From Ricordea florida (lineage: Eukaryota; Cnidaria; Anthozoa; Corallimorpharia; Ricordeidae), in the NCBI GenBank assembly GCA_949710005.1, contig OX453279.1, positions 15,282,256 through 15,346,255 of the forward strand: 64,000 bases of DNA, in the 5' to 3' direction. The translations under genes were made by a program, and so were the position numbers. Position 1 is the stretch's first letter; each line of letters starts with the position of its first letter. Under the pieces are notes generated by a model that worked only from the letters and a program-made list of their open reading frames with translations, was not told the origin of the DNA and did not search any database. Shown here piece after piece: positions 1 through 64,000 of this stretch.

Positions 1-45
1 CTTGTTTATTTCTTTTTCCTACAAACTTTGATTATTTTGTTACAG

Positions 46-263
46 CCACGGATATGGTATAAGGTTATACCTAGAAGATCTGGCGCAGTGGCTGCCTTCA
101 AATGGAGTCTACCATCTCCTCCAGTAGAAGATGAAATTATCTGCAGCCCACAATTTGAAAAGTGGGACAAAAAGTGGAAAGTCTTCTGCGTCCAAAAAGG
201 AGAGCGGTTGCTTTACGGATTAGAGTACTTCCGGGGGGTGGAACGTACTCACGTAGCCTTGAG
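46..263 (+). CDS. Internal exon of an unidentified gene
   Basis: An open stretch begins directly after a 3' splice site (TTTTGTTACAG, ending at 45) and ends at AG|GTAAAC at 263, leaving two bases of a split codon. It encodes 72 full residues that are rich in Trp, Lys and Phe, with WDKKWKVFCVQKG near the middle and ending in RTHVAL. The downstream exon at 586 supplies the one base needed to keep frame. I do not recognise the family; a beta-sandwich such as a MATH/TRAF-like fold is a guess from the spacing of Trp, Gly and hydrophobic strands. The gene starts left of the window. Confidence 0.5.
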
Positions 264-585
264 GTAAACAAAAGGGGTAAAAAACGGGGTGTGTGCATAG
301 TATGACTTGCGTGATCCAATTCAGAGTAGAGCTTGCAACTCCTAGTAACATACCTGGAATCACACGTTAGGAACAAAATGCTAGAGGTGTCACACTTTTC
401 ACACATGCATTAACATAGCATAGAAATGTACTCCAGAAATAAGCTTTGGGTAACAACCCTTTCCACTAATGTTTCATTCTCTGTGAAACGTTGTTTTAAC
501 ATGTATGGAAAATCAAGGTAACTTAAAATATTGATCAGGAAATCAAATTAAGGTAGTTTCAAACATGCTATCGATTTTTTCGCAG

Positions 586-778
586 TTTTCTTGTGTCACA
601 CCAAGATGGCAGTTCGCATGTGCACCACTTCCATCATGCCAGACTGAGAGAGGGTGAGATGGTGCAAGGGATGCACAAGGCTATACCAGAGTCCATCACT
701 GTCAAAATGGAGCTGTTAGAACCAGTACAACAAATAGATGAATCTAGTCCAAGTACAAGGATTAGTTGGATATTCTGA
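586..778 (+). CDS. Terminal coding exon of the same unidentified gene
   Basis: The exon starts after a 3' splice site (TTTTTTCGCAG, ending at 585). Joined to the exon ending at 263 it stays in frame and runs to TGA at 776-778. The encoded tail has a His-rich patch (HVHHFHH) and then a mixed hydrophobic and acidic end. The 322-bp intron is AT-rich. A possible polyadenylation signal AATAAA lies near 1072. The frame match across the intron is the main support. Function is not recognised. Confidence 0.5.
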
Positions 779-796
779 CAAGTTTTTATTTTTGAA

Positions 797-1181
797 ATTC
801 ATCTGACAATTTTGTGTTTTGATACTGAAACAAAACTGAATTAAACTAAGTACAGAATAATTTTGAGAAGTTCTTAATGTGCGTGTACGAACAAAAGGTA
901 ACTTCCATGAACAGCTGGGCAAAAAATCTTTCCTTTGATTTAGAGTTAACAGTTATGACACAACTAATGTACAATGGATACATGTTTTCATTACACCATC
1001 TTCGGCCTTCTTGCTTTTAATATAGTTCAGTGATATGAAGCCCATGTAAAGAAAATATGACGAGGTCTAGTAATAAAAATTCATCTGATAAGTTTCTATT
1101 TTGATACTGAAACAAAATGGAATTAAACTGCGTAGAGAATAATTTTGATAAGTACTTAATGTGCGTGTATGGAAAAAAGGT
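797..1181. repeat. Pair of about 105-bp direct repeats in the presumed 3' UTR
   Basis: The stretch at about 797-899 (ATTCATCTGACAATTTTGTG onward) recurs at about 1076-1181 with scattered changes. Shared landmarks are TTGATACTGAAACAAAA, GAATTAAACT and CTTAATGTGCGTGTA. This is an imperfect local duplication with no coding potential. Confidence 0.6.
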
Positions 1182-1827
1182 ACCTTTGTAGGGAAACATT
1201 AAAAGCGTATTTTTAGAAGAGAGTTTGACTTAAGTATTAAGTTTAACAGGTGTATTACAATGCATTTAAACAGGGCGATTTTACGGCTAATTACCAATGA
1301 CAACGTAAATAGCCAATTTAAGGAGTCTTACAACTTGCGATTTGAGTGGGTCTTAATAGTGGCAATAACAGAAATTTTTAAAGTGGCAACTTTAAGGATA
1401 CCGTATACCTTCGAGAGTCGATTTTTTGCAAAAAAAAAATTTAAGGCAAAATTAAACATTACTGGTGTCGCTTCATTTTCCCCCAAAAAAATTGTTTAAA
1501 TCTTGAAACGCGCGCGAGTTATCAACAAAAACGTTTTTTCAAATGAAATTCTATCACCCGCCAGAGTGCTATAAGCCAATTAAAATGTGTCAGCGCCAGG
1601 ACTTGCCGTGACGTTTTTCGCGGTAAAACATCCGGGGTCGTTCATTTCATGTCGCTTCTCTTTCTTTTGTTTACGTTTGCAACTTACATACATACATACG
1701 TACTTTATTCGTCCCAAAAGGGCTTTTCAGAACAAAGAGCTGGTTAAAACTAAGTACAATTAAATAATTTAGATAATTTAAAACTAATTTACAAGTAAAT
1801 TTACATGTATTCACACTAAGTTTTCGC

Positions 1828-2128
1828 TTATGTTCGTTTTGCGTATCGTGTATGGAGAAAAATAAGAGAGAAAAGAGTCCCTGGTTGAAATCTAAGAAGA
1901 AAACCGGTCCTAAGAAAAAGAAGCAGAAAGTTTTCGATGAAGGATGGCGAAAGACTCTTGCCGAAACCGATAAAGGCTCTTGGTTTAACCAGTCTTCTCT
2001 CCTCGAAGATGATCAACTGCCCTCGACAAGCTCGGTGCCAGAAGGCGCTAGCCGGCTCAAACTTGAAGGTTTGTCGAAGAAAAGCGATGATGGCCTCCAG
2101 GTTTCGAGTAAAGAAATCTCCATCAAAC
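1828..2128 (-). CDS. Second exon of the small minus-strand gene candidate
   Basis: It starts after the 3' splice site CTTTGCAG (plus-strand 2129-2136) and continues the frame of the first exon (joining to LGFDGDFFTRNLEAII) to a stop at 1828. The whole product would be 135 residues. The C-terminal half is Phe/Leu/Arg-rich, which could also be the mirror of a Lys/Ser/Glu-rich plus-strand reading. A minus-strand AATAAA lies near 1700 within AATAAAGTACGTATGTATG, a tail also typical of retroelement ends. Intron quality supports the gene; composition counts against it. Confidence 0.4.
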
Positions 2129-2223
2129 CTGCAAAGCAGAAAGTATCGAATATTGAACTGCAAGCTTGCGACGGTTATTTATTCGCATGGATAATGATAT
2201 ATATAAATAGTACTTCAACTTAC

Positions 2224-2330
2224 CCCAGTGACCGCATTTCTGCCTGCAGCTGTTCTTTTGGATCGATGGAACCCACCGTCGAGGCCACCGCAGTCTTCCT
2301 TTTCTTAGAAGAATTCTTTCTGCCCGGCAT
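2224..2330 (-). CDS. First exon of a small minus-strand gene candidate
   Basis: On the minus strand an ATG at 2330-2328 opens a Lys/Arg/Ser-rich start (MPGRKNSSKKRK) and runs 35 codons plus two bases to a perfect donor GG|GTAAGT at 2223. An inverted CCAAT box (CTATTGGCTG on the plus strand, about 2461-2470) lies about 135 bp upstream of the ATG, as expected for a promoter. The intron would be 95 bp and AT-rich, ending TTTGCAG. The protein is not recognised. A plus-strand ORF overlaps it antisense, and only one of the two is likely to be coding. Confidence 0.45.
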
Positions 2331-2407
2331 TGTGCAAGGAAATCCGACAAAATTCGACTGACTGGAAATAGAGCTGCGGTCACGCACTCAACTATTTTCC
2401 CGCGAGT

Positions 2408-3082
2408 TGCTTACCGACACTAGTAATCTCAGGGGACTCAGCAGTAGGTCTCCTGTCGTTCTATTGGCTGTCGACATCGGCGGCATCCACAGTGTTGAAA
2501 TATGGCGCAGCAAGGGCGTGAAATTTTTGGAAACTTTTAGAAGCGAAAAAAACCTACTTCGTTTTTACGCGAGTGTGCTTTCTTTAAAGCAATTTATAGG
2601 GTACGAGGATTTGACGGATCGCCTTGAAATTTGGCCCGACGATTCCCAAGACATCGAACAAAAAAACCGTGTGAGGGATTTCCGTTTTTAAAAATTGATC
2701 TCCCGCAATGGCCTACGCCGTAAAACGTATCGGTAAGTTTTTGATAATCAAAGTTGACAGAAAAATTGCGAAGCAACCAATAGAAATATCGAAAAAGCCT
2801 CACACGGTTTTGAAGATTAGTGCCTTGTGATTGATATAATGCAGTAGTTTTCATTCTAAGGTCGAATTCCATACACGATAAATTCGCTCAAAGAGACGTT
2901 GGTCGTTTTGGGGTTTTGGGACGCACTCTCTTTACGGTTAAAAAAAATCAAAGCGAAATAATTTTTACTGGATAGTGCATTTCATTAGCTTTGTACTGAT
3001 ATATAGTTTGTGGTTGTTACATTTAAGACAGCGCGCAAATATTTTTTTTCGCGAAGGACACCCGCGAAGGTATACGGTAACC
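2408..3082. other. Non-coding stretch, nothing recognised
   Basis: Apart from the CCAAT-containing region just upstream of the minus-strand gene, I see no convincing exon, repeat or RNA. The only open frames here are short and lack splice support. Confidence 0.4.
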
Positions 3083-4195
3083 TTAAGGGATCTTAAAAGT
3101 GGCGATTGTACGGAGTCTTAAAGTGGCCATTGTAAGGAGTCTTAAAAGTGACGACTGTAAGGAGACTTAAAAGTGGCGATTGTAAGGAGTCTTGAAAGTG
3201 GCGATTGTAAGGAGACTTAAAAGTGGCGATTGTAAGGAGTCTTGAAAGTGGCGATTGTAAGGAGACTTAAAAGTGGCGATTGTGGATTGCGATTGGGGAG
3301 CAGGGTTGGCGCAGTGGTGAGAGCGCTCGCCTTCCACCAATGTGGCCCGGGTTCGATTCCCGGCCCCGGCGTCATATGTGGGCTGAGTTTGTTGGTTCTC
3401 TACTCTGCTCCGAGAGGTTTTTCTCCGGGTACTCCGGTTTTCCCCTCTTCACAAAAACCAACATTTGATTTGATTTAATTTATTTCATTTGCGCTTTACA
3501 GTGTCCCCAATTAGTACAGCAGTGCTAAATACACTTGACACTCAAATAAAGTTCATTATTATTATTATTATTATTATTATTGTAAGGAGTCTTAAAAGTG
3601 GCGATTGTAAGAAGTCTTAAAAGTGGCGATTGTAAGAAGACCATAAAAGTGGCGATTGTAAGAAGTCTTAAAAGTGGCGATTGTAAGGGATCTTAAAAGT
3701 GGCGATTGTAAGAAGTCTTAAAAGTGGCGATCGTAAGAAGTCTTAAAAGTGGCGATCGTAAGAAGCCTTAAAAGTGGCGATTGTAAGGAGTCTTAAAAGT
3801 GGCGATCGTAAGGAGTCTTAAAGTGGCGATTGTAAGAAGTCTTAAAAGTGGCGATTGTAAGGCATCTTAAAAGTGGCGATTGTAAGGCATCTTAAAAGTG
3901 GCGATTGTAAGAAGTCTTAAAAGTGGCGATTGTAAGGAGTCTTAAAAGTGGCGATTGTAAGAAATATTAAAAGTGGCGATCGTAAGGAGTCTTAAAGTGG
4001 CGATTGTAAGAAGTCTTAAAAGTGGCGATTGTAAGGAGTCTTAAAAGTGGCGATTGTAAGGCATCTTAAAAGTGGCGATTGTAAGAAGTCTTAAAAGTGG
4101 CGATTTTAAGGAGTCTTAAAAGTGGCTATTGTGAGAGGTCTTAAAAGTGGCGATTTTAAGGTGTCTTAAAAGTGGCGATTTTAAGGCGTGTTAAA
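3083..4195. repeat. 25-bp minisatellite, about 33 copies
   Basis: The repeating unit is GTAAGGAGTCTTAAAAGTGG followed by CGATT, 25 bp. Variants are mostly GGAGT/GAAGT/GGCAT after GTAA and GATT/GATC at the end. The array is split by a SINE at 3303-3581. Units near both ends are more divergent, as usual for an array maintained by unequal exchange or slippage in its centre. Confidence 0.9.
3303..3581 (+). mobile_element. tRNA-derived SINE, full length, inside the minisatellite
   Basis: The head is tRNA-like, with a Pol III A box (TGGCGCAGTGGTGAG, 3307-3321) and B box (GGTTCGATTCC, 3350-3360). A conserved body follows (TTCTCCGGGTACTCCGG) and the element ends in an (ATT)n tail at 3556-3580. A 5'-truncated sister copy lies at 17359-17466 and shares the 3' part (AGTGTCCCCAATTAGTACAG). 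The tail merges into minisatellite sequence, so a target duplication cannot be separated from the repeat. Confidence 0.9.
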
Positions 4196-4526
4196 ACTTG
4201 TTATTTTAATGACGAATGAAAGTGGCATGGAATCGCAAAAAGAAAACTTATTTGAAGTGTCGGCTTGTCCGGATAAAATTACGTTCTTAACTTTCTTATG
4301 TAAATTTACGACTTCTGTTGCCCTGAGTTACATAGGGTGTTTTTTGTTATCTTATTTTATTATTTTTTCGAAGGGGACTTGGCCCACATGCTGCTATTGA
4401 TCCGATGCAGCAAGAAAGAAAACCATACTTTTAAATGAAAACCGCATGTTCTAGGTAAATTGCAAATTCCTTGTTAATTAGGTTTTTAATTGTTGACTTG
4501 AGAGCGCAGGGATTTTGTGCAGCGTT

Positions 4527-4598
4527 GTCCGTGTTGCAATCGGTTAGCATGTCAGGCTGTTAAACGAAAGGTTGGTGGTTCGAGCCCACCCAAGGACG
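4527..4598 (+). pseudogene. tRNA-Asn(GTT)-like pseudogene, unit 1
   Basis: The sequence matches eukaryotic tRNA-Asn closely: the D loop (AATCGGTTA), the GTT anticodon loop (CTGTTAA) and the whole T arm (GGTGG TTCGAGC CCACC). It is 72 nt rather than 74, two bases are missing between the acceptor and D stems, three of five anticodon-stem pairs are mismatched (TCAGG against ACGAA), and the acceptor has one G-A mismatch. These defects make decoding function unlikely. The internal Pol III boxes are largely intact. Confidence 0.75.
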
Positions 4599-5256
4599 AT
4601 GCCTTTTACTACTTATCGCAAAATGGATATATTGCACTCTTTTCTGTTCATGTGGCTAATCGTGACCTGAATCAGGGTTTCGCTTAGCCTTTGTATGTAA
4701 TCTTTCAATCAAATTCTAGATTCCCTTTTCACTTTCATAGTTGTCTTGTTGACGAAACTTGCTGAGAAACGTTATGCATCAGTTTAGATGCATGGAGAAA
4801 AACGTTGAAATCGAACCGTACGTTAACAATACCACTCTCAATATCTTAAAGACCTATAAATACTTACATTCTATTTACTTCAAGATTTTAGTTAACAAGT
4901 TGCATTTTAGAAGTCGTTTATCATGCAGACTCCGAATACTTTGCATCGTTCCTGTTCCTAACCCATCATAACGAAAACCTTTGAATCAGCTGGGTACACT
5001 TGATGTAACTTTCAAAAACGTAAGGAAATTTGGGGGATTTAATCACTAAGTCGACTAAGATTTTCCATTCTCCCAGATTACCTCTTTAGTGAGATTCTTT
5101 CACCTTTGCTGTCTGTAGTCTAACCTAGCAAAAAGAAGCTCGATAACAGTTTCAAAACACAGAACATTATGAGTGGTGCAAGAAAGAAAAAGCAAGGAAA
5201 AACGTAAGTTAAAATAACGTTATAAAAAGTAAAATTACCGTAAGAAAACAAACACA

Positions 5257-5329
5257 CGACCCAGCCAGGAGTCGAACCTGGAGTCCCCTGATTCGTAGTC
5301 AGATGACTTATCCATTGGGCCACTGGGCC
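5257..5329 (-). tRNA. tRNA-Arg(ACG), unit 1, D stem impaired
   Basis: On the minus strand it is 73 nt, with acceptor GGCCCAG pairing CTGGGTC (one G-U), anticodon loop CTACGAA giving ACG, T arm CCAGG TTCGACT CCTGG and discriminator G. A T-run follows as Pol III terminator. Relative to the other copies this one reads AAGTCA for AAGGCA, which breaks a D-stem pair in addition to the C-A mismatch next to the loop that all copies share. It may be expressed poorly or not at all. Confidence 0.8.
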
Positions 5330-6408
5330 TTGTACGAGGTAAAGACAGTTTCCTTCTGTGGCATGTTCTATATCAATTTCTTGTTAGAGCAACCTTGAAT
5401 AAGTGCTAAACATGTTTCGAAAAACTTCAACTATCAGTCATGTTCAATTTTTCTATTCTTTCTCATACTAAATCAGTTGAAGTTTTTTCTCTAGGGTCAG
5501 ACTGCTCTAAAACAAAGGATAAAGCGTTATCAGGTAGTTTAAAAAGTGTCTTAATAACTTCAGTTCGGCTAGGGCTCATTACCTTCGGAAAGCAAATTTT
5601 CTTACAGACTGTCAATGGGAGAGCTCAGGTTAGTACTACTCAAACGAAAAGTCGAACACTCTTGTAACTGACGACCAGAACTACTTATCGAAACGCGTCA
5701 TATATCAAGCGCTACAAGAAGCAATTGAAGTTGGTTTGTACGTACTCTCTTCTTTAATCATGAATCAAATTTACAAATCACTCTACTTTAAAAATACTTT
5801 TCACGTTTCCATTTTGTACCCAGTTCCACGCACGGAGGCCTAGCAAGATCCTAGATATCTTTATTTACAAATACAATTATCACTGTGTGTCTTGTAGCAA
5901 TCCTCCCGGTTTGATGTGCTGATTTCAGTCGATCTCCAATCTAAAATAAGTATTTTCTAATTATGCTGATCGCGGTAGTAATAGTTAGCCATCTTATTAG
6001 GTATCTAAAGCTAATCAATCTTTATCAACCACTACAAACCGCCTACACTGGCAAGCGATTTCACAGCTACGAGACCACTGCCTACAATTCTTTTGTATCG
6101 GCCCTATCCAAATGGGTGTACTATCACTATCTTTAATATTATTATCATTACTATTATTAATATTATTGTTTTTAATTATTAATTCTACTATTAGTATCTT
6201 TATTGTACACATTTTTTCACGTTTCTATAGGTGGCGACTGAAAGGTAACAAACGAATCTGTCACTTTCAATATTGCCACCACTAGGATGCAGCAAGAAAG
6301 AAAACCATACTTTTAAATGAAAACCGCATGTTCTAGGTAAATTGCAAATTCCTTGTTAATTAGGTTTTTAATTGTTGACTTGAGAGCGCAGGGATTTTGT
6401 GCAGCGTT

Positions 6409-6480
6409 GTCCGTGTTGCAATCGGTTAGCATGTCAGGCTGTTAAACGAAAGGTTGGTGGTTCGAGACCACCCAAGGACG
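6409..6480 (+). pseudogene. tRNA-Asn(GTT)-like pseudogene, unit 2
   Basis: It has the same degenerate structure as the unit 1 copy, with one further change in the T loop (TTCGAGA instead of TTCGAGC). All defects of the anticodon stem are shared, so they predate amplification of the unit. Confidence 0.75.
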
Positions 6481-7138
6481 ATGCCTTTTACTACTTATCG
6501 CAAAATGGATATATCGCACTCTTTTCTGTTCATGTGGCTAATCGTGACCTGAATCAGGGTTTCGCTTAGGCTTTGTATGTAATCTTTCAATCAAATTCTA
6601 GATTCCCTTTTCACTTTCATAGTTGTCTAGTTGACGAAACTTGCTGAGAAACGTTATGCATCAGTTTAGATGCATGGAGAAAAACGTTGAAATCGAACCG
6701 TACGTTAACAATACCACTCTCAATATCTTAAAGACCTATAAATACTTACATTCTATTTACTTCAAGATTTTAGTTAACAAGTTGCATTTTAGAAGTCGTT
6801 TATCATGCCGACTCCGAATACTTGACATAGTTCCTGTTTCTAACCCATGATAACGAAAACCTTTGAATCAGCTGTGTACACTTGATGTAACTTTCAAAAA
6901 CGTAAGGAAATTTCGGGGATTTAATCACTAAGTCGACTAAGATTTTCCATTCTCCCAGATTCCCTCTTTAGTGAGATTCTTTCACCTTTTCTGTCTGTAG
7001 TCTAGCCTAGCAAAAAGAAGCTCGATAACAGTTTCAAAACACAGAACATTATGAGTGGTGCAAGGAAGGAAAAGCAAGGAAAAGCGTAAGTTAAAATAAC
7101 GTTATAAAAAGTAAAATTACCGTAAAAAAAAAACCACA

Positions 7139-7211
7139 CGACCCAGCCAGGAGTCGAACCTGGAATCCCCTGATTCGTAGTCAGATGCCTTATCCATTGG
7201 GCCACTGGGCC
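7139..7211 (-). tRNA. tRNA-Arg(ACG), unit 2, apparently intact
   Basis: The cloverleaf has a fully paired acceptor (one G-U), anticodon ACG in loop CTACGAA with a five-pair stem (one T-G), and a perfect T stem. The D stem has three pairs. A run of ten T residues immediately downstream on the minus strand is a strong Pol III terminator. With the unit 4 copy this is the best candidate for a working gene. It decodes CGU/CGC/CGA Arg codons after wobble A-to-I modification. Confidence 0.93.
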
Positions 7212-8290
7212 GTGTACGAGGTAAGGACAGTTTCCTTCTGTGGCATGTTCTATATCAATTTCTTGTTAGAGCAACCTTGAATAAGTGCTAAACATGTTTT
7301 GAAAAACTTTAACTATCAGTCATGTTCAATTTTTCTATTCTTTCTCATACTAAGTCAGTTGAAGTTTTTTCTCTAAGGTCAGACTGCTCCAAAACAAAGG
7401 ATAAAGCGTTATCAGGTAGTTTAAAAAGTGTCTTAATAACTTCAGTTCGGCTAGGGCTCATTATCTTTGGAAAGCCAATTTTCTTACAGACTGTCAATGG
7501 GAGAGCTCAGGTTAGTACTACTCAAACGAAAAGTCGAACACTCTTGTAACTGACGACCAGAACTACTTATCGAAACGCGTCATATACCAAGCGCTACAAG
7601 AAGTAGTTGAAGTTGGTTTGTACGTACTCTCTTCTTTAATCATGAATCAAATTTACAAATCACTCCACTTTAAAAATACTTTTCACGTTTCCATTTTGTA
7701 CCCAGTTCCACGCACGGAGGCCTAGCAAGATCCTAGATATCTTTATTTACAAATACAATTATCACTGTGTGTCTTGTAGCAATCCTCCCGGTTTGATGTG
7801 CTGATTTCAGTCGATCTCCAATCTAAAAGAAGTTGTTTCTAATTATGCTGATCGCGGTAGTAATAGTTAGCCATCTTATTAGGTATCTAAAGCTAATCAA
7901 TCTTTATCAACCACTACAAACCGCCTACACTGGCAAGCGATTTCACAGCTACGAGACCACTGCCTACAACTCTTTTGTATCGGCGCTATCCAAATGGGTG
8001 TACTATCACTATGTTTAATATTATTATCATTATTATTATTAATATTATTGTTTTTAATTATTAATTCTACTATTGGTATCTTTATTGTACACATTTTTGC
8101 ACGTTTCTATAGGTGGCGACTGAAAGGTAACAAACGAATCTGTCACTTTCAATATTGCCACCACTAGGATGCAGCAAGAAAGAAAACCATACTTTTAAAT
8201 GAAAACCGCATGTTCTAGGTAAATTGCAAATTCCTTGTTAATTGGGTTTTTAATTGTTGACTTGAGAGCGCAGGGATTTTGTGCAGCGTT

Positions 8291-8362
8291 GTCCGTGTTG
8301 CAATCGGTTAGCATGTCAGGCTGTTAAACGAAAGGTTGGTGGTTCGAGCCCACCCAAGGACG
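8291..8362 (+). pseudogene. tRNA-Asn(GTT)-like pseudogene, unit 3
   Basis: It is identical in its tRNA-like core to the unit 1 copy: GTT anticodon, disrupted anticodon stem and two bases short before the D stem. Confidence 0.75.
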
Positions 8363-9015
8363 ATGCCTTTTACTACTTATCGCAAAATGGATATATTGCA
8401 CTCTTTTCTGTTCATGTGGCTAATCGTGACCTGAATCAGGGTTTCGCTTAGGCTTTGTATGTAATCTTTCAATCAAATTCTAGATTCCCTTTTCACTTTC
8501 ATAGTTGTCTAGTTGACGAAACTTGCTGAGAAACGTTATGCATCAGTTTAGATGCATGGAGAAAAAGGGTTGAAATCGAACCGTACGTTAACAATACCAC
8601 TCTCAATATCTTAAAGACCTATAAATACTTACATTCTATTTACTTCAAGATTTTAGTTAACAAGTTGCATTTTAGAAGTCGTTTATCATGCCGACTCCGA
8701 ATACTTGACATCGTTCCTGTTCCTAACCCATGATAACGAAAACCTTTGAATCAGCTGTGTACACTTGATGTAACTTTCGAAGGAAATTTGGGGGATTTAA
8801 TAACTAAGTCGACTAAGATTTTCCATTCTCCCAGATTCCTTATTTAGTGAGATTCTTTCACCTTTGCTGTCTGTAGTCTAGCCTAGCAAAAAGAAGCTCG
8901 ATAACAGTTTCAAAACACAGAACATTATGAGTGGTGCAAGGAAGGAAAAGCAAGGAAAAGCGTCAGTTAAAATAACGTTATAAAAAGTAAAATTACCGTA
9001 AAAAAAACAACCACA

Positions 9016-9088
9016 CGACCCAGCCAGGAGTCGAACCTGGAATCCCCTGATTCGTAGTCAGATGCCTTATCTATTGGGCCACTGGGCC
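9016..9088 (-). tRNA. tRNA-Arg(ACG), unit 3, D-loop change
   Basis: It has the same cloverleaf as unit 2 except that the D loop reads AATAGATA instead of AATGGATA, removing one of the two G residues that contact the T loop and that also lie in the A box. It could be damaged. The T-run terminator is present. The Helentron stack starts about 540 bp to the right. Confidence 0.8.
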
Positions 9089-11224
9089 TTGTACGAGGTA
9101 AGGACAGTTTCCTTCTGTGGCATGTTCTATATCAATTTCTTGTTAGAGCAACCTTGAATAAGTGCTAAACATGTTTCGAAAAACTTCAACTATCAGTCAT
9201 GTTCAATTTTTCTATTCTTTCTCATACTAAGTCAGTTGAAGTTTTTTCTCTAGGGTCAGACTGCTCCAAAACAAAGGATAAAGCGTTATCAGGTAGTTTA
9301 AAAAGTGTCTTAATAACTTCAGTTCGGCTAGGGCTCATTATCTTTGGAAAGCAAATTTTCTTACAGACTGTCAATGGGAGAGCTCAGGTTAGTACTACTC
9401 AAACGAAAAGTCGAACACTCTTGTAACTGACGACCAGAACTACTTATCGAAACGCGTCATATACCAGGCGCTACAAGAAGCAATTGAAATTGGTTTGTAC
9501 GTACTCTCTTCTTTAAGCATGAATCAAATTTACAAATCACTCTACTTTAAAAATACTTTTCACGTTTCCATTTTGTACCCAGTTCCACGCACGGAGGCCT
9601 AGCAAGATCCTAGATATCTTTAATTACAAATACTAGAAATACGACTCTCGCAAAAACCTCGCGAAGCTAGTTTTTGAAGAAGTCACAATGTTTTTATATT
9701 TTATTTTTTATTTGATTTTTTATATCAGCGTAGTCCCCATTATTTTATTTGTTATGCTGTTTTTGGTACATAATTAGTGACACCTGGTGCAAATTACATG
9801 ATCAGTGTACCGGTCAACACAATGCTTAAAAATTGTGACTTTCCTGAAATGACGTTTTTGTTGAGTTTAATCAGGGAGGCCCTGGGTCTCATTTTATCCC
9901 CAGGACTTTTCGGACGAGACCTCGTGGTCGCACTCGAACAGACGCGTATGTAGTTTAGCTGTTTACAGTCTCGTTACGTTTCATTTATACCTTTCTCTGG
10001 TTCGCCTTACAGGGATTTCAAACGTAAGTTTTACTTTCAGCCCGCTGTTTCTGATGTATTTTCGTTTCTACGTGTTTTCTTTCTGTTAGCCATCATTATT
10101 TGTACTTATTTATTTGTCATAGTTTTCACCATTAAACACGGAAAGACTATTAGCTACGTGTGTTGGTTGAACGCTGCGCTAGAACGCGACAAAAATTGAC
10201 CTTCATTTAGCTCTTTCACTGCCACTGAGATTGCACCAGAGGGAATAGAAGTAAAATTATTTATTATCTTGACCAGGAATACAGAGTCGATGAAGTACCA
10301 CAATAATATTCACTTAACTCAAATTGAAAATGATTGTAAATCTCTTGCAGGTGAAATCTTGAAGAGTTGATATGAATGCTTGTGTTTACCATGGTGTAAA
10401 AACCTGTTTTTTTTAGTTTTATTTTCTTAGCCTCTACTGCTTTGTCTTCTTTGTTGTACATCCCTTTTAAACACAATATGTTCTTACACCGAGGATGAGT
10501 TGAATGCTCCAATTATTTTTTGTTTATGTTTTTTGGTTATAATTGCATGAGATTCATTGTAAGAAGAATCTTCTGATTAGATATTTTATTGTCTACTGCA
10601 GTAATTATTTCAGTCCTAGGTATCCACAATTGAGAGCATTATGAATAGTGCATGTTTCAATTTGTGTACTCTCTTCAGTTGCAATGGTACCCCCAGTGGT
10701 AGATAGAAAAATTCCTCTTCTCTCAAAAGAGATGCCATATCAACAGAAGTGTGAGATACAATGTCATTACATAAAAAAAAAAAAAATTGGGGGTAAAACA
10801 ATTGGAATCTACAAAAACTTTGAATAAAGGTTTGGTAATAGTGAGTGCTGACTGTATAGTATGTGGTTGTGCTATTTTTAGGTCATATCATAAAAACAGT
10901 ACATGTAAGAAAGAGTTATTGAAATCTAAATATGTTGAAAAAGATTGCTGCACTATGTCCTCCTGTAAAAAAATAATGTGAAATCAACATCAATCAGTCA
11001 AATACATATCAGTCAACTTTCCACATGAAAGTTTAATTGTGCTGTTACAGAAACAGGCAAAATATCCATACCCAACAAGAGAAGATTATATTATTTTGAA
11101 TATATGCAAATTTCTATTATAAAAACTGCAGAAGAAAGATTTAATATAACGATGGCATTTCATTGAAAAAGTCATGGCAGCCAGAGGTATTGAACTGTAA
11201 TATAATATAATGTAATAATATAAT

Positions 11225-11293
11225 GATAATAATATAATGATAGTGCTTCTCATTACATATAGTAATGAGAAGCGCTATCATTATATTATTATC
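11225..11293. repeat. Near-perfect 32-bp hairpin in element A
   Basis: Arms 11225-11256 and 11262-11293 pair with a single mismatch around a 5-nt loop ATATA. Sister elements B and D have only the right arm, so the left arm arose by a local inverted copy. Confidence 0.85.
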
Positions 11294-11856
11294 ATTATTA
11301 TTATCATTACTATTATTATTACTGGTATTGATATTATTACTATTGTTATATTTTTTACGTTAAACATAATATATTTTTATGGGGTGGGATGCATGTCCTA
11401 ACCTTTGTAAAGGTATTGTTACTCTACTACTACAAGCAACACAAAAATCTTCTTAATAGGCTTTCCATCAGAGGTGGTAGTAATCAAAACAGCTCCAAAC
11501 AATACCATTTCTTCTTAAAGGCTTAGAATCTAGTGCGGTCATTTGTCAATAAAGTTTGTGTGGAAAATCATTATTGAAAACTTGAAACACTTGTTACTAC
11601 ATACAGCACACTTGCAATGAATATGTGAGAAAGACCATAAACATTTTGGCATTACAAAATTTATTTTATTCTTTATAAAGTTTTTCCAACGTAAAACGTT
11701 AACTGTATGTTGTAGTTGTTATTAAATATTGATATTTGACATCATAAAAATGAAGTAAACAGCAGAAAGTAACAAGGTTAATATCTTAATTACGACTTGA
11801 ATTAACATTTCATTTGTGGGAAATGGGCCAGGTTTCTAGATTGCAATATTATCGGT

Positions 11857-11874
11857 GGGGGGGGGGGGGGGGGG
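11857..11874. repeat. Run of 18 G
   Basis: A homopolymer G tract in element A. Element D has a G run at the same aligned site (about 20800) and B has a shorter interrupted one (about 17612-17625), so the tract is a fast-changing site of the family. A separate G run lies at 22471-22485 in element C. Confidence 0.9.
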
Positions 11875-12459
11875 CCTTGAACTCTAAGGTAAAACTGACC
11901 CATTGTGAAAAGGCTATGAAACTTGTTGTCTATACGTAATATTATTGAAACCTTTCAATCAGAGAATACATACATATATCTATATATATATATATATATA
12001 TATATATAGCAAAGAGAAATACTACTCAGAAGTAAGTTATAACATTTGCTTTATTTTCAAATGATCGCATTGATCACTGATGATATTGCAGAACCAGTAC
12101 TTTATAGTGACACTGGGTATATATTCTGTTGAAAATGCTAAACATAACTGCTAGATCAAGAAAATTTACAATATTTTCACTGTTGCAATGATATCAGATC
12201 ACATCGTTGTAAATGATTGCTATAACAACTGCAACTCTCTGTGTTGGGAATTTCTTCAAAATGGAAACGCTATCCTTTTATTATGAAAAATACCTACTTA
12301 CATTCTCTTGTAAGCTGTTGGTCGTCTTCCGATTCCGTTTTTAGACTCATTCCTCGCGAAGCGAGGCCGAAGGCCGAGCGTAGCGAGGTTACTAATCGTG
12401 TCGCTTTCGGTCAGACCACGTGGCTCGCAAGCCCGAGTAAATCGAGCCGAGAGTTTTTA

Positions 12460-12465
<6 letters not shown>

Positions 12466-12532
<67 letters not shown>
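12466..12532. repeat. (AT)n microsatellite
   Basis: About 33 AT dinucleotides at the family's usual AT site, just inside the 5' end of element N. Shorter AT tracts lie at the same aligned site in A, B, D, C and F. Confidence 0.95.
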
Positions 12533-12537
<5 letters not shown>

Positions 12538-12734
12538 CGTTAGATAAAGCAAGGACGGACAACTTCTGACGATAAAAAAGTTAAAAAGTTAAAAATTTAA
12601 TAGAAAATCTATTTCTATTAAATCTTTTCTATTAAATCTTTAATTCTTTCTTCTTAAATCTTTCTATTAAATTTTTAACTTTTTAACTTTTTTATCGTCA
12701 GAAGTTGTCCGTCCTTGCTTTATCTAACGTTTTT
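12533..12734. repeat. 71-bp perfect inverted repeat with 60-bp spacer
   Basis: Arm 12533-12603 is the exact reverse complement of 12664-12734, with no mismatch over 71 bp. The spacer is a T-rich series of CTATTAAATC-like motifs. A related single arm (GAAGTTGTCCGTCC) occurs in A at about 15594-15607, so the arms derive from family sequence and not from a separate transposon with known ends. Confidence 0.9.
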
Positions 12735-15443
12735 AAATTCATTTTTGTGGTGAGGCTTGGACTGTGAATCTTCATTGATCCTCCTGACGCAGTGGCATTC
12801 TTTGTTGGCTTGAGGCATTTTATAACCGTTTTTTATATATATATATATATATTTTAAAGGTGTCCGTTCGCAGGCAAGATTACCTGGCAACGTTACTCCA
12901 TGTGAAATTCCTCCATTACGAATCCCTTTAATGATGTTTTGAAAATAATGTGAATTTTGTGGAAACCGATTTCCCTCGTCTTGGAAGTACATCCCAGCAA
13001 GAAGATCTCCGACATATACAAGAAAGAATGGTGAGAGATCGTCGTCGAGTAAGTTTGAATTGAGCAAGAAATCGGCACACGGGAAGCGGCGACTCAAAGC
13101 GGAGATTGAGAAACGACGGTAGGGACGATAACATCGCAGCTAAGACAACAACTGCTCGCTCAGAAAAAGCAAAGGAATCAGCAAGGAAAAGGACCAGGAA
13201 TACCATCAAGTTACCATCAAGTTAGATTGGAAATTGAATTTGTTATCGATAGAAACAAAGACTCGTTTTACGTATACAGGACATGAGCAAGCGATTACAT
13301 AACGAAAAAAATTGCAAAATTTTGCAAAATGACTTAGAACGGAAACCGAGTAGGAACGACTTCCAGCATGCAGACAGAATCAGAAGACGAACGACAAAAC
13401 AGATTACCATATCGTCGTGAAAAAAGTGCCAAGAAAGGGGAAACAGAAACCAACCGCAAAGAAATGAAAGATGACAGTCACGTAGTATTAATACTGCAAT
13501 GAGAATGCAAGTAGGTATTTTTCGTAGTGAAACGATTGCCTTCCATTTGAATGAAATTCCCAATACAGAGATTGCAGTTTAGCAATTATTTATAATTATG
13601 TGATCTGATATCATTGCAACAGTGAAAATATATGGTAGATTTGTTTGATGTAGCAGTTATGTTTACCTTTGAGTTCCATCTATTCCTGGGAATTACTCTC
13701 TTAGCACCCACCCTTTTCCCACAAATAAAAAGTTAATTTAAGCCCTACTTTGCAAATTAGACAACATCTTAACCTTTTTCCTTAATGCTGTTTAATTCAT
13801 TTTTATGATGTCAGATACAAATATTTAATAACAACCACAATATACAGTTGACCTTTTACATTGGAAAAACTCTACAAGGGAGAAACTAAAGTTTGAAGTG
13901 CTAAAATTTTTAGCGATTTTTCTTATATATTCATTGCAAGGGTGCTGTATGTAATAACAAGTATTTGAAGTTTCCTAATGCCCTATGCTTTCAATCATGA
14001 TATTCCACACTAACTGTATGGACAAATGACTGCACTAGCATGATTGCCACAGGTCAGGAAATGGTAAGGGAAAAAAATTCTTCAAGGTCAGTGAAAAGTA
14101 AGGGAATTTCAAATCAAGTCAGGGAAAAGTGAAATTTTATACTACTAATTTATTTCTTGCCAATTCAGTGATGGTTTGGTGTGGTCAAGAATGTGACATG
14201 AAATGTGTTGGATTGGTAGAATTAAATGACAAGCTGATTTTGGGTTTCCAAGAAAATCAATACTTTTTCCATGAATTGGTTATCTTAAGAAACTATCAAT
14301 CCATGTACATTGTATGTGAATTTCTGAGAGCATATTAAATAAATGGGTGAAGAGGTTGGTTGTAAGAGGAGGTTGGAGGTCATTACCAGGACTAATTTGT
14401 GACTTTTCTAATTTAGTTGGTAAGGGAAATTTTACATTTGTCAGGGAAAAGTCAAGAAATTTAAAGATCTTATGGCTGTGGCAACCATGACTAGATTCTA
14501 AGCTTAAAAGAAGAAATGGTATTGTTCAGAGTTGAGTAATTTTTACTTCCTATGATACAAACCCTATTCAGAAGAAAAACAGAATTGCTTGTAGTAGTAG
14601 AGGAACAATACCTTTTCCCAGATTAGGACATACACCCCAACCCCAAAACAGTATATTATGTTAAACATAAAAAATAACAATACTAATAATAATATCAATA
14701 CCAGTAATAATATTAAAAATGATAATGATAATAATACAATAATAATAATAATCATGATAATTGCAAAAAATGAGAAAGTACAGAAAGTAAAAATAATGTA
14801 ATAATAAGTAAATACATAAATTGGGGTGTTATACCTCAGGAAAAACCATTAGGAGTCCGTTAAAAACTAGCTTCGCGAGGTTTTGCGGGAGTCGTATTTC
14901 TAGTAGAATTATTTTCCAGAGACATCTCCAATCGTTGAAGTTCTTTCAACTCGGTTTCCCTTCTAAGCCGTTTTGCTAAATTTACTACGCTAATATATTT
15001 CGTTTAATATGTAATCGTTCACACATGTTCTGTATTTCTATCAATAACACATTCAAATTCAAAACTAACTTGGTTGAATTCCTGGTCCTTTTCCCTGCTG
15101 TTTCGTTTGCCTTTTTCTAGAGCGAGAAGTTTTTGTCTTTGCTGCGATGACGGATGTCTGTCGTTATTCTCCCCGCTGTCGTTTCTCTATCCCTGCTTTG
15201 AGTCGTGCTTTCGTTGTGTTGATTTTCACGGTATTCGAACTTACTCGGCGACGATCTCGAGCTAATCTTTCTTGAATATCTCGGAGATCATCTTGCTGGG
15301 ATGTACTTCCAGGACGAGTGAAATCGGTTTCCACAAAATTTACGTTTCTTTCAAAAAGGCATCACGGAATTCGAAATGGCGGTTCAGCAGTTCTCAAGTG
15401 CACTACTATTCCCAGGTAACCTGGCCTGCGAACGGACACCTTT

Positions 15444-15482
<39 letters not shown>

Positions 15483-15491
15483 TCACTGCAA

Positions 15492-15515
15492 CTGATGAAG
15501 GTCATTGACCGAAAC
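15492..15515 (+). ncRNA. Hammerhead-ribozyme-like core, probably inactive
   Basis: The order CTGATGA, a GGTC-ATT-GACC stem, then GAAAC resembles the hammerhead catalytic core, known from Penelope-like retroelements. An extra A lies between CTGATGA and the stem II strand, and I cannot see convincing stems I and III, so activity is doubtful. It sits in an insertion between two AT tracts of element A. Confidence 0.3.
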
Positions 15516-17358
15516 GTCTATTTTTATTAAATTTTTAAACTTTTTTTAGATTTTTTACTGTATATATATATATATTTTTTTTTTTTTCGCTCGAAGTTGT
15601 CCGTCCTCGTTTTCCACAATTGCCTATATATATATATACATATATAACTAGAAATACGACTCCCGCAAAAACCTCGCGAAGCTAGTTTTTGAAGAAGTCA
15701 CAATGCTTTCATATTTTATTCTTTATTTTTTTTTTTATATTTTATATTTTATTTTTTATATCAGCGTAATCCCCATTATTTTATTTCTTATGCTGTGTTT
15801 GGTACACAATTAGTGACACCTGGTGCAAATTACATGATCAGTATACCGCTCAACACAGTGCTTAAAAATTGACCTTCATTTAGCTCTTTCACTGCCACTG
15901 AGATTGCACCAGAGGGAATAGAAGTAAAATTACTTATTATCTTGACAGGGAATACAGAGTCGATGAAGTATCACAATAATATTCACTTAACACAAATTGA
16001 AAATGATTGTAAATCTTTTGCAGGTGAAATCTTGAAGAGTTGATATGAATGCTTGTGTTTACCATGGTGTAAAAATCTGTGTTTTTTTTTCTTTAGTTTT
16101 ATTTTCTTAGTCTCTACTGCTTTGTCTTCTTTGTTGTACATCACTTTTGAACACAATATGTTCTTACACAGAGGATGAGTTGAATGCTCCAATTATTTTT
16201 TGTTTATGTTTTTTGGTTATAATTGCATGAGATTCATTGTAAGAAGAATCTTCTGATTAGATATTTTATTGTCTACTGTAGTCATTATTTCATTCCCGGG
16301 TAACCACAATTGAGAGCATTATGAATAGTGCATGTTTTAATGTGTGTACTCTTTTCAGTTGCAATGGTACCCCCAGTGGTAGATAGAAAAATTCCTCTTC
16401 TCTCAAAAGAGATGCCATATCAACAGAAGTGTGAGATACAATGTCATTACATAAAAAAAATTGGGGGTAAAACAATTGGATTCTACAAAAGCTTTGAATA
16501 AAGGTTTGGTAATAGTGAGTGCCGACTGTATAGTATTTGGTTGTGCTATTTTTAGGTCATATCATAAAAACAATACATGTAAGAAAGAGTTATTGAAATC
16601 TTAATATGTTCAAAAAGATTGCTGCACTACGTACTCCTGTAAAAAAATAATGTGAAATCAACATCAATCAGTCAAAAGTAAATACCACATGAAAGTTTAA
16701 TTGTGCTGTTACAGAAACAGGCAAAATATCCATACCCAACCATAGAATAGTACATTATTTTGAATACATGAAAATTTCTATTATAAAAACTCCAGATGAA
16801 AGATTTAATATAAGGATGGTATTTCATCGAAAAAGTCATGCCAGCCAGAGGTATTGAACTGTAACCAATGACATATAGTAACGAGAAGAACTATCATTAT
16901 ATTATTATCATTATTATTATCATTACTATTATTATTACTGGTATTGATATTATTATTGTTATATTTTTTATGTTAAACATAATATATTTTTATGGGGTGG
17001 GATTCATGTCCTAATCTTGGTAAAGTTATTGTTACTCTACTACTAAAAGCAATACAAAAATTCTTCTTAATAGGCTTTCCATCAGAGGTGGTAGTAATCA
17101 AAACAGCTCCAAACAATACCATTTTCTTCTTAAAATCTTAGAATCTAGTGCAGTCATTTGTCTAGAAAGTTTGTGTGGAAAATCATTATTGAAAGCATAG
17201 GGCATTTAGGAAACTTGAAACACTTGTTACTACATACAGCACACTTGCAATGAATATATGAGAAAGATCATAAACATTTTGGCATTACAAAATTTATTTT
17301 CTTCTTTATAAAGTTTTTCCAATGTAAAAGGCTAATTGCATGTTGTGGTTGTTATTTG

Positions 17359-17466
17359 ACATTTGATTTGATTTAATTTATTTCATTTGCGCTTTACAGT
17401 GTCCCCAATTAGTACAGCAGTGCTAAATACAGTTGACACTCAAATAAAGTTCATTATTATTATTAT
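17359..17466 (+). mobile_element. 5'-truncated SINE copy inside element B
   Basis: It matches the 3' part of the SINE at 3303-3581, from ACATTTGATTTGATTTAATT to the (ATT)n tail. Elements A and D have the empty site (GTTGTTATTAAATATTGATA), so the SINE entered B after B separated from them. Confidence 0.88.
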
Positions 17467-18189
17467 GAAATATTGATATTTTACATCATAAAAATAAAGT
17501 AAACGGCAGAAAGTAACAAAGTTAATATGTTATGTCTAACTTTGCAAATTAAGGCTTGAATTAACATTTCATTTGTGAAAAAAGGGCAGGGGTTCTAGAT
17601 AGCAATATTATCAGGGAAGGGGGGTCATTGCACTCTAAGGTAAAACTGACCCATTGTGAAAAGGCTATGAAACTTGTTGTCTCTACGCAATATTATTGAA
17701 ACCTTTCAATCAGAGAATACATACATATATATCTATAGCAAAGAGAAATACTACTCAGAATTCAGTAATCACATTTGCTTTATTTTAAAATGATCGCATT
17801 GATCACTGATAATATTGCAGAACCAGTACTTTATAGTGACACAGGGTATATATTCTGTTGAAAATGTTTAACATAACTGCTAGATCAAGAAAATTTACAA
17901 TATTTTCACTGTTGCAATGATATCAGATCACATCGTTATAAATGATTGCTATAACAACTGCAACTCTCTGTGTTGCGAATTACTTCAAACTGGAAACGCT
18001 ATCGTTTTATTATGAAAAATACGTATTTACATTCTCTTGTAATCTGTTGGTCGTCTTCCTATTCCGTTTTTAGACTAATATAATTATTTTCCAGAGACAT
18101 CTCCAATCGTTGTAGTTGTTTCTACTCGGTTTCCCTTCTAAGCCGTTTTGCTAAATTTAGTACGCTAATATATTTCGTTATGTAATCGT

Positions 18190-18504
18190 TCACTCCTGTT
18201 CTGTATTTCTATCAATAACACATTCAAATTCAAAACTAACTTGGTTGAATTCCTGGTCCTTTTCCCTGCTGTTTCGTTTGCCTTTTTCTAGAGCGAGCAG
18301 TTTTTGTCTTTGCTGCGATGACGGATGTCTGTTGTTATTCGCCCTGCTGTCGTACTCTTTCCCTGCTTTGAGTCGTGCTTTCCTTGTGTTGATTTTCACG
18401 GTGTTCGAACTTACTCGGCGACGATCTCGGGCTACTCTTTCTTGAATATCTCGGAGATCATCTTGCTGGGATACACTTCCAGGACGAGTGAAATCCGTTT
18501 CCAC
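18190..18504 (-). CDS. Retained N-terminal Helentron coding segment in B
   Basis: A 104-codon frame, METDFTRPGSVSQQDD..., rich in Arg, Lys, Gln and Glu and ending after VSFEFECVIDRNTEQ. It matches the start of the Helentron C protein (ETDFTCPASTSQQED and, after the Arg-rich part, MFETECVSDRQ). The same frame is present with the same protein in D. There is no Rep or helicase downstream. It may be a passive remnant or a retained peptide. Confidence 0.6.
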   Translation of the reverse strand: METDFTRPGSVSQQDDLRDIQERVARDRRRVSSNTVKINTRKARLKAGKEYDSRANNNRHPSSQQRQKLLALEKGKRNSREKDQEFNQVSFEFECVIDRNTEQE

Positions 18505-18986
18505 AAAATTTACATTTCTTTCAAAAAGGCATCACCGCATTCGAAATGGCGGAAACTCAGGAGTTCTCAAATACGCTACTATTGCCAGGTAACCTGGCCT
18601 GCGAACGGACACCTTTAAAATATAGATATATATATATATACATATATAAAAACTCTCGGCTCGATTTACTCGGGCTTGCGAGCCACGTGGTCTGACCGGA
18701 AGCGACACGATTAGTAACCTCGCTACGCTCGGCCTTCGGCCTCGCTTCGCGAGGAACTAGAAATACGACTCCCGCTAAACCTCGCGAAGCTAGTTTTTGA
18801 AGAAGTCACAATGGTTTTAGCTATCAGCCTAATCCCCATTATTTTATTCGTTATTTCATGTTTGGTACTCAATTAGTGACACCTTGTGCAAATTACATGA
18901 TCAGTATACCGCTGAACACAGTGCTTATAAGTTTGCCTTCACTTAGCTCTCTTACTGCCACTGAGAGTGCACCATAGAGAATAGAA

Positions 18987-21816
18987 CTAGAAATACGACT
19001 CCCGCAAAAACCTCGCGAAGCTAGTTTTTGAAGAAGTCACAATGCTTTTATATTTTATTTTATATTTTTTATATCAGCGTAATCCCCATTATTTTATTTG
19101 TTATGCTATGTTTGGTACAAAATTAGTGACACCTGGTGAAAATTACATGACCAGTATACCGGTCAACACAGTGCTTAAAAATTGACCTTCATTTAGTTCT
19201 TTCACTGCCACTGAGATTGCACCAGAGGGAATAGAAGTAAAATTATTTATTATCTTCACAGGGAATACAGAGTCGATGAATTACCACAATAATATTCACT
19301 TAACACAAATTGAAAATGATTGTAAATCTTTTGCAGGTGAAATCTTGAAGAGTTGATATGAATGCTTGTGTTTACCATGGTGTAAAAACCTGTTTTTTTT
19401 TAGTTTTATTTTCTTAGTCTCTACTGCTTTGTCTCCTTTGTTGTACATCCCTTTTAAACACAATATGTTCTTACACTGAGGATGAGTTGAATGCTCCAAT
19501 TATTTTTTGTTTATGTTTTTTGGTTATAATTGGATGAGGTTCATTGTAAGAAGAATCTTCTGATTAGATATTTTATTGTCTACTGCAGTCATTATTTCAG
19601 TCCTAGGTAACCACAATTGAGAGCATTATGAATAGTGCATGTTTCAATTTGTGCACTTTCTTCAGTTGCAATGGTACTCTCAGTGGTAGATAAGAAAATA
19701 CCTCTTCCCTCAAAAGAGATGCCATATCAACAAAAGTGTGAGATACAATGTCATTACATAAAAAATGGGGATAAAACAATTGGATTCTACAACAACTTTG
19801 AATAAAGGTTTGGTAATAGTGAGTGCCGACTGTATAGTATGTGGTTGTTCTATTTTTAGGTCATATCATAAAAACAATACATGAAATAAAGAGTTATTGA
19901 AATCTTAATATGTTCAAAAAGATTGCTGCACTACGTACTCCTGTAAAAAAATAATGTGAAATCGACATGAATCAGTTAAAAGTATATACCACATGAAAGT
20001 TTAATTGTGCTGTTACAGAAACAGGCAAAATATCCATACGCAACAAGAGAAGGTTATATTATTTTGAATATATGCAAATTTCTATTATAAAAACTGCAGA
20101 AGAAAGATTTAATATAAGGATGGCATTTCATCGAAAAAGTCATGGCAGCCAGAGGTATTGAACTGTAACCAATGACATATAGTAATGAGAAGCACTATCA
20201 TTATATTATTATCATTATTATTATCATTACTATTATTATTACTGGTATTGATATTATTATTATTACTATTGTTATATTTTTTACGTTTAACATAATATAT
20301 TTTTATGGGGTGGGATGCATGCCCTAACCTTTGTAAAGGTATTGTTACTCTATTACTGCAAGCAACACAAAAATCTTCTTAATAGGCTTTCCATCAGAGG
20401 TGGTAGTAATCAAAACAGCTCCAAACAATACCATTTCTTCTTAAAGGCTTGAAATCTAGTGCAGTCATTTGTCTATAAAGTTTGTGTGGAAAATCATTAT
20501 TGAAAGGATAGGGCATTTAGAAAACTTGAAACACTTGTTACTACATACAGCACACTTGCAATGAATATATGAGAAAGATCATAAACATTTTGGCATTACA
20601 AAATTTATTTTCTTCTTTATATAGCTTTTCCGATGTAAAATGTTAACTGTATGTTGTGGTTGTTATTAAATATTGATATTTGACATCATAAAAATGAAGT
20701 AAACAACAGAAAGTAACAAGGTTAATATGTTAATTAAGGCTTGAATTAACATTTTATTTGTGGGAAATGGCCAGGTTTCTAGATTGCAATATTATCAGGG
20801 GGGGGGGGGGGGTCATTGAACTCTAAGGTAAAACTGACCCATTGTGAAAAGGCTATGAAACTTGTTGTCTATACGTAATATTATTGAAACCTTTCAATCA
20901 GAGAATACATACATATATATAGCAAAGAGAAATACTACTCAGAAGTAAGTTATAACCTTTGCTTTATTTTCAAATGATCGCATTGATCACTGATGATATT
21001 GCAGAACCAGTACTTTATAGTGACACTGGGTATATATTCTGTTGAAAATGCTAAACATAGCTGCTAGATCAAGAAAATTTACAATATTTTCACTGTTGCA
21101 ATGATATCAGATCACATCGTTGTAAATGATTGTTATAACAACTGCAACTCTCTGTGTTGGGAATTTCTTCAAAATGGAAACGCTATCGCTTTATTATGAA
21201 AAATACCTACTTACATTCTCTTGTAATCTGTTGGTCGTCTTCCTATTCCGTTTTTAGACTAATATAATTATTTTCCAGAGACATCTCCAATCGTTGTAGT
21301 TGTTTCTACTCGGTTTCCCTTCTAAGCCGTTTTGCTAAATTTAGTACGCTAATATATTTCGTTATGTAATCGTTCACTCCTGTTCTGTATTTCTATCAAT
21401 AACACATTCAAATTCAAAACTAACTTGGTTGAATTCCTGGTCCTTTTCCCTGCTGTTTCGTTTGCCTTTTTCTAGAGCGAGCAGTTTTTGTCTTTGCTGC
21501 GATGACGGATGTCTGTTGTTATTCGCCCTGCTGTCGTACTCTTTCCCTGCTTTGAGTCGTGCTTTCCTTGTGTTGATTTTCACGGTGTTCGAACTTACTC
21601 GGCGACGATCTCGGGCTACTCTTTCTTGAATATCTCGGAGATCATCTTGCTGGGATACACTTCCAGGACGAGTGAAATCCGTTTCCACAAAATTTACATT
21701 TCTTTCAAAAAGGCATCACCGCATTCGAAATGGCGGAAATTCAGGAGTTCTCAAATACGCTACTATTGCCAGGTAACCTGGCCTGCGAACGGACACCTTT
21801 AAAATATATATATATG

Positions 21817-21862
<46 letters not shown>

Positions 21863-21942
21863 CTGGGCTCGATTTACTCGGGCTTGCGAGCCACGTGGTC
21901 TGACCGGAAGCGACACAATTAGTAACCTCGCTTCGCGAGGGA
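18987..21942 (-). mobile_element. Element D: complete HINE inside C, 2.96 kb
   Basis: The left end CTAG is at 18987 after A. The right end GCTTCGCGAGGGA at 21942 is followed by T. The C sequence around it reads GAATAGAA | D | TTAAAATTATTTATT, against GGAATAGAAGTAAAATTATT in uninterrupted sisters. It is close to B over its whole length, without the SINE. Confidence 0.88.
21374..21688 (-). CDS. Retained N-terminal Helentron coding segment in D
   Basis: The same 104-residue protein as in B (18190-18504), residue for residue as far as I can read, related to the Arg-rich N-terminus of the Helentron C protein. No catalytic domain follows. Confidence 0.6.
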   Translation of the reverse strand: METDFTRPGSVSQQDDLRDIQERVARDRRRVSSNTVKINTRKARLKAGKEYDSRANNNRHPSSQQRQKLLALEKGKRNSREKDQEFNQVSFEFECVIDRNTEQE

Positions 21943-22831
21943 TTAAAATTATTTATTGTCCTTATCCGGAATACAGAGTCGATGAAGTATCACAATAAGA
22001 TTCACTTACCAGAAATTGAAAATGATTGTAAATCTTTTGCAGGTGAAGTCTTAAAGAATTGATATGAATTCTTGTGTTTACTACGGTGTAAAAACTTGTG
22101 ATTTTTTTTGTTTTATTTTCTTAGTCTCTGTTGCTTTGTCTGCTTTTTTGTACATCACTTTTAAATGCAATAGGTTCTAATTACAGTGAGGATGAGTTGA
22201 ACGCTCCTATTGTTTTTTGTTTATATTCTATTGTTATTATTGCATGAGATTCATTGTAAGAAGAATCTTCTGATTAGGTATTTTGTTTACTGCAGTCATC
22301 ATTTAATTCATTCGTAGGAAACCAGAATTGAGAACATAATGAATAGTGCATGTATTCTCTTTAGTTACATTGGTGCCCCCTGTGATAGATAGAAAATTCC
22401 TCTTTCCCCAAAAGAGATGCCATATCAACATAAAAGAGAGATACAATGTCATAACATTAAAAAAAAATGGGGGGGGGGGGGGGGGAGGAGGAGGAAAAAA
22501 TTGAATTGTACAAAGACTGAATAAAGGTTTGGTAATAGAGAGTGCCAACTATATAGTAGGTTGCTGTGCTATTTTTAGAACATATCATAAAAACAGTGTA
22601 AGAAGGAGTTATTTAAATGTTCATATGCTGAAAAAGATGGCTGCACTACATATTGCTTTAAAAAAATTAATGTGAAATCAACATCAAGTAGTCAACAGTA
22701 TACACCAGCGGAAAGTTTAATTGTGCTGTTACAGAAATAGTCAAAATACCCAACCAGAGAATAGTATATGATTTTGAATATATGAAAATTTCAATTCTAA
22801 AAACTACAGAAGACAAATTTAATAGTAGTAT

Positions 22832-23239
22832 TGTTAGTTCGAATCCCGACAGACTCGAATAATTTCAGTCAACTTTATTTTGAACGTCGAAAACGCACTA
22901 CTTGCACAATGTAAATCTTGCATCAGCTTGTAGATAACAATCGTAGTCAAACGACAGCAAACGAAGACATTGGGCGCAGACCTCGTGGTCAGTTCGTAGA
23001 AACTTGTATGTGGTTTTCTAGCAAATTACAGAGGTAGATATCACTCGAAGTTACCATACCAATTCTCAAATGTAGGAAAAAAGGCTAACTTACCGAACTG
23101 TTCGGCTTCAAAATGCTAATACAGGTAGAATATACTCAAATACTATCCTCGCTCACGATAACAAACTCACCCAAGGCAAAAATGTTCTTGAAACATACTG
23201 AAACAAACATACTGTTACTAAGGGGAGTCGGGAGCGACA
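22832..23239 (-). repeat. 3' LTR of the BEL element (minus orientation)
   Basis: 408 bp, TGTTAG...GCGACA on the plus strand. The adjacent internal sequence on the minus strand is purine-rich (AGGGGCCGG), the likely second-strand primer. It differs from the other LTR mainly by a short indel region near its inner end and one G/A change. Confidence 0.92.
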
Positions 23240-23344
23240 CCGGCCCCTAAATGAATTGCCCGAAATTCATTTACAAACAAGGGCTAACGACTCCAACAGT
23301 TTACATTCTCTAGCTAATGCAGTCATTTCACGAAATAATCTTTC

Positions 23345-25171
23345 TTAGTCCTCCATCTCCAGACGACACAAGCTTGTGACAGGTCTTGTAAGCACAACAG
23401 TGCTAATTTTCACCTCTCCGCGACGCTGTCTCTTGGCATGGGTAGCTACCGTGGAGGCGGTTTTCACCTTTGCCACTTGGAGCTCTTCTACCACAAGGCA
23501 ACCTCTTCTCTCAACTAGTTCGTAATTAGATTGGGAACTTCGTTTGCGTTGTAGGGCTTTGTTCCTAAGATGCCGCTTGTAACGCAGCAACCACGAAATC
23601 GTTACTTTGAGTTTCCACCAAGTTGAATAGTACTTGATGACTTCTTCCATTACGTCGCGACTGACTGATGCTGTGTAAACTTGACTTTCCTTTCTGATTT
23701 CTGGATCCTCGTCTTTAACGCTAGGGATATCAATCATTTTAGGCCACCGTGCCTCATCTCCCCATAAGAACTCAGGACCTATTAACCACCTGTGGTTCTT
23801 GATCAAGATGACCAACTTCAGTCCTTTGGACCCATCGTCTGCTGGATTTGCGTCCCGGTTCACGTACCTCCACTCCTGGGGTGTAGAACCGTCATGTATA
23901 ATTGTTAAGCGGTTCGACTCAAACGTGTGGAATCTCTTGGTTTGGTTATGGATACATTTCAACACGGAGGTGGAATCTGTCCAATAAACGCTCTTGTTGA
24001 CTGTCAGGTCCAGTTCATCGCGGATTGCGTGGCTGAGTTTCACAGAAATAACTGCGGCAGTTAATTCGAGTCTTGGTATGGAAATTTCCTTGATAGGAGC
24101 TAGCCGAGCCTTTCCTATAACAAATGAGCAATGTATCTTCCCAGTGACATCCTTCAGACGGAGGTAGGCAGCAGCTGAATATCCTTCGCGCGAGGCATCC
24201 GAGAACAAATGCAACTGGGTTTCTTGAACTTTCCCAAATCCCTTTGGCTTAAAACATCGAGCGATCTTAACTTCTCTCAGTTTGTGGAGGTCATCAATCC
24301 ATCTCTCCCACTGCAGACATTCAGCATCTTTGACCGGCTCATCCCATCCAATTCCTTTCCGGTTCAAGGTTTGAAGTAGCAGTTTCGCCTTCATGATAAA
24401 TGGAGAAATAAAGCCTAGTGGATCAAACAAGGAGTACACAACGGATACCATGTCTCGCTTTGTCAGCGGCACTTTGGAAGTTGCACTCATGAGTTTGTCA
24501 GAAACCTCCCAGACAAATTTATCGTCTTCAATGTCCCACCTTAGCCCAAGGGCGCTCTGCGTTGGGAGATGATCCAATTCCAAGTTGACGACAGACTTGG
24601 CTCTCTCTAGCTCTGGAACAACAGCTAGAACTCGCCTATCGTTACTGCACCACTTGGTCAAATGGAAACCGCCTTTACTAAGCTGTTCTTTCACCTTGTG
24701 TACAAGCAAGATGGCATCCGCTGTTGTTTCAGTTGACTTCATCAGGTCATCAACGTACATGTTCCTTTTGATAACATTTGCAACTTCTGAATTCCAACCT
24801 CCATCCATCTCAGCTGTTTTCTTTAAACAAAGGTTCACAACGCTCGGTGAAGATGTGGCCCCAAACAAATGTTTGATCATTCGGTACTCTGTTAGCTCTG
24901 CTGACAAATCCCCTCCAGGCCACCACAAAAACCTCAACGCATCACAATCCCTGGGTTCTACTTTAACCTGATGGAACATAGACTGTATGTCCGCTACAAG
25001 ACCCACAAACTCCTGACGAAAACGAGTCAGCACCCCCACAATATTATTAGTGAAATCTGGACCCTGCAACAGTTGGCGGTTCAAAGACGTGTGCGCGAAC
25101 TGGGCAGCACAATCGAACACGACACGAACCTTTTCGGGTTTTAAGGGATGCATCACTGGATGGTGTGGCAA
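23345..25171 (-). CDS. BEL/Pao RT and RNase H, integrase missing
   Basis: 608 codons, overlapping the upstream frame by 19 bp in another phase. RT motifs: VRVVFDC at the start, [10 protein letters not shown] near 60, and the catalytic YVDD near 139. RNase H follows, with [11 protein letters not shown] and later [12 protein letters not shown]. The frame ends about 60 residues after the RNase H region with no HHCC zinc site and no DDE core, and the 3' LTR begins about 100 bp further. Complete BEL elements carry about 400 residues of integrase here, so this copy is an internal-deletion derivative. Confidence 0.9.
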
Positions 25172-28100
25172 GTACCATCGGTGGGCACTCTCTCCGCGTG
25201 GCCTTCTTCAATATACTCATTCATGGTTGCGTTGTACTTGGAGAACAAATCTTCGTCTCTGAGTAGACGCTTCTTCAGAAGTGCAGCTCGTCGCTCAACC
25301 ATAAGCCTGTTATTTGGCAGATAAGGGGGGTTTGTTCGCCATGGAAGCCCTACTTGAAAGCGTCCATTTATTACTTTCAGTGACTGTTCCATCATTTCTA
25401 ATGCTCTCTTATCCTCGATCGAAGGACTCACTCTCGAACTCACAACAGAATCTGCAAAGTCAGTGCTCCAAAGTCTCTCAAGTTGCTCCTGCAAAATTTC
25501 GTCACGGATTTGACGCTTGGTGTCTTCTTCATCACAAAGCGATATCCCGTCTACTGCACTACTAACACTTGACCTTTCGATCGCACCTTTGATGTTACGT
25601 GGTTCGGTACTGCCGTCTCTAAGCGACTGCTCTACATCAATGTAAAACTCTTTGTTTCCAAGGCGAACGAAGTTGACGGAACAACGCTCATCAGCTCTTG
25701 TCCCGCTCAGAGGACCCATAACCGTCCAACCCAAGGGATATCGCACTGCTACCGGCTCGCCATCTCCACCTGATCTGCACTCTAATGGGATAAACAGTGT
25801 AGGTTTCTCTTTAAGGCCAATTATTAGACCAACATCTGACACACTAGATTCCAACAACTCGACGTCTCTCAAATGAGGCCAATTTGAAATGTCGTCCTTT
25901 CGTGGAATGCAAGTGGAGGACACGGGTATCTGCTCAACAGTCCTAACATTCGTCAGCTCTTCTGAGACTTTGTTATCCATGGACATCACAACAATGTCTA
26001 TCACATGTCCTTCAACTTTCCTGGTCCCCGTCACCCCTTGCAACTCATAATTACGTTTTAGTCCCCACGATCCAAGCTCAAGAGAGAGTTGCTCCTTGCA
26101 TAAGGTTACCTCACTACCACTGTCCAATAGGGCATAAGTCTCCACAACTCTTCCTCCTCCCTTTGCTCTAACTTTAACAGGAACAACCCCCAAGCAGACA
26201 CGCCTTTCACCGGCCCCAGTTGCTACAGTAACAGAAGCTCTGCCACCACTCTGACCATCTTGATTGGTTCTGCTTGTTGCACTCGTATAACCCATCCCTG
26301 TATTGGTCTGCTGAGGGTTTTCTTCCAAAGCGGGAGGGGTGGGATGTAACAGAGTGTTATGATCCTCGACACAACCTTGTACTTGACACTTAAATGTTTC
26401 CTTAGGACAACGGTCTTTGAAATGCCCACCACTAAGGCACTTGAAACACAGTCTCTTGTTCAGTATTGTTTTTACTCTGTCCCGGCTTGAAAGGTCTCTA
26501 AACTTCTCACACCTCCACAGCCCATGTTGTCCCGAACATACTGGACAGCTCCTATTTATACCAATTTCTCTTCTTGCACCGCTTTGTTTTTCGCTGTGAT
26601 CAGGGTCGACATTGGTCGCTAAGGTGGTCATCCTTGTTAGAGTTCTTCCCCTTTTGTCTTCGCTTTCTGGGCTCGCAATCAGATCCCCAAATTCATTGTT
26701 TACCAGCTTTGCTCTGTGCTTCACAAACTTTAACAAATCAGAGAACTTTGGTCTTCCACCAGCTTCAATAACTTTGCCAGCACACTCTGCCCACTTTCCT
26801 CTCAAAAAAAAGGGAAGTTTTCTGCTCAACTCCATTAAGGTGTTTGAGTGGTTTAAGTCATCGACATAATCCGGACCCATGCCCCTAAGGGTTCTATCTG
26901 CTATTTCAAGATGTCTTGCAAACTCCAACAATGTTGACCCTGCACAATTCTTTAATGGTGGTAGGTTCTCCAACTTCTTCAGATGAGCTTTAGCAATTAT
27001 GTGAGGTAGACCAAAGTTCTCCTTCAAAGTTTCCTTTGGAGTTTTGTAACCCTCTGACACTGGCAAGTTAACACAACTTTCGATTGCCTCTCGTGCTACA
27101 CCCCTGCAATGTTGAATAAGGAGTTGCAGGTTTCTAGAATTGTTCGTGCTGTCTTCCAGACAGGTCTCGAAGTTGTGTATGAACGATGCATAGTTAATTG
27201 GGTCTCCGTTAAAGTGCATGTATTCTAACTTTGGGGTACTCATGACTTGGCTCAAAGTTTTAACTATTTGTTCCCTGGCATCAAACTGCGCTGGTGATTG
27301 CTTTACTGGGGCCTGAACCTCCTGGATTGGGGGCGACTGTTCATATTCATGTTTTGTCCCCCAACAACCTCTGTAAGGTGAGCTTGCCGGTGGGTTTAAT
27401 GCAGCATCTCCCTGCGGAGACGATCCTGGTTGCTCATTTCCCCCAACAATTGGTAACTTTGATTCACGGCCTGAGGTAACTGGTAATGGAGGGGTTAGAC
27501 CATGTGGAAATTCTTCAAGTTTAGGCTTAATATCTGAATGATACAAGACATCTTCCTTGCAATCTACATCCCCTAACGCCTCCAAATCAAACTGGTTTTT
27601 TTCTATCAAACGAGGTGTCTCATGGTCAATCGCACCGGCCCCACTTTCAGAATCAAAAATACTAAAACTGACATAGGCCTTCTCAGCTTCCATTTCGGCC
27701 TCCATTAATTCCCGTGCGTGATTAAGTTCAGTTAATCTGAGTTGAAGCTCTTGCCTTTTCTTCAAATGTTCCACTTTAAGTTTTGTTAAAATCATTTTTT
27801 CCCTTCGAGCATCAAACCCACTATAAACTGAGTTACAGCTGATTTCAGTACTCACGGTTTTCGCGCCCTTTCTTTCACTTGACCTCATGCTTCCTTCAAT
27901 GGTCTTTGATCCACAGACGACGCGCATTTGTTTCACAATCTCGTCCAATTCCAATTTCTTTGCAAACTCTTCGTCGTACATGGTTTGGGCACCGTTCCTT
28001 TTAAATCCTGGCTCTGTTAATTCCATAAAACATTCATGGGTTTTCACAAACTTCCTCCATGTTTCTTCGTACACCGCCAACCTTACTTCTAAACCCTCTG

Positions 28101-28293
28101 ACAATATATCTCCTCTTTCGATTCGCAAATTAGCAATTTCCTCACGCGTTTTCCTTAGCATCCCGATTAACCCAGCTTTGGATCTCTTCAATTGCTCAGC
28201 CCTCTCAGCTCGATCCTCTTCTTCATTTCTCCTTGTCGAATACGTTCGTACTCGAGTTCCCTTTCGGGCGGCAGGACGTGAGCGAGTAGACAT
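25153..28293 (-). CDS. BEL/Pao Gag-protease and start of RT
   Basis: 1046 codons. Residues 1 to about 230 are charged and coiled-coil-like. A Pao-type Gag follows ([17 protein letters not shown] near 350), then Cys/His knuckles around 590-650 ([27 protein letters not shown]) and an aspartic protease with [11 protein letters not shown] near 723. The frame continues into the beginning of RT and ends at 25153. It starts at an ATG 40 bp inside the 5' LTR. In related BEL elements Gag, protease and RT form one frame, so the end at 25153 is a frameshift, not a natural stop. Confidence 0.92.
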
Positions 28294-28333
28294 GTCACAC
28301 AGAATCGACCAAACGAAGCTCTAGTTCGAAAAC

Positions 28334-28745
28334 TGTTAGTTCGAATCCCGACAGACTCGAATAATTTCAGTCAACTTTATTTTGAACGTCGAAAACGCAC
28401 TACTTGCACAATGTAAATCTTGCATCAGCTTGTAGATAACAATCGTAGTCAAACGACAGCAAACGAAGACATTGGGCGCAGACCTCGTGGTCAGTTCGTA
28501 AAAACTTGTATGTGGTTTTCTAGCAAATTACAGAGGTAGATATCACTCGAAGTTACCATACCAATTCTCAAATGTAGGAAAAAAGGCTAACTTACCGAAC
28601 TGTTCGGCTTCAAAATGCTAATACAGGTAGAATATACTCAAATACTATCCTCGCTCACGATAACAAACTCACCCAAGGCAAAAATGTTCTTGAGTCACGT
28701 GACGATAAACAAACATACTGTTACTAAGGGGAGTCGGGAGCGACA
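28334..28745 (-). repeat. 5' LTR of the BEL element (minus orientation)
   Basis: 412 bp, followed on the right by target duplication AGTAT. High identity to the other LTR points to a recent insertion. Confidence 0.92.
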
Positions 28746-29291
28746 AGTATGGTTTTTCATAAAAACAGTCATTGCAGCTCGAGTTATTGGAGCTGTCATA
28801 GCAAACTATAATGCCAAAATGTCAATTGCACAAAACATAACTAACCAATGATATACAGTAACGATCAGAACCATGTAATAAGAAATGCTTTATTTTCCAA
28901 TAAATGAAACTACTATTAACAGTATTATACAAACAGTGCTTGTGTTCATTGCCAACTCTACACTGGAAATCTCTTCATAATGGAAATATAATGTATTTAT
29001 TATCTGGAAAGTAACAATTTGGTATTTTTTATAATATCAATATACTTAAGATCAAATTGGCCCAATTTCAATGTAGCTCGTAATTCTGCCAACTGACTTA
29101 AAACAAATTGATTTGAAGAGAAGAACTGCTCATTTATAGGGAGTGAAAGGGTTTACAATATACCTGTTATCCAAATTTGTTGTGACTTTTTTTTAACACA
29201 TTGTACTACTTTTAAGAGATTCCAACTTACCTGCATGATTACATGTAGCAGCTGTCTTTACTGCTTGAAAATGAATAAGTTCATTTAAAAA

Positions 29292-32200
29292 TTAAAAGTG
29301 TTGGTAAATCCTGGATGTGTTGTCTGCTAAGTCAAGTAGTCTTTGTTCTTCTGTCAGTCGTTCTTGCAAACGCTTACACTTACCTATGCCCTGAAGTCTT
29401 TGGAATGGCATTGGCTGAATTACAGCATGCTGTAAAGACCGAACTCTTGATGCAGCAACAAAGGTACATCCTGCTGCTCTTTCTGATTTTCCAATGTCTA
29501 TTACTACTTTATTTAGTGTTTGTCCTTGTGACTTGTGAATAGTCATTGCATAGCTTAATCGAAGTGGCAATTGAAGGCGAGAAAGTTTCTTGTTATCATC
29601 TTCCCATTCAAACCGTTGAGGTGGTACAGGTATAGAACGGGGGTCATGATCTATGAAGGCTGGACCTCTGTAGTGGGGAAAGTGTACAAGTACAGCTATG
29701 GGTAAGCATGGTGGTGGTTTATCTGGGTGAAACAGGAGTTCCTGAACTGTGCCAACTGTCCCATTGCACAGTCCAACTTCTTGCCAAAGGTTAGAAGTGA
29801 GCATGACAGTTGCACCTCGAGAAAGGAACACTTCAGACTGCAGTCCTCCTGCATCATCAGCCTTTGCAGCACTGGCTCCTACACCTGAGTGAACTGCTGA
29901 TATTCTTGCAATAGGATTACCAAGTGTGCACAGCTTCTCATAGTTGTACCTTGCAACATTTTCCTTATCATAGAACAGTCGTACCGCATCTTTGAAGTTT
30001 TCCATGTTTATGTTTTGTGGCGCTCTTTCTTGAAGTTTGTGCCAGTCTTTCTCTGTTATTCTTCCATCTCTCATCCTCAAAAGTAGTTCTCTAAAGGCCT
30101 CTGCTTCAGGGTTATTTCCATTCTGTCGAACATTCTCATTCAATACAACCACATTTTCAAACAGAGTATAAACTGAATAGCCCTGTTGTGCTAACACAGT
30201 AGCTGCTGGTGGTGAATAAAGTGGTCTATCTCCTACAGGTGGTAACTGTGCAAAGTCACCAAAGAGAATTACTGAATATCCTCCCAGAGGTGTGTTGAGT
30301 TTTCCTGAGGCTTGACGTAGACGCTTGTCAACCCATGCCAAAGTTCTCTGTCCAAGCATTGAGAATTCATCTATAATGAGATAATGTTTACCCTGTAATC
30401 TGAGTTGTAGACGTTGTAAGGCTGCTCCTTGCAAATCTGTTTTGTTTAGAGTGCGTACTGGTAGTTGTAAGGTAGAGTGAAGAGTGCTTCCAGAAATGTT
30501 GAAACCTGCAATTCCAGTTGTTCCTGTGAGAATACACTGATCTCCCAGAAGATGAGTCAATGCATTAATAAGAAATGACTTTCCTGTTCCAGCAGTTCCT
30601 GTGATAATCATGTGAAGAGGTTCTGTAGGTACATTTTCAATTAGGCGTCTTTTGTGTTGCTGAACAGTGCTGTATGCAAGATTTTGTCTTTGGTTCAGTG
30701 CTGTTAAATCCACAGGTTGCCTTTCCATTTCTTGTATGTTTGCAGCTTCTCTCACTTCATTTTGTTGTTTTGCTATCCACTTCTCTGATTCCCGAAGGAG
30801 GTCTGGAGGCATATTTCTTGATGCAGCTGTCCAGTCAAAATCAGGTGCATCATCATTAGCTGTGCTGTTAGTGAAGTCTTGGTTAAACCTACAAAGCAGC
30901 ATCCATTCTTCAACTTCCTCTTGCTGTTGGTGCATCATATTCTCATCATCCTCACCGTCATTTTCATCCCCATCATTTTCACTGTTCCTATTGTGTACCA
31001 TTGCTTGTTCAAGCTCCTGTGCAAATGTTGGTATACACCGCTGTCCAGTCTCAGAATTGAGGAAGTTCTTATAGCATTCAATGAGCACTTCATCACTTTC
31101 CTCAAGTCCATCCCATGCAGAGTCTACTGATTGATTCCATGGCTTGTACTTTACCAGCTGAAATTTACAGTACTTACCATAATTCTTACCAGAAGGATTT
31201 GGAGAAAATACTGGAAAGCTTCTGATTATCACCTCCTGTTTTCGTTTTCTTATCTCTCCCTTTGTAATATAAAAATCTGATGCAAACTGGAGTAGATTTA
31301 GTAGCATAATTCCTGGAACTTGTTCTTGCCACTGAACCCTTGATGCATAATGATCACGTAATGAGAGATCCAAAGCACTGTCACCTTGGTTTACTTCTTC
31401 ACCTTGTCCTCCACGTACTCTTCTGGTTCCATCCAGTGAAATGCAGAGAAAGTTGTAAGTACAGTTGTACAAGGGTTTTCCAAGAAGCATATGAGCTGTT
31501 TCCTGAGATCCAATGTCACGTTCTCCTGCAACTTGAATCATTGCTCGGCGTAAAGCAGATGATGCACTGTCTGTATGGCGTAACTTATTGATGGCAGATT
31601 GGAGAATCTCTGTTGCCTGTTGAGATCTTGGCTCACCTTTGGTAGCATACTTGGCCATATAGCGAATGCATTGGTCAGTGTCAACAATTGCTTGCAAATC
31701 CACATTTGCTCTCCAGTTCTGAAGCATTAAACGATTGTGTGAGTTGATACGGTCATCATTCCTCTTTGTGATAAGTGAAGCTCTTACTCTTGCGTCCATT
31801 ATCTGCTGCACTGTCAGTTCATCTTGTCCACCATTATTTCCCTTAACAATTAGCTCAAAGTCAATGTTTGTCTGTTCTGTGCAATCCTTTGGGTAATTGA
31901 ATCGGCAATGTGGTTGTTGTCCAGGTTTGCTACGTAAACAATATGCTGTACTGCACCTGGTGTGACGTTCCACTGAATTAACCAGAGAGTGGTAGTCATC
32001 ATTTTCATTTCCAGTTTCTTGAATGGGTATGGCAGAGGGATGTGGGTTTGGTACTGTCCAATTTCCATCTGGAAGATTCTCATTCATGGTGGTGAGAAGC
32101 CAGTCTGCATATTGAATAACTCTTGCTTTGGCTTCAATTCCTGCTTCTATAGCTGGTGTGAAGTCATTTACCATTTCTTGATAATTTGATTCTTCATGTT

Positions 32201-34211
32201 GCCTGTCCAATATTTGCTTAAGCTTCCACCCTTGAGCAGCTTTCTTTACAAGTTCACAGAGTCCTGGGTCATTCTTGAGCTTTGCACAACCATGTGCATG
32301 TATACTTCCCCTAGCTTGCCATTCATAACGAAGCCATTTCCATTCAGCATACAAAACTTCATCCAACCAATGTTTATTGAATTCTTCAAGTCTTGCTACG
32401 AAGTGGGAGTCTGTGATATGTGGATGGTTTATGACAGCTTTTATCCGTATAGCAGGTGTTGCATTGTTTGGTTCCTCCAGCAGTCTATGAAGATCGGGCC
32501 AGTAATTGTCAGCTGCACTAAATGTGAAGAAAAATGTTGGTGCTCCCTTCTGTTCTATAAGAGCTTTAAGTTCCAAGTAGCGTTGATACCAGTATTGTCT
32601 TGTTCCTTGAATCTTTGCCACATAACGCTGAACTCTGTTCATGAGTTGCTGTGCAGACATCTGTCCAACCATTTCTTGTAGTTCTTCTGTGGTAAGGTTA
32701 GCATCTTGAGGGTTCTGAGTGAGGTAAACCCTAGCTTGTGACAGCAACTGATGTCTCTGCTTCATGTTTAGTGCCCAGTATGGAAACCTTGGATGGGATG
32801 CAAATCTACATACAAACTGCCCTGTTGACAAATGTTCTGCATACCTTATAAGGTGTTTAAAACCCTCAGTTAATGTTACCTCCCTTAATCTTCTCTTGTT
32901 TGTGGGGTCTCCTCTTCCATGTGGAAACAGTGTGGGGAAGGCCATTGTAGCCAGTCCTTTTGACTGAAATTCATTGATGGGATCTCCTTCATTAGATGGC
33001 CAGTCCAGTGGGTCTTCACCATTAATAAAGGCACGAATAGCGTCTTGTTCCTGTAGTTGAACCTGTTGAAAAGGAAGGTAAGAACTGCTGTCCTGTTCAC
33101 TACTATTTGCTTCATTCTGGGGAAGTGCCTGTTCAGATATTTCTTGTGCCTGCTGTTCTTCTTCTGTCTCTTGGACATTAACTGAAGGCAAATTTGTTGG
33201 AACTCCATCATGTGGTAGGCACTCAATAGCTTCATGGTTGATTTCAATGTCTGAGTAGTAGGGATTGTTGTCCTTTAGCCATGCCAGTGCTTGCATCACC
33301 TTGTGTCTTCTAACTCTGCAGTCCCTGCTGCTGTTGTCTGCACCATGTCGCCTTATCACAAGGAAGGGAAGTTCTTCTACATTGGGTGGCAGTCTTGTGA
33401 TGAATCCTTGAATGTCTTGAGGAAGGTTCAACACATGTCCTTTGTAGCCACGCTGTCCTCCATGCTTACGATAAATACACATTATTGGGCAAGCTCTAGC
33501 AATAAGCATCTCCTCTACATCTGTAAGATTCTGTAGTTCATCTGGTACTGTGCCCGGATCCATGTCATTCTCCGCTGAAAACAGTTTTGTAGTTTCTTTA
33601 TCCCTCTTACATCTTAGGCACTGGTATGTCTGAAGAGTAAGTCCTTGCACAGTTTCTGTTCCCCTTATCCTGGCAGTATTTTCACGTAAAATCGTTAATC
33701 TGTTTTGCCGTTCGTCTTCTGATTCTGTCTGTACTCTGTTAGCAGTATTTTCGCGTAAAATCGTTAATCTGTTTTGCCGTTCGTCTTCTGATTCTGTCTG
33801 TATTCTGTTAGCAGTATTTTCCCGTAAAATCGTTAATCTGTTTTTCCGTTCGTCTTGTGATTCTGTCCGTATTCTGTTAGCAGTATTTTCGCGTAAGATC
33901 CTTAATCTGATTTGCCGCTCGTCTTGTGATTCAGTCTGTATTCTGTTAGCTGAATTTTGTCTCAGTATTTGTAGTCGCTGTTGTCGATGTTCGTTAGTTT
34001 CGTTATGAAATCGTTCTGTCACGTTTTGTCTAGCTAAAGCAAGTCTTCGTTGTCTATCACTAACACATTCAGTTTCAAACATACCTTGGTTGTATTGCCT
34101 GTGGTAATCCAGTCTTAGGCATTTACACAAGTTGCTCGGCAACGTTTTGGCAACTTTTGCCTTTTCGAGCAACTTTTTGGCAACTTTTGGATTTGAGCAA
34201 CTTTCCGGCAA
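29292..34211 (-). CDS. Helentron Rep-helicase (rolling-circle transposase)
   Basis: 1639 codons. The first 35 or so come from the MITE and are not native. Residues about 45-190 are Arg/Glu/Asn-rich 23-residue repeats (RLTILRENTANRIQTESEDE). The HUH endonuclease has GSIHAHG near 635 and the tyrosine motif YMAKYATKGE near 852. A PIF1-type SF1 helicase follows, with Walker A GTAGTGKS near 1207, Walker B IIDEFS near 1280 and TIHKSQGQT near 1559. The product nicks and unwinds element DNA for rolling-circle transposition. It is the only such gene here and explains the HINEs around it. I see no OTU or AP-endonuclease domain. The true start is beyond the MITE, near 35039. Confidence 0.93.
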   Translation of the reverse strand: MPESCSNPKVAKKLLEKAKVAKTLPSNLCKCLRLDYHRQYNQGMFETECVSDRQRRLALARQNVTERFHNETNEHRQQRLQILRQNSANRIQTESQDERQIRLRILRENTANRIRTESQDERKNRLTILRENTANRIQTESEDERQNRLTILRENTANRVQTESEDERQNRLTILRENTARIRGTETVQGLTLQTYQCLRCKRDKETTKLFSAENDMDPGTVPDELQNLTDVEEMLIARACPIMCIYRKHGGQRGYKGHVLNLPQDIQGFITRLPPNVEELPFLVIRRHGADNSSRDCRVRRHKVMQALAWLKDNNPYYSDIEINHEAIECLPHDGVPTNLPSVNVQETEEEQQAQEISEQALPQNEANSSEQDSSSYLPFQQVQLQEQDAIRAFINGEDPLDWPSNEGDPINEFQSKGLATMAFPTLFPHGRGDPTNKRRLREVTLTEGFKHLIRYAEHLSTGQFVCRFASHPRFPYWALNMKQRHQLLSQARVYLTQNPQDANLTTEELQEMVGQMSAQQLMNRVQRYVAKIQGTRQYWYQRYLELKALIEQKGAPTFFFTFSAADNYWPDLHRLLEEPNNATPAIRIKAVINHPHITDSHFVARLEEFNKHWLDEVLYAEWKWLRYEWQARGSIHAHGCAKLKNDPGLCELVKKAAQGWKLKQILDRQHEESNYQEMVNDFTPAIEAGIEAKARVIQYADWLLTTMNENLPDGNWTVPNPHPSAIPIQETGNENDDYHSLVNSVERHTRCSTAYCLRSKPGQQPHCRFNYPKDCTEQTNIDFELIVKGNNGGQDELTVQQIMDARVRASLITKRNDDRINSHNRLMLQNWRANVDLQAIVDTDQCIRYMAKYATKGEPRSQQATEILQSAINKLRHTDSASSALRRAMIQVAGERDIGSQETAHMLLGKPLYNCTYNFLCISLDGTRRVRGGQGEEVNQGDSALDLSLRDHYASRVQWQEQVPGIMLLNLLQFASDFYITKGEIRKRKQEVIIRSFPVFSPNPSGKNYGKYCKFQLVKYKPWNQSVDSAWDGLEESDEVLIECYKNFLNSETGQRCIPTFAQELEQAMVHNRNSENDGDENDGEDDENMMHQQQEEVEEWMLLCRFNQDFTNSTANDDAPDFDWTAASRNMPPDLLRESEKWIAKQQNEVREAANIQEMERQPVDLTALNQRQNLAYSTVQQHKRRLIENVPTEPLHMIITGTAGTGKSFLINALTHLLGDQCILTGTTGIAGFNISGSTLHSTLQLPVRTLNKTDLQGAALQRLQLRLQGKHYLIIDEFSMLGQRTLAWVDKRLRQASGKLNTPLGGYSVILFGDFAQLPPVGDRPLYSPPAATVLAQQGYSVYTLFENVVVLNENVRQNGNNPEAEAFRELLLRMRDGRITEKDWHKLQERAPQNINMENFKDAVRLFYDKENVARYNYEKLCTLGNPIARISAVHSGVGASAAKADDAGGLQSEVFLSRGATVMLTSNLWQEVGLCNGTVGTVQELLFHPDKPPPCLPIAVLVHFPHYRGPAFIDHDPRSIPVPPQRFEWEDDNKKLSRLQLPLRLSYAMTIHKSQGQTLNKVVIDIGKSERAAGCTFVAASRVRSLQHAVIQPMPFQRLQGIGKCKRLQERLTEEQRLLDLADNTSRIYQHF
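33664..33965 (-). repeat. 69-bp coding tandem repeat in the Rep-helicase gene
   Basis: About four to five copies of a 69-bp unit encode the 23-residue repeats. The central copies are nearly identical at DNA level (CGTAAAATCGTTAATCTG, GCCGTTCGTCTTCTGATTCT), and the outer ones diverge. Confidence 0.85.
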
Positions 34212-34764
34212 CTTCTTTCAATATGAGAAATTTATACTTTTTTAACAGAAAAAAAAGCCTTTTTCCATAATTTTCGTAAATATCAGTGTTTAAATTTGAC
34301 CCTCCTTAGCTGACTCTATCTTTGATTGATAGATTTGCTCTTTCTGTGCACGTGAAGATCACCACATATCGTTTCTGGGTTGCTGTGTTTCTGAAGAGAT
34401 ATACGGTCAGCGGTATCTATGTGAACACGTTTCCAAAATGGCGGATAGTCTTAGTCAGTGAAGCGAAACATATTCCAGCTCGGAAGACTCTGCTAGTAAC
34501 GACTCAAGTACCGACCCAATCGAAGTAGCAAAAACACGAACAGCAAAAACAGGCATTAAAGTTTTGTGAGTATGTAATCTTCAGAGGTTTAAAAATTATT
34601 TGTGTATTTTTAAAATCTGATTAGAAGCAAATACTAAATTTTTGGACTTGAGAAACGAGCAACTTTTGAGCAACTTTTTCGAAAAAAGAGCAACTTTTGG
34701 GACACTTTTGAAGATTTTGTTGGAAACTTTTAGCACAAATCCGAGCAACTTGTGTAAATGCCTA
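34116..34764. mobile_element. hAT-like MITE, 649 bp, inside the Helentron gene
   Basis: Terminal inverted repeats of 24 bp start TAGGCATTTACACAAG and are perfect. The 8-bp target duplication is TCCAGTCT at 34108-34115 and 34765-34772. An 8-bp duplication and TA/CA-G starts fit the hAT superfamily. The interior holds many AGCAACTTTT/CAACTTTTGG motifs and no coding region. Confidence 0.92.
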
Positions 34765-35039
34765 TCCAGTCTCCTGCTCCTTTCTTCCGCTGATTCTTGC
34801 TGTCTCCTTTGCCTTCTTTGAGCAAGCAGTTGTTGTCTTTGCTCCGATGTCTGTTGTTGTCGTCGCTGCCGTGTTCTCTCCCTCTCGGCTTCGAGTCGCG
34901 CTTGTCGTTGTGCTGATGTTTCGGCGCTAAAACGCGCTTGGCGACGATCTCTCGCTGCTTGGTTTATTCTCTGTCGGCGATCCTCTTGTTGGGATGTACT
35001 TGCAGGACAAGTGAAATCGGTTTCGGCAAAATTTTGCAT
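34765..35039 (-). pseudogene. Separated N-terminal part of the Helentron protein
   Basis: From an ATG at 35039 the minus strand encodes ETDFTCPASTSQQED and then an Arg/Gln-rich region of about 85 residues ending ERSRRLD at the MITE border. The target duplication encodes the same RLD on the other side, where the Rep-helicase frame continues with YHRQYNQ. The two were one frame before MITE insertion. B, D, N, A and F keep copies of this segment only. Confidence 0.75.
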
Positions 35040-35393
35040 AATTTTCAAGAGAGTAATCAAATACACTCCGGTCCTCAATAAGTAAATATTGAAATACGCC
35101 ATAACGAGGCAAGTAACCAGTATTTATAACCTCTGGTATAAAACCGGTTCTAACCGGTTCAAGCCGGTACAAAATGCGTCTTGTTGCTAGGTAACCAGCA
35201 ATATCAGTCGCTGTGCGAAAGCGATAATCCTGTTGCCAGGTTACCAGTAAACAGAGACACGTGACCGCGAACGGACACCTTTAAAATATATATATATATA
35301 TATATATATAAACTCTCGGCTCGATTTACTCGGGCTTGCAAGTCACGTGGTCTGACCGGAAGCGACACGATTAGTAACCTCGCTTCGCGAGGA

Positions 35394-35478
35394 AAAACTC
35401 TCGGCTCGATTTACTCGGGCTTGCGAGCCACGTGGTCTGACCGGAAGCGACACGATTAGTAACCTCGCTTCGCGACGA
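35394..35478 (-). repeat. 5'-terminal 85 bp of element A
   Basis: A second copy of the family's 5' end (ACTCTCGGCTCGATTTACTC ... CTTCGCGACGA) directly follows the 5' end of C. It completes A: the AT tract of A stops at 15647 and resumes here with AAAACTCTCGG. Confidence 0.85.
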
Positions 35479-36014
35479 ACAGTTATCACTGTGTGTCTTG
35501 TAGCAATCCTCCCGGTTTGATGTGCTGATTTCAGTCGATCTCCAATCTAAAATAAGCTGTTTCTAATTATGCTGATCGCGGTAGTAATAGTTAGCCATCT
35601 TATTAGGTATCTAAAGCTAATCAATCTTTATCAACCACTACAAACCGGATACACTGGCAAGCGATTTCACAGCTACGAGACCACTGCCTACAACTCTTTT
35701 GTATCGGCGCTATCCAAATGGGTGTACTATCACTATCTTTAATATTATTATCATTATTATTATTAATATTATTGTTCTTAATTATTAATTCTACTATTAG
35801 TATCTTTATTGTACACATTTTTGCACGTTTCTATAGGTGGCGACTGAAAGGTAACAAACGAATCTGTCACTTTCAATATTGCCACCACTAGGATGCAGCA
35901 AGAAAGAAAACCATACTTTTAAATGAAAACCGCATGTTCTAGGTAAATTGCAAATTCCTTGTTAATTGGGTTTTTAATTGTTGACTTGAGAGCGCAGAGA
36001 TTTTGTTCAGCGTT

Positions 36015-36086
36015 GTCCGTGTTGCAATCGGTTAGCATGTCAGGCTGTTAAACGAAAGGTTGGTGGTTCGAGCCCACCCAAGGACG
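36015..36086 (+). pseudogene. tRNA-Asn(GTT)-like pseudogene, unit 4
   Basis: It has the same core and the same stem defects as in units 1 to 3. It lies in the unit that follows the Helentron stack. Confidence 0.75.
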
Positions 36087-36745
36087 ATGCCTTTTACTAC
36101 TTATCGCAAAATGGATATATTGCACTCTTTTCTGTTAATGTGGCTAATCGTGACCTGAATCAGGGTTTCGCTTAGGCCTTGTATGTAATCTTTCAATCAA
36201 ATTCTAGATTCCCTTTTCACTTTCATAGTTGTCTAGTTGACGAAACTTGCTGAGAAACGTTATGCATCAGTTTAGATGCATGGAGAAAAACGTTGAAATC
36301 GAACCGTACGTTAACAATACCACTCTCAATATCTTAAAGACCTATAAATACTTACATTCTATTTACTTCAAGATTTTAGTTAACAAGTTGCATTTTAGAA
36401 GTCGTTTATCATGCCGACTCCGAATACTTGACATCGTTCCTGTTCCTAACCCATTATAACGAAAACCTTTGAATCAGCTGTGTACACTTGATGTAACTTT
36501 CAAAAACGTAAGGAAATTTGGGGGATTTAATCACTAAGTCGACTAAGATTTTCCATTCTCCCAGATTCCTTCTTTAGTGAGATTCTTTCACCTTTTCTGT
36601 CTGTAGTCTAACCTAGCAAAAAGAAGCTCGATAACAGTTTCAAAACACAGAACATTATGAGTGGTGCAAGGAAGGAAAAGCAAGGAAAAACGTAAGTTAA
36701 AATAACGTTATAAAAAGTAAAATTACCGTAAAAAAAACAAACACA

Positions 36746-36818
36746 CGACCCAGCCAGGAGTCGAACCTGGAATCTCCTGATTCGTAGTCAGATGCCTTAT
36801 CCACTGGGCCACTGGGCC
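36746..36818 (-). tRNA. tRNA-Arg(ACG), unit 4, apparently intact
   Basis: The cloverleaf and T-run terminator are complete. Differences from unit 2 are A-to-G in the D loop (AGTGGATA, a tolerated purine position) and a variable-loop change. The anticodon is ACG. Confidence 0.92.
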
Positions 36819-37072
36819 TTGTACGAGGTAAGGACAGTTTCCTTCTGTGGCATGTTCTATATCAATTTCTTGTTAGAGCAACCTTGAACAAGTGCTAAAC
36901 ATGTTTCGAAAAACTTCAACTATCAGTCATGTTCAATTTTTCTATTCTTTCTCATACTAAATCAGTTGAAGTTTTTTCTCTAGGGTCAGACTGCTCCAAA
37001 ACAAAGGATAAAGCGTTATCAGGTAGTTTAAAAAGTGTCTTAATAACTTCAGTTCGGCTAGGGCTCATTACC

Positions 37073-39515
37073 GTTCCTAATATAACTGCCCAATGGCGGT
37101 TATTTAGTCAGAGATGTTTAAGTTCACCGTCATAAATATTGAAAATTTCATTAAGTTCAAGCAGTTCAGTGCTCTGCATGAGCATTATAGTAACTGTATT
37201 CTTCAATAATAGTATCACCCTAGAGTAAAGTTAGGCATAATTTCTGTTTTATAGGAACCTGGCGACTGAATTAGGAAATTTCAAGTAGCGAGCTAGACAT
37301 GTGGGACCATTGATAACTTTCATATCTTGTTTTTATCTACAAACACAGTCACTGTGAATGTTTCGGTTAAGAAGATTCCATTTCTCTTCTTTAAGAATGG
37401 ATAGTGGGATAGAGTACATGCCAACTGCACCTTAAACGACATGGCTTTACTCTTTCCCGCTGCCTAACTGAACTTCAAAGGGGACTTTATGTTTACATTT
37501 CCTTCAAAACTGGTTTCTTTCAGGTATGATCATGGAATTAGAATTGAGCAATGCCATATATTCATACGTCGAATCTGGTGATGAAATAAGATAGCGTTGT
37601 AACAAATTCTTAACAGTGTTTCACTGGAAGTTGTTACAGAAAATCTTTTCTAAAAGCTGGAATATTGACACCGTTATCTTAAAAAGTGAGTTGCTTCGTT
37701 CCTTTTGTATCAGTTTATAACACAAGCCAGTTAAATGCGAGCTAACAGTTAAATAAATAGTAGAATATATTTGTGTCATATCGTGAAAAGTTTTCTTTCC
37801 TCCAAAGAGCAATTGATTACCCCTAATTCTGTAAAGTTATGTTTTGACCATTTGCTTCATGTAACAAAGTTAGTATTTCGAGAGGCTCTCGCAGAAACCT
37901 GAACTGATGGCTTTAATTCCTTTATTTGAATTTAATTCCAGAGTTACTTAGTTTTCAATATGGCAATCACGGTCTGTACCTGTGCCCAGCAAATACTTGA
38001 CAGATAGAAGTCTATCAAAAAACTTGGAGTTTATTTTAAATAGAATACGAATTGCGACTTGCGAGGAGAGTACAGAGCAACAGAAATGGGAAGGATGAAA
38101 GAAATGTAAACCGCCTGCCGTCCACCTTTGATCCTCCTGCCATATATGGATGCAGGCCCGCTATTGATTATTTAGTGTGATCATGTGATCATGACCCCAG
38201 CTACTGAGAAAGCTTTTTAGTTATTTCAAAATTCACATCGGTTGGCTTGGTCACAAAAACAGGTCGTTTTGAGATTTTGTTTTGTGAACAAAAAATGCGA
38301 TTGAATTACGTGCTCCACGGTTAGTAGAGAATATTACCTAGTCCTTTGCATCAGCTTTACAGACTTCACAATGTACAATACAAAATATGATTGTGCACCC
38401 CTTGGTCCTTGACGAGTTTAGTTTCTGAACTTTGAAATCAGAATTGGATCGAAAGAATGCAACAAGTAGCCTTGTTTTGGCAAACGTTTGACTTTCTGAT
38501 GAGATTCTAATGGCCTCTACTGCCAAGGCTTCCGTTTCCTTGCCGTCAACTTTGAAAACAGATTGCTTTGGTAATTTCCTGCGCTGCTAATTGAACAATT
38601 TTTTCATGAATTTCCTTCCAATTAAATTCAAGAACCTTACTTCCGAGATGCCGGTTACAATTATCAAACAAAGAATACTTCGTGTCAATCCAGCAAGTCC
38701 TCGGCAAAAAGCCCTGCCTAGATCTGGAAATAGATACATGTACCAGCACCAAGCAGCTCGCATACTATCACCAATGATACAGTGTGATTTGCCAAAACTT
38801 TGAGCCTTATTCAATAAATCAAATATTCGCATTGCATATGGAAATAAAGTTGGAGATTTAATTCGAGTTAACACCACCTTACGCAGTTATGATTTAACTC
38901 GAAAAGAAGAAAAAAAGAACAGACAGGGTTGGAATCGAGATCGCGGTTTCAAATCTCATTCGGCGAAATCGTAACTGCTTAAGATTGCCAGTCGACAACG
39001 TTTAGCTACAATGCTCAATATCTATTTTTCTAGAGTAAAATATGGCGAGATTCACTGCGGTTTGTCCATTGATATTTCTAAATAGTGATATCCCGTCTTG
39101 TGTAAAACATTTATTGGAGCATAAAAGGCACAGAAAAAAATCAGCTAATATAGGGACATAAGTTAAAACTCGTTGTTTTTCTTAATCCCAATAGCCACAC
39201 TTGGTTCTCCGACAATAGCATCTTTGGAAAACTTCTACGTGTGAAAGTAACATATTTTTGGCATCAAGCATTGCGCGTTTTTTGACGTCTGCTCTGGGCC
39301 AATCAGATTGCAAAAATAAGCAGTATATTAATTTTAAAATTGATGAAATGAATGGATTTATTCCATGTTGTCCTAAGTATTTGCATCCTGCAGCTGTGAG
39401 CGAGATCTGCAACTGACTCAGTTCAAGAAGACCGTGCGTCCAATAGTAATAATTGTTCAAAAGTCGAATTCCAACAAACATAGGACAATCCTGCTGCTAT
39501 AACTGCAAAAGCTAG
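37073..39515. other. Host-like non-coding DNA, nothing recognised
   Basis: Short open frames here lack splice sites and family resemblance. There is no clear repeat. The left edge is the broken unit 4, and the right edge is the target duplication of the Gypsy element. Confidence 0.4.
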
Positions 39516-39667
39516 TGTAGTGTCTTTGTATTAGCAAAATACCATTGAGTTGTATCAGCATGCATTGTGGGTAAGAACCGGAGGATCCTGGTTGAATAAA
39601 GATGGCGTGTTGCAGGAAACAGTTGTTATAGGTTTCTCAATCCGTACTAATCCGTTGAGATAGTACA
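39516..39667 (+). repeat. 5' LTR of the Gypsy element
   Basis: 152 bp, TGTAGTGTCTTTG...AGATAGTACA, identical to the 3' LTR. Confidence 0.95.
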
Positions 39668-39697
39668 ATTTGGCGACGAGGATTATCATCAGAAAGC

Positions 39698-41125
39698 ATG
39701 ACGACAGCAATACAGACAGATCTGGGAGGGATACCTTTATTTGACTGCAAAGGAGAACCCACGACAGTCGGAGCACGATGGAGGAAATGGCGTCGAGCAT
39801 TTGAGTTTTTTGTAGAAGGAAAAGGAGTTAAGGATCCGAAGCAGATGAAAGCTTTACTCCTTCACTGTGGAGGTATGGATTTACAAGATGTATATTTCAC
39901 GTTACCTGCAGCCCCAGAACCAGGGGAAGGCGAAACCGTGTTTACTGTCGCTATGAAACAACTCGAGCAGCACTTCACACCTCAAGTGAATGTCCCATTT
40001 GAGCGACACTTGTTTAGAAATATGGCACAACTTCCCACTGAATCTATCGACCAGTACGTTACAAGACTTCGACAGAAAGCAGATTACTGTCAATTTGAAG
40101 AGAAAATAGATGAAAACATCAGAGATCAAGTGATAGAGAAGTGTTTATCGAACAGCCTGCGAACAAAGCTCCTTGAGAAAGGCGCCGGTCTTACCTTAAG
40201 TCAGCTGCAAACAATGGCACGAGCTATGGAAGCGAGTACTACACAGGCTGATAGTATTGCTAGCTCTAATACAACCCATGAAGTAAATAGAGTCCAACAC
40301 AAGCGTGAAAAGCCCAAACAACAGAGAAACCCAAGGTTGGATGATAAAGAAAGGAGATGCTACAGATGTGATAACTTAGGACATCTAAGTTCAGATGAAA
40401 AATGCCCTGCAAGAGGAAAGAGGTGTAACAAATGTCACGGAAATGGACATTTTGCAAAATGCTGCAAAAGTAAGAAAAAGCACAATGATCAGAAACCCAG
40501 AGGAGGTAAACATACAGCTAATCTTGTCGAGACAGAAGAGGAGGAATTTGCTTTTGTTGTGTGTGGAAAAGCCCAACCTGAATTGGTATTGGATGTTGGT
40601 GGTGTACCAAGTGTCAAGTTCATAATCGACTCTGGAGCAAGCTGTAATGTGATTGACCGAGAATTATGGGAGACACTCAAGAAAAGTAAAGTGAAGTGTG
40701 TGTCAAGAACATGCCAGAAGAAGCTGTTTGCCTATGGTAGTACCAAACCACTTAAAGTAGCAGGAAGCTTCACAGCATCCATCCAGCTTGGAGAACAAAC
40801 CCAGAATGCAGAATTCATTGTTATCGAAGGGAAAGGCCAAGCTCTTCTAGGTCGACATACAGCAACACAGCTCGGTGTTTTAAAGATCACTGACCCTAAC
40901 AGCTCTAGTGTCAACGTTGTAGACGAGGAAAACACCCGTGACAAGCTACTCAAGACATATGAAAAATGCTTTCAAGGAATTGGCAAGCTAAAAGATTTCC
41001 AACTCGAGATACCGATAGACAAGACTGTCAACCCAGTAGCTCAACAACCTCGACGAATACCTTTAAGCCAGAGAGCAAAGCTAGAAGAGAAGCTAGATGA
41101 ATTACTGCGGAAAGTTTATCCCTGA
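39698..41125 (+). CDS. Gypsy Gag and aspartic protease
   Basis: 475 codons from the ATG 30 bp after the 5' LTR. Gag capsid-like helices occupy about residues 25-190. Two zinc knuckles follow at about 220-258 (CYRCDNLGHLSSDEKC, CNKCHGNGHFAKCC). The aspartic protease has FIIDSGASCNVID near 308 and LLGRHTATQLGV near 390. The frame then enters the usual pre-RT linker (RIPLSQRAKLEEKLDELLRK) and stops nine bases later at 41125, because RT is deleted. In intact relatives this frame continues through RT, RNase H and integrase. Confidence 0.93.
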   Translation: MTTAIQTDLGGIPLFDCKGEPTTVGARWRKWRRAFEFFVEGKGVKDPKQMKALLLHCGGMDLQDVYFTLPAAPEPGEGETVFTVAMKQLEQHFTPQVNVPFERHLFRNMAQLPTESIDQYVTRLRQKADYCQFEEKIDENIRDQVIEKCLSNSLRTKLLEKGAGLTLSQLQTMARAMEASTTQADSIASSNTTHEVNRVQHKREKPKQQRNPRLDDKERRCYRCDNLGHLSSDEKCPARGKRCNKCHGNGHFAKCCKSKKKHNDQKPRGGKHTANLVETEEEEFAFVVCGKAQPELVLDVGGVPSVKFIIDSGASCNVIDRELWETLKKSKVKCVSRTCQKKLFAYGSTKPLKVAGSFTASIQLGEQTQNAEFIVIEGKGQALLGRHTATQLGVLKITDPNSSSVNVVDEENTRDKLLKTYEKCFQGIGKLKDFQLEIPIDKTVNPVAQQPRRIPLSQRAKLEEKLDELLRKVYP

Positions 41126-43100
41126 CTTAGCTACAGTTGCTGATCCCTTGAGGAAATTGACAAGAAAAGGGGTACCATTTGTCTGGAAAGATGAACACGA
41201 ACACTCTTTTAAGGAACTGAAAAAGAGGCTCACGAACGCTGAGACACTTGCATACTTTGATCTCAAGGCAAAGACAGCAATCATCGCCGATGCCAGCCCT
41301 GTTGGCTTGGGTGCCGTACTCGTACAGACGCAGAAGGGTGAGCCTAGAGTAATCTGTTATGCTAGTAGGAGTTTGTCTGATGTAGAAAGGCGATACTCCC
41401 AAACAGAGAAGGAAGCCCTAGCTCTTGTCTGGGCTTGTAAACGTTTCCATATGTATGTATATGGAGTTGACTTTGATCTCCTGACAGATCATAAGCCTCT
41501 AGAGTTTATCTACTCGAGGAAGTCTAATGCTAGTGCAAGAGTAAACCGATGGGTACTGAGATTACAGCCCTATACGTTTGTTGTGAAACACATCCCTGGA
41601 AAGAGTAACATTGCAGATTCACTTTCACGCCTGACTACTGAAGTCTCTGAGCCAGACCTGAGCACCGAAAACTATGTACGTTATGTCGCTGCAAGTGCTA
41701 CACCTAAAGCCATGTCCACTAGAGAAATAGAAGAAGCATCCGCTAATGATGAAGAGTTGTCCAACTTGAGAAAGTGTTACAGAGAAAACAAATGGAACAA
41801 TTTGCAGAACAAGAGATACCTATTAGTGAAGAACGAGATATCAGTGATTGGAAAACTCGTGCTGAGAGGAACAAGGATTGTCATCCCTGCCAGCCTTCGA
41901 GGGAAAGTACTGCAGATTGCCCATGAAGGACATCCAGGCATAGTTTCTATGAAACGCAGACTTCGAACAAAGGTGTGGTGGCCGGGACTAGACAAAGGGG
42001 CAGAAGAGATATGTAGGACATGCCATCCTTGTCAAGTGGTCGGAGCCCCCAACCCACCAGAACCTGTAGAGAGAACAGAGTTACCGAATGGACCATGGCA
42101 GTACCTAGCAGTAGATCTCATGACACCATGCTTACCATCTGGAGACCATGTCCTTGCTGTTGTGGACTATTATAGTCGGTACGTTGAAATACAGGTCATG
42201 AGATCAACAACAACTGGCAAGATAATTGCAAGTCTGAAACACATGTTCCTGACACATGGACTGCCTATGAGTATTGTGACGGACAACGGACCACAGTTTA
42301 TCAGCGAGGAGTTCAGAAATTTTGTGGAAAGTGAAGGGATCCATCATCGTACGACTACACCCCTTTGGCCTCAGGCAAATGGTGAGATAGAACGTCAGAA
42401 CCGTTCCTTGCTGAAGCGTATTAGAATTGCACAGATTGAGAAGAAAGACTGGAAAGAGGAACTTGGAGCCTACTTAACCATGTACAGGACCACACCCCAC
42501 AGCACCACAGGTGTGAGCCCAGCCGAGTTAATGTTTGGTCGCAAGTTACGCACCCGTCTACCTGGAATTGAAGAGAATACAGTAGAAGATTTAGAAGTCA
42601 AAGACAGAGACAGCGAAGCAAAGGAGAAAGGAAAGATCTACATTGACAAGAGACGTCAAGCTAAGACAAGTGAGATCAAAGAAGGAGATTTGGTCTTGCT
42701 AAAGCAGAAGTCCCTCAGCAAAATGACGCCGCCGTTTGACCCGCAGCCATACAGAGTGGTGTCTAAAGCTGGAAATAGTGTCACAGTTCAATCATCGAGT
42801 GGAGCACAGTATAAGAGGAATTCCTCACATGTAAAGATTTTCAATGAGCCAGAATCACCTTGGCAAGGCAAAGAAGGGAAAGTCAACTGTGAAGAAACAC
42901 CTGAAACAAAGGAAAGCAAGGGAGATAACTCACGTGATGAACCATCTACACGGACACAACCTGACTCAACAGGAAATGCTGCATCCAACGAGGCAACTGT
43001 GCGTATCCAGAGTAATCTCCATGACAGTGAGGTTGCTACACCTGAAGAAGAGAGTTTTACTCGACCTACGAGGCTGAGAAAAGTGCCAACAAAAATTTAA
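41097..43100 (+). CDS. Gypsy RNase H and integrase
   Basis: 667 codons in a second phase, overlapping the upstream frame by 29 bp. It begins at NYCGKFIPDLA, which in Gypsy polyproteins is the segment just after the RT palm. RNase H covers about residues 55-190 (IIADASPVGLGAVL, TEKEALALVWA, LTDHKPL). The integrase zinc site HEGHPG...CRTCHPC lies at about 273-315, and the DDE core at AVDLMT (337), TDNGPQF (394) and GEIERQN (429). A basic tail follows. There is no natural start, and RT (SPVV, FxDDI motifs) is absent upstream. Confidence 0.93.
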   Translation: MNYCGKFIPDLATVADPLRKLTRKGVPFVWKDEHEHSFKELKKRLTNAETLAYFDLKAKTAIIADASPVGLGAVLVQTQKGEPRVICYASRSLSDVERRYSQTEKEALALVWACKRFHMYVYGVDFDLLTDHKPLEFIYSRKSNASARVNRWVLRLQPYTFVVKHIPGKSNIADSLSRLTTEVSEPDLSTENYVRYVAASATPKAMSTREIEEASANDEELSNLRKCYRENKWNNLQNKRYLLVKNEISVIGKLVLRGTRIVIPASLRGKVLQIAHEGHPGIVSMKRRLRTKVWWPGLDKGAEEICRTCHPCQVVGAPNPPEPVERTELPNGPWQYLAVDLMTPCLPSGDHVLAVVDYYSRYVEIQVMRSTTTGKIIASLKHMFLTHGLPMSIVTDNGPQFISEEFRNFVESEGIHHRTTTPLWPQANGEIERQNRSLLKRIRIAQIEKKDWKEELGAYLTMYRTTPHSTTGVSPAELMFGRKLRTRLPGIEENTVEDLEVKDRDSEAKEKGKIYIDKRRQAKTSEIKEGDLVLLKQKSLSKMTPPFDPQPYRVVSKAGNSVTVQSSSGAQYKRNSSHVKIFNEPESPWQGKEGKVNCEETPETKESKGDNSRDEPSTRTQPDSTGNAASNEATVRIQSNLHDSEVATPEEESFTRPTRLRKVPTKI

Positions 43101-43266
43101 AGACTTTGAACTTTACAAGTGAACAACATTTAAAGATTTTGACCTTTGAGAACTTGAAACTCTTTGATGAACTTTGTTAGAGACCATAACAACCGCTTTT
43201 GACTTTGTTGTTGTTTATTAAGTTTTTCACAAAGGCATATGATTATTCTTCTAAAAGGGGAGGGAT

Positions 43267-43418
43267 TGTAGTGTCTTTGTATTAGCAAAATACCATTGAG
43301 TTGTATCAGCATGCATTGTGGGTAAGAACCGGAGGATCCTGGTTGAATAAAGATGGCGTGTTGCAGGAAACAGTTGTTATAGGTTTCTCAATCCGTACTA
43401 ATCCGTTGAGATAGTACA
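43267..43418 (+). repeat. 3' LTR of the Gypsy element
   Basis: 152 bp, preceded by the polypurine tract and followed by target duplication GCTAG. Confidence 0.95.
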
Positions 43419-43716
43419 GCTAGTACAGCACTTTTATCCCATTGCTTTCCTTGAAACTTCCCGGATAACCTGAGAGATCGACATACTTGGGTTGATAAGA
43501 GCAACTACAAGTGACGACTCATTGTAAACAAGTATAAAGATCAATTAAAATAACATATTTTTTGAACCGGAGGGTTTCATATTTTTAGCTTTCTTTAAGG
43601 TTTCAAAACGTTTTAGTGGAATTCGAGTCATGCGCAATGTAGCAATAAGGGAGATGGTTTGTTAGCAAATTCTTTAAATATTTCAACAGATGAAAAACGT
43701 CATTCAGATATGTAAC

Positions 43717-43783
43717 CGCCGACCGGTTGGCTCAGTTGGTAAAGTGCCGGACTCGGAAGGTTGTGGTTTCACGCTCCGGCCAA

Positions 43784-43822
<39 letters not shown>

Positions 43823-44099
43823 TTTCCTTTGAAATGGCATCTGCAAATGGTTAAATTTTTAGTCCTCTTGGATAATGACGATAGACCGGAGCTACCGTCT
43901 CACAACTATTCACAATTAATTCTGTGGGACATTAATGAATCACTAGTGACGTAACGAACCCTGGGAGTGACCACACCTAGTGCTGACCTTAAGGAAGACA
44001 CCTCGCATGCGACGTATGAGTCTCGTTCGTGCTTATCCCCACATGGCAGGTCTACTGGCCAGTAAAAGCTGGTGAAACTAAAACTAATAAAAGAAAAAT
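43717..44099 (+). mobile_element. tRNA-derived SINE, second family
   Basis: The head has an A box (GGTTGGCTCAGTTGGT, 43725-43740) and a decayed B box (GGTTTCACGCTCC, 43765-43777). The body contains TCAGGGTCTTAAAATAACTG and ends in an A-rich stretch (AACTAATAAAAG). The body resembles a SINE family I associate with anthozoans. The open frame across it is incidental. Confidence 0.65.
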
Positions 44100-45465
44100 G
44101 TAATGTAGTTTTGCTTTGTTAGTATTAGAGATTTTCAAGGACAAGTTACATATCTTAGTCAGTGATCTTAGGCACCGTGACAGGCAGGTTACTTTAAAGT
44201 TTCGTATGTCTTATTTTGGAAGCGTTGATGAGGAGCCTGTCTCCAACTTAACTGAATTGCAACCTATCTGCTTCAAAAGACTGAAAAAAGCCATAAAGAG
44301 TCAAACTCTTTATAGACGTTACGACAGCGATGAGATCTGAATGTGACCAGCATTCTCCTCCCTGAGAGCTAATTTCAAACAATCATCAATAGAGAACAGG
44401 AAATTGTACGTCAAGTACTGTTCTTCGTTCGCTCTTGTAAGTGAATAGCACACATAATATTCTCCAAGTCTTGATTTCTGGGTTTCAAAGAATCGTGAGT
44501 AAAGAGATAAGGTCTATACCATTAACGAAAGAGCTTAGAATGCGAGGGTTTTACGAGGACCTACATATAAGTAGCTGTTGGAAATACAAAGACAACATTC
44601 ATATTAAATGTTCTCTGGCAAATTTTAGTCGTTGTTTTATTGCCTGTGCGGAGGGTGTGTGTGTAAATATGGTTATATAACTTAGATATCTCTTTTTTTC
44701 ACTTCTTTGTTTTTAAACTTGTTCTGTAAGTTGTTCTGTAAGTTTGGAAAAACGTTGAATTAGCTGAGTTCTTTTACTGTGTTATGGTTAATTTTTAATG
44801 TATTAATCTCCATGATTTCGCAGCTCATATTTGGCCCTGTTATCACTTTTGTGGCACCAAATGAGATATAAGTGTCACAAGCGCCATTTTTTCCAGAGAC
44901 TCAGGTTCTCTCTGTTATCTCTGTAATATATATCGCACGCACGGCTTACCTACGCTTGATTTCCTTCAAAGAAGCTTTTTCTTTACTTCTCTGTGGCAAA
45001 AAGCAAAACAATACATAACCCGTTTGGCTGCAACCTTTACCTGTTTAATTGAGACAAAACTTGGTAGTCGAAGTTGGCGCTTAATTCTGCAGTACGAAAA
45101 CGCTGCTTATGAATAAAGCAATGGCGGTACGTTCTATTTATCCCAAGAGAAGAACCTGTTAATCGAAACTACAGTTTCAGTTCAAATCCTAATTCAAGTT
45201 TAAGTTTTTCTTTTTCATGGGAAAGCTGCAAAGAGATGGATTTAGGGAATCAAATGATGTCTCTTTCTCAATTGCGGCTTTCTTTACTCTGTAAAACTGT
45301 AAAATATAAAAAAATAGAGTGGTCAACTGGAACACACACACACAAAAAGGTTTTTGTGTGTCGCTACTGCAAGCAAATAGCACCTGTTGTAAATAAGCAA
45401 TAAATTTTGTAAAAAAAAATAGTGGTCAACTGGGAGATAACGGCCAGGGCGATCCTCAACAAGTA
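44100..45465. other. Non-coding DNA, nothing recognised
   Basis: No convincing exon, repeat or RNA. The motif AGTGGTCAACTGG occurs twice (about 45319 and 45423), possibly a short duplication. Confidence 0.4.
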
Positions 45466-45711
45466 TCACACCTTACTCTCCTGGCCATCAATTTTGTAAA
45501 TCCATCCGGGGACCGCAGCACTTTTCAGCAAACCACTATCGGGACTACTCTTCTGTATCTTGCTCACTGGCTTGCTTGGCGTTCTATGGACGGTCACGTG
45601 ACCACCAACTGACAACAGCTTGTGAAAAGTTTGATACTTACGGGGTTCAGTGGACGCAGTGGCATGAAAAAGATCATATTTTGTGTTCGTAATACCATCA
45701 GGAGCTTCCAA
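45466..45711 (-). CDS. Possible isolated exon, unidentified
   Basis: An 81-codon minus-strand frame of protein-like composition, ending GWIYKIDGQE with a donor-like GA|GTAAGG just before the stop. An acceptor-like AG lies near its start. The end faintly resembles the strand pattern of a doublecortin repeat. No partner exon was found, so this is a weak candidate. Confidence 0.25.
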   Translation of the reverse strand: MEAPDGITNTKYDLFHATASTEPRKYQTFHKLLSVGGHVTVHRTPSKPVSKIQKSSPDSGLLKSAAVPGWIYKIDGQESKV

Positions 45712-48030
45712 ACCGCAAGAAAGTCAGCATCATGAGCCTATTTGTTTGTGGGTGTGGATGAAAATGCGCATTGCTCTATTTTTGTCGGCTTTAAAGGACG
45801 TAAGACTAAAAGATTACCCGGTGACACTTTTTTCTTTGAACAAAACTCTTGGCGTGCCTATCTAGTCATATAGCTTATGCAAGAAAAAAGAAAAACAATC
45901 AATTGAATATAAAATACTTACAGCAGTTTGTTTACGAAGATAGAGACAGGTTCAGACGATCAGAGATGCTCAGAATCTGTACTCTACGGGATTGTTGTAT
46001 TGTAAATTGTCATATCTTGGAATACTGCACCAGATAGCTATTTTAAAGGCACATCGTTTACAAAACACTTTGGAATTTCACTGAATTATAGAAATCTCTA
46101 CTAGCGCAACAATATTAACTGACAATGAAGAGCATTGAGAAAATTCTAGATAATTTAAATTGACCTTCATTACCTTCGATTATCATGTTTAAATTTTCCC
46201 ATTTTTCTTATTCGACCAAAGGGGGTTTTATTGTCATAATGCCTAAAATCTGTCAAAATATCCACACTAACATGCTTATGTAGTCGTGTCAACTCAACGT
46301 TTGAAAAGAAATTACTACTTCTAGGCATTTGAAGTGGTGAAAGTAAAATTGCATTCCTTTGAACCACTCAGCCAACTGTTCAGCAAACTACTCATAGTTT
46401 ACTAGATCAAAGTCTCACTAAAGGACTCAGTGGAGACCGGTGTTGATCCGATACTGAGACACGCTTATCAAATGTATTCTTGTATCTAAATGAAGGAAGC
46501 ATTCTCGAAAGTTTGTGCTCATTCAAAATAATTCAAACGACTGTGAATTTTAGCTTCAACTAAATCTAAACGATTTTACAAGATCTGTTATTTTTATATT
46601 CTAAAATTTAGTTGTGCTTGCTTAGTACTGATAAATTAGATTAGTATTAGTATTAGATTCAGTGTCCGTTAACAAGACAAACTTACTGTGTTATTCATGT
46701 TGTGCCCTGCATAATCAAAAACACATCTTCAATTGATAGTCTGTGCATACTTCCATCCTATTAAGGTCGTAAATATGATACATTTTTCTGTCATCACTAT
46801 ATATTATTCTAGAAACGACTGAACCCAAGCTGTCGTGAAAAAGACCTTAGTTTCTGTGAGCTGCAGACCAAATATCCAACAATGTCTGGGAATCACTTCT
46901 TGATTTGTATTTCTTAACGGTTGGTCTGGTAGAGCTCTTGAATATTGTGGGATGGAGAGTTGCTTTGGTCCTTCCTGCTGTCTTTGATTTACCTAATTTG
47001 GTGGATTGGGCACAGTGTAGCAAACTCTGTAAATGATATCCGCGTGGTATAACGTATTTGGATCACAATCAACGAGCAAGATTGAAGTTTTTAATCCATT
47101 TCATCAAATATTACAGAAAATTTACAACAATCTGAATGTTTCAGGGATTCAAAGTTCCAGAACGAATTGTGATATCGTTAAAATGCATTTGTCCTCCATA
47201 TTGCTTCATGGCCGGTACATCATTGAACGTGACGAGAAAACGATACAAGAATTGTGTACAAGGAGAGTTTTAAATCATTATGCTTTGCTACTGGTGTCCA
47301 GGTAATGTTTATATCTTTTATTCTCTCTGCAGTCTTAAATAGCAAAACAAAACGAAAGTTGATGAATCGTTACCCAGAAAGTTGTAACTTAGGATATACT
47401 CAGCTCCTAGTTCTATAGAGAGCATCCATTGTTTACGACCTGGCAAAGGATTGAAATTTGCTAAAATTTAATCTTTGATACCTATGAATTGAAACGAGCA
47501 GGGCACAGTGTATTTGTTTATTTTTTTTTTATTTCTAATCGCAATCTGTAAGTAATACTGTGATCGTGGGTTAGTTCAGCATGTCCTTATTTTACTGTTA
47601 TTTTACTTTCAATTTTCAGATGATTTAGTCAAATAATGTAGTGGCATATTTCAGGATATTTTGCTCCCTTGGTAAGAGGAAAATGAATACGCATGCTTTG
47701 TCTAAACTAGTTTTTATTTGGATTCCAGCAAATTAACAACCACTTTTCTTTTGAATTCTGTTATTGTTTCGTTAAAACATTGCTTTAATTTTGTTAAAAT
47801 GGAGAAGTGGACGAAGGTCGATCGGTGGGTCATGTAATAAATGTTGCCCACACAGAATGTAAGTAAAATACTATAACCAAAAACGTTGCCTCTTGAATGT
47901 CATTATTTTGCGCATTTGGGACATACAGATTATCTGTACCAGTTACGTCTTCTACAATTTACATGGTAGACACTACTGATTGACAAAGTGACAAAAACTC
48001 TGTGTATAACTCGGTTAAGCCAGCAATGCT
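45712..48030. other. Non-coding DNA, nothing recognised
   Basis: AT-rich, with only short open frames that have neither splice sites nor recognisable motifs. Confidence 0.4.
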
Positions 48031-48526
48031 GTTAATAGCGGGGCTCCCGCGCGCGAAGCGCGCGCGGAGCAGAGCCCCATACTCATGGAATATGGTCAAC
48101 CTCTTTTCGTTTGGTTGTCACGTGACTGACCGAGCGTACGTACGTCCGTACGTCCGTACGTACGCGTCTACAGATTGTACGGGTAGGGTAGGGGAGACTA
48201 TCAAAAGGAAGGGAGGGGTATCTCAGGCTTGTCTTGGCAAATCCACATCTTTTATATTGGACATTCACAATATGGTCAATTGACAGCTGTCAAAACGGGA
48301 TAGCCACTGACCAGCATCACATGACCAAATTGTGGGCTCATGTGTCAACTCATCGAGGTGACGTGATTTATTTGGAAGCTGTTCTGGTTGCCCGCATATT
48401 TTTGGCGGGAAATTGCGTTGACGACTGAAAAAGAAATTTTCAGTTCATTGTCTTTTTGAGACACAATATTACTACTCTACACTGTTGAAGTTTTACTAAA
48501 GGATAAACGAAACAATTTCTATTGCT

Positions 48527-49097
48527 ATGTCAACAAACAATAGCAGAGAAAATATAATTTGCAGAACACAGGGTTCAGGTGAAGAGCAACGGGAAAGAGA
48601 GCAAGAATTAACTGAGGAAGAATGAGCGAAGTACTGTAGATCGCCAAAGAAGGCGCGCTCGGGAAAGAGAAAGGAGACGAAATCATAGCGAAGAACGCCG
48701 GCAAGCAGAAAGAGTCCGGGCGCGAGAAAATAGACAAAATGTTAACGAAGAACGCCGAGAAGCGGAAAGATTCCGTGCTGTGGAAAACAGACAAAATTGT
48801 AGCGAAGAGTGCCGAGAAGCGGAAAGACTTCGTGCTGTGGAAAACAGACAAAATTTTAGCGAAGAAAGCCGAGAAGTGGAAAGACTTCGTGCTGTGGAAA
48901 ACAGACAAAATTGTAGCGAAGAGTGCCGAGAAGCGGAAAGACTTCGTGCTGTGGAAAACAGACAAAATTGTAGCGAAGAAAGCCGAGAAGTGGAAAGACT
49001 CCGTGCTATGGACCCGGCAAATTTGCATAAGTTTTGTCTGCATAATATTTGCTCACTGATGCGTGACTCAGCACTCGCACTTTCCACTTTCCCTTAA
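48527..49097 (+). pseudogene. Helentron-like Arg-rich N-terminal coding remnant
   Basis: An ATG at 48527 opens MSTNNSRENIICRTQG and meets a stop after 32 codons. A frame change near there leads into an Arg/Glu-rich stretch (RQRRRARERERRR), then five 19-residue repeats (RAVENRQNCSEECREAERL) and a short end at 49097. The composition and repeat style parallel the 23-residue repeats of the Rep-helicase at 33664-33965, but the sequence is different. No Rep or helicase follows. Confidence 0.5.
48665..49012 (+). repeat. 57-bp tandem repeat, about five copies
   Basis: The unit contains GAAAACAGACAAAATT, GTAGCGAAGAG, GCCGAGAAGCGGAAAG and ACTTCGTGCTGTG. Two subtypes alternate (AGTGCCGAGAAGCGG and AAAGCCGAGAAGTGG), which suggests duplication of a 114-bp pair. 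Confidence 0.85.
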
Positions 49098-50045
49098 ACT
49101 TGACACTTGACTTGGAAAACCGACTTCTAAACAAACCTTCTTCAGAAAAATGATCTTCTGAATGCACTACTTTTGAATGAGAAGCAAACTGATGAAAGAT
49201 TTCAAATTTTTATGTCCTTTAATCATATAAACATCTCCCCTGTCGACGGCTAAGAAATACTCCCGCGGGAATTTTCTCTTGGCGGCAAATTGCAGAATGT
49301 AGCGCTTTCACTGGCAGCTTTTCGCGTTGTCGACGTTGTCATTTAGTGTGTCGATTGATAACTTTGGTTTCAACGCCGTTGTTTTCGTAAAAAATGTTCT
49401 TCTAAATTGTAAAATGTCTCAAATGTATGTTAGTCATTCACGTGTTGCGTTGGACCAGGTCTACTTATAGTTCACACTTTTACGGTTATTTATTTCTTTT
49501 GTTTAAGTAACTACAGCTGATTGTAGTGAATAAATGAAGGCAGTAATTTTTTAAACTTACAATGTAATTAAGAAAAGAATAATTAATAATTATTTTTTCA
49601 TTCTCGTGAAAGATGTTTTTCGGGCTGGTAGATGTTGGTTACAGCTTGCCCGAAGGGCAATCTGTAAAATTAATTTTCTTTGCACCCTGCTTGGAGTAAA
49701 CATTTATTTTACCGAGGTGTTCGTTTTAACACAAAAATGACAAGAGTTGTGTCCTGCATTTCCCAGTAGCGTGTACAAATCTTTTAAATACATTTAGAAA
49801 ATAGAATGGTTAATTTCATCAGGAATAGAATACAGTACATTGATAATTTGTGTTTTTTGTAGAATATACTCCATGACTTTGTAGGTAGAAAGACCGTACT
49901 TATGGCAGACGAAAGTTTAGACAAAAATCATAGCAAGTTAACCGACCTGAATTCCTTCGCAATATTTTAGAATGCTTTTACAGTTTAAAGTGAAATGAAA
50001 GTACTAACGGGAGCCCCGCTTTTAGGCTTGGCTAAATCTATATAT

Positions 50046-51733
50046 TATTGACTACGTTCAGCCCTCTAAAATTTTATCCAACTTAACTGTTAGCATGCCA
50101 ATCGAAAATAAATATTCGTATTGGTTAAAAAGACTCGGTTGTTTTCAAAAACGGTTGGTACAAACAGAATAAAGAATGTCATTACTATCATCAAGAAGAC
50201 CTGGATTCTATTCTGGTCATCATACCTGAACAAAAACCAAGTGAAGCGCCAGGGATTACAGTGGTGTAACAAATGATGTCAGCTCTACAATACGTAACAG
50301 TATGTGGTTTCTTCTGCAGAAAAAAAGTTATGATTCTCTAAGGATTTAATGTAATAAAAAGATGAATCCGAATCTGATATGAGGGGAAAAGGCAACGAAA
50401 CCAAGAAAGCAGACAAAAGAAGTGTACCTTTGAAGGCCTCACCAATTGAATCATTGAAAACTATGTTTGGTAAACAATCAAATTTGATCTGTTATGACAA
50501 AGATATACTTGGCTAGATCTCTTCTATCGTTTCTCCCTAGCTATTATTAGAACGTTTTACTTTTTATGTTGCGAACTTAAAAAAGCAAATCTCACGGTCA
50601 GGAAAGTGAGAGTTCTCCTCATTTTAAAAAATCTTGACTCGCCGATCAGTTGCAGTTTTTGAACAAATCCACTGCATAAACTTTAATCACTCCATAAAGT
50701 AAATCTAGACTCCTTCAAAGGTTTTAAAATAGCTTTTCATCCTCATTCTCTTTTAGACAATATTAAACTTGAATATATATATAAACCCTATCTTATCGAA
50801 GGTCAGACTCGGGATTCGGTATATGACATAAAACCATTCGTGGTTGCAAGTCACCCTTTGGCCTATTGTAACTTATAATCCTGATTTACTTGGCACATAC
50901 ATGGTTGAATTGATGTGGAGGTTCCCAGTTCTTCTTTGTTTGCCTGATGCAGTGGAAACATTTATTTGTTTTAACAAATCATATTTGGGTCTATTCTTAT
51001 AATAGTCAGTAATGTTTTAGGGCATCTGGCCTGGCCCATTCGGTGATGTAGCCATGGGTATAACATAAAACTGAAAGACGCTCGTACTGAATATTTCTAA
51101 CCAAAGTTTTCATTCATTTAACCATTATTTATTTACAATTAAAGTTAATTTGAGTAAAAATTATTTGTCTTCAACGCACTACAATATTGACCAAATTCCC
51201 AATGTTCGATACGTATTCGAAACAATAATGGTCCAATTGGCTAGTAACATGCCAGCCATAAAGACAACAAACGCCAATGTGTTTTCAGAACGCTCTCTAG
51301 AACGATTGGAATTTGACCATGAGGTAGTCTAACAATCGATCATTAAAGGATGTCACATTTAATTGTTTTCAGCTGGCGGTCATCTTCAAGACAAGCTGTC
51401 TTAAAGGGGCCACTACGCAAAAGAAACGGAAGCGGGAGTCAAAGGCTGGAAAAGTTAATAAACTACAGGCCTGAACGTAACAGGTCAAAAATTCGATCTT
51501 GATTTTTGGTCCTTCAGAGCAATGCCTAAATAAGCTAGAGAGATACAACTGCCTGTCTCTACACAAATACATGTTCCTACCTTAAGATGTTTATGCTTTT
51601 ACTGGCAGATTCTGTAATGACTGGTTATTGTTATTACTGATAGGTCAAATTACCAAAGATTCCGCAATTACTCTTGACAAGGCCGCTTCAATGCACACCC
51701 AAGAGAACTGCATATCCCTGTTCCAAATCCAAG
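50046..51733. other. Upstream region of the homeobox gene, no feature resolved
   Basis: AT-rich DNA between the second Helentron-like element and the first coding exon of the homeobox gene. It should hold the promoter, but I see no clear TATA box or upstream exon. Confidence 0.4.
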
Positions 51734-52046
51734 ATGGCGCCCGCAGATTCAGCATCGAGTCAAACATCAAGGACTATGAACAGCACAGCTTCCTTCAGTA
51801 CTTTCTCAATTAGAAGCATATTGAATCTACAGGAAAACTTGCTTGATGACCAGAGGAAGTCACCGTTTACACTCGCACACGTTACCAACATATCCAGTCC
51901 ATGTTACCCTCTCGTTCCTCGTGCACAGCGAACAAGGTTTCCACACTTGTCACGTTCCGCCCTTGGCTTACAATATCCTGTTGTTAATGCTTCTTTTGTC
52001 GCACCTGTAGCCAAATTTCCATTTCCAAGTCATGGTTTCTCGTCAG
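51734..52046 (+). CDS. NK-like homeobox gene, exon 1 with EH1 repressor motif
   Basis: The ATG at 51734 is in a strong context (CCAAGATGG). The exon encodes 104 residues plus one base and ends at CAG|GTAACA. Residues 24-30, FSIRSIL, form an Engrailed-homology-1 (TN) motif, the Groucho-binding repressor motif found near the N-terminus of NK-like homeodomain proteins. The rest is Ser/Pro-rich linker. The single leftover base is completed by the two bases before the first full codon of the homeodomain exon at 61157, so both halves share phase. A HINE begins only 7 bp after the exon end, leaving the donor intact. The full protein would be 220 residues. Confidence 0.82.
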
Positions 52047-52053
52047 GTAACAA

Positions 52054-54201
52054 CTAGAAATACGACTCCCGCAAAACCTCGCGAAGCTAGTTTTTAAAGG
52101 ACTCCTAATTGTTTTTCCTACGAGGGATGAAACCCCAATTTATGTATTTACTTATTATTATATTATTTTTATATTTTGTACTTTCTCATTTTTGCAATTA
52201 TTATCATGATTATTATGATTGCATTATTATCATTATCATTTTTAATATTACTACTGGTATTGATATTATTATTAGTATTGTTATTTTTTATATTTAACAT
52301 AATATACTGTTATGGGGTGGGGGTGTATGTCCTAATCTGGGAAAAGGTATTGTTCCTCTACTACTACAAGCAATTCCGTTTTTCTTCTGTATAGGGTTTG
52401 TCTCATATGAAGTAAAAATTACTCAACTCTGAACAACACCATTTCTTCTTTTAAGCTTAGAATCTAGTCATGGTTGCCACAGCCATAAGATCTTTAAATT
52501 CCCTGACTTTTTCCCTTACCCAAAAAATTAGAAAAGTCACAAATTAGTCCTGGTGATGACCTCCAAACTACTGACCTGTCTAACCTGTGGCAATCATGCT
52601 AATGCAGTCATAATCATCATTATAATCATGTCCATACAGTTAGTGTGGAAATTCATGATTGAAAGCAGATGGCATTTAGGAAACTTCAAAGACTTGTTAT
52701 TACATACAGCACCCTTGCAATGAATATATAAGAAAAATCGCTAAACATTTTAGCATTACAAACTTTAGTTTCTCCCTTATAGAGTTTTTCCAATGTAAAA
52801 GGTCAACTGGATATTATGGTTGTTATTAAATATTTGTATTTGTCATAAAAATGAATTAAACAGCATTAAGGAAAAAGGTTAAGATGTTGCCTAATTTTGC
52901 AAAGTAGGGCTTAAATTAACTTTTCATTTGTGGGAAAAGGATGGGTGATAAGAGAGTAATTCCCAGGGATACATGGAACTCAAAGGTAAAAACCCATTTT
53001 GAAATGGCTCAATGGAACTTGTCTGTCCCAACAAACTTTTTGATTATGCAATACATATATGTAGGTAATGACATTAACTGATCATTGCAGTAGCTTATAT
53101 GTAGCAAAGAAATAGAGCAAAGAGAAATACTACTCAGAAGTCAGTAATAACATCTGCTTTATTTGCAAATAATTGCATTGATCAGTGATAATATTGCAGA
53201 ACCAGTCACTTATTGTTTCACTTATCTTTTCTGTTGAAAATACTGAACATAACTGCTACATCAAACAAATCCACAATATATTTTCACTGTTGCAATGATA
53301 TCAGATCACATAATTATAAATACTTGCTATCACAACTGCAATCTCTGTATTAGGAATTTCTTTCAAATGGAAGGCAATCGTTTCACTACGAAAAATACCT
53401 ACTTGCATTCTCATTGCAGTATTAATACTACGTGACTGTCATCTTTCATTTCTTTGCGGTTGGTTTCTGTTTCCCTTTCCTGGCACTTTTTTCACGACGA
53501 TATGGTAATCTGTTTTGTCGTTCGTCTTCTGTTTCTGTCTGCATGCCGGAAGTCGTTCCTACTCGGTTTCCGTTCTAAGTCATTTTGCTCAATTTTGTTC
53601 GCCAATTTCGTTATGTAATCGCTCCCTCATGTCCCGTATACCTAAAACGAGTCTTTGTTTCTATCGATAACAAATTCAATTTCCAATGTAACTTGATGGT
53701 AACTTGATGGTATTCCTGGTCCTTTTCCTTGCTGATTCCTTTGCTTTTTTGAGCAAGCAGCTTTTGTCTAAGCTGCGATGTCTCTTGTTATCGTCTCTAC
53801 CGTCGTTTCTCAATCTCTGCTTTGAGTCGCCGCTTCCCGTGTGCCGATTTTTGCGGCATTCAAACTTACTCGACGACGATCTCTCGCCATTCTTTCTTGT
53901 ATATGTAGGAGATCTTCTTGCTGGGATGTATTTCCAAGACGAGTGAAATCGGTTTCCACAAAATTCACATTATTTTCAAAACATCATTCAAGGAATTCCT
54001 AATGGCGGAATTTCACATGGAGTAATGTTGCCAGGTAACCTGGCCTGCGAACGGACACCTTTAAAATATATATATATATATATATACATATATAAAAACT
54101 CTCGGCTCGATTTACTCGGGCTTGCGAGCCACGTGGTCTGACCGAAAGCGACACGATTAGTAACCTCGCTACGCTCGGCCTTCGGCCTCGCTTCGCGAGG
54201 A
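52054..54201 (-). mobile_element. Element F: HINE in the homeobox intron, 2.1 kb
   Basis: The left end CTAG is at 52054 after A. The right end CTTCGCGAGGA is at 54201. It has the CCTCGCGAAGC asymmetric inverted repeat, the AT tract and ACTCTCGGCTCGATTTACTC near the 5' end. It matches element N over its length (N is the same subfamily in reverse). A remnant of the N-terminal Helentron segment lies near 53700-53950. Confidence 0.88.
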
Positions 54202-54328
54202 ATTATTTATTCTTTGAAAAGGAAAATTATCGTAACATTAGGCATAAAAATGCAAGGCCTTTCTCGAAGTAAGAATCTGAAAGTTTTTAATTGAGAAAGA
54301 AATACATCATGCAAACATCAGACGTGAG

Positions 54329-54861
54329 TGTTGTAACAGGATCTTAGTACAATGATGAGAAGAATTGCTTGTTTAACCTTAAGCACGTTTTAGTAAATTT
54401 GTTGGCTCGCGAGCAGAAAATCTGCATTGGGCGTTATAGCCACATCCTGTGACGAATATTAAATAGATATGACTCAGCTTGCAAACAGATAAAGCAATCA
54501 ATTGTTAGCGGTTTCCTAATCATTGTAATCAGAACACACTCGGTAATTATCAAAGAATAATTGTAGCCTACGTTAAGGAAACTAGTATCAACCACAAGCG
54601 TTATGCGTTAGAAGCTTAGGAAAGACCGCAGAGAAACAATAGTGAGCCTTAACCAACTTAGGTTTGCGGCCGGACTTACGTAAAAAAGGTGTTTACGCCC
54701 AGTGATAATAAAACCCAGTGAATATTGTAATTTTAAGTTAGAACGTTGAAGGCGATAAGATTGATCAGAACGAATGTACGAACGAGGTTGCAATAAAGGA
54801 AAGAAAACGACAGATACAGTCCTGAGTGTTTATTGAACCAGCCAGCGCGGGAGATTCCGCA
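54329..54861 (+). repeat. 5' LTR of the second BEL element
   Basis: It starts TGTTGTAACAGGATC. The end is placed at GATTCCGCA before the primer site, with an uncertainty of a few bases. Confidence 0.8.
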
Positions 54862-54899
54862 AAACGTGGTCCTTCGAGCCGGATCGATAGACTGAGAGA

Positions 54900-56558
54900 A
54901 TGTCCAACAAGAAAGTGAGAGCAGGTCATCGTGGATTCTTTAAGAAAGTCCTCGAAGACGTTGACGGGTGTCTCGAGAACGAATTTACCACTGTCAGAAA
55001 GTCTGAATTGCAGAAATGGAAAGTCAACTTGAAAGAACAGCTCGACAAGATTTTGCCGTTAGATGAGCAGATTCTGGCCGAGTTAGCAGCGGATGAAAAA
55101 GTGACAGAAGAAGAGATAGCGGATGAGATCGAACGGAGTGGCCGATTGAAAGCAGACGCAACGCAAAGGTTGGCTGAAATCGAGGAACGACTGGCCGAGC
55201 TCGCTGCCCCGCCCGCCCCACCCTTTTCACCGCCAGAAAAACAGGGGAATCCATCACTAAGCCAGTCGAATCATCTCTTCCATCCCAGTCCGTCAAGTAG
55301 CCAACAAAAGTCGGTGCGAGTGAAACTACCAAAGCTGGAGGTACGGAAGTTTAATGGAAAACTTGGAGAGTGGCAGGAGTTCTGGGACTCGTTTGAAAGT
55401 TCCATTCACTTGAACGATGGGCTTTCGAACGTGGACAAATTCTCATACCTGAGAAACTTGTTACTGGAACCAGCAAGATCGGCAATTGGAGGATTTGCGC
55501 TGACGTCCGCGAATTACCAGTCAGCAGTGGAATTGCTAAAGAAACGATATGGTAAAAAGATCGCAATCCAAAGAGCACTTGTAAACGAACTGTTGAATGC
55601 GCGTCCCGTATTCAATGAAAGCGACACACCCAGACTGCGTAGCTTCTATGACTTCGCAGAAACGAAGTATAGAGCGCTAGAGGCGTTGGAAGTGGAGGAA
55701 CAAAACTACTCCGAAATTGTCGTCCCGATGCTGCTAGAGAAGATCCCTGACTCCATTTGGCTGACGATCACGAGAGGGAAAGATTACTTGCATTGGTCAT
55801 TGGGGAACATGTTGAATGCACTCCTGGTCGAGGTGGAGCTAAGAGAGGACCAGTGTTTGACACCGCGCCGAGCCACACCCAGCGAGGGAAGTAAGGGTCC
55901 TCACACCACAAGTGCATTGTTCGCAAAGAAAGGAGATGATCGAAGATGCGCGTTCTGCCTTGGAAATCATCAACCGGAGGAATGCAAGAAGGTCACGAAC
56001 ATTGATGAACGTAAGAAACTGTTATTTAAATTTGGTAGATGTTTTAGATGTATTGACCGGGGGCACCGCGCCCGAGATTGTAAATTTACTGCAAAATGTA
56101 AAATTTGTAAGGGTTTTCACAACACGTGTTTGTGTGACGCAAAATCGCAGCAGCCCCCAGGGGGAGATGGTGGTCAAACCACAATAACGAGTAGTCCGAA
56201 TACCATGCTCGTGGGTACGGAAAGTAGAATTGCACTTCAAACTGCTCAAGCCTTAATCAAGGGGAGCGCACAGGGGAGGGTGAGAGTTCTATTTGACTCA
56301 GGAAGTCATAAGTCCTTCGTAACAGCTAAGGCCGCGAGTAATTATGGCTTAGAAGTTGTAAGAAAGGAGTGGGTAAGCATTAATACGTTCGGGCATACAG
56401 CCAAAGAAACGGGATTGAGGGAAGTTGTTCAGTTTGACATAATGCCTCTACAGGCCGATCGGGCGCTAAGACTTGAAGCTTATGTTGTGCCGGAAATATC
56501 CAACATAACCAACGAGCACGTAGAGGTCGTCAAAAAACGGTTACCCACACTTGCGTGA
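54900..56558 (+). CDS. BEL/Pao Gag and first part of protease
   Basis: 552 codons. The N-terminus is charged and coiled-coil-like. A Pao-type Gag core follows (KFNGKLGEWQEFWDSFE near 150), Cys/His knuckles at about 350-412 (CAFCLGNHQPEEC, CFRCIDRGHRARDC, CKICKGFHNTC), and an aspartic protease starting VLFDSGSHKSFVT near 462. It ends at TGA 56556-56558 in the middle of the protease. The protease continues in the next frame, which overlaps by 8 bp in the +1 phase. The shared first-strand junction is CTT GCG TGA. Confidence 0.92.
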   Translation: MSNKKVRAGHRGFFKKVLEDVDGCLENEFTTVRKSELQKWKVNLKEQLDKILPLDEQILAELAADEKVTEEEIADEIERSGRLKADATQRLAEIEERLAELAAPPAPPFSPPEKQGNPSLSQSNHLFHPSPSSSQQKSVRVKLPKLEVRKFNGKLGEWQEFWDSFESSIHLNDGLSNVDKFSYLRNLLLEPARSAIGGFALTSANYQSAVELLKKRYGKKIAIQRALVNELLNARPVFNESDTPRLRSFYDFAETKYRALEALEVEEQNYSEIVVPMLLEKIPDSIWLTITRGKDYLHWSLGNMLNALLVEVELREDQCLTPRRATPSEGSKGPHTTSALFAKKGDDRRCAFCLGNHQPEECKKVTNIDERKKLLFKFGRCFRCIDRGHRARDCKFTAKCKICKGFHNTCLCDAKSQQPPGGDGGQTTITSSPNTMLVGTESRIALQTAQALIKGSAQGRVRVLFDSGSHKSFVTAKAASNYGLEVVRKEWVSINTFGHTAKETGLREVVQFDIMPLQADRALRLEAYVVPEISNITNEHVEVVKKRLPTLA

Positions 56559-59500
56559 TCTGTGGTTTTCAGACGTTTGTCAAACAAAGGAAGAACTCAT
56601 AATAGATTTGCTGATAGGATCGGATTACTTGTGGGAGTTTCAGAAAGGGAGAACGATACGGGGGGAGCCAGAAGAACCCGTAGCAGTAGAGACTGAGCTT
56701 GGATGGGTATTGTCGGGCCCCCTAAAAAGAATTGAGCTAGACAATATACAAGAAGTGTCAGTAAATGTCGTAGCACAGAACAGTGTAGCGATCGACGGAG
56801 ATAGTTTAGAGAGCACAGTTAGAAAGCTGTGGGATTTAGAGAGTTTAGGAATTAAAGCAAGCGATGAGGTACACGAATCGTTCGAGAGCGACATCAACTT
56901 CATTGAAGGTAGGTATTCGGTTAAGTTGCCTTGGAAACAAGGCCACGACACCCTTCCCAGTAATTATGCAAACAGTTTGTCGCGTGTGAAAAGCCAAATT
57001 AAACGATTAAGAAAGGAACCGGAAATACTTGAGGAGTATGATTCTATCATCAAAGAGCAATTAAGTTCGGGTGTTATCGAGATGGTGGCGGAATTGGAGG
57101 GGGCGGGCAAGGTTCATTATTTGCCTCATCAAGCTGTTGTTCGCAAGGACGCAGAGACTACAAAGTTAAGAATAGTTCATGATGCCTCTTCAAAAGAAAG
57201 TAAAAACGGAACTTCCCTGAACGATTGCTTACACACCGGACCATCGTTGAACCCCTTACTTTTTGATATACTTGTAAGGTTTAGGGAAAGTAGGGTCGCA
57301 CTTGTCGGTGACATCGAAAAAGCGTTTTTGAATGTATCAGTTGATGTAAACGATCGCGATTGTTTGAGGTTCCTGTGGGTGGATGACGTGCGTGACAGTA
57401 AATTGAGCGTTTCTGTGTATCGGTTTTGTCGAGTTGTTTTTGGTTTGAATGCGTCACCCTTCCTGCTAAATGGAACAATAAGGCACCACTTAGCAACATT
57501 CGCAGAAGTCGATCCTGAATTTGTTAGAAAAATGGTCGAGAGTTTTTACGTAGACGATCTGGTTTCGGGTGAGAGCACCTCCGACAAAGCGTACGAGCTG
57601 TATAGCAAGGCAAAGGCCAGAATGGCAAACGGAGGGTTCAACTTGCGAAAGTGGAAAACCAATTGCCCGCAGTTGAAAGAGAAAATCGGGTCGATTGAGA
57701 CGCCCAAAACAAAACAGGAAATGGTGAGAAGACTAAAAGACGAAGAAACGTATGCAAAGTCTAAGTTAGAATCCCAAGGGGGGACACAGGGAGAAAAGGT
57801 TCTGGGTGTTATGTGGAATTGTGAATCGGACACCTTCCACCTTAGTCTCGCACATATCGCAGAAAAGGCGAAAGTTCTAGAACCCACTAAACGTAACGTT
57901 TTGAGTTTGTTAGCTAGCTTGTTTGATCCTTTGGGGCTGATTAGCCCAGTGACGGTTAGCATGAAGATTCTGTTTCAGGAAATTTGTAGTAGCGGGCTTG
58001 ATTGGGACGAAACGTTGACAGGGGAAATTAAAGTGCGATTGTGCAAATGGGTCGAAGATTTGTTGCTAACGAGGGAAATTAAGGTTAGTAGGTGTCTGTA
58101 TGAGACGTGTGAGAGTGTGACAGAGTGTTATTTGCATGGGTTTGGAGACGCGAGTAAGAGAGCGTACTGTGCCATGGTTTACCTCGTGTACCGTACGGCT
58201 GCTGGTCAGGCCCATGTGAGCCTGGTTGCAAGTAAGACGAGAGTCGCTCCCTTGAAACAACTCTCCATTCCACGGTTGGAATTGATGTCAGCGAGAATAC
58301 TAGCACAACTAATGAACACGGTGCGTAACGCGTTACTGTCACAGGTAAAGGTAGGTGGCGTGAGATTTTGGATGGATAGCAAAACGGCGCTAAGCTGGAT
58401 CCAAAACAAGGGCGAATGGAAGCAGTTTGTACGGCACAGAGTAGACGAGATTCTCAGGCTGACAAACAAGGAGGAATGGGGGTATTGTTCGACTTTGGAG
58501 AACCCGGCAGATCTTGGTTCAAGAGGAGTGCTAGCTTCGCAACTGAAGGAGGACGAACTTTGGTGGCGTGGCCCGCGATGGTTGACAGGACAGAAAGAAG
58601 ATTGGCCAGTCACAAACGAGGACTTTCAAACTCCCGATACCACATCCGAAGAAAAGAAGAGCACATCAGTAATGTTGGTCGAAACGAAAGAAGAGACTGC
58701 AGTAGTGGTAAACGTGAAAGATTGCAGTAAGTTGCAAAGGTTAGTGTGTGTGACTGCTTGGGTGAGACGGTTCGTGAACAATTTAAAGGCGAGCTTGAAG
58801 CGAAATGAAATCATAAAACGGACAGGTAAGTTGGAAGTGGGGGAGCTAAAGGAGGCGGAGATCGAATTGATTAAGATGGTCCAAAACGAATTGAAGAAGC
58901 AAAGCAACTTCAAACAGCTGGTAAGTGACCTTGGCGTTGTAGAGCAAGGAGGGGTTTTAAGATGCATTGGTAGGCTTGTCAATACAGATTTAGGGTTCGA
59001 TGCTAGAAGACCCATCATTCTACCTAGAAAGAACCACTTGACTAAATTGATTATACGAGATTGTCATGAAAGGGTACACCACAATGGTGTAAGGGCCACA
59101 TTAGCCGAATTGCGATCAAAGTACTGGGTGCCAAGGGACAGACAAGAGGTGAAAGGGGTCCTGAGCAAGTGCGTTACTTGTAAGAAGCTTAAGGTAAGGC
59201 CGTACAGTTCCCCACCAACCGCCGCACTGCCAGAATTTAGAGTCGCGGAGGCCCCACCATTTTCGAAGGCAGGTGTAGACTTTGCAGGGCCCCTCTACGT
59301 CAAGGGTAAAACAGGAGAAATGGAGAAAGTTTACATTGCGTTGTTTTCGTGTTGCGTGACCAGAGCGGTTCACCTAGAATTAGTAGGAGATTTGACTGTC
59401 CCCGCTTTTAGACGTTGTTTGAGAAGGTTCACTGCGAAAAATGGAACGCCTGCGCTCATAGTATCTGACAACGCAAAAACATTTCAAGCAACCGAGAAAG

Positions 59501-60297
59501 CCTTAAACAGGTTATTCGACCACCCAGAAGTCCGAGCAGAATTGGAGTGTAAGAGGATAGAGTGGAAGTTTAATTTAGAGAGGGCACCCTGGTGGGGAGG
59601 GTTTTTTGAAAGAATGGTTGCAAGTGTGAAAGATTGCTTGAGAAAGACATTAGGAAATGCCAGGTTGTCTTATGAAGAGCTGTTAACAGTGCTCGCAGAG
59701 GTAGAATGCACGCTTAATGCGAGGCCGTTAACCTATGAATACAATGAAGTGGATGAGGAGGTGTTGACGCCTTCTCATTTGATCTATGGGCGAAGAATCA
59801 AATCACCCCCAGATGAGATTGTGGAACCAGACGATGTGGTAAGCGAGGGACAATGTTCCGCAAGGTTTAAATATCTCAGTACTCAGTTAACTCACTTTTG
59901 GAACCGTTGGCGTAGGGAATATCTCGCAAATTTGCGAGAATTTCATAGGTGTCAGGTACAAAACCAGAATAGAAAGATAGAAGTAGGAGACGTTGTCGTA
60001 GTGTACGACGAGGAAAAAAAGAGTGGGGAGTGGAAAGTTGGAGTGGTAGAGAGCCTCGTAAGGGGTAAGGACAGTGTAGTTAGAGGAGCTAACCTAAGGG
60101 TAGTTACAAAAGGGAAGCCAACAAACCTATCCAGGCCAGTGCAAAGGCTATACCCCTTGGAAATAAGGAGTAAGGGGGAGGGACTACCCCGAGCGGACAG
60201 TGTTGAGAGAAATGTAGGAAATCCCACAAGAACCATCCCTCGACGAAAAGCAGCGTTAGATTCGCGTTGGAAATCGCGCCTAATGCTTGACTCGTAG
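56551..60297 (+). CDS. BEL/Pao protease end, RT, RNase H and integrase
   Basis: 1248 codons with no ATG of its own at the junction. It starts with the end of the protease (LIGSDYLWEF). RT has GDIEKAFLNV near 249 and catalytic FYVDDLVSG near 331. RNase H has HGFGDASKRAY near 528 and WMDSKTALSWI near 606. The integrase zinc site H...HH...C..C lies at about 832-880, and the DDE core at VDFAGPL (907), SDNAKTF (971) and GFFERMV (1016). A basic C-terminal region follows. All catalytic residues I can check are present, so apart from the frame change and the truncated 3' LTR the element is well preserved. Confidence 0.93.
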   Translation: MRDLWFSDVCQTKEELIIDLLIGSDYLWEFQKGRTIRGEPEEPVAVETELGWVLSGPLKRIELDNIQEVSVNVVAQNSVAIDGDSLESTVRKLWDLESLGIKASDEVHESFESDINFIEGRYSVKLPWKQGHDTLPSNYANSLSRVKSQIKRLRKEPEILEEYDSIIKEQLSSGVIEMVAELEGAGKVHYLPHQAVVRKDAETTKLRIVHDASSKESKNGTSLNDCLHTGPSLNPLLFDILVRFRESRVALVGDIEKAFLNVSVDVNDRDCLRFLWVDDVRDSKLSVSVYRFCRVVFGLNASPFLLNGTIRHHLATFAEVDPEFVRKMVESFYVDDLVSGESTSDKAYELYSKAKARMANGGFNLRKWKTNCPQLKEKIGSIETPKTKQEMVRRLKDEETYAKSKLESQGGTQGEKVLGVMWNCESDTFHLSLAHIAEKAKVLEPTKRNVLSLLASLFDPLGLISPVTVSMKILFQEICSSGLDWDETLTGEIKVRLCKWVEDLLLTREIKVSRCLYETCESVTECYLHGFGDASKRAYCAMVYLVYRTAAGQAHVSLVASKTRVAPLKQLSIPRLELMSARILAQLMNTVRNALLSQVKVGGVRFWMDSKTALSWIQNKGEWKQFVRHRVDEILRLTNKEEWGYCSTLENPADLGSRGVLASQLKEDELWWRGPRWLTGQKEDWPVTNEDFQTPDTTSEEKKSTSVMLVETKEETAVVVNVKDCSKLQRLVCVTAWVRRFVNNLKASLKRNEIIKRTGKLEVGELKEAEIELIKMVQNELKKQSNFKQLVSDLGVVEQGGVLRCIGRLVNTDLGFDARRPIILPRKNHLTKLIIRDCHERVHHNGVRATLAELRSKYWVPRDRQEVKGVLSKCVTCKKLKVRPYSSPPTAALPEFRVAEAPPFSKAGVDFAGPLYVKGKTGEMEKVYIALFSCCVTRAVHLELVGDLTVPAFRRCLRRFTAKNGTPALIVSDNAKTFQATEKALNRLFDHPEVRAELECKRIEWKFNLERAPWWGGFFERMVASVKDCLRKTLGNARLSYEELLTVLAEVECTLNARPLTYEYNEVDEEVLTPSHLIYGRRIKSPPDEIVEPDDVVSEGQCSARFKYLSTQLTHFWNRWRREYLANLREFHRCQVQNQNRKIEVGDVVVVYDEEKKSGEWKVGVVESLVRGKDSVVRGANLRVVTKGKPTNLSRPVQRLYPLEIRSKGEGLPRADSVERNVGNPTRTIPRRKAALDSRWKSRLMLDS

Positions 60298-60317
60298 ACG
60301 AGTCAAGGAGGGGAGAG

Positions 60318-60425
60318 TGTTGTAACAGGATCTTAGTACAATGATGAGAAGAATTGCTTGTTTAACCTTAAGCACGTTTTAGTAAATTTGTTGGCTCGCG
60401 AACAGAAAATCTGCATTGGGCGTTA
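60318..60425 (+). repeat. Truncated 3' LTR of the second BEL element
   Basis: It matches the first 108 bp of the 5' LTR with one difference (CGCGAACAG for CGCGAGCAG) and stops after GGGCGTTA. Confidence 0.88.
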
Positions 60426-61156
60426 ATTAAGAGAGAAATACATCATGCAAACATCAGACGTGAGACCTCCCAAAGTCTCCCTGAATTCCAAAAGCAGGAA
60501 TACTCTCTCCTGATTATAGTCACTGATTGTAATGCTTCTCTTCTTTAGAATCCTATCTCTCCCGTTAGAGTAAAATAAATGCTAACTGATTTATATTGTA
60601 GCATCATCACCGAAGAAACATTTATGCATTTTTGCTGCAAATTGTGGATGACTTACAATGATCAGTAACACAGCTTTCCAGTATACTATGCTACGATCTA
60701 CGACCAAGGTCTGTTTGTGCATAGTCAGTGTAGAAAATTATCATAAAGAGTTTAAATTTCGTTGAATGCTGGTTTTACAAATACCGACATGCTAAAATTT
60801 TATAGATTGCTATCTCGTTTAAAAGAAATGAAGAGCTTATGAAAATAAATGATCACTGTTGGCTCCCAACGGTTCACCAAAAGTTCCAAGATGTGTATGA
60901 TGTATATCCTGCATCGTTTTCATACAAGTTTTGATGTATCGGAATTGCTGTACTGTACTCTGTCTGCTAGAGGATACAGCTTTGTTCTAGGGGAGTGTTA
61001 CCATTTAAATGTGTTTTACTCGAGCTGGTTGTTTCGAGAGCATTATTTTCCAACAGACGGCGGACTGAATGGACTCAGTTTGTTGTATGTTGGTGTTAGT
61101 AAAATGTCCTTTTAAACAGCTCGTTTGTTTCTATATTTGATTTTTTGCTTCTAAAG

Positions 61157-61506
61157 ATATCGAGCTTGTTCAGAGGAAACGAAGAGGACCATTACGAAAA
61201 AAGAAAGAACGTCCATTGTTCTCTACAAATCAAATCCAAACAATGGAAGAAGAGTTTACCAAGTGTCGATATGTTACTCAGAGCAGACGCTCAGAACTGG
61301 CGTTAGAGCTCAATATGACGGAGACACAGGTGAAAACTTGGTTTCAAAATCGAAGAACTAAGTGGAAAAAGGAAAAGAAAGATGACGGTGAAAAACCATC
61401 CCGAGAAAGACAAAGTAATTCATGTGACGACGCAATGTGGCAGACCTTGTGCGAAAGAAACATGAAGTGCTACAATCTTCAGCATCAAATGTTTAGAATG
61501 TGGTAA
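61157..61506 (+). CDS. NK-like homeobox gene, exon 2 with homeodomain
   Basis: It starts after the acceptor TTGCTTCTAAAG and ends at TAA (61504-61506). In the joined 220-residue protein the homeodomain is about residues 119-178: F126 (homeodomain 8), F138 (20), W166-F167-Q168-N169 (48-51), then RRTKWKK. Gln50 predicts TAAT-type sites, and the Thr at homeodomain position 47 is seen in Tlx, Hhex, Bsx and Bar relatives. A KRRG stretch lies before it, as in Hhex. The likely role is a nuclear DNA-binding repressor acting with Groucho through the EH1 motif of exon 1. Orthology among NK-like families cannot be settled by eye. Confidence 0.88.
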
Positions 61507-61954
61507 ATGTTGTTACCTTTTTGTGTTCGTTGAGGTTTGTAACTTATGAAGATATAAACTATGCATGTTCAAAGCTACAGATGTAAGTAAGGACAGCTAC
61601 ACAAGAACATGATCATAATCTCTTTCCATAGACAAAGACTGCATTAATCCAAAGCTGAGTTTTGCGAAACCGTGTTGTTTCTGGTTATATCAATATTCAG
61701 TTGGGTGGGTATTTGGGTTAACGTTTTAGCCTTATCACGCAGTCGTAAGGTTTAATATCCATTAAAAGAAAAGTAATGCAGTTTTTACTCATAGTCAGGT
61801 TACATGCTTTATTATTCAAGAAGCTTTAGCTGCAAACTAAAGCAAATCGCATCATATCATATTCATAAACATTGTACAGCAAGTTGTATTAATTTTGCTT
61901 TTACTCATTTTTTAAGACTTTAACTGCATCTTTAGCTTCGTGAATATTATTCAG

Positions 61955-63166
61955 TTCGGAAAGCAAATTTTCTTACAGACTATCAATGGAAGAGCTCAGG
62001 TAAGTACTACTCAAACGAAAAGTCGAACACTCTTGTAACTGACGACCAGAACTACTTATCGAAACGCGTCATATACCAAGCGCTACAAGAAGCAATTGAA
62101 GTTGGTTTGTACGTACTCTCTTCTTTAAGCATGAATCAAATTTACAAATCACTCTACTTTAAAAATACTTTTCACGTTTCCATTTTGTACCCAGTTCCAC
62201 GCACGGAGGCCTAGCAAGATCCTAGATATCTTTATTTACAAATACAATTATCACTGTGTGTCTTGTACCAATCCTCCCGGTTTGATGTGCTGATTTCAGT
62301 CGATCTCCAATCTAAAATAAGTTGTTTCTAATTATGCTGATCGCGGTAGTAATAGTTAGCCATCTTATTAGGTATCTAAAGCTAATCAATCTTTATCAAC
62401 CACTACAAATCGCCTACACTGGCAAGCGATTTCACAGCTACGAGACAACTGCCTACAACTCTTTTGTATCGGCGCTATCCAAATGGGTGTACTATCACTA
62501 TCTTTAATATTACTATTATTATTATTATTATTATTAATATTATTGTTTTTAATTATTAATTCTACTATTAGTATCTTTATTGTACACATTTTTGCACGTG
62601 TCTATAGGTGGCGACTGTAAGGTAACAAACGAATCTGTCACTTTCAATATTGCCACCACTAGGATGCAGCAAGAAAGAAAACCATACTTTTAAATGAAAA
62701 CCGCATGTTCTAGGTAAATTGCAAATTCCTTGTTAATTGGGTTTTTAATTGTTGACTTGAGAGCGCAGGGATTTTGTGCAGCGTTGTCCGTGTTGCAATC
62801 GGTTAGCATATCAGGCTGTTAAACGAAAGGTTGGTGGTTCGAGCCCACCCAAGGACGATGCCTTTTACTACTTATCGCAAAATGGATATATTGCACTCTT
62901 TTCTGTTCATGTGGCTAATCGTGACCTGAATCAGGGTTTCGCTTAGGCTTTGTATGTAATCTTTCAATCAAATTCTAGATTCCCTTTTCACTTTCATAGT
63001 TGTCTAGTTGACGAAACTTGCTGAGAAACGTTATGCATCAGTTTAGATGCATGGAGAAAAACGTTGAAATCGAACCGTACATTAACAATACCACTCTCAA
63101 TATCTTAAAGACCTATAAATACTTACATTCTATTTACTTAAAGATTTTAGTAAGCAAGTCTCATTT
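61955..63166 (+). repeat. Right-hand fragment of the tRNA-bearing 1.88-kb unit
   Basis: It starts TTCGGAAAGCAAATTTTC, the bases that would follow the break in unit 4 at 37072, and runs through the unit boundary (GATGCAGC at 62663) into the next unit, with the tRNA-Asn-like sequence. It ends where a LINE begins, before the tRNA-Arg. Confidence 0.9.
62786..62857 (+). pseudogene. tRNA-Asn(GTT)-like pseudogene, right-hand unit fragment
   Basis: This is a fifth copy, in the unit fragment at 61955-63166. One change (GCATATCAGG for GCATGTCAGG) precedes the already mismatched anticodon stem. The tRNA-Arg partner of this unit is missing because a LINE follows at 63167. Confidence 0.75.
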
Positions 63167-64000
63167 TTAACAAGCAAGATGGCGGCCGGTCGCATGTTTT
63201 TAAGCTGCGTATTTTAGTTTGTATTTCTGTCTTGTGTGGTTTATCTAATCTCTCAACGACACCTTTTCCATAACGTTAGTCACGTCTTTTTACATCATGG
63301 GCGAGGATATGCTCAGGGAGTTTTTCTTTCGCCAAGAAATGTCCATCTTTCATGGCTTCCTTGTGTGTTCCATGTCCGCCATATTGGATGCTTTGCTAAC
63401 AGTGCTGTTATCCTTCCACGAATTGTTCGTGGGAAATTTTTGAAAAGAAAAATATTGTACGTGGTAAACGGCTTAGCTTCCTTTAACCAAGAGTTGCTAA
63501 AAATTCAACTCAGTGGAGACGTTCACCCAGAACCTGGCCCAGAAACCGGTTCGGTTAACAAGACAAGCAACGAACGTTTATTCAGTCGCCGCAGAACACA
63601 TAATGGTATATCCTTCTTTTATGCTAATGCAAGAAGTATTGTTAATAAAGTGGATATGCTTCACTTGGAAGTTACTAATAAGGCTTATGATGTAGTCGTT
63701 TTGGTCTGGACACATCTGGACTCGTCAATAGCTGACGGCGAAATTTTTCCGGCTAACTATCTGGTCTTCAGGCGTGATCGAATGTGCAATGGCCGCCGTG
63801 GAGGAGGAGTTTTGATTGCAGTTCGCGACACCTTCAAATCTTCATGACATGTTGTCAGACTCTGAACTGATTTTTGTAGATATATCTTTTCCTAATGATC
63901 GTAAGATTACTGTAGGTACCTTCTACAGACCACCAAATGCAGACACCAAACCTCTATTGGATATGCAAGACGTTCTTCAAAATTCCACATATCAGGATTT
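63167..64000 (+). mobile_element. CR1/L2-like LINE, 5' part, cut by the window end
   Basis: The 5' region has AAGATGGCGGCC, common at LINE 5' ends, then a frame with a 2A-like peptide and an apurinic endonuclease domain. It is inserted in the tRNA-bearing unit. No reverse transcriptase is visible before the window ends. Confidence 0.8.
63236..63847 (+). pseudogene. LINE endonuclease frame, decayed
   Basis: About 200 codons. An N-terminal region is followed by LSGDVHPEPGP, which resembles the ribosome-skipping 2A peptide of other cnidarian LINEs (consensus D-x-E-x-N-P-G-P) but lacks the Glu and Asn. The endonuclease fold then begins: NARSIVNKVDML and GGGVLIAVRDTF. The usual TETWL segment with catalytic Glu reads VWTHL here. 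The frame breaks at 63845 and continues one phase over with FVDISFPNDRKITVGTFYRP. Inactive. Confidence 0.75.

Follow-up and report, generated by a model that had tools for sequence, protein, structure and literature searches.

The window, a stretch of DNA of 64,000 nucleotides (C8:15282256-15346255 in its own assembly of 537.8 Mb and 48 contigs), contains at 39516-43418 a Ty3/Gypsy copy of 3,903 bp that is a complete LTR retrotransposon except for the missing reverse transcriptase (RT). This copy has lost 644 bp between two short imperfect repeats, and its exact junction occurs a single time in the assembly. We consider it to be one defective copy of a small, young family, in which the deletion probably arose by a template jump during the reverse transcription that made it. 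Rather than a new kind of mobile element, it seems to represent a single accident of a common sort.

Structure of the window copy

Judged from its ends and domains, the element is of the Ty3/Gypsy type. Near-identical TG...CA LTRs and a target site duplication (TSD) of 4-6 bp, the criterion for such elements, are both present: the 152-bp LTRs (TGTAGT...AGTACA) at 39516-39667 (5′ LTR, plus strand) and 43267-43418 (3′ LTR, plus strand) show no difference and are framed by GCTAG at 39511-39515 and 43419-43423. By eye and from position, a probable primer binding site region (39668-39683, plus strand) directly inside the 5′ LTR and a probable polypurine tract (43253-43266, plus strand) were located at the expected places. 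ORF1 (39698-41125, plus strand) encodes gag, a CCHC knuckle, an aspartic protease and the start of the protease-RT linker; Pfam yielded Asp_protease_2 at 2e-6, and the gag and zf-CCHC matches were weak and under their cut-offs. ORF2 (41097-43100, plus strand) overlaps ORF1 in a different frame and encodes RNase H (RT_RNaseH, 8.7e-33), an H2C2 zinc finger (Integrase_H2C2, 7.5e-16) and the integrase core (rve, 9.7e-12). In neither ORF1 nor ORF2 did Pfam detect RVT_1 at a threshold of E 0.1. The domain order in the window is thus protease, RNase H and integrase, and in a relative the RT lies between protease and RNase H.

Comparison with Ty3 Gag-Pol (PDB 7q5b, 4ol8) revealed the same order of domains. 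ORF2 aligned from its first residue to residues 831-1328 of 7q5b (E 2e-44), and the RT region of a relative aligned to 4ol8 (8.6e-53); this domain is present in the relative copy but missing from the window copy. Up to the join, ORF1 is 99% identical over 420 aa to the database protein P0121. A scan of viral_contigs gave no match.

Deletion edges and the two readings of the junction

Reading of 13 relative copies defined the edges of the deletion. Among genomic relatives, the parental sequence is AAGCTAGATGAATTAGAGAAG at the left edge and CGGGCTAGTGAATTACTGCGGAAAG at the right edge (CGGGCTAG-TGAATTACTGCGG), and the junction in the window is AAGCTAGATGAATTACTGCGG. The exact run common to both parental edges is TGAATTA, 7 bp, of which one copy is left at the window join (41098-41104, plus strand) with the breakpoint inside it. 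Upstream of this run GCTAG is also common to both sites, the left one having one extra A, so that the pair GCTAGATGAATTA (left imperfect copy, 41092-41104, plus strand) and GCTAGTGAATTA agrees at 12/13 positions with a 1-nt gap. The following stretch (41105-41129, plus strand) matches the right parental edge only, and the out-of-frame tail of ORF1 begins after 41104. The start codon of ORF2 was created by the join, the A coming from the left site and the TG from the shared run.

Since the loss of 644 bp corresponds to 214 codons plus 2 nt, the frame changes across the join. In terms of P0337, the translated stretch of a relative, the missing part extends from residue 69 to about 280; the RVT_1 match at 90-245 lies wholly within it, and the YDD at 197 is lost as well. 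The original prediction, that RT had been lost from a Gypsy copy by deletion between two similar sites, is borne out by relatives carrying 644 more bases. Its description of the extent as roughly the RT fingers and palm was right as to RT but somewhat understated, given that the entire RVT_1 match is gone.

Breakpoint pairs drawn at random 300-1500 bp apart in one natural relative locus shared at least 7 bases with a frequency of 7.1e-4, so the shared 7-bp run is unlikely to be due to chance. At this spacing, 229 maximal direct repeats measuring 7 bp or more were counted in the same locus, and the repeat pair of the window is therefore not special. Both the shortness of the exact match and the abundance of repeats of that size count against the template jump as preferred explanation.

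The sites had been predicted to be similar over 16 bp, on the grounds that the junction can be read as family protein in two frames. Both readings of GAATTACTGCGGAAAG, one per frame, are present as claimed. Profiles were built from the best 120 of 3933 database relatives of ORF2 passing the threshold, with segments picked by search expressions, which found the protease-RT linker in 28 and the post-palm segment in 82 of those 120 proteins; in relatives having both, the linker and post-palm anchors are nearly always 201 residues apart. N-Y-C-G-K obtained a good score in the post-palm profile. For E-L-L-R-K the conserved columns of the linker profile are E and L only, and the log-odds for L, R and K in the variable columns were 0.63, -0.01 and -0.82, respectively (28 linkers). 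The left reading is genuine only through D-E-L: the linker of P0121 is DELEKLDIIEK compared to DELLRKVYP in the window, P0197 also has DELEKLD, and P0241, the closest relative spanning both edges (84% identical to ORF1, 81% to ORF2), combines EELEKLD with VNYCGKF. ELLRK is thus in part the right-hand sequence read out of frame, in variable columns. A chance model based on relatives only gave at most 3.7% for such a junction without any repeat, which is suggestive but not decisive. Taken together, column scores and chance model indicate that the protein evidence backs a short shared stretch and not one of 16 bp.

Consequently, of the double reading proposed to fit the family, NYCGKF as post-palm segment holds, whereas ELLRK is real through D-E-L only, the parental linker being DELEKLD. 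Likewise, a short direct repeat was indeed found at both parental edges, as TGAATTA exact over 7 bp and 12/13 with a 1-nt gap, but a length of 16 bp is contradicted by the parental left edge, which diverges after GAATTA. A double reading at a junction together with identical LTRs proves on its own neither a long repeat nor movement in trans.

Two of the database proteins show internal losses of their own: in P0197 RT continues into late integrase, and in P0016 early protease is fused directly to the region of the RT YDD. These could be deletions or gene-model effects.

Copies of the family in the same genome

At least 22 other copies of the family are present in the 537.8-Mb genome. A query spanning the join (40900-41300), for which 40/48 candidates were scored and counts are lower bounds, matched contiguously at the window only, and 21 further copies matched left of the join. 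In 16 of these 21 copies 644 bp lie between the edges (13 read, one aligned, two by coordinates), confirming the expectation that longer relatives exist in the genome. Two of the 21 have 632 bp (one aligned, one by coordinates), two carry a different deletion, and the remaining one, C8:8605827, has the left match without a right-hand match among the candidates scored. The copies with 632 bp, C7:27980127 and C3:10262192, are more diverged and 12 bp shorter between the edges; in the former the missing 12 bp correspond to a gap within the RT region, and in the latter the length was taken from coordinates only. The copies with 644 bp are candidate partners of the window copy, their LTRs differing from those of the window by 0-4 mismatches where measured. 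When left and right pieces were compared with 17 other copies, the window copy differed from most of them at a few positions, the extremes being 24 and, for a copy covered only in part, 0.

Exact matches to the left edge numbered 20 and those to the right edge 17, with no hits for backwards controls. The count of copies sharing the junction, proposed as a check of the earlier view, returned one exact occurrence in 537.8 Mb, the window itself, instead of the several insertions expected of a family amplified in trans. With the 3′ end of the element as query (25/25 candidates scored), the window, 22 further copies and fragments on C5 were detected, and all 22 copies could be paired, by eye and position, with copies of another left-edge state. 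Only these DNA queries, across the join and at the 3′ end, for which counts are lower bounds, exclude a diverged second copy of the junction.

The identity of the LTRs (0/152 differences) is typical of the family, since among 15 other copies in which both 152-bp LTRs could be compared nine pairs showed no mismatch, five showed one and one showed two. Each of the 15 has a matching 5-bp TSD; that of C10:16628018 is GCTAG, the same letters as in the window, with different bases outside. Of 20 copies considered for this count, those left out of the 15 pairs were C10:25160410 (5′ LTR truncated), C8:8605827 (diverged) and C3:23090299, C1:45357788 and C6:24609573 (one or both LTRs not at the expected place), and the comparison was made without C3:10262192 and the more diverged C1:17380017. 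As nine of 15 other pairs are identical, the identical LTRs of the window do not date the deletion before the insertion. By the rule of three, 0/152 would set the upper 95% limit on LTR divergence at about 2%.

The window copy also carries two private changes. One is a missense change in RNase H, at a position occupied by E in 162/163 relatives in which the search expression matched and showing the other state in 14/14 family copies covering the site. The other alters the length by 1 nt close to where ORF2 ends; the alternative length was seen in 18 of the 19 copies available for comparison, the remaining one having a nearby gap.

The two copies with a different deletion, C6:14361058 and C9:18545919 (loci L009, C6:14359354-14362558, and L025, C9:18544215-18547419), share an in-frame loss of 1,002 bp from mid RT to integrase. 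This deletion lies exactly between perfect 12-bp direct repeats GAAAGTACTGCA, which no other direct repeat spaced by 300-1500 bp exceeds in length within the 3.2-kb locus analysed, and over the extent of the loci the fused frame stays open past the join. In both copies the two LTRs are identical; the TSDs of the copies differ (ATAAC versus CCAAC), as do their upstream parts at four sites. L025 is a mosaic, its four gag-protease sites matching the lineage of C8:279659 and its RT piece matching the main group; recombination between co-packaged RNAs could account for this. Because the C9 copy shares the four upstream sites with another lineage, the 1,002-bp form either moved and recombined or arose twice, and the shared deletion may be recurrent rather than inherited.

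Origin of the deletion and known parallels

We favour a template jump for the 644-bp deletion. During copying of the RNA of a full-length relative, RT would have come off at the right site, with the nascent strand pairing anew at the left site; normal integration of the shortened cDNA would account for the identity of the LTRs and for the 5-bp TSD. The particle of that relative would have provided the RT, so that the deleted form need not have moved again afterwards. A repeat-mediated event is supported by the second deletion in the family, whose ends likewise coincide with direct repeats (12 bp). The same footprint, with one repeat copy kept, is expected if replication slippage or microhomology-mediated repair at the 7-bp sites later removed 644 bp of chromosomal DNA from an intact full-length insertion, and sequence alone does not separate the two, which counts against our preference. 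We regard this later loss as less likely than the template jump. The single exact junction in the assembly agrees with it, and the private RNase H missense and 1-nt ORF2 changes are as in a decaying copy. However, sibling copies carry private changes too, so that decay is not peculiar to the window copy, and LTRs differing at 0/152 positions leave little time for loss in place. An assembly error that joined the two sites and dropped the 644 bp between them is most unlikely: about 20 near-identical family copies could confuse an assembler, but only 7 exact bases are shared, which we infer to be far under read-overlap length, and the copy lies within a 32.7-Mb contig and is flanked by its matching TSD. 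Reverse transcription of a spliced genomic RNA would likewise give an internal deletion with intact ends, but GT...AG ends were found in 0/8 possible alignments of the 644-bp deletion on either strand, which refutes canonical GT-AG splicing as the source and leaves an intron-like loss with practically no probability.

The original prediction had considered the RT-less form to be a non-autonomous element recently moved with RT supplied in trans. The copy has its LTRs and TSD and retains frames for gag, protease, RNase H and integrase, the genome also contains relatives that have kept the RT stretch, and for defective ERVs of cattle this mode of mobilisation has been suggested (PMC10924933). Nevertheless, with the exact junction occurring once against 20 and 17 occurrences of the edges, there is no sign that the RT-less form spread in trans; the 22 other 3′-end copies all pair with another left-edge state, and identical LTRs, from which recent movement had been concluded, are frequent among siblings (9/15). 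We therefore consider such movement of the window copy very unlikely. The idea fits better with the 1,002-bp deletion, whose form may have moved with help and is the better helper-dependent candidate. It is also conceivable, though we think it unlikely, that the family is starting to split off helper-dependent forms, template jumps at short direct repeats having given at least two deletion forms while LTRs were still nearly identical, namely, the 1,002-bp in-frame form (RT front half fused to integrase, two insertions) and the RT-less form of the window, which has the join-made ATG ahead of RNase H-integrase and would not yet have spread.

The template jump as preferred explanation has precedents, and the window copy is another instance of a kind of event already known. 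According to the excerpted text of PMC3187697, a review of retroviral recombination, intramolecular template switching between direct repeats leads to deletions in retroviral reverse transcription, with an internal deletion and one repeat copy kept as in the window. The repeats in those experiments measured 50-701 bp, and the frequency drops with shorter or less similar repeats, whereas here the event is deduced from a genomic Gypsy copy and an exact repeat of 7 bp. For cereal LTR retrotransposons, the corresponding excerpt of PMC1950507 proposes template switching in order to explain fused elements rather than deletions. Catalogued D-type elements resemble the window copy in being young defective copies alongside full-length relatives; in that catalogue they make up 85% of entries, and they dominate new insertions, whereas the window junction was found once. 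ETn, LARD, TRIM and BARE-2 are multi-copy families of non-autonomous LTR retrotransposons. Like the element described here they are LTR-bounded and have part of their coding capacity missing; unlike them, the window element is one copy with this deletion and has kept RNase H and integrase. A search of the literature returned parallels, none of those listed describing this element, which is no proof of its absence from print. Together with its longer relatives, the window copy shows a single Gypsy copy losing RT at a very short repeat, and the family, in which about 20 copies are very young and deletions at direct repeats are of two kinds, offers a modest natural case for the rate of such deletions.

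Several other features were observed in the window. About 300 bp downstream of the element, at about 43716-43800, a stretch has a tRNA-derived (SINE-like) look by eye, for which neither Rfam at gathering score nor ARAGORN made a call. A tandem array of about six 57-nt units (48525-49043, minus strand) lies in an open frame without a Pfam match at E 0.001. A Helitron-type ORF of 1639 aa (29292-34211, minus strand) matches DUF6570, Helitron_like_N and PIF1 as well as an STPR repeat and contains a 69-nt tandem array at 33673-33958. Two BEL/Pao-type elements with peptidase A17, RVT_1 and DUF1759 are located at 23345-28293 (minus strand) and 54900-60297 (plus strand). Finally, four tRNA-Arg(ACG) genes are present on the minus strand (5257-9088 and 36746-36818), three of them spaced about 1.9 kb apart, and Rfam indicated a weak fifth tRNA match at 3300-3371 (plus strand).
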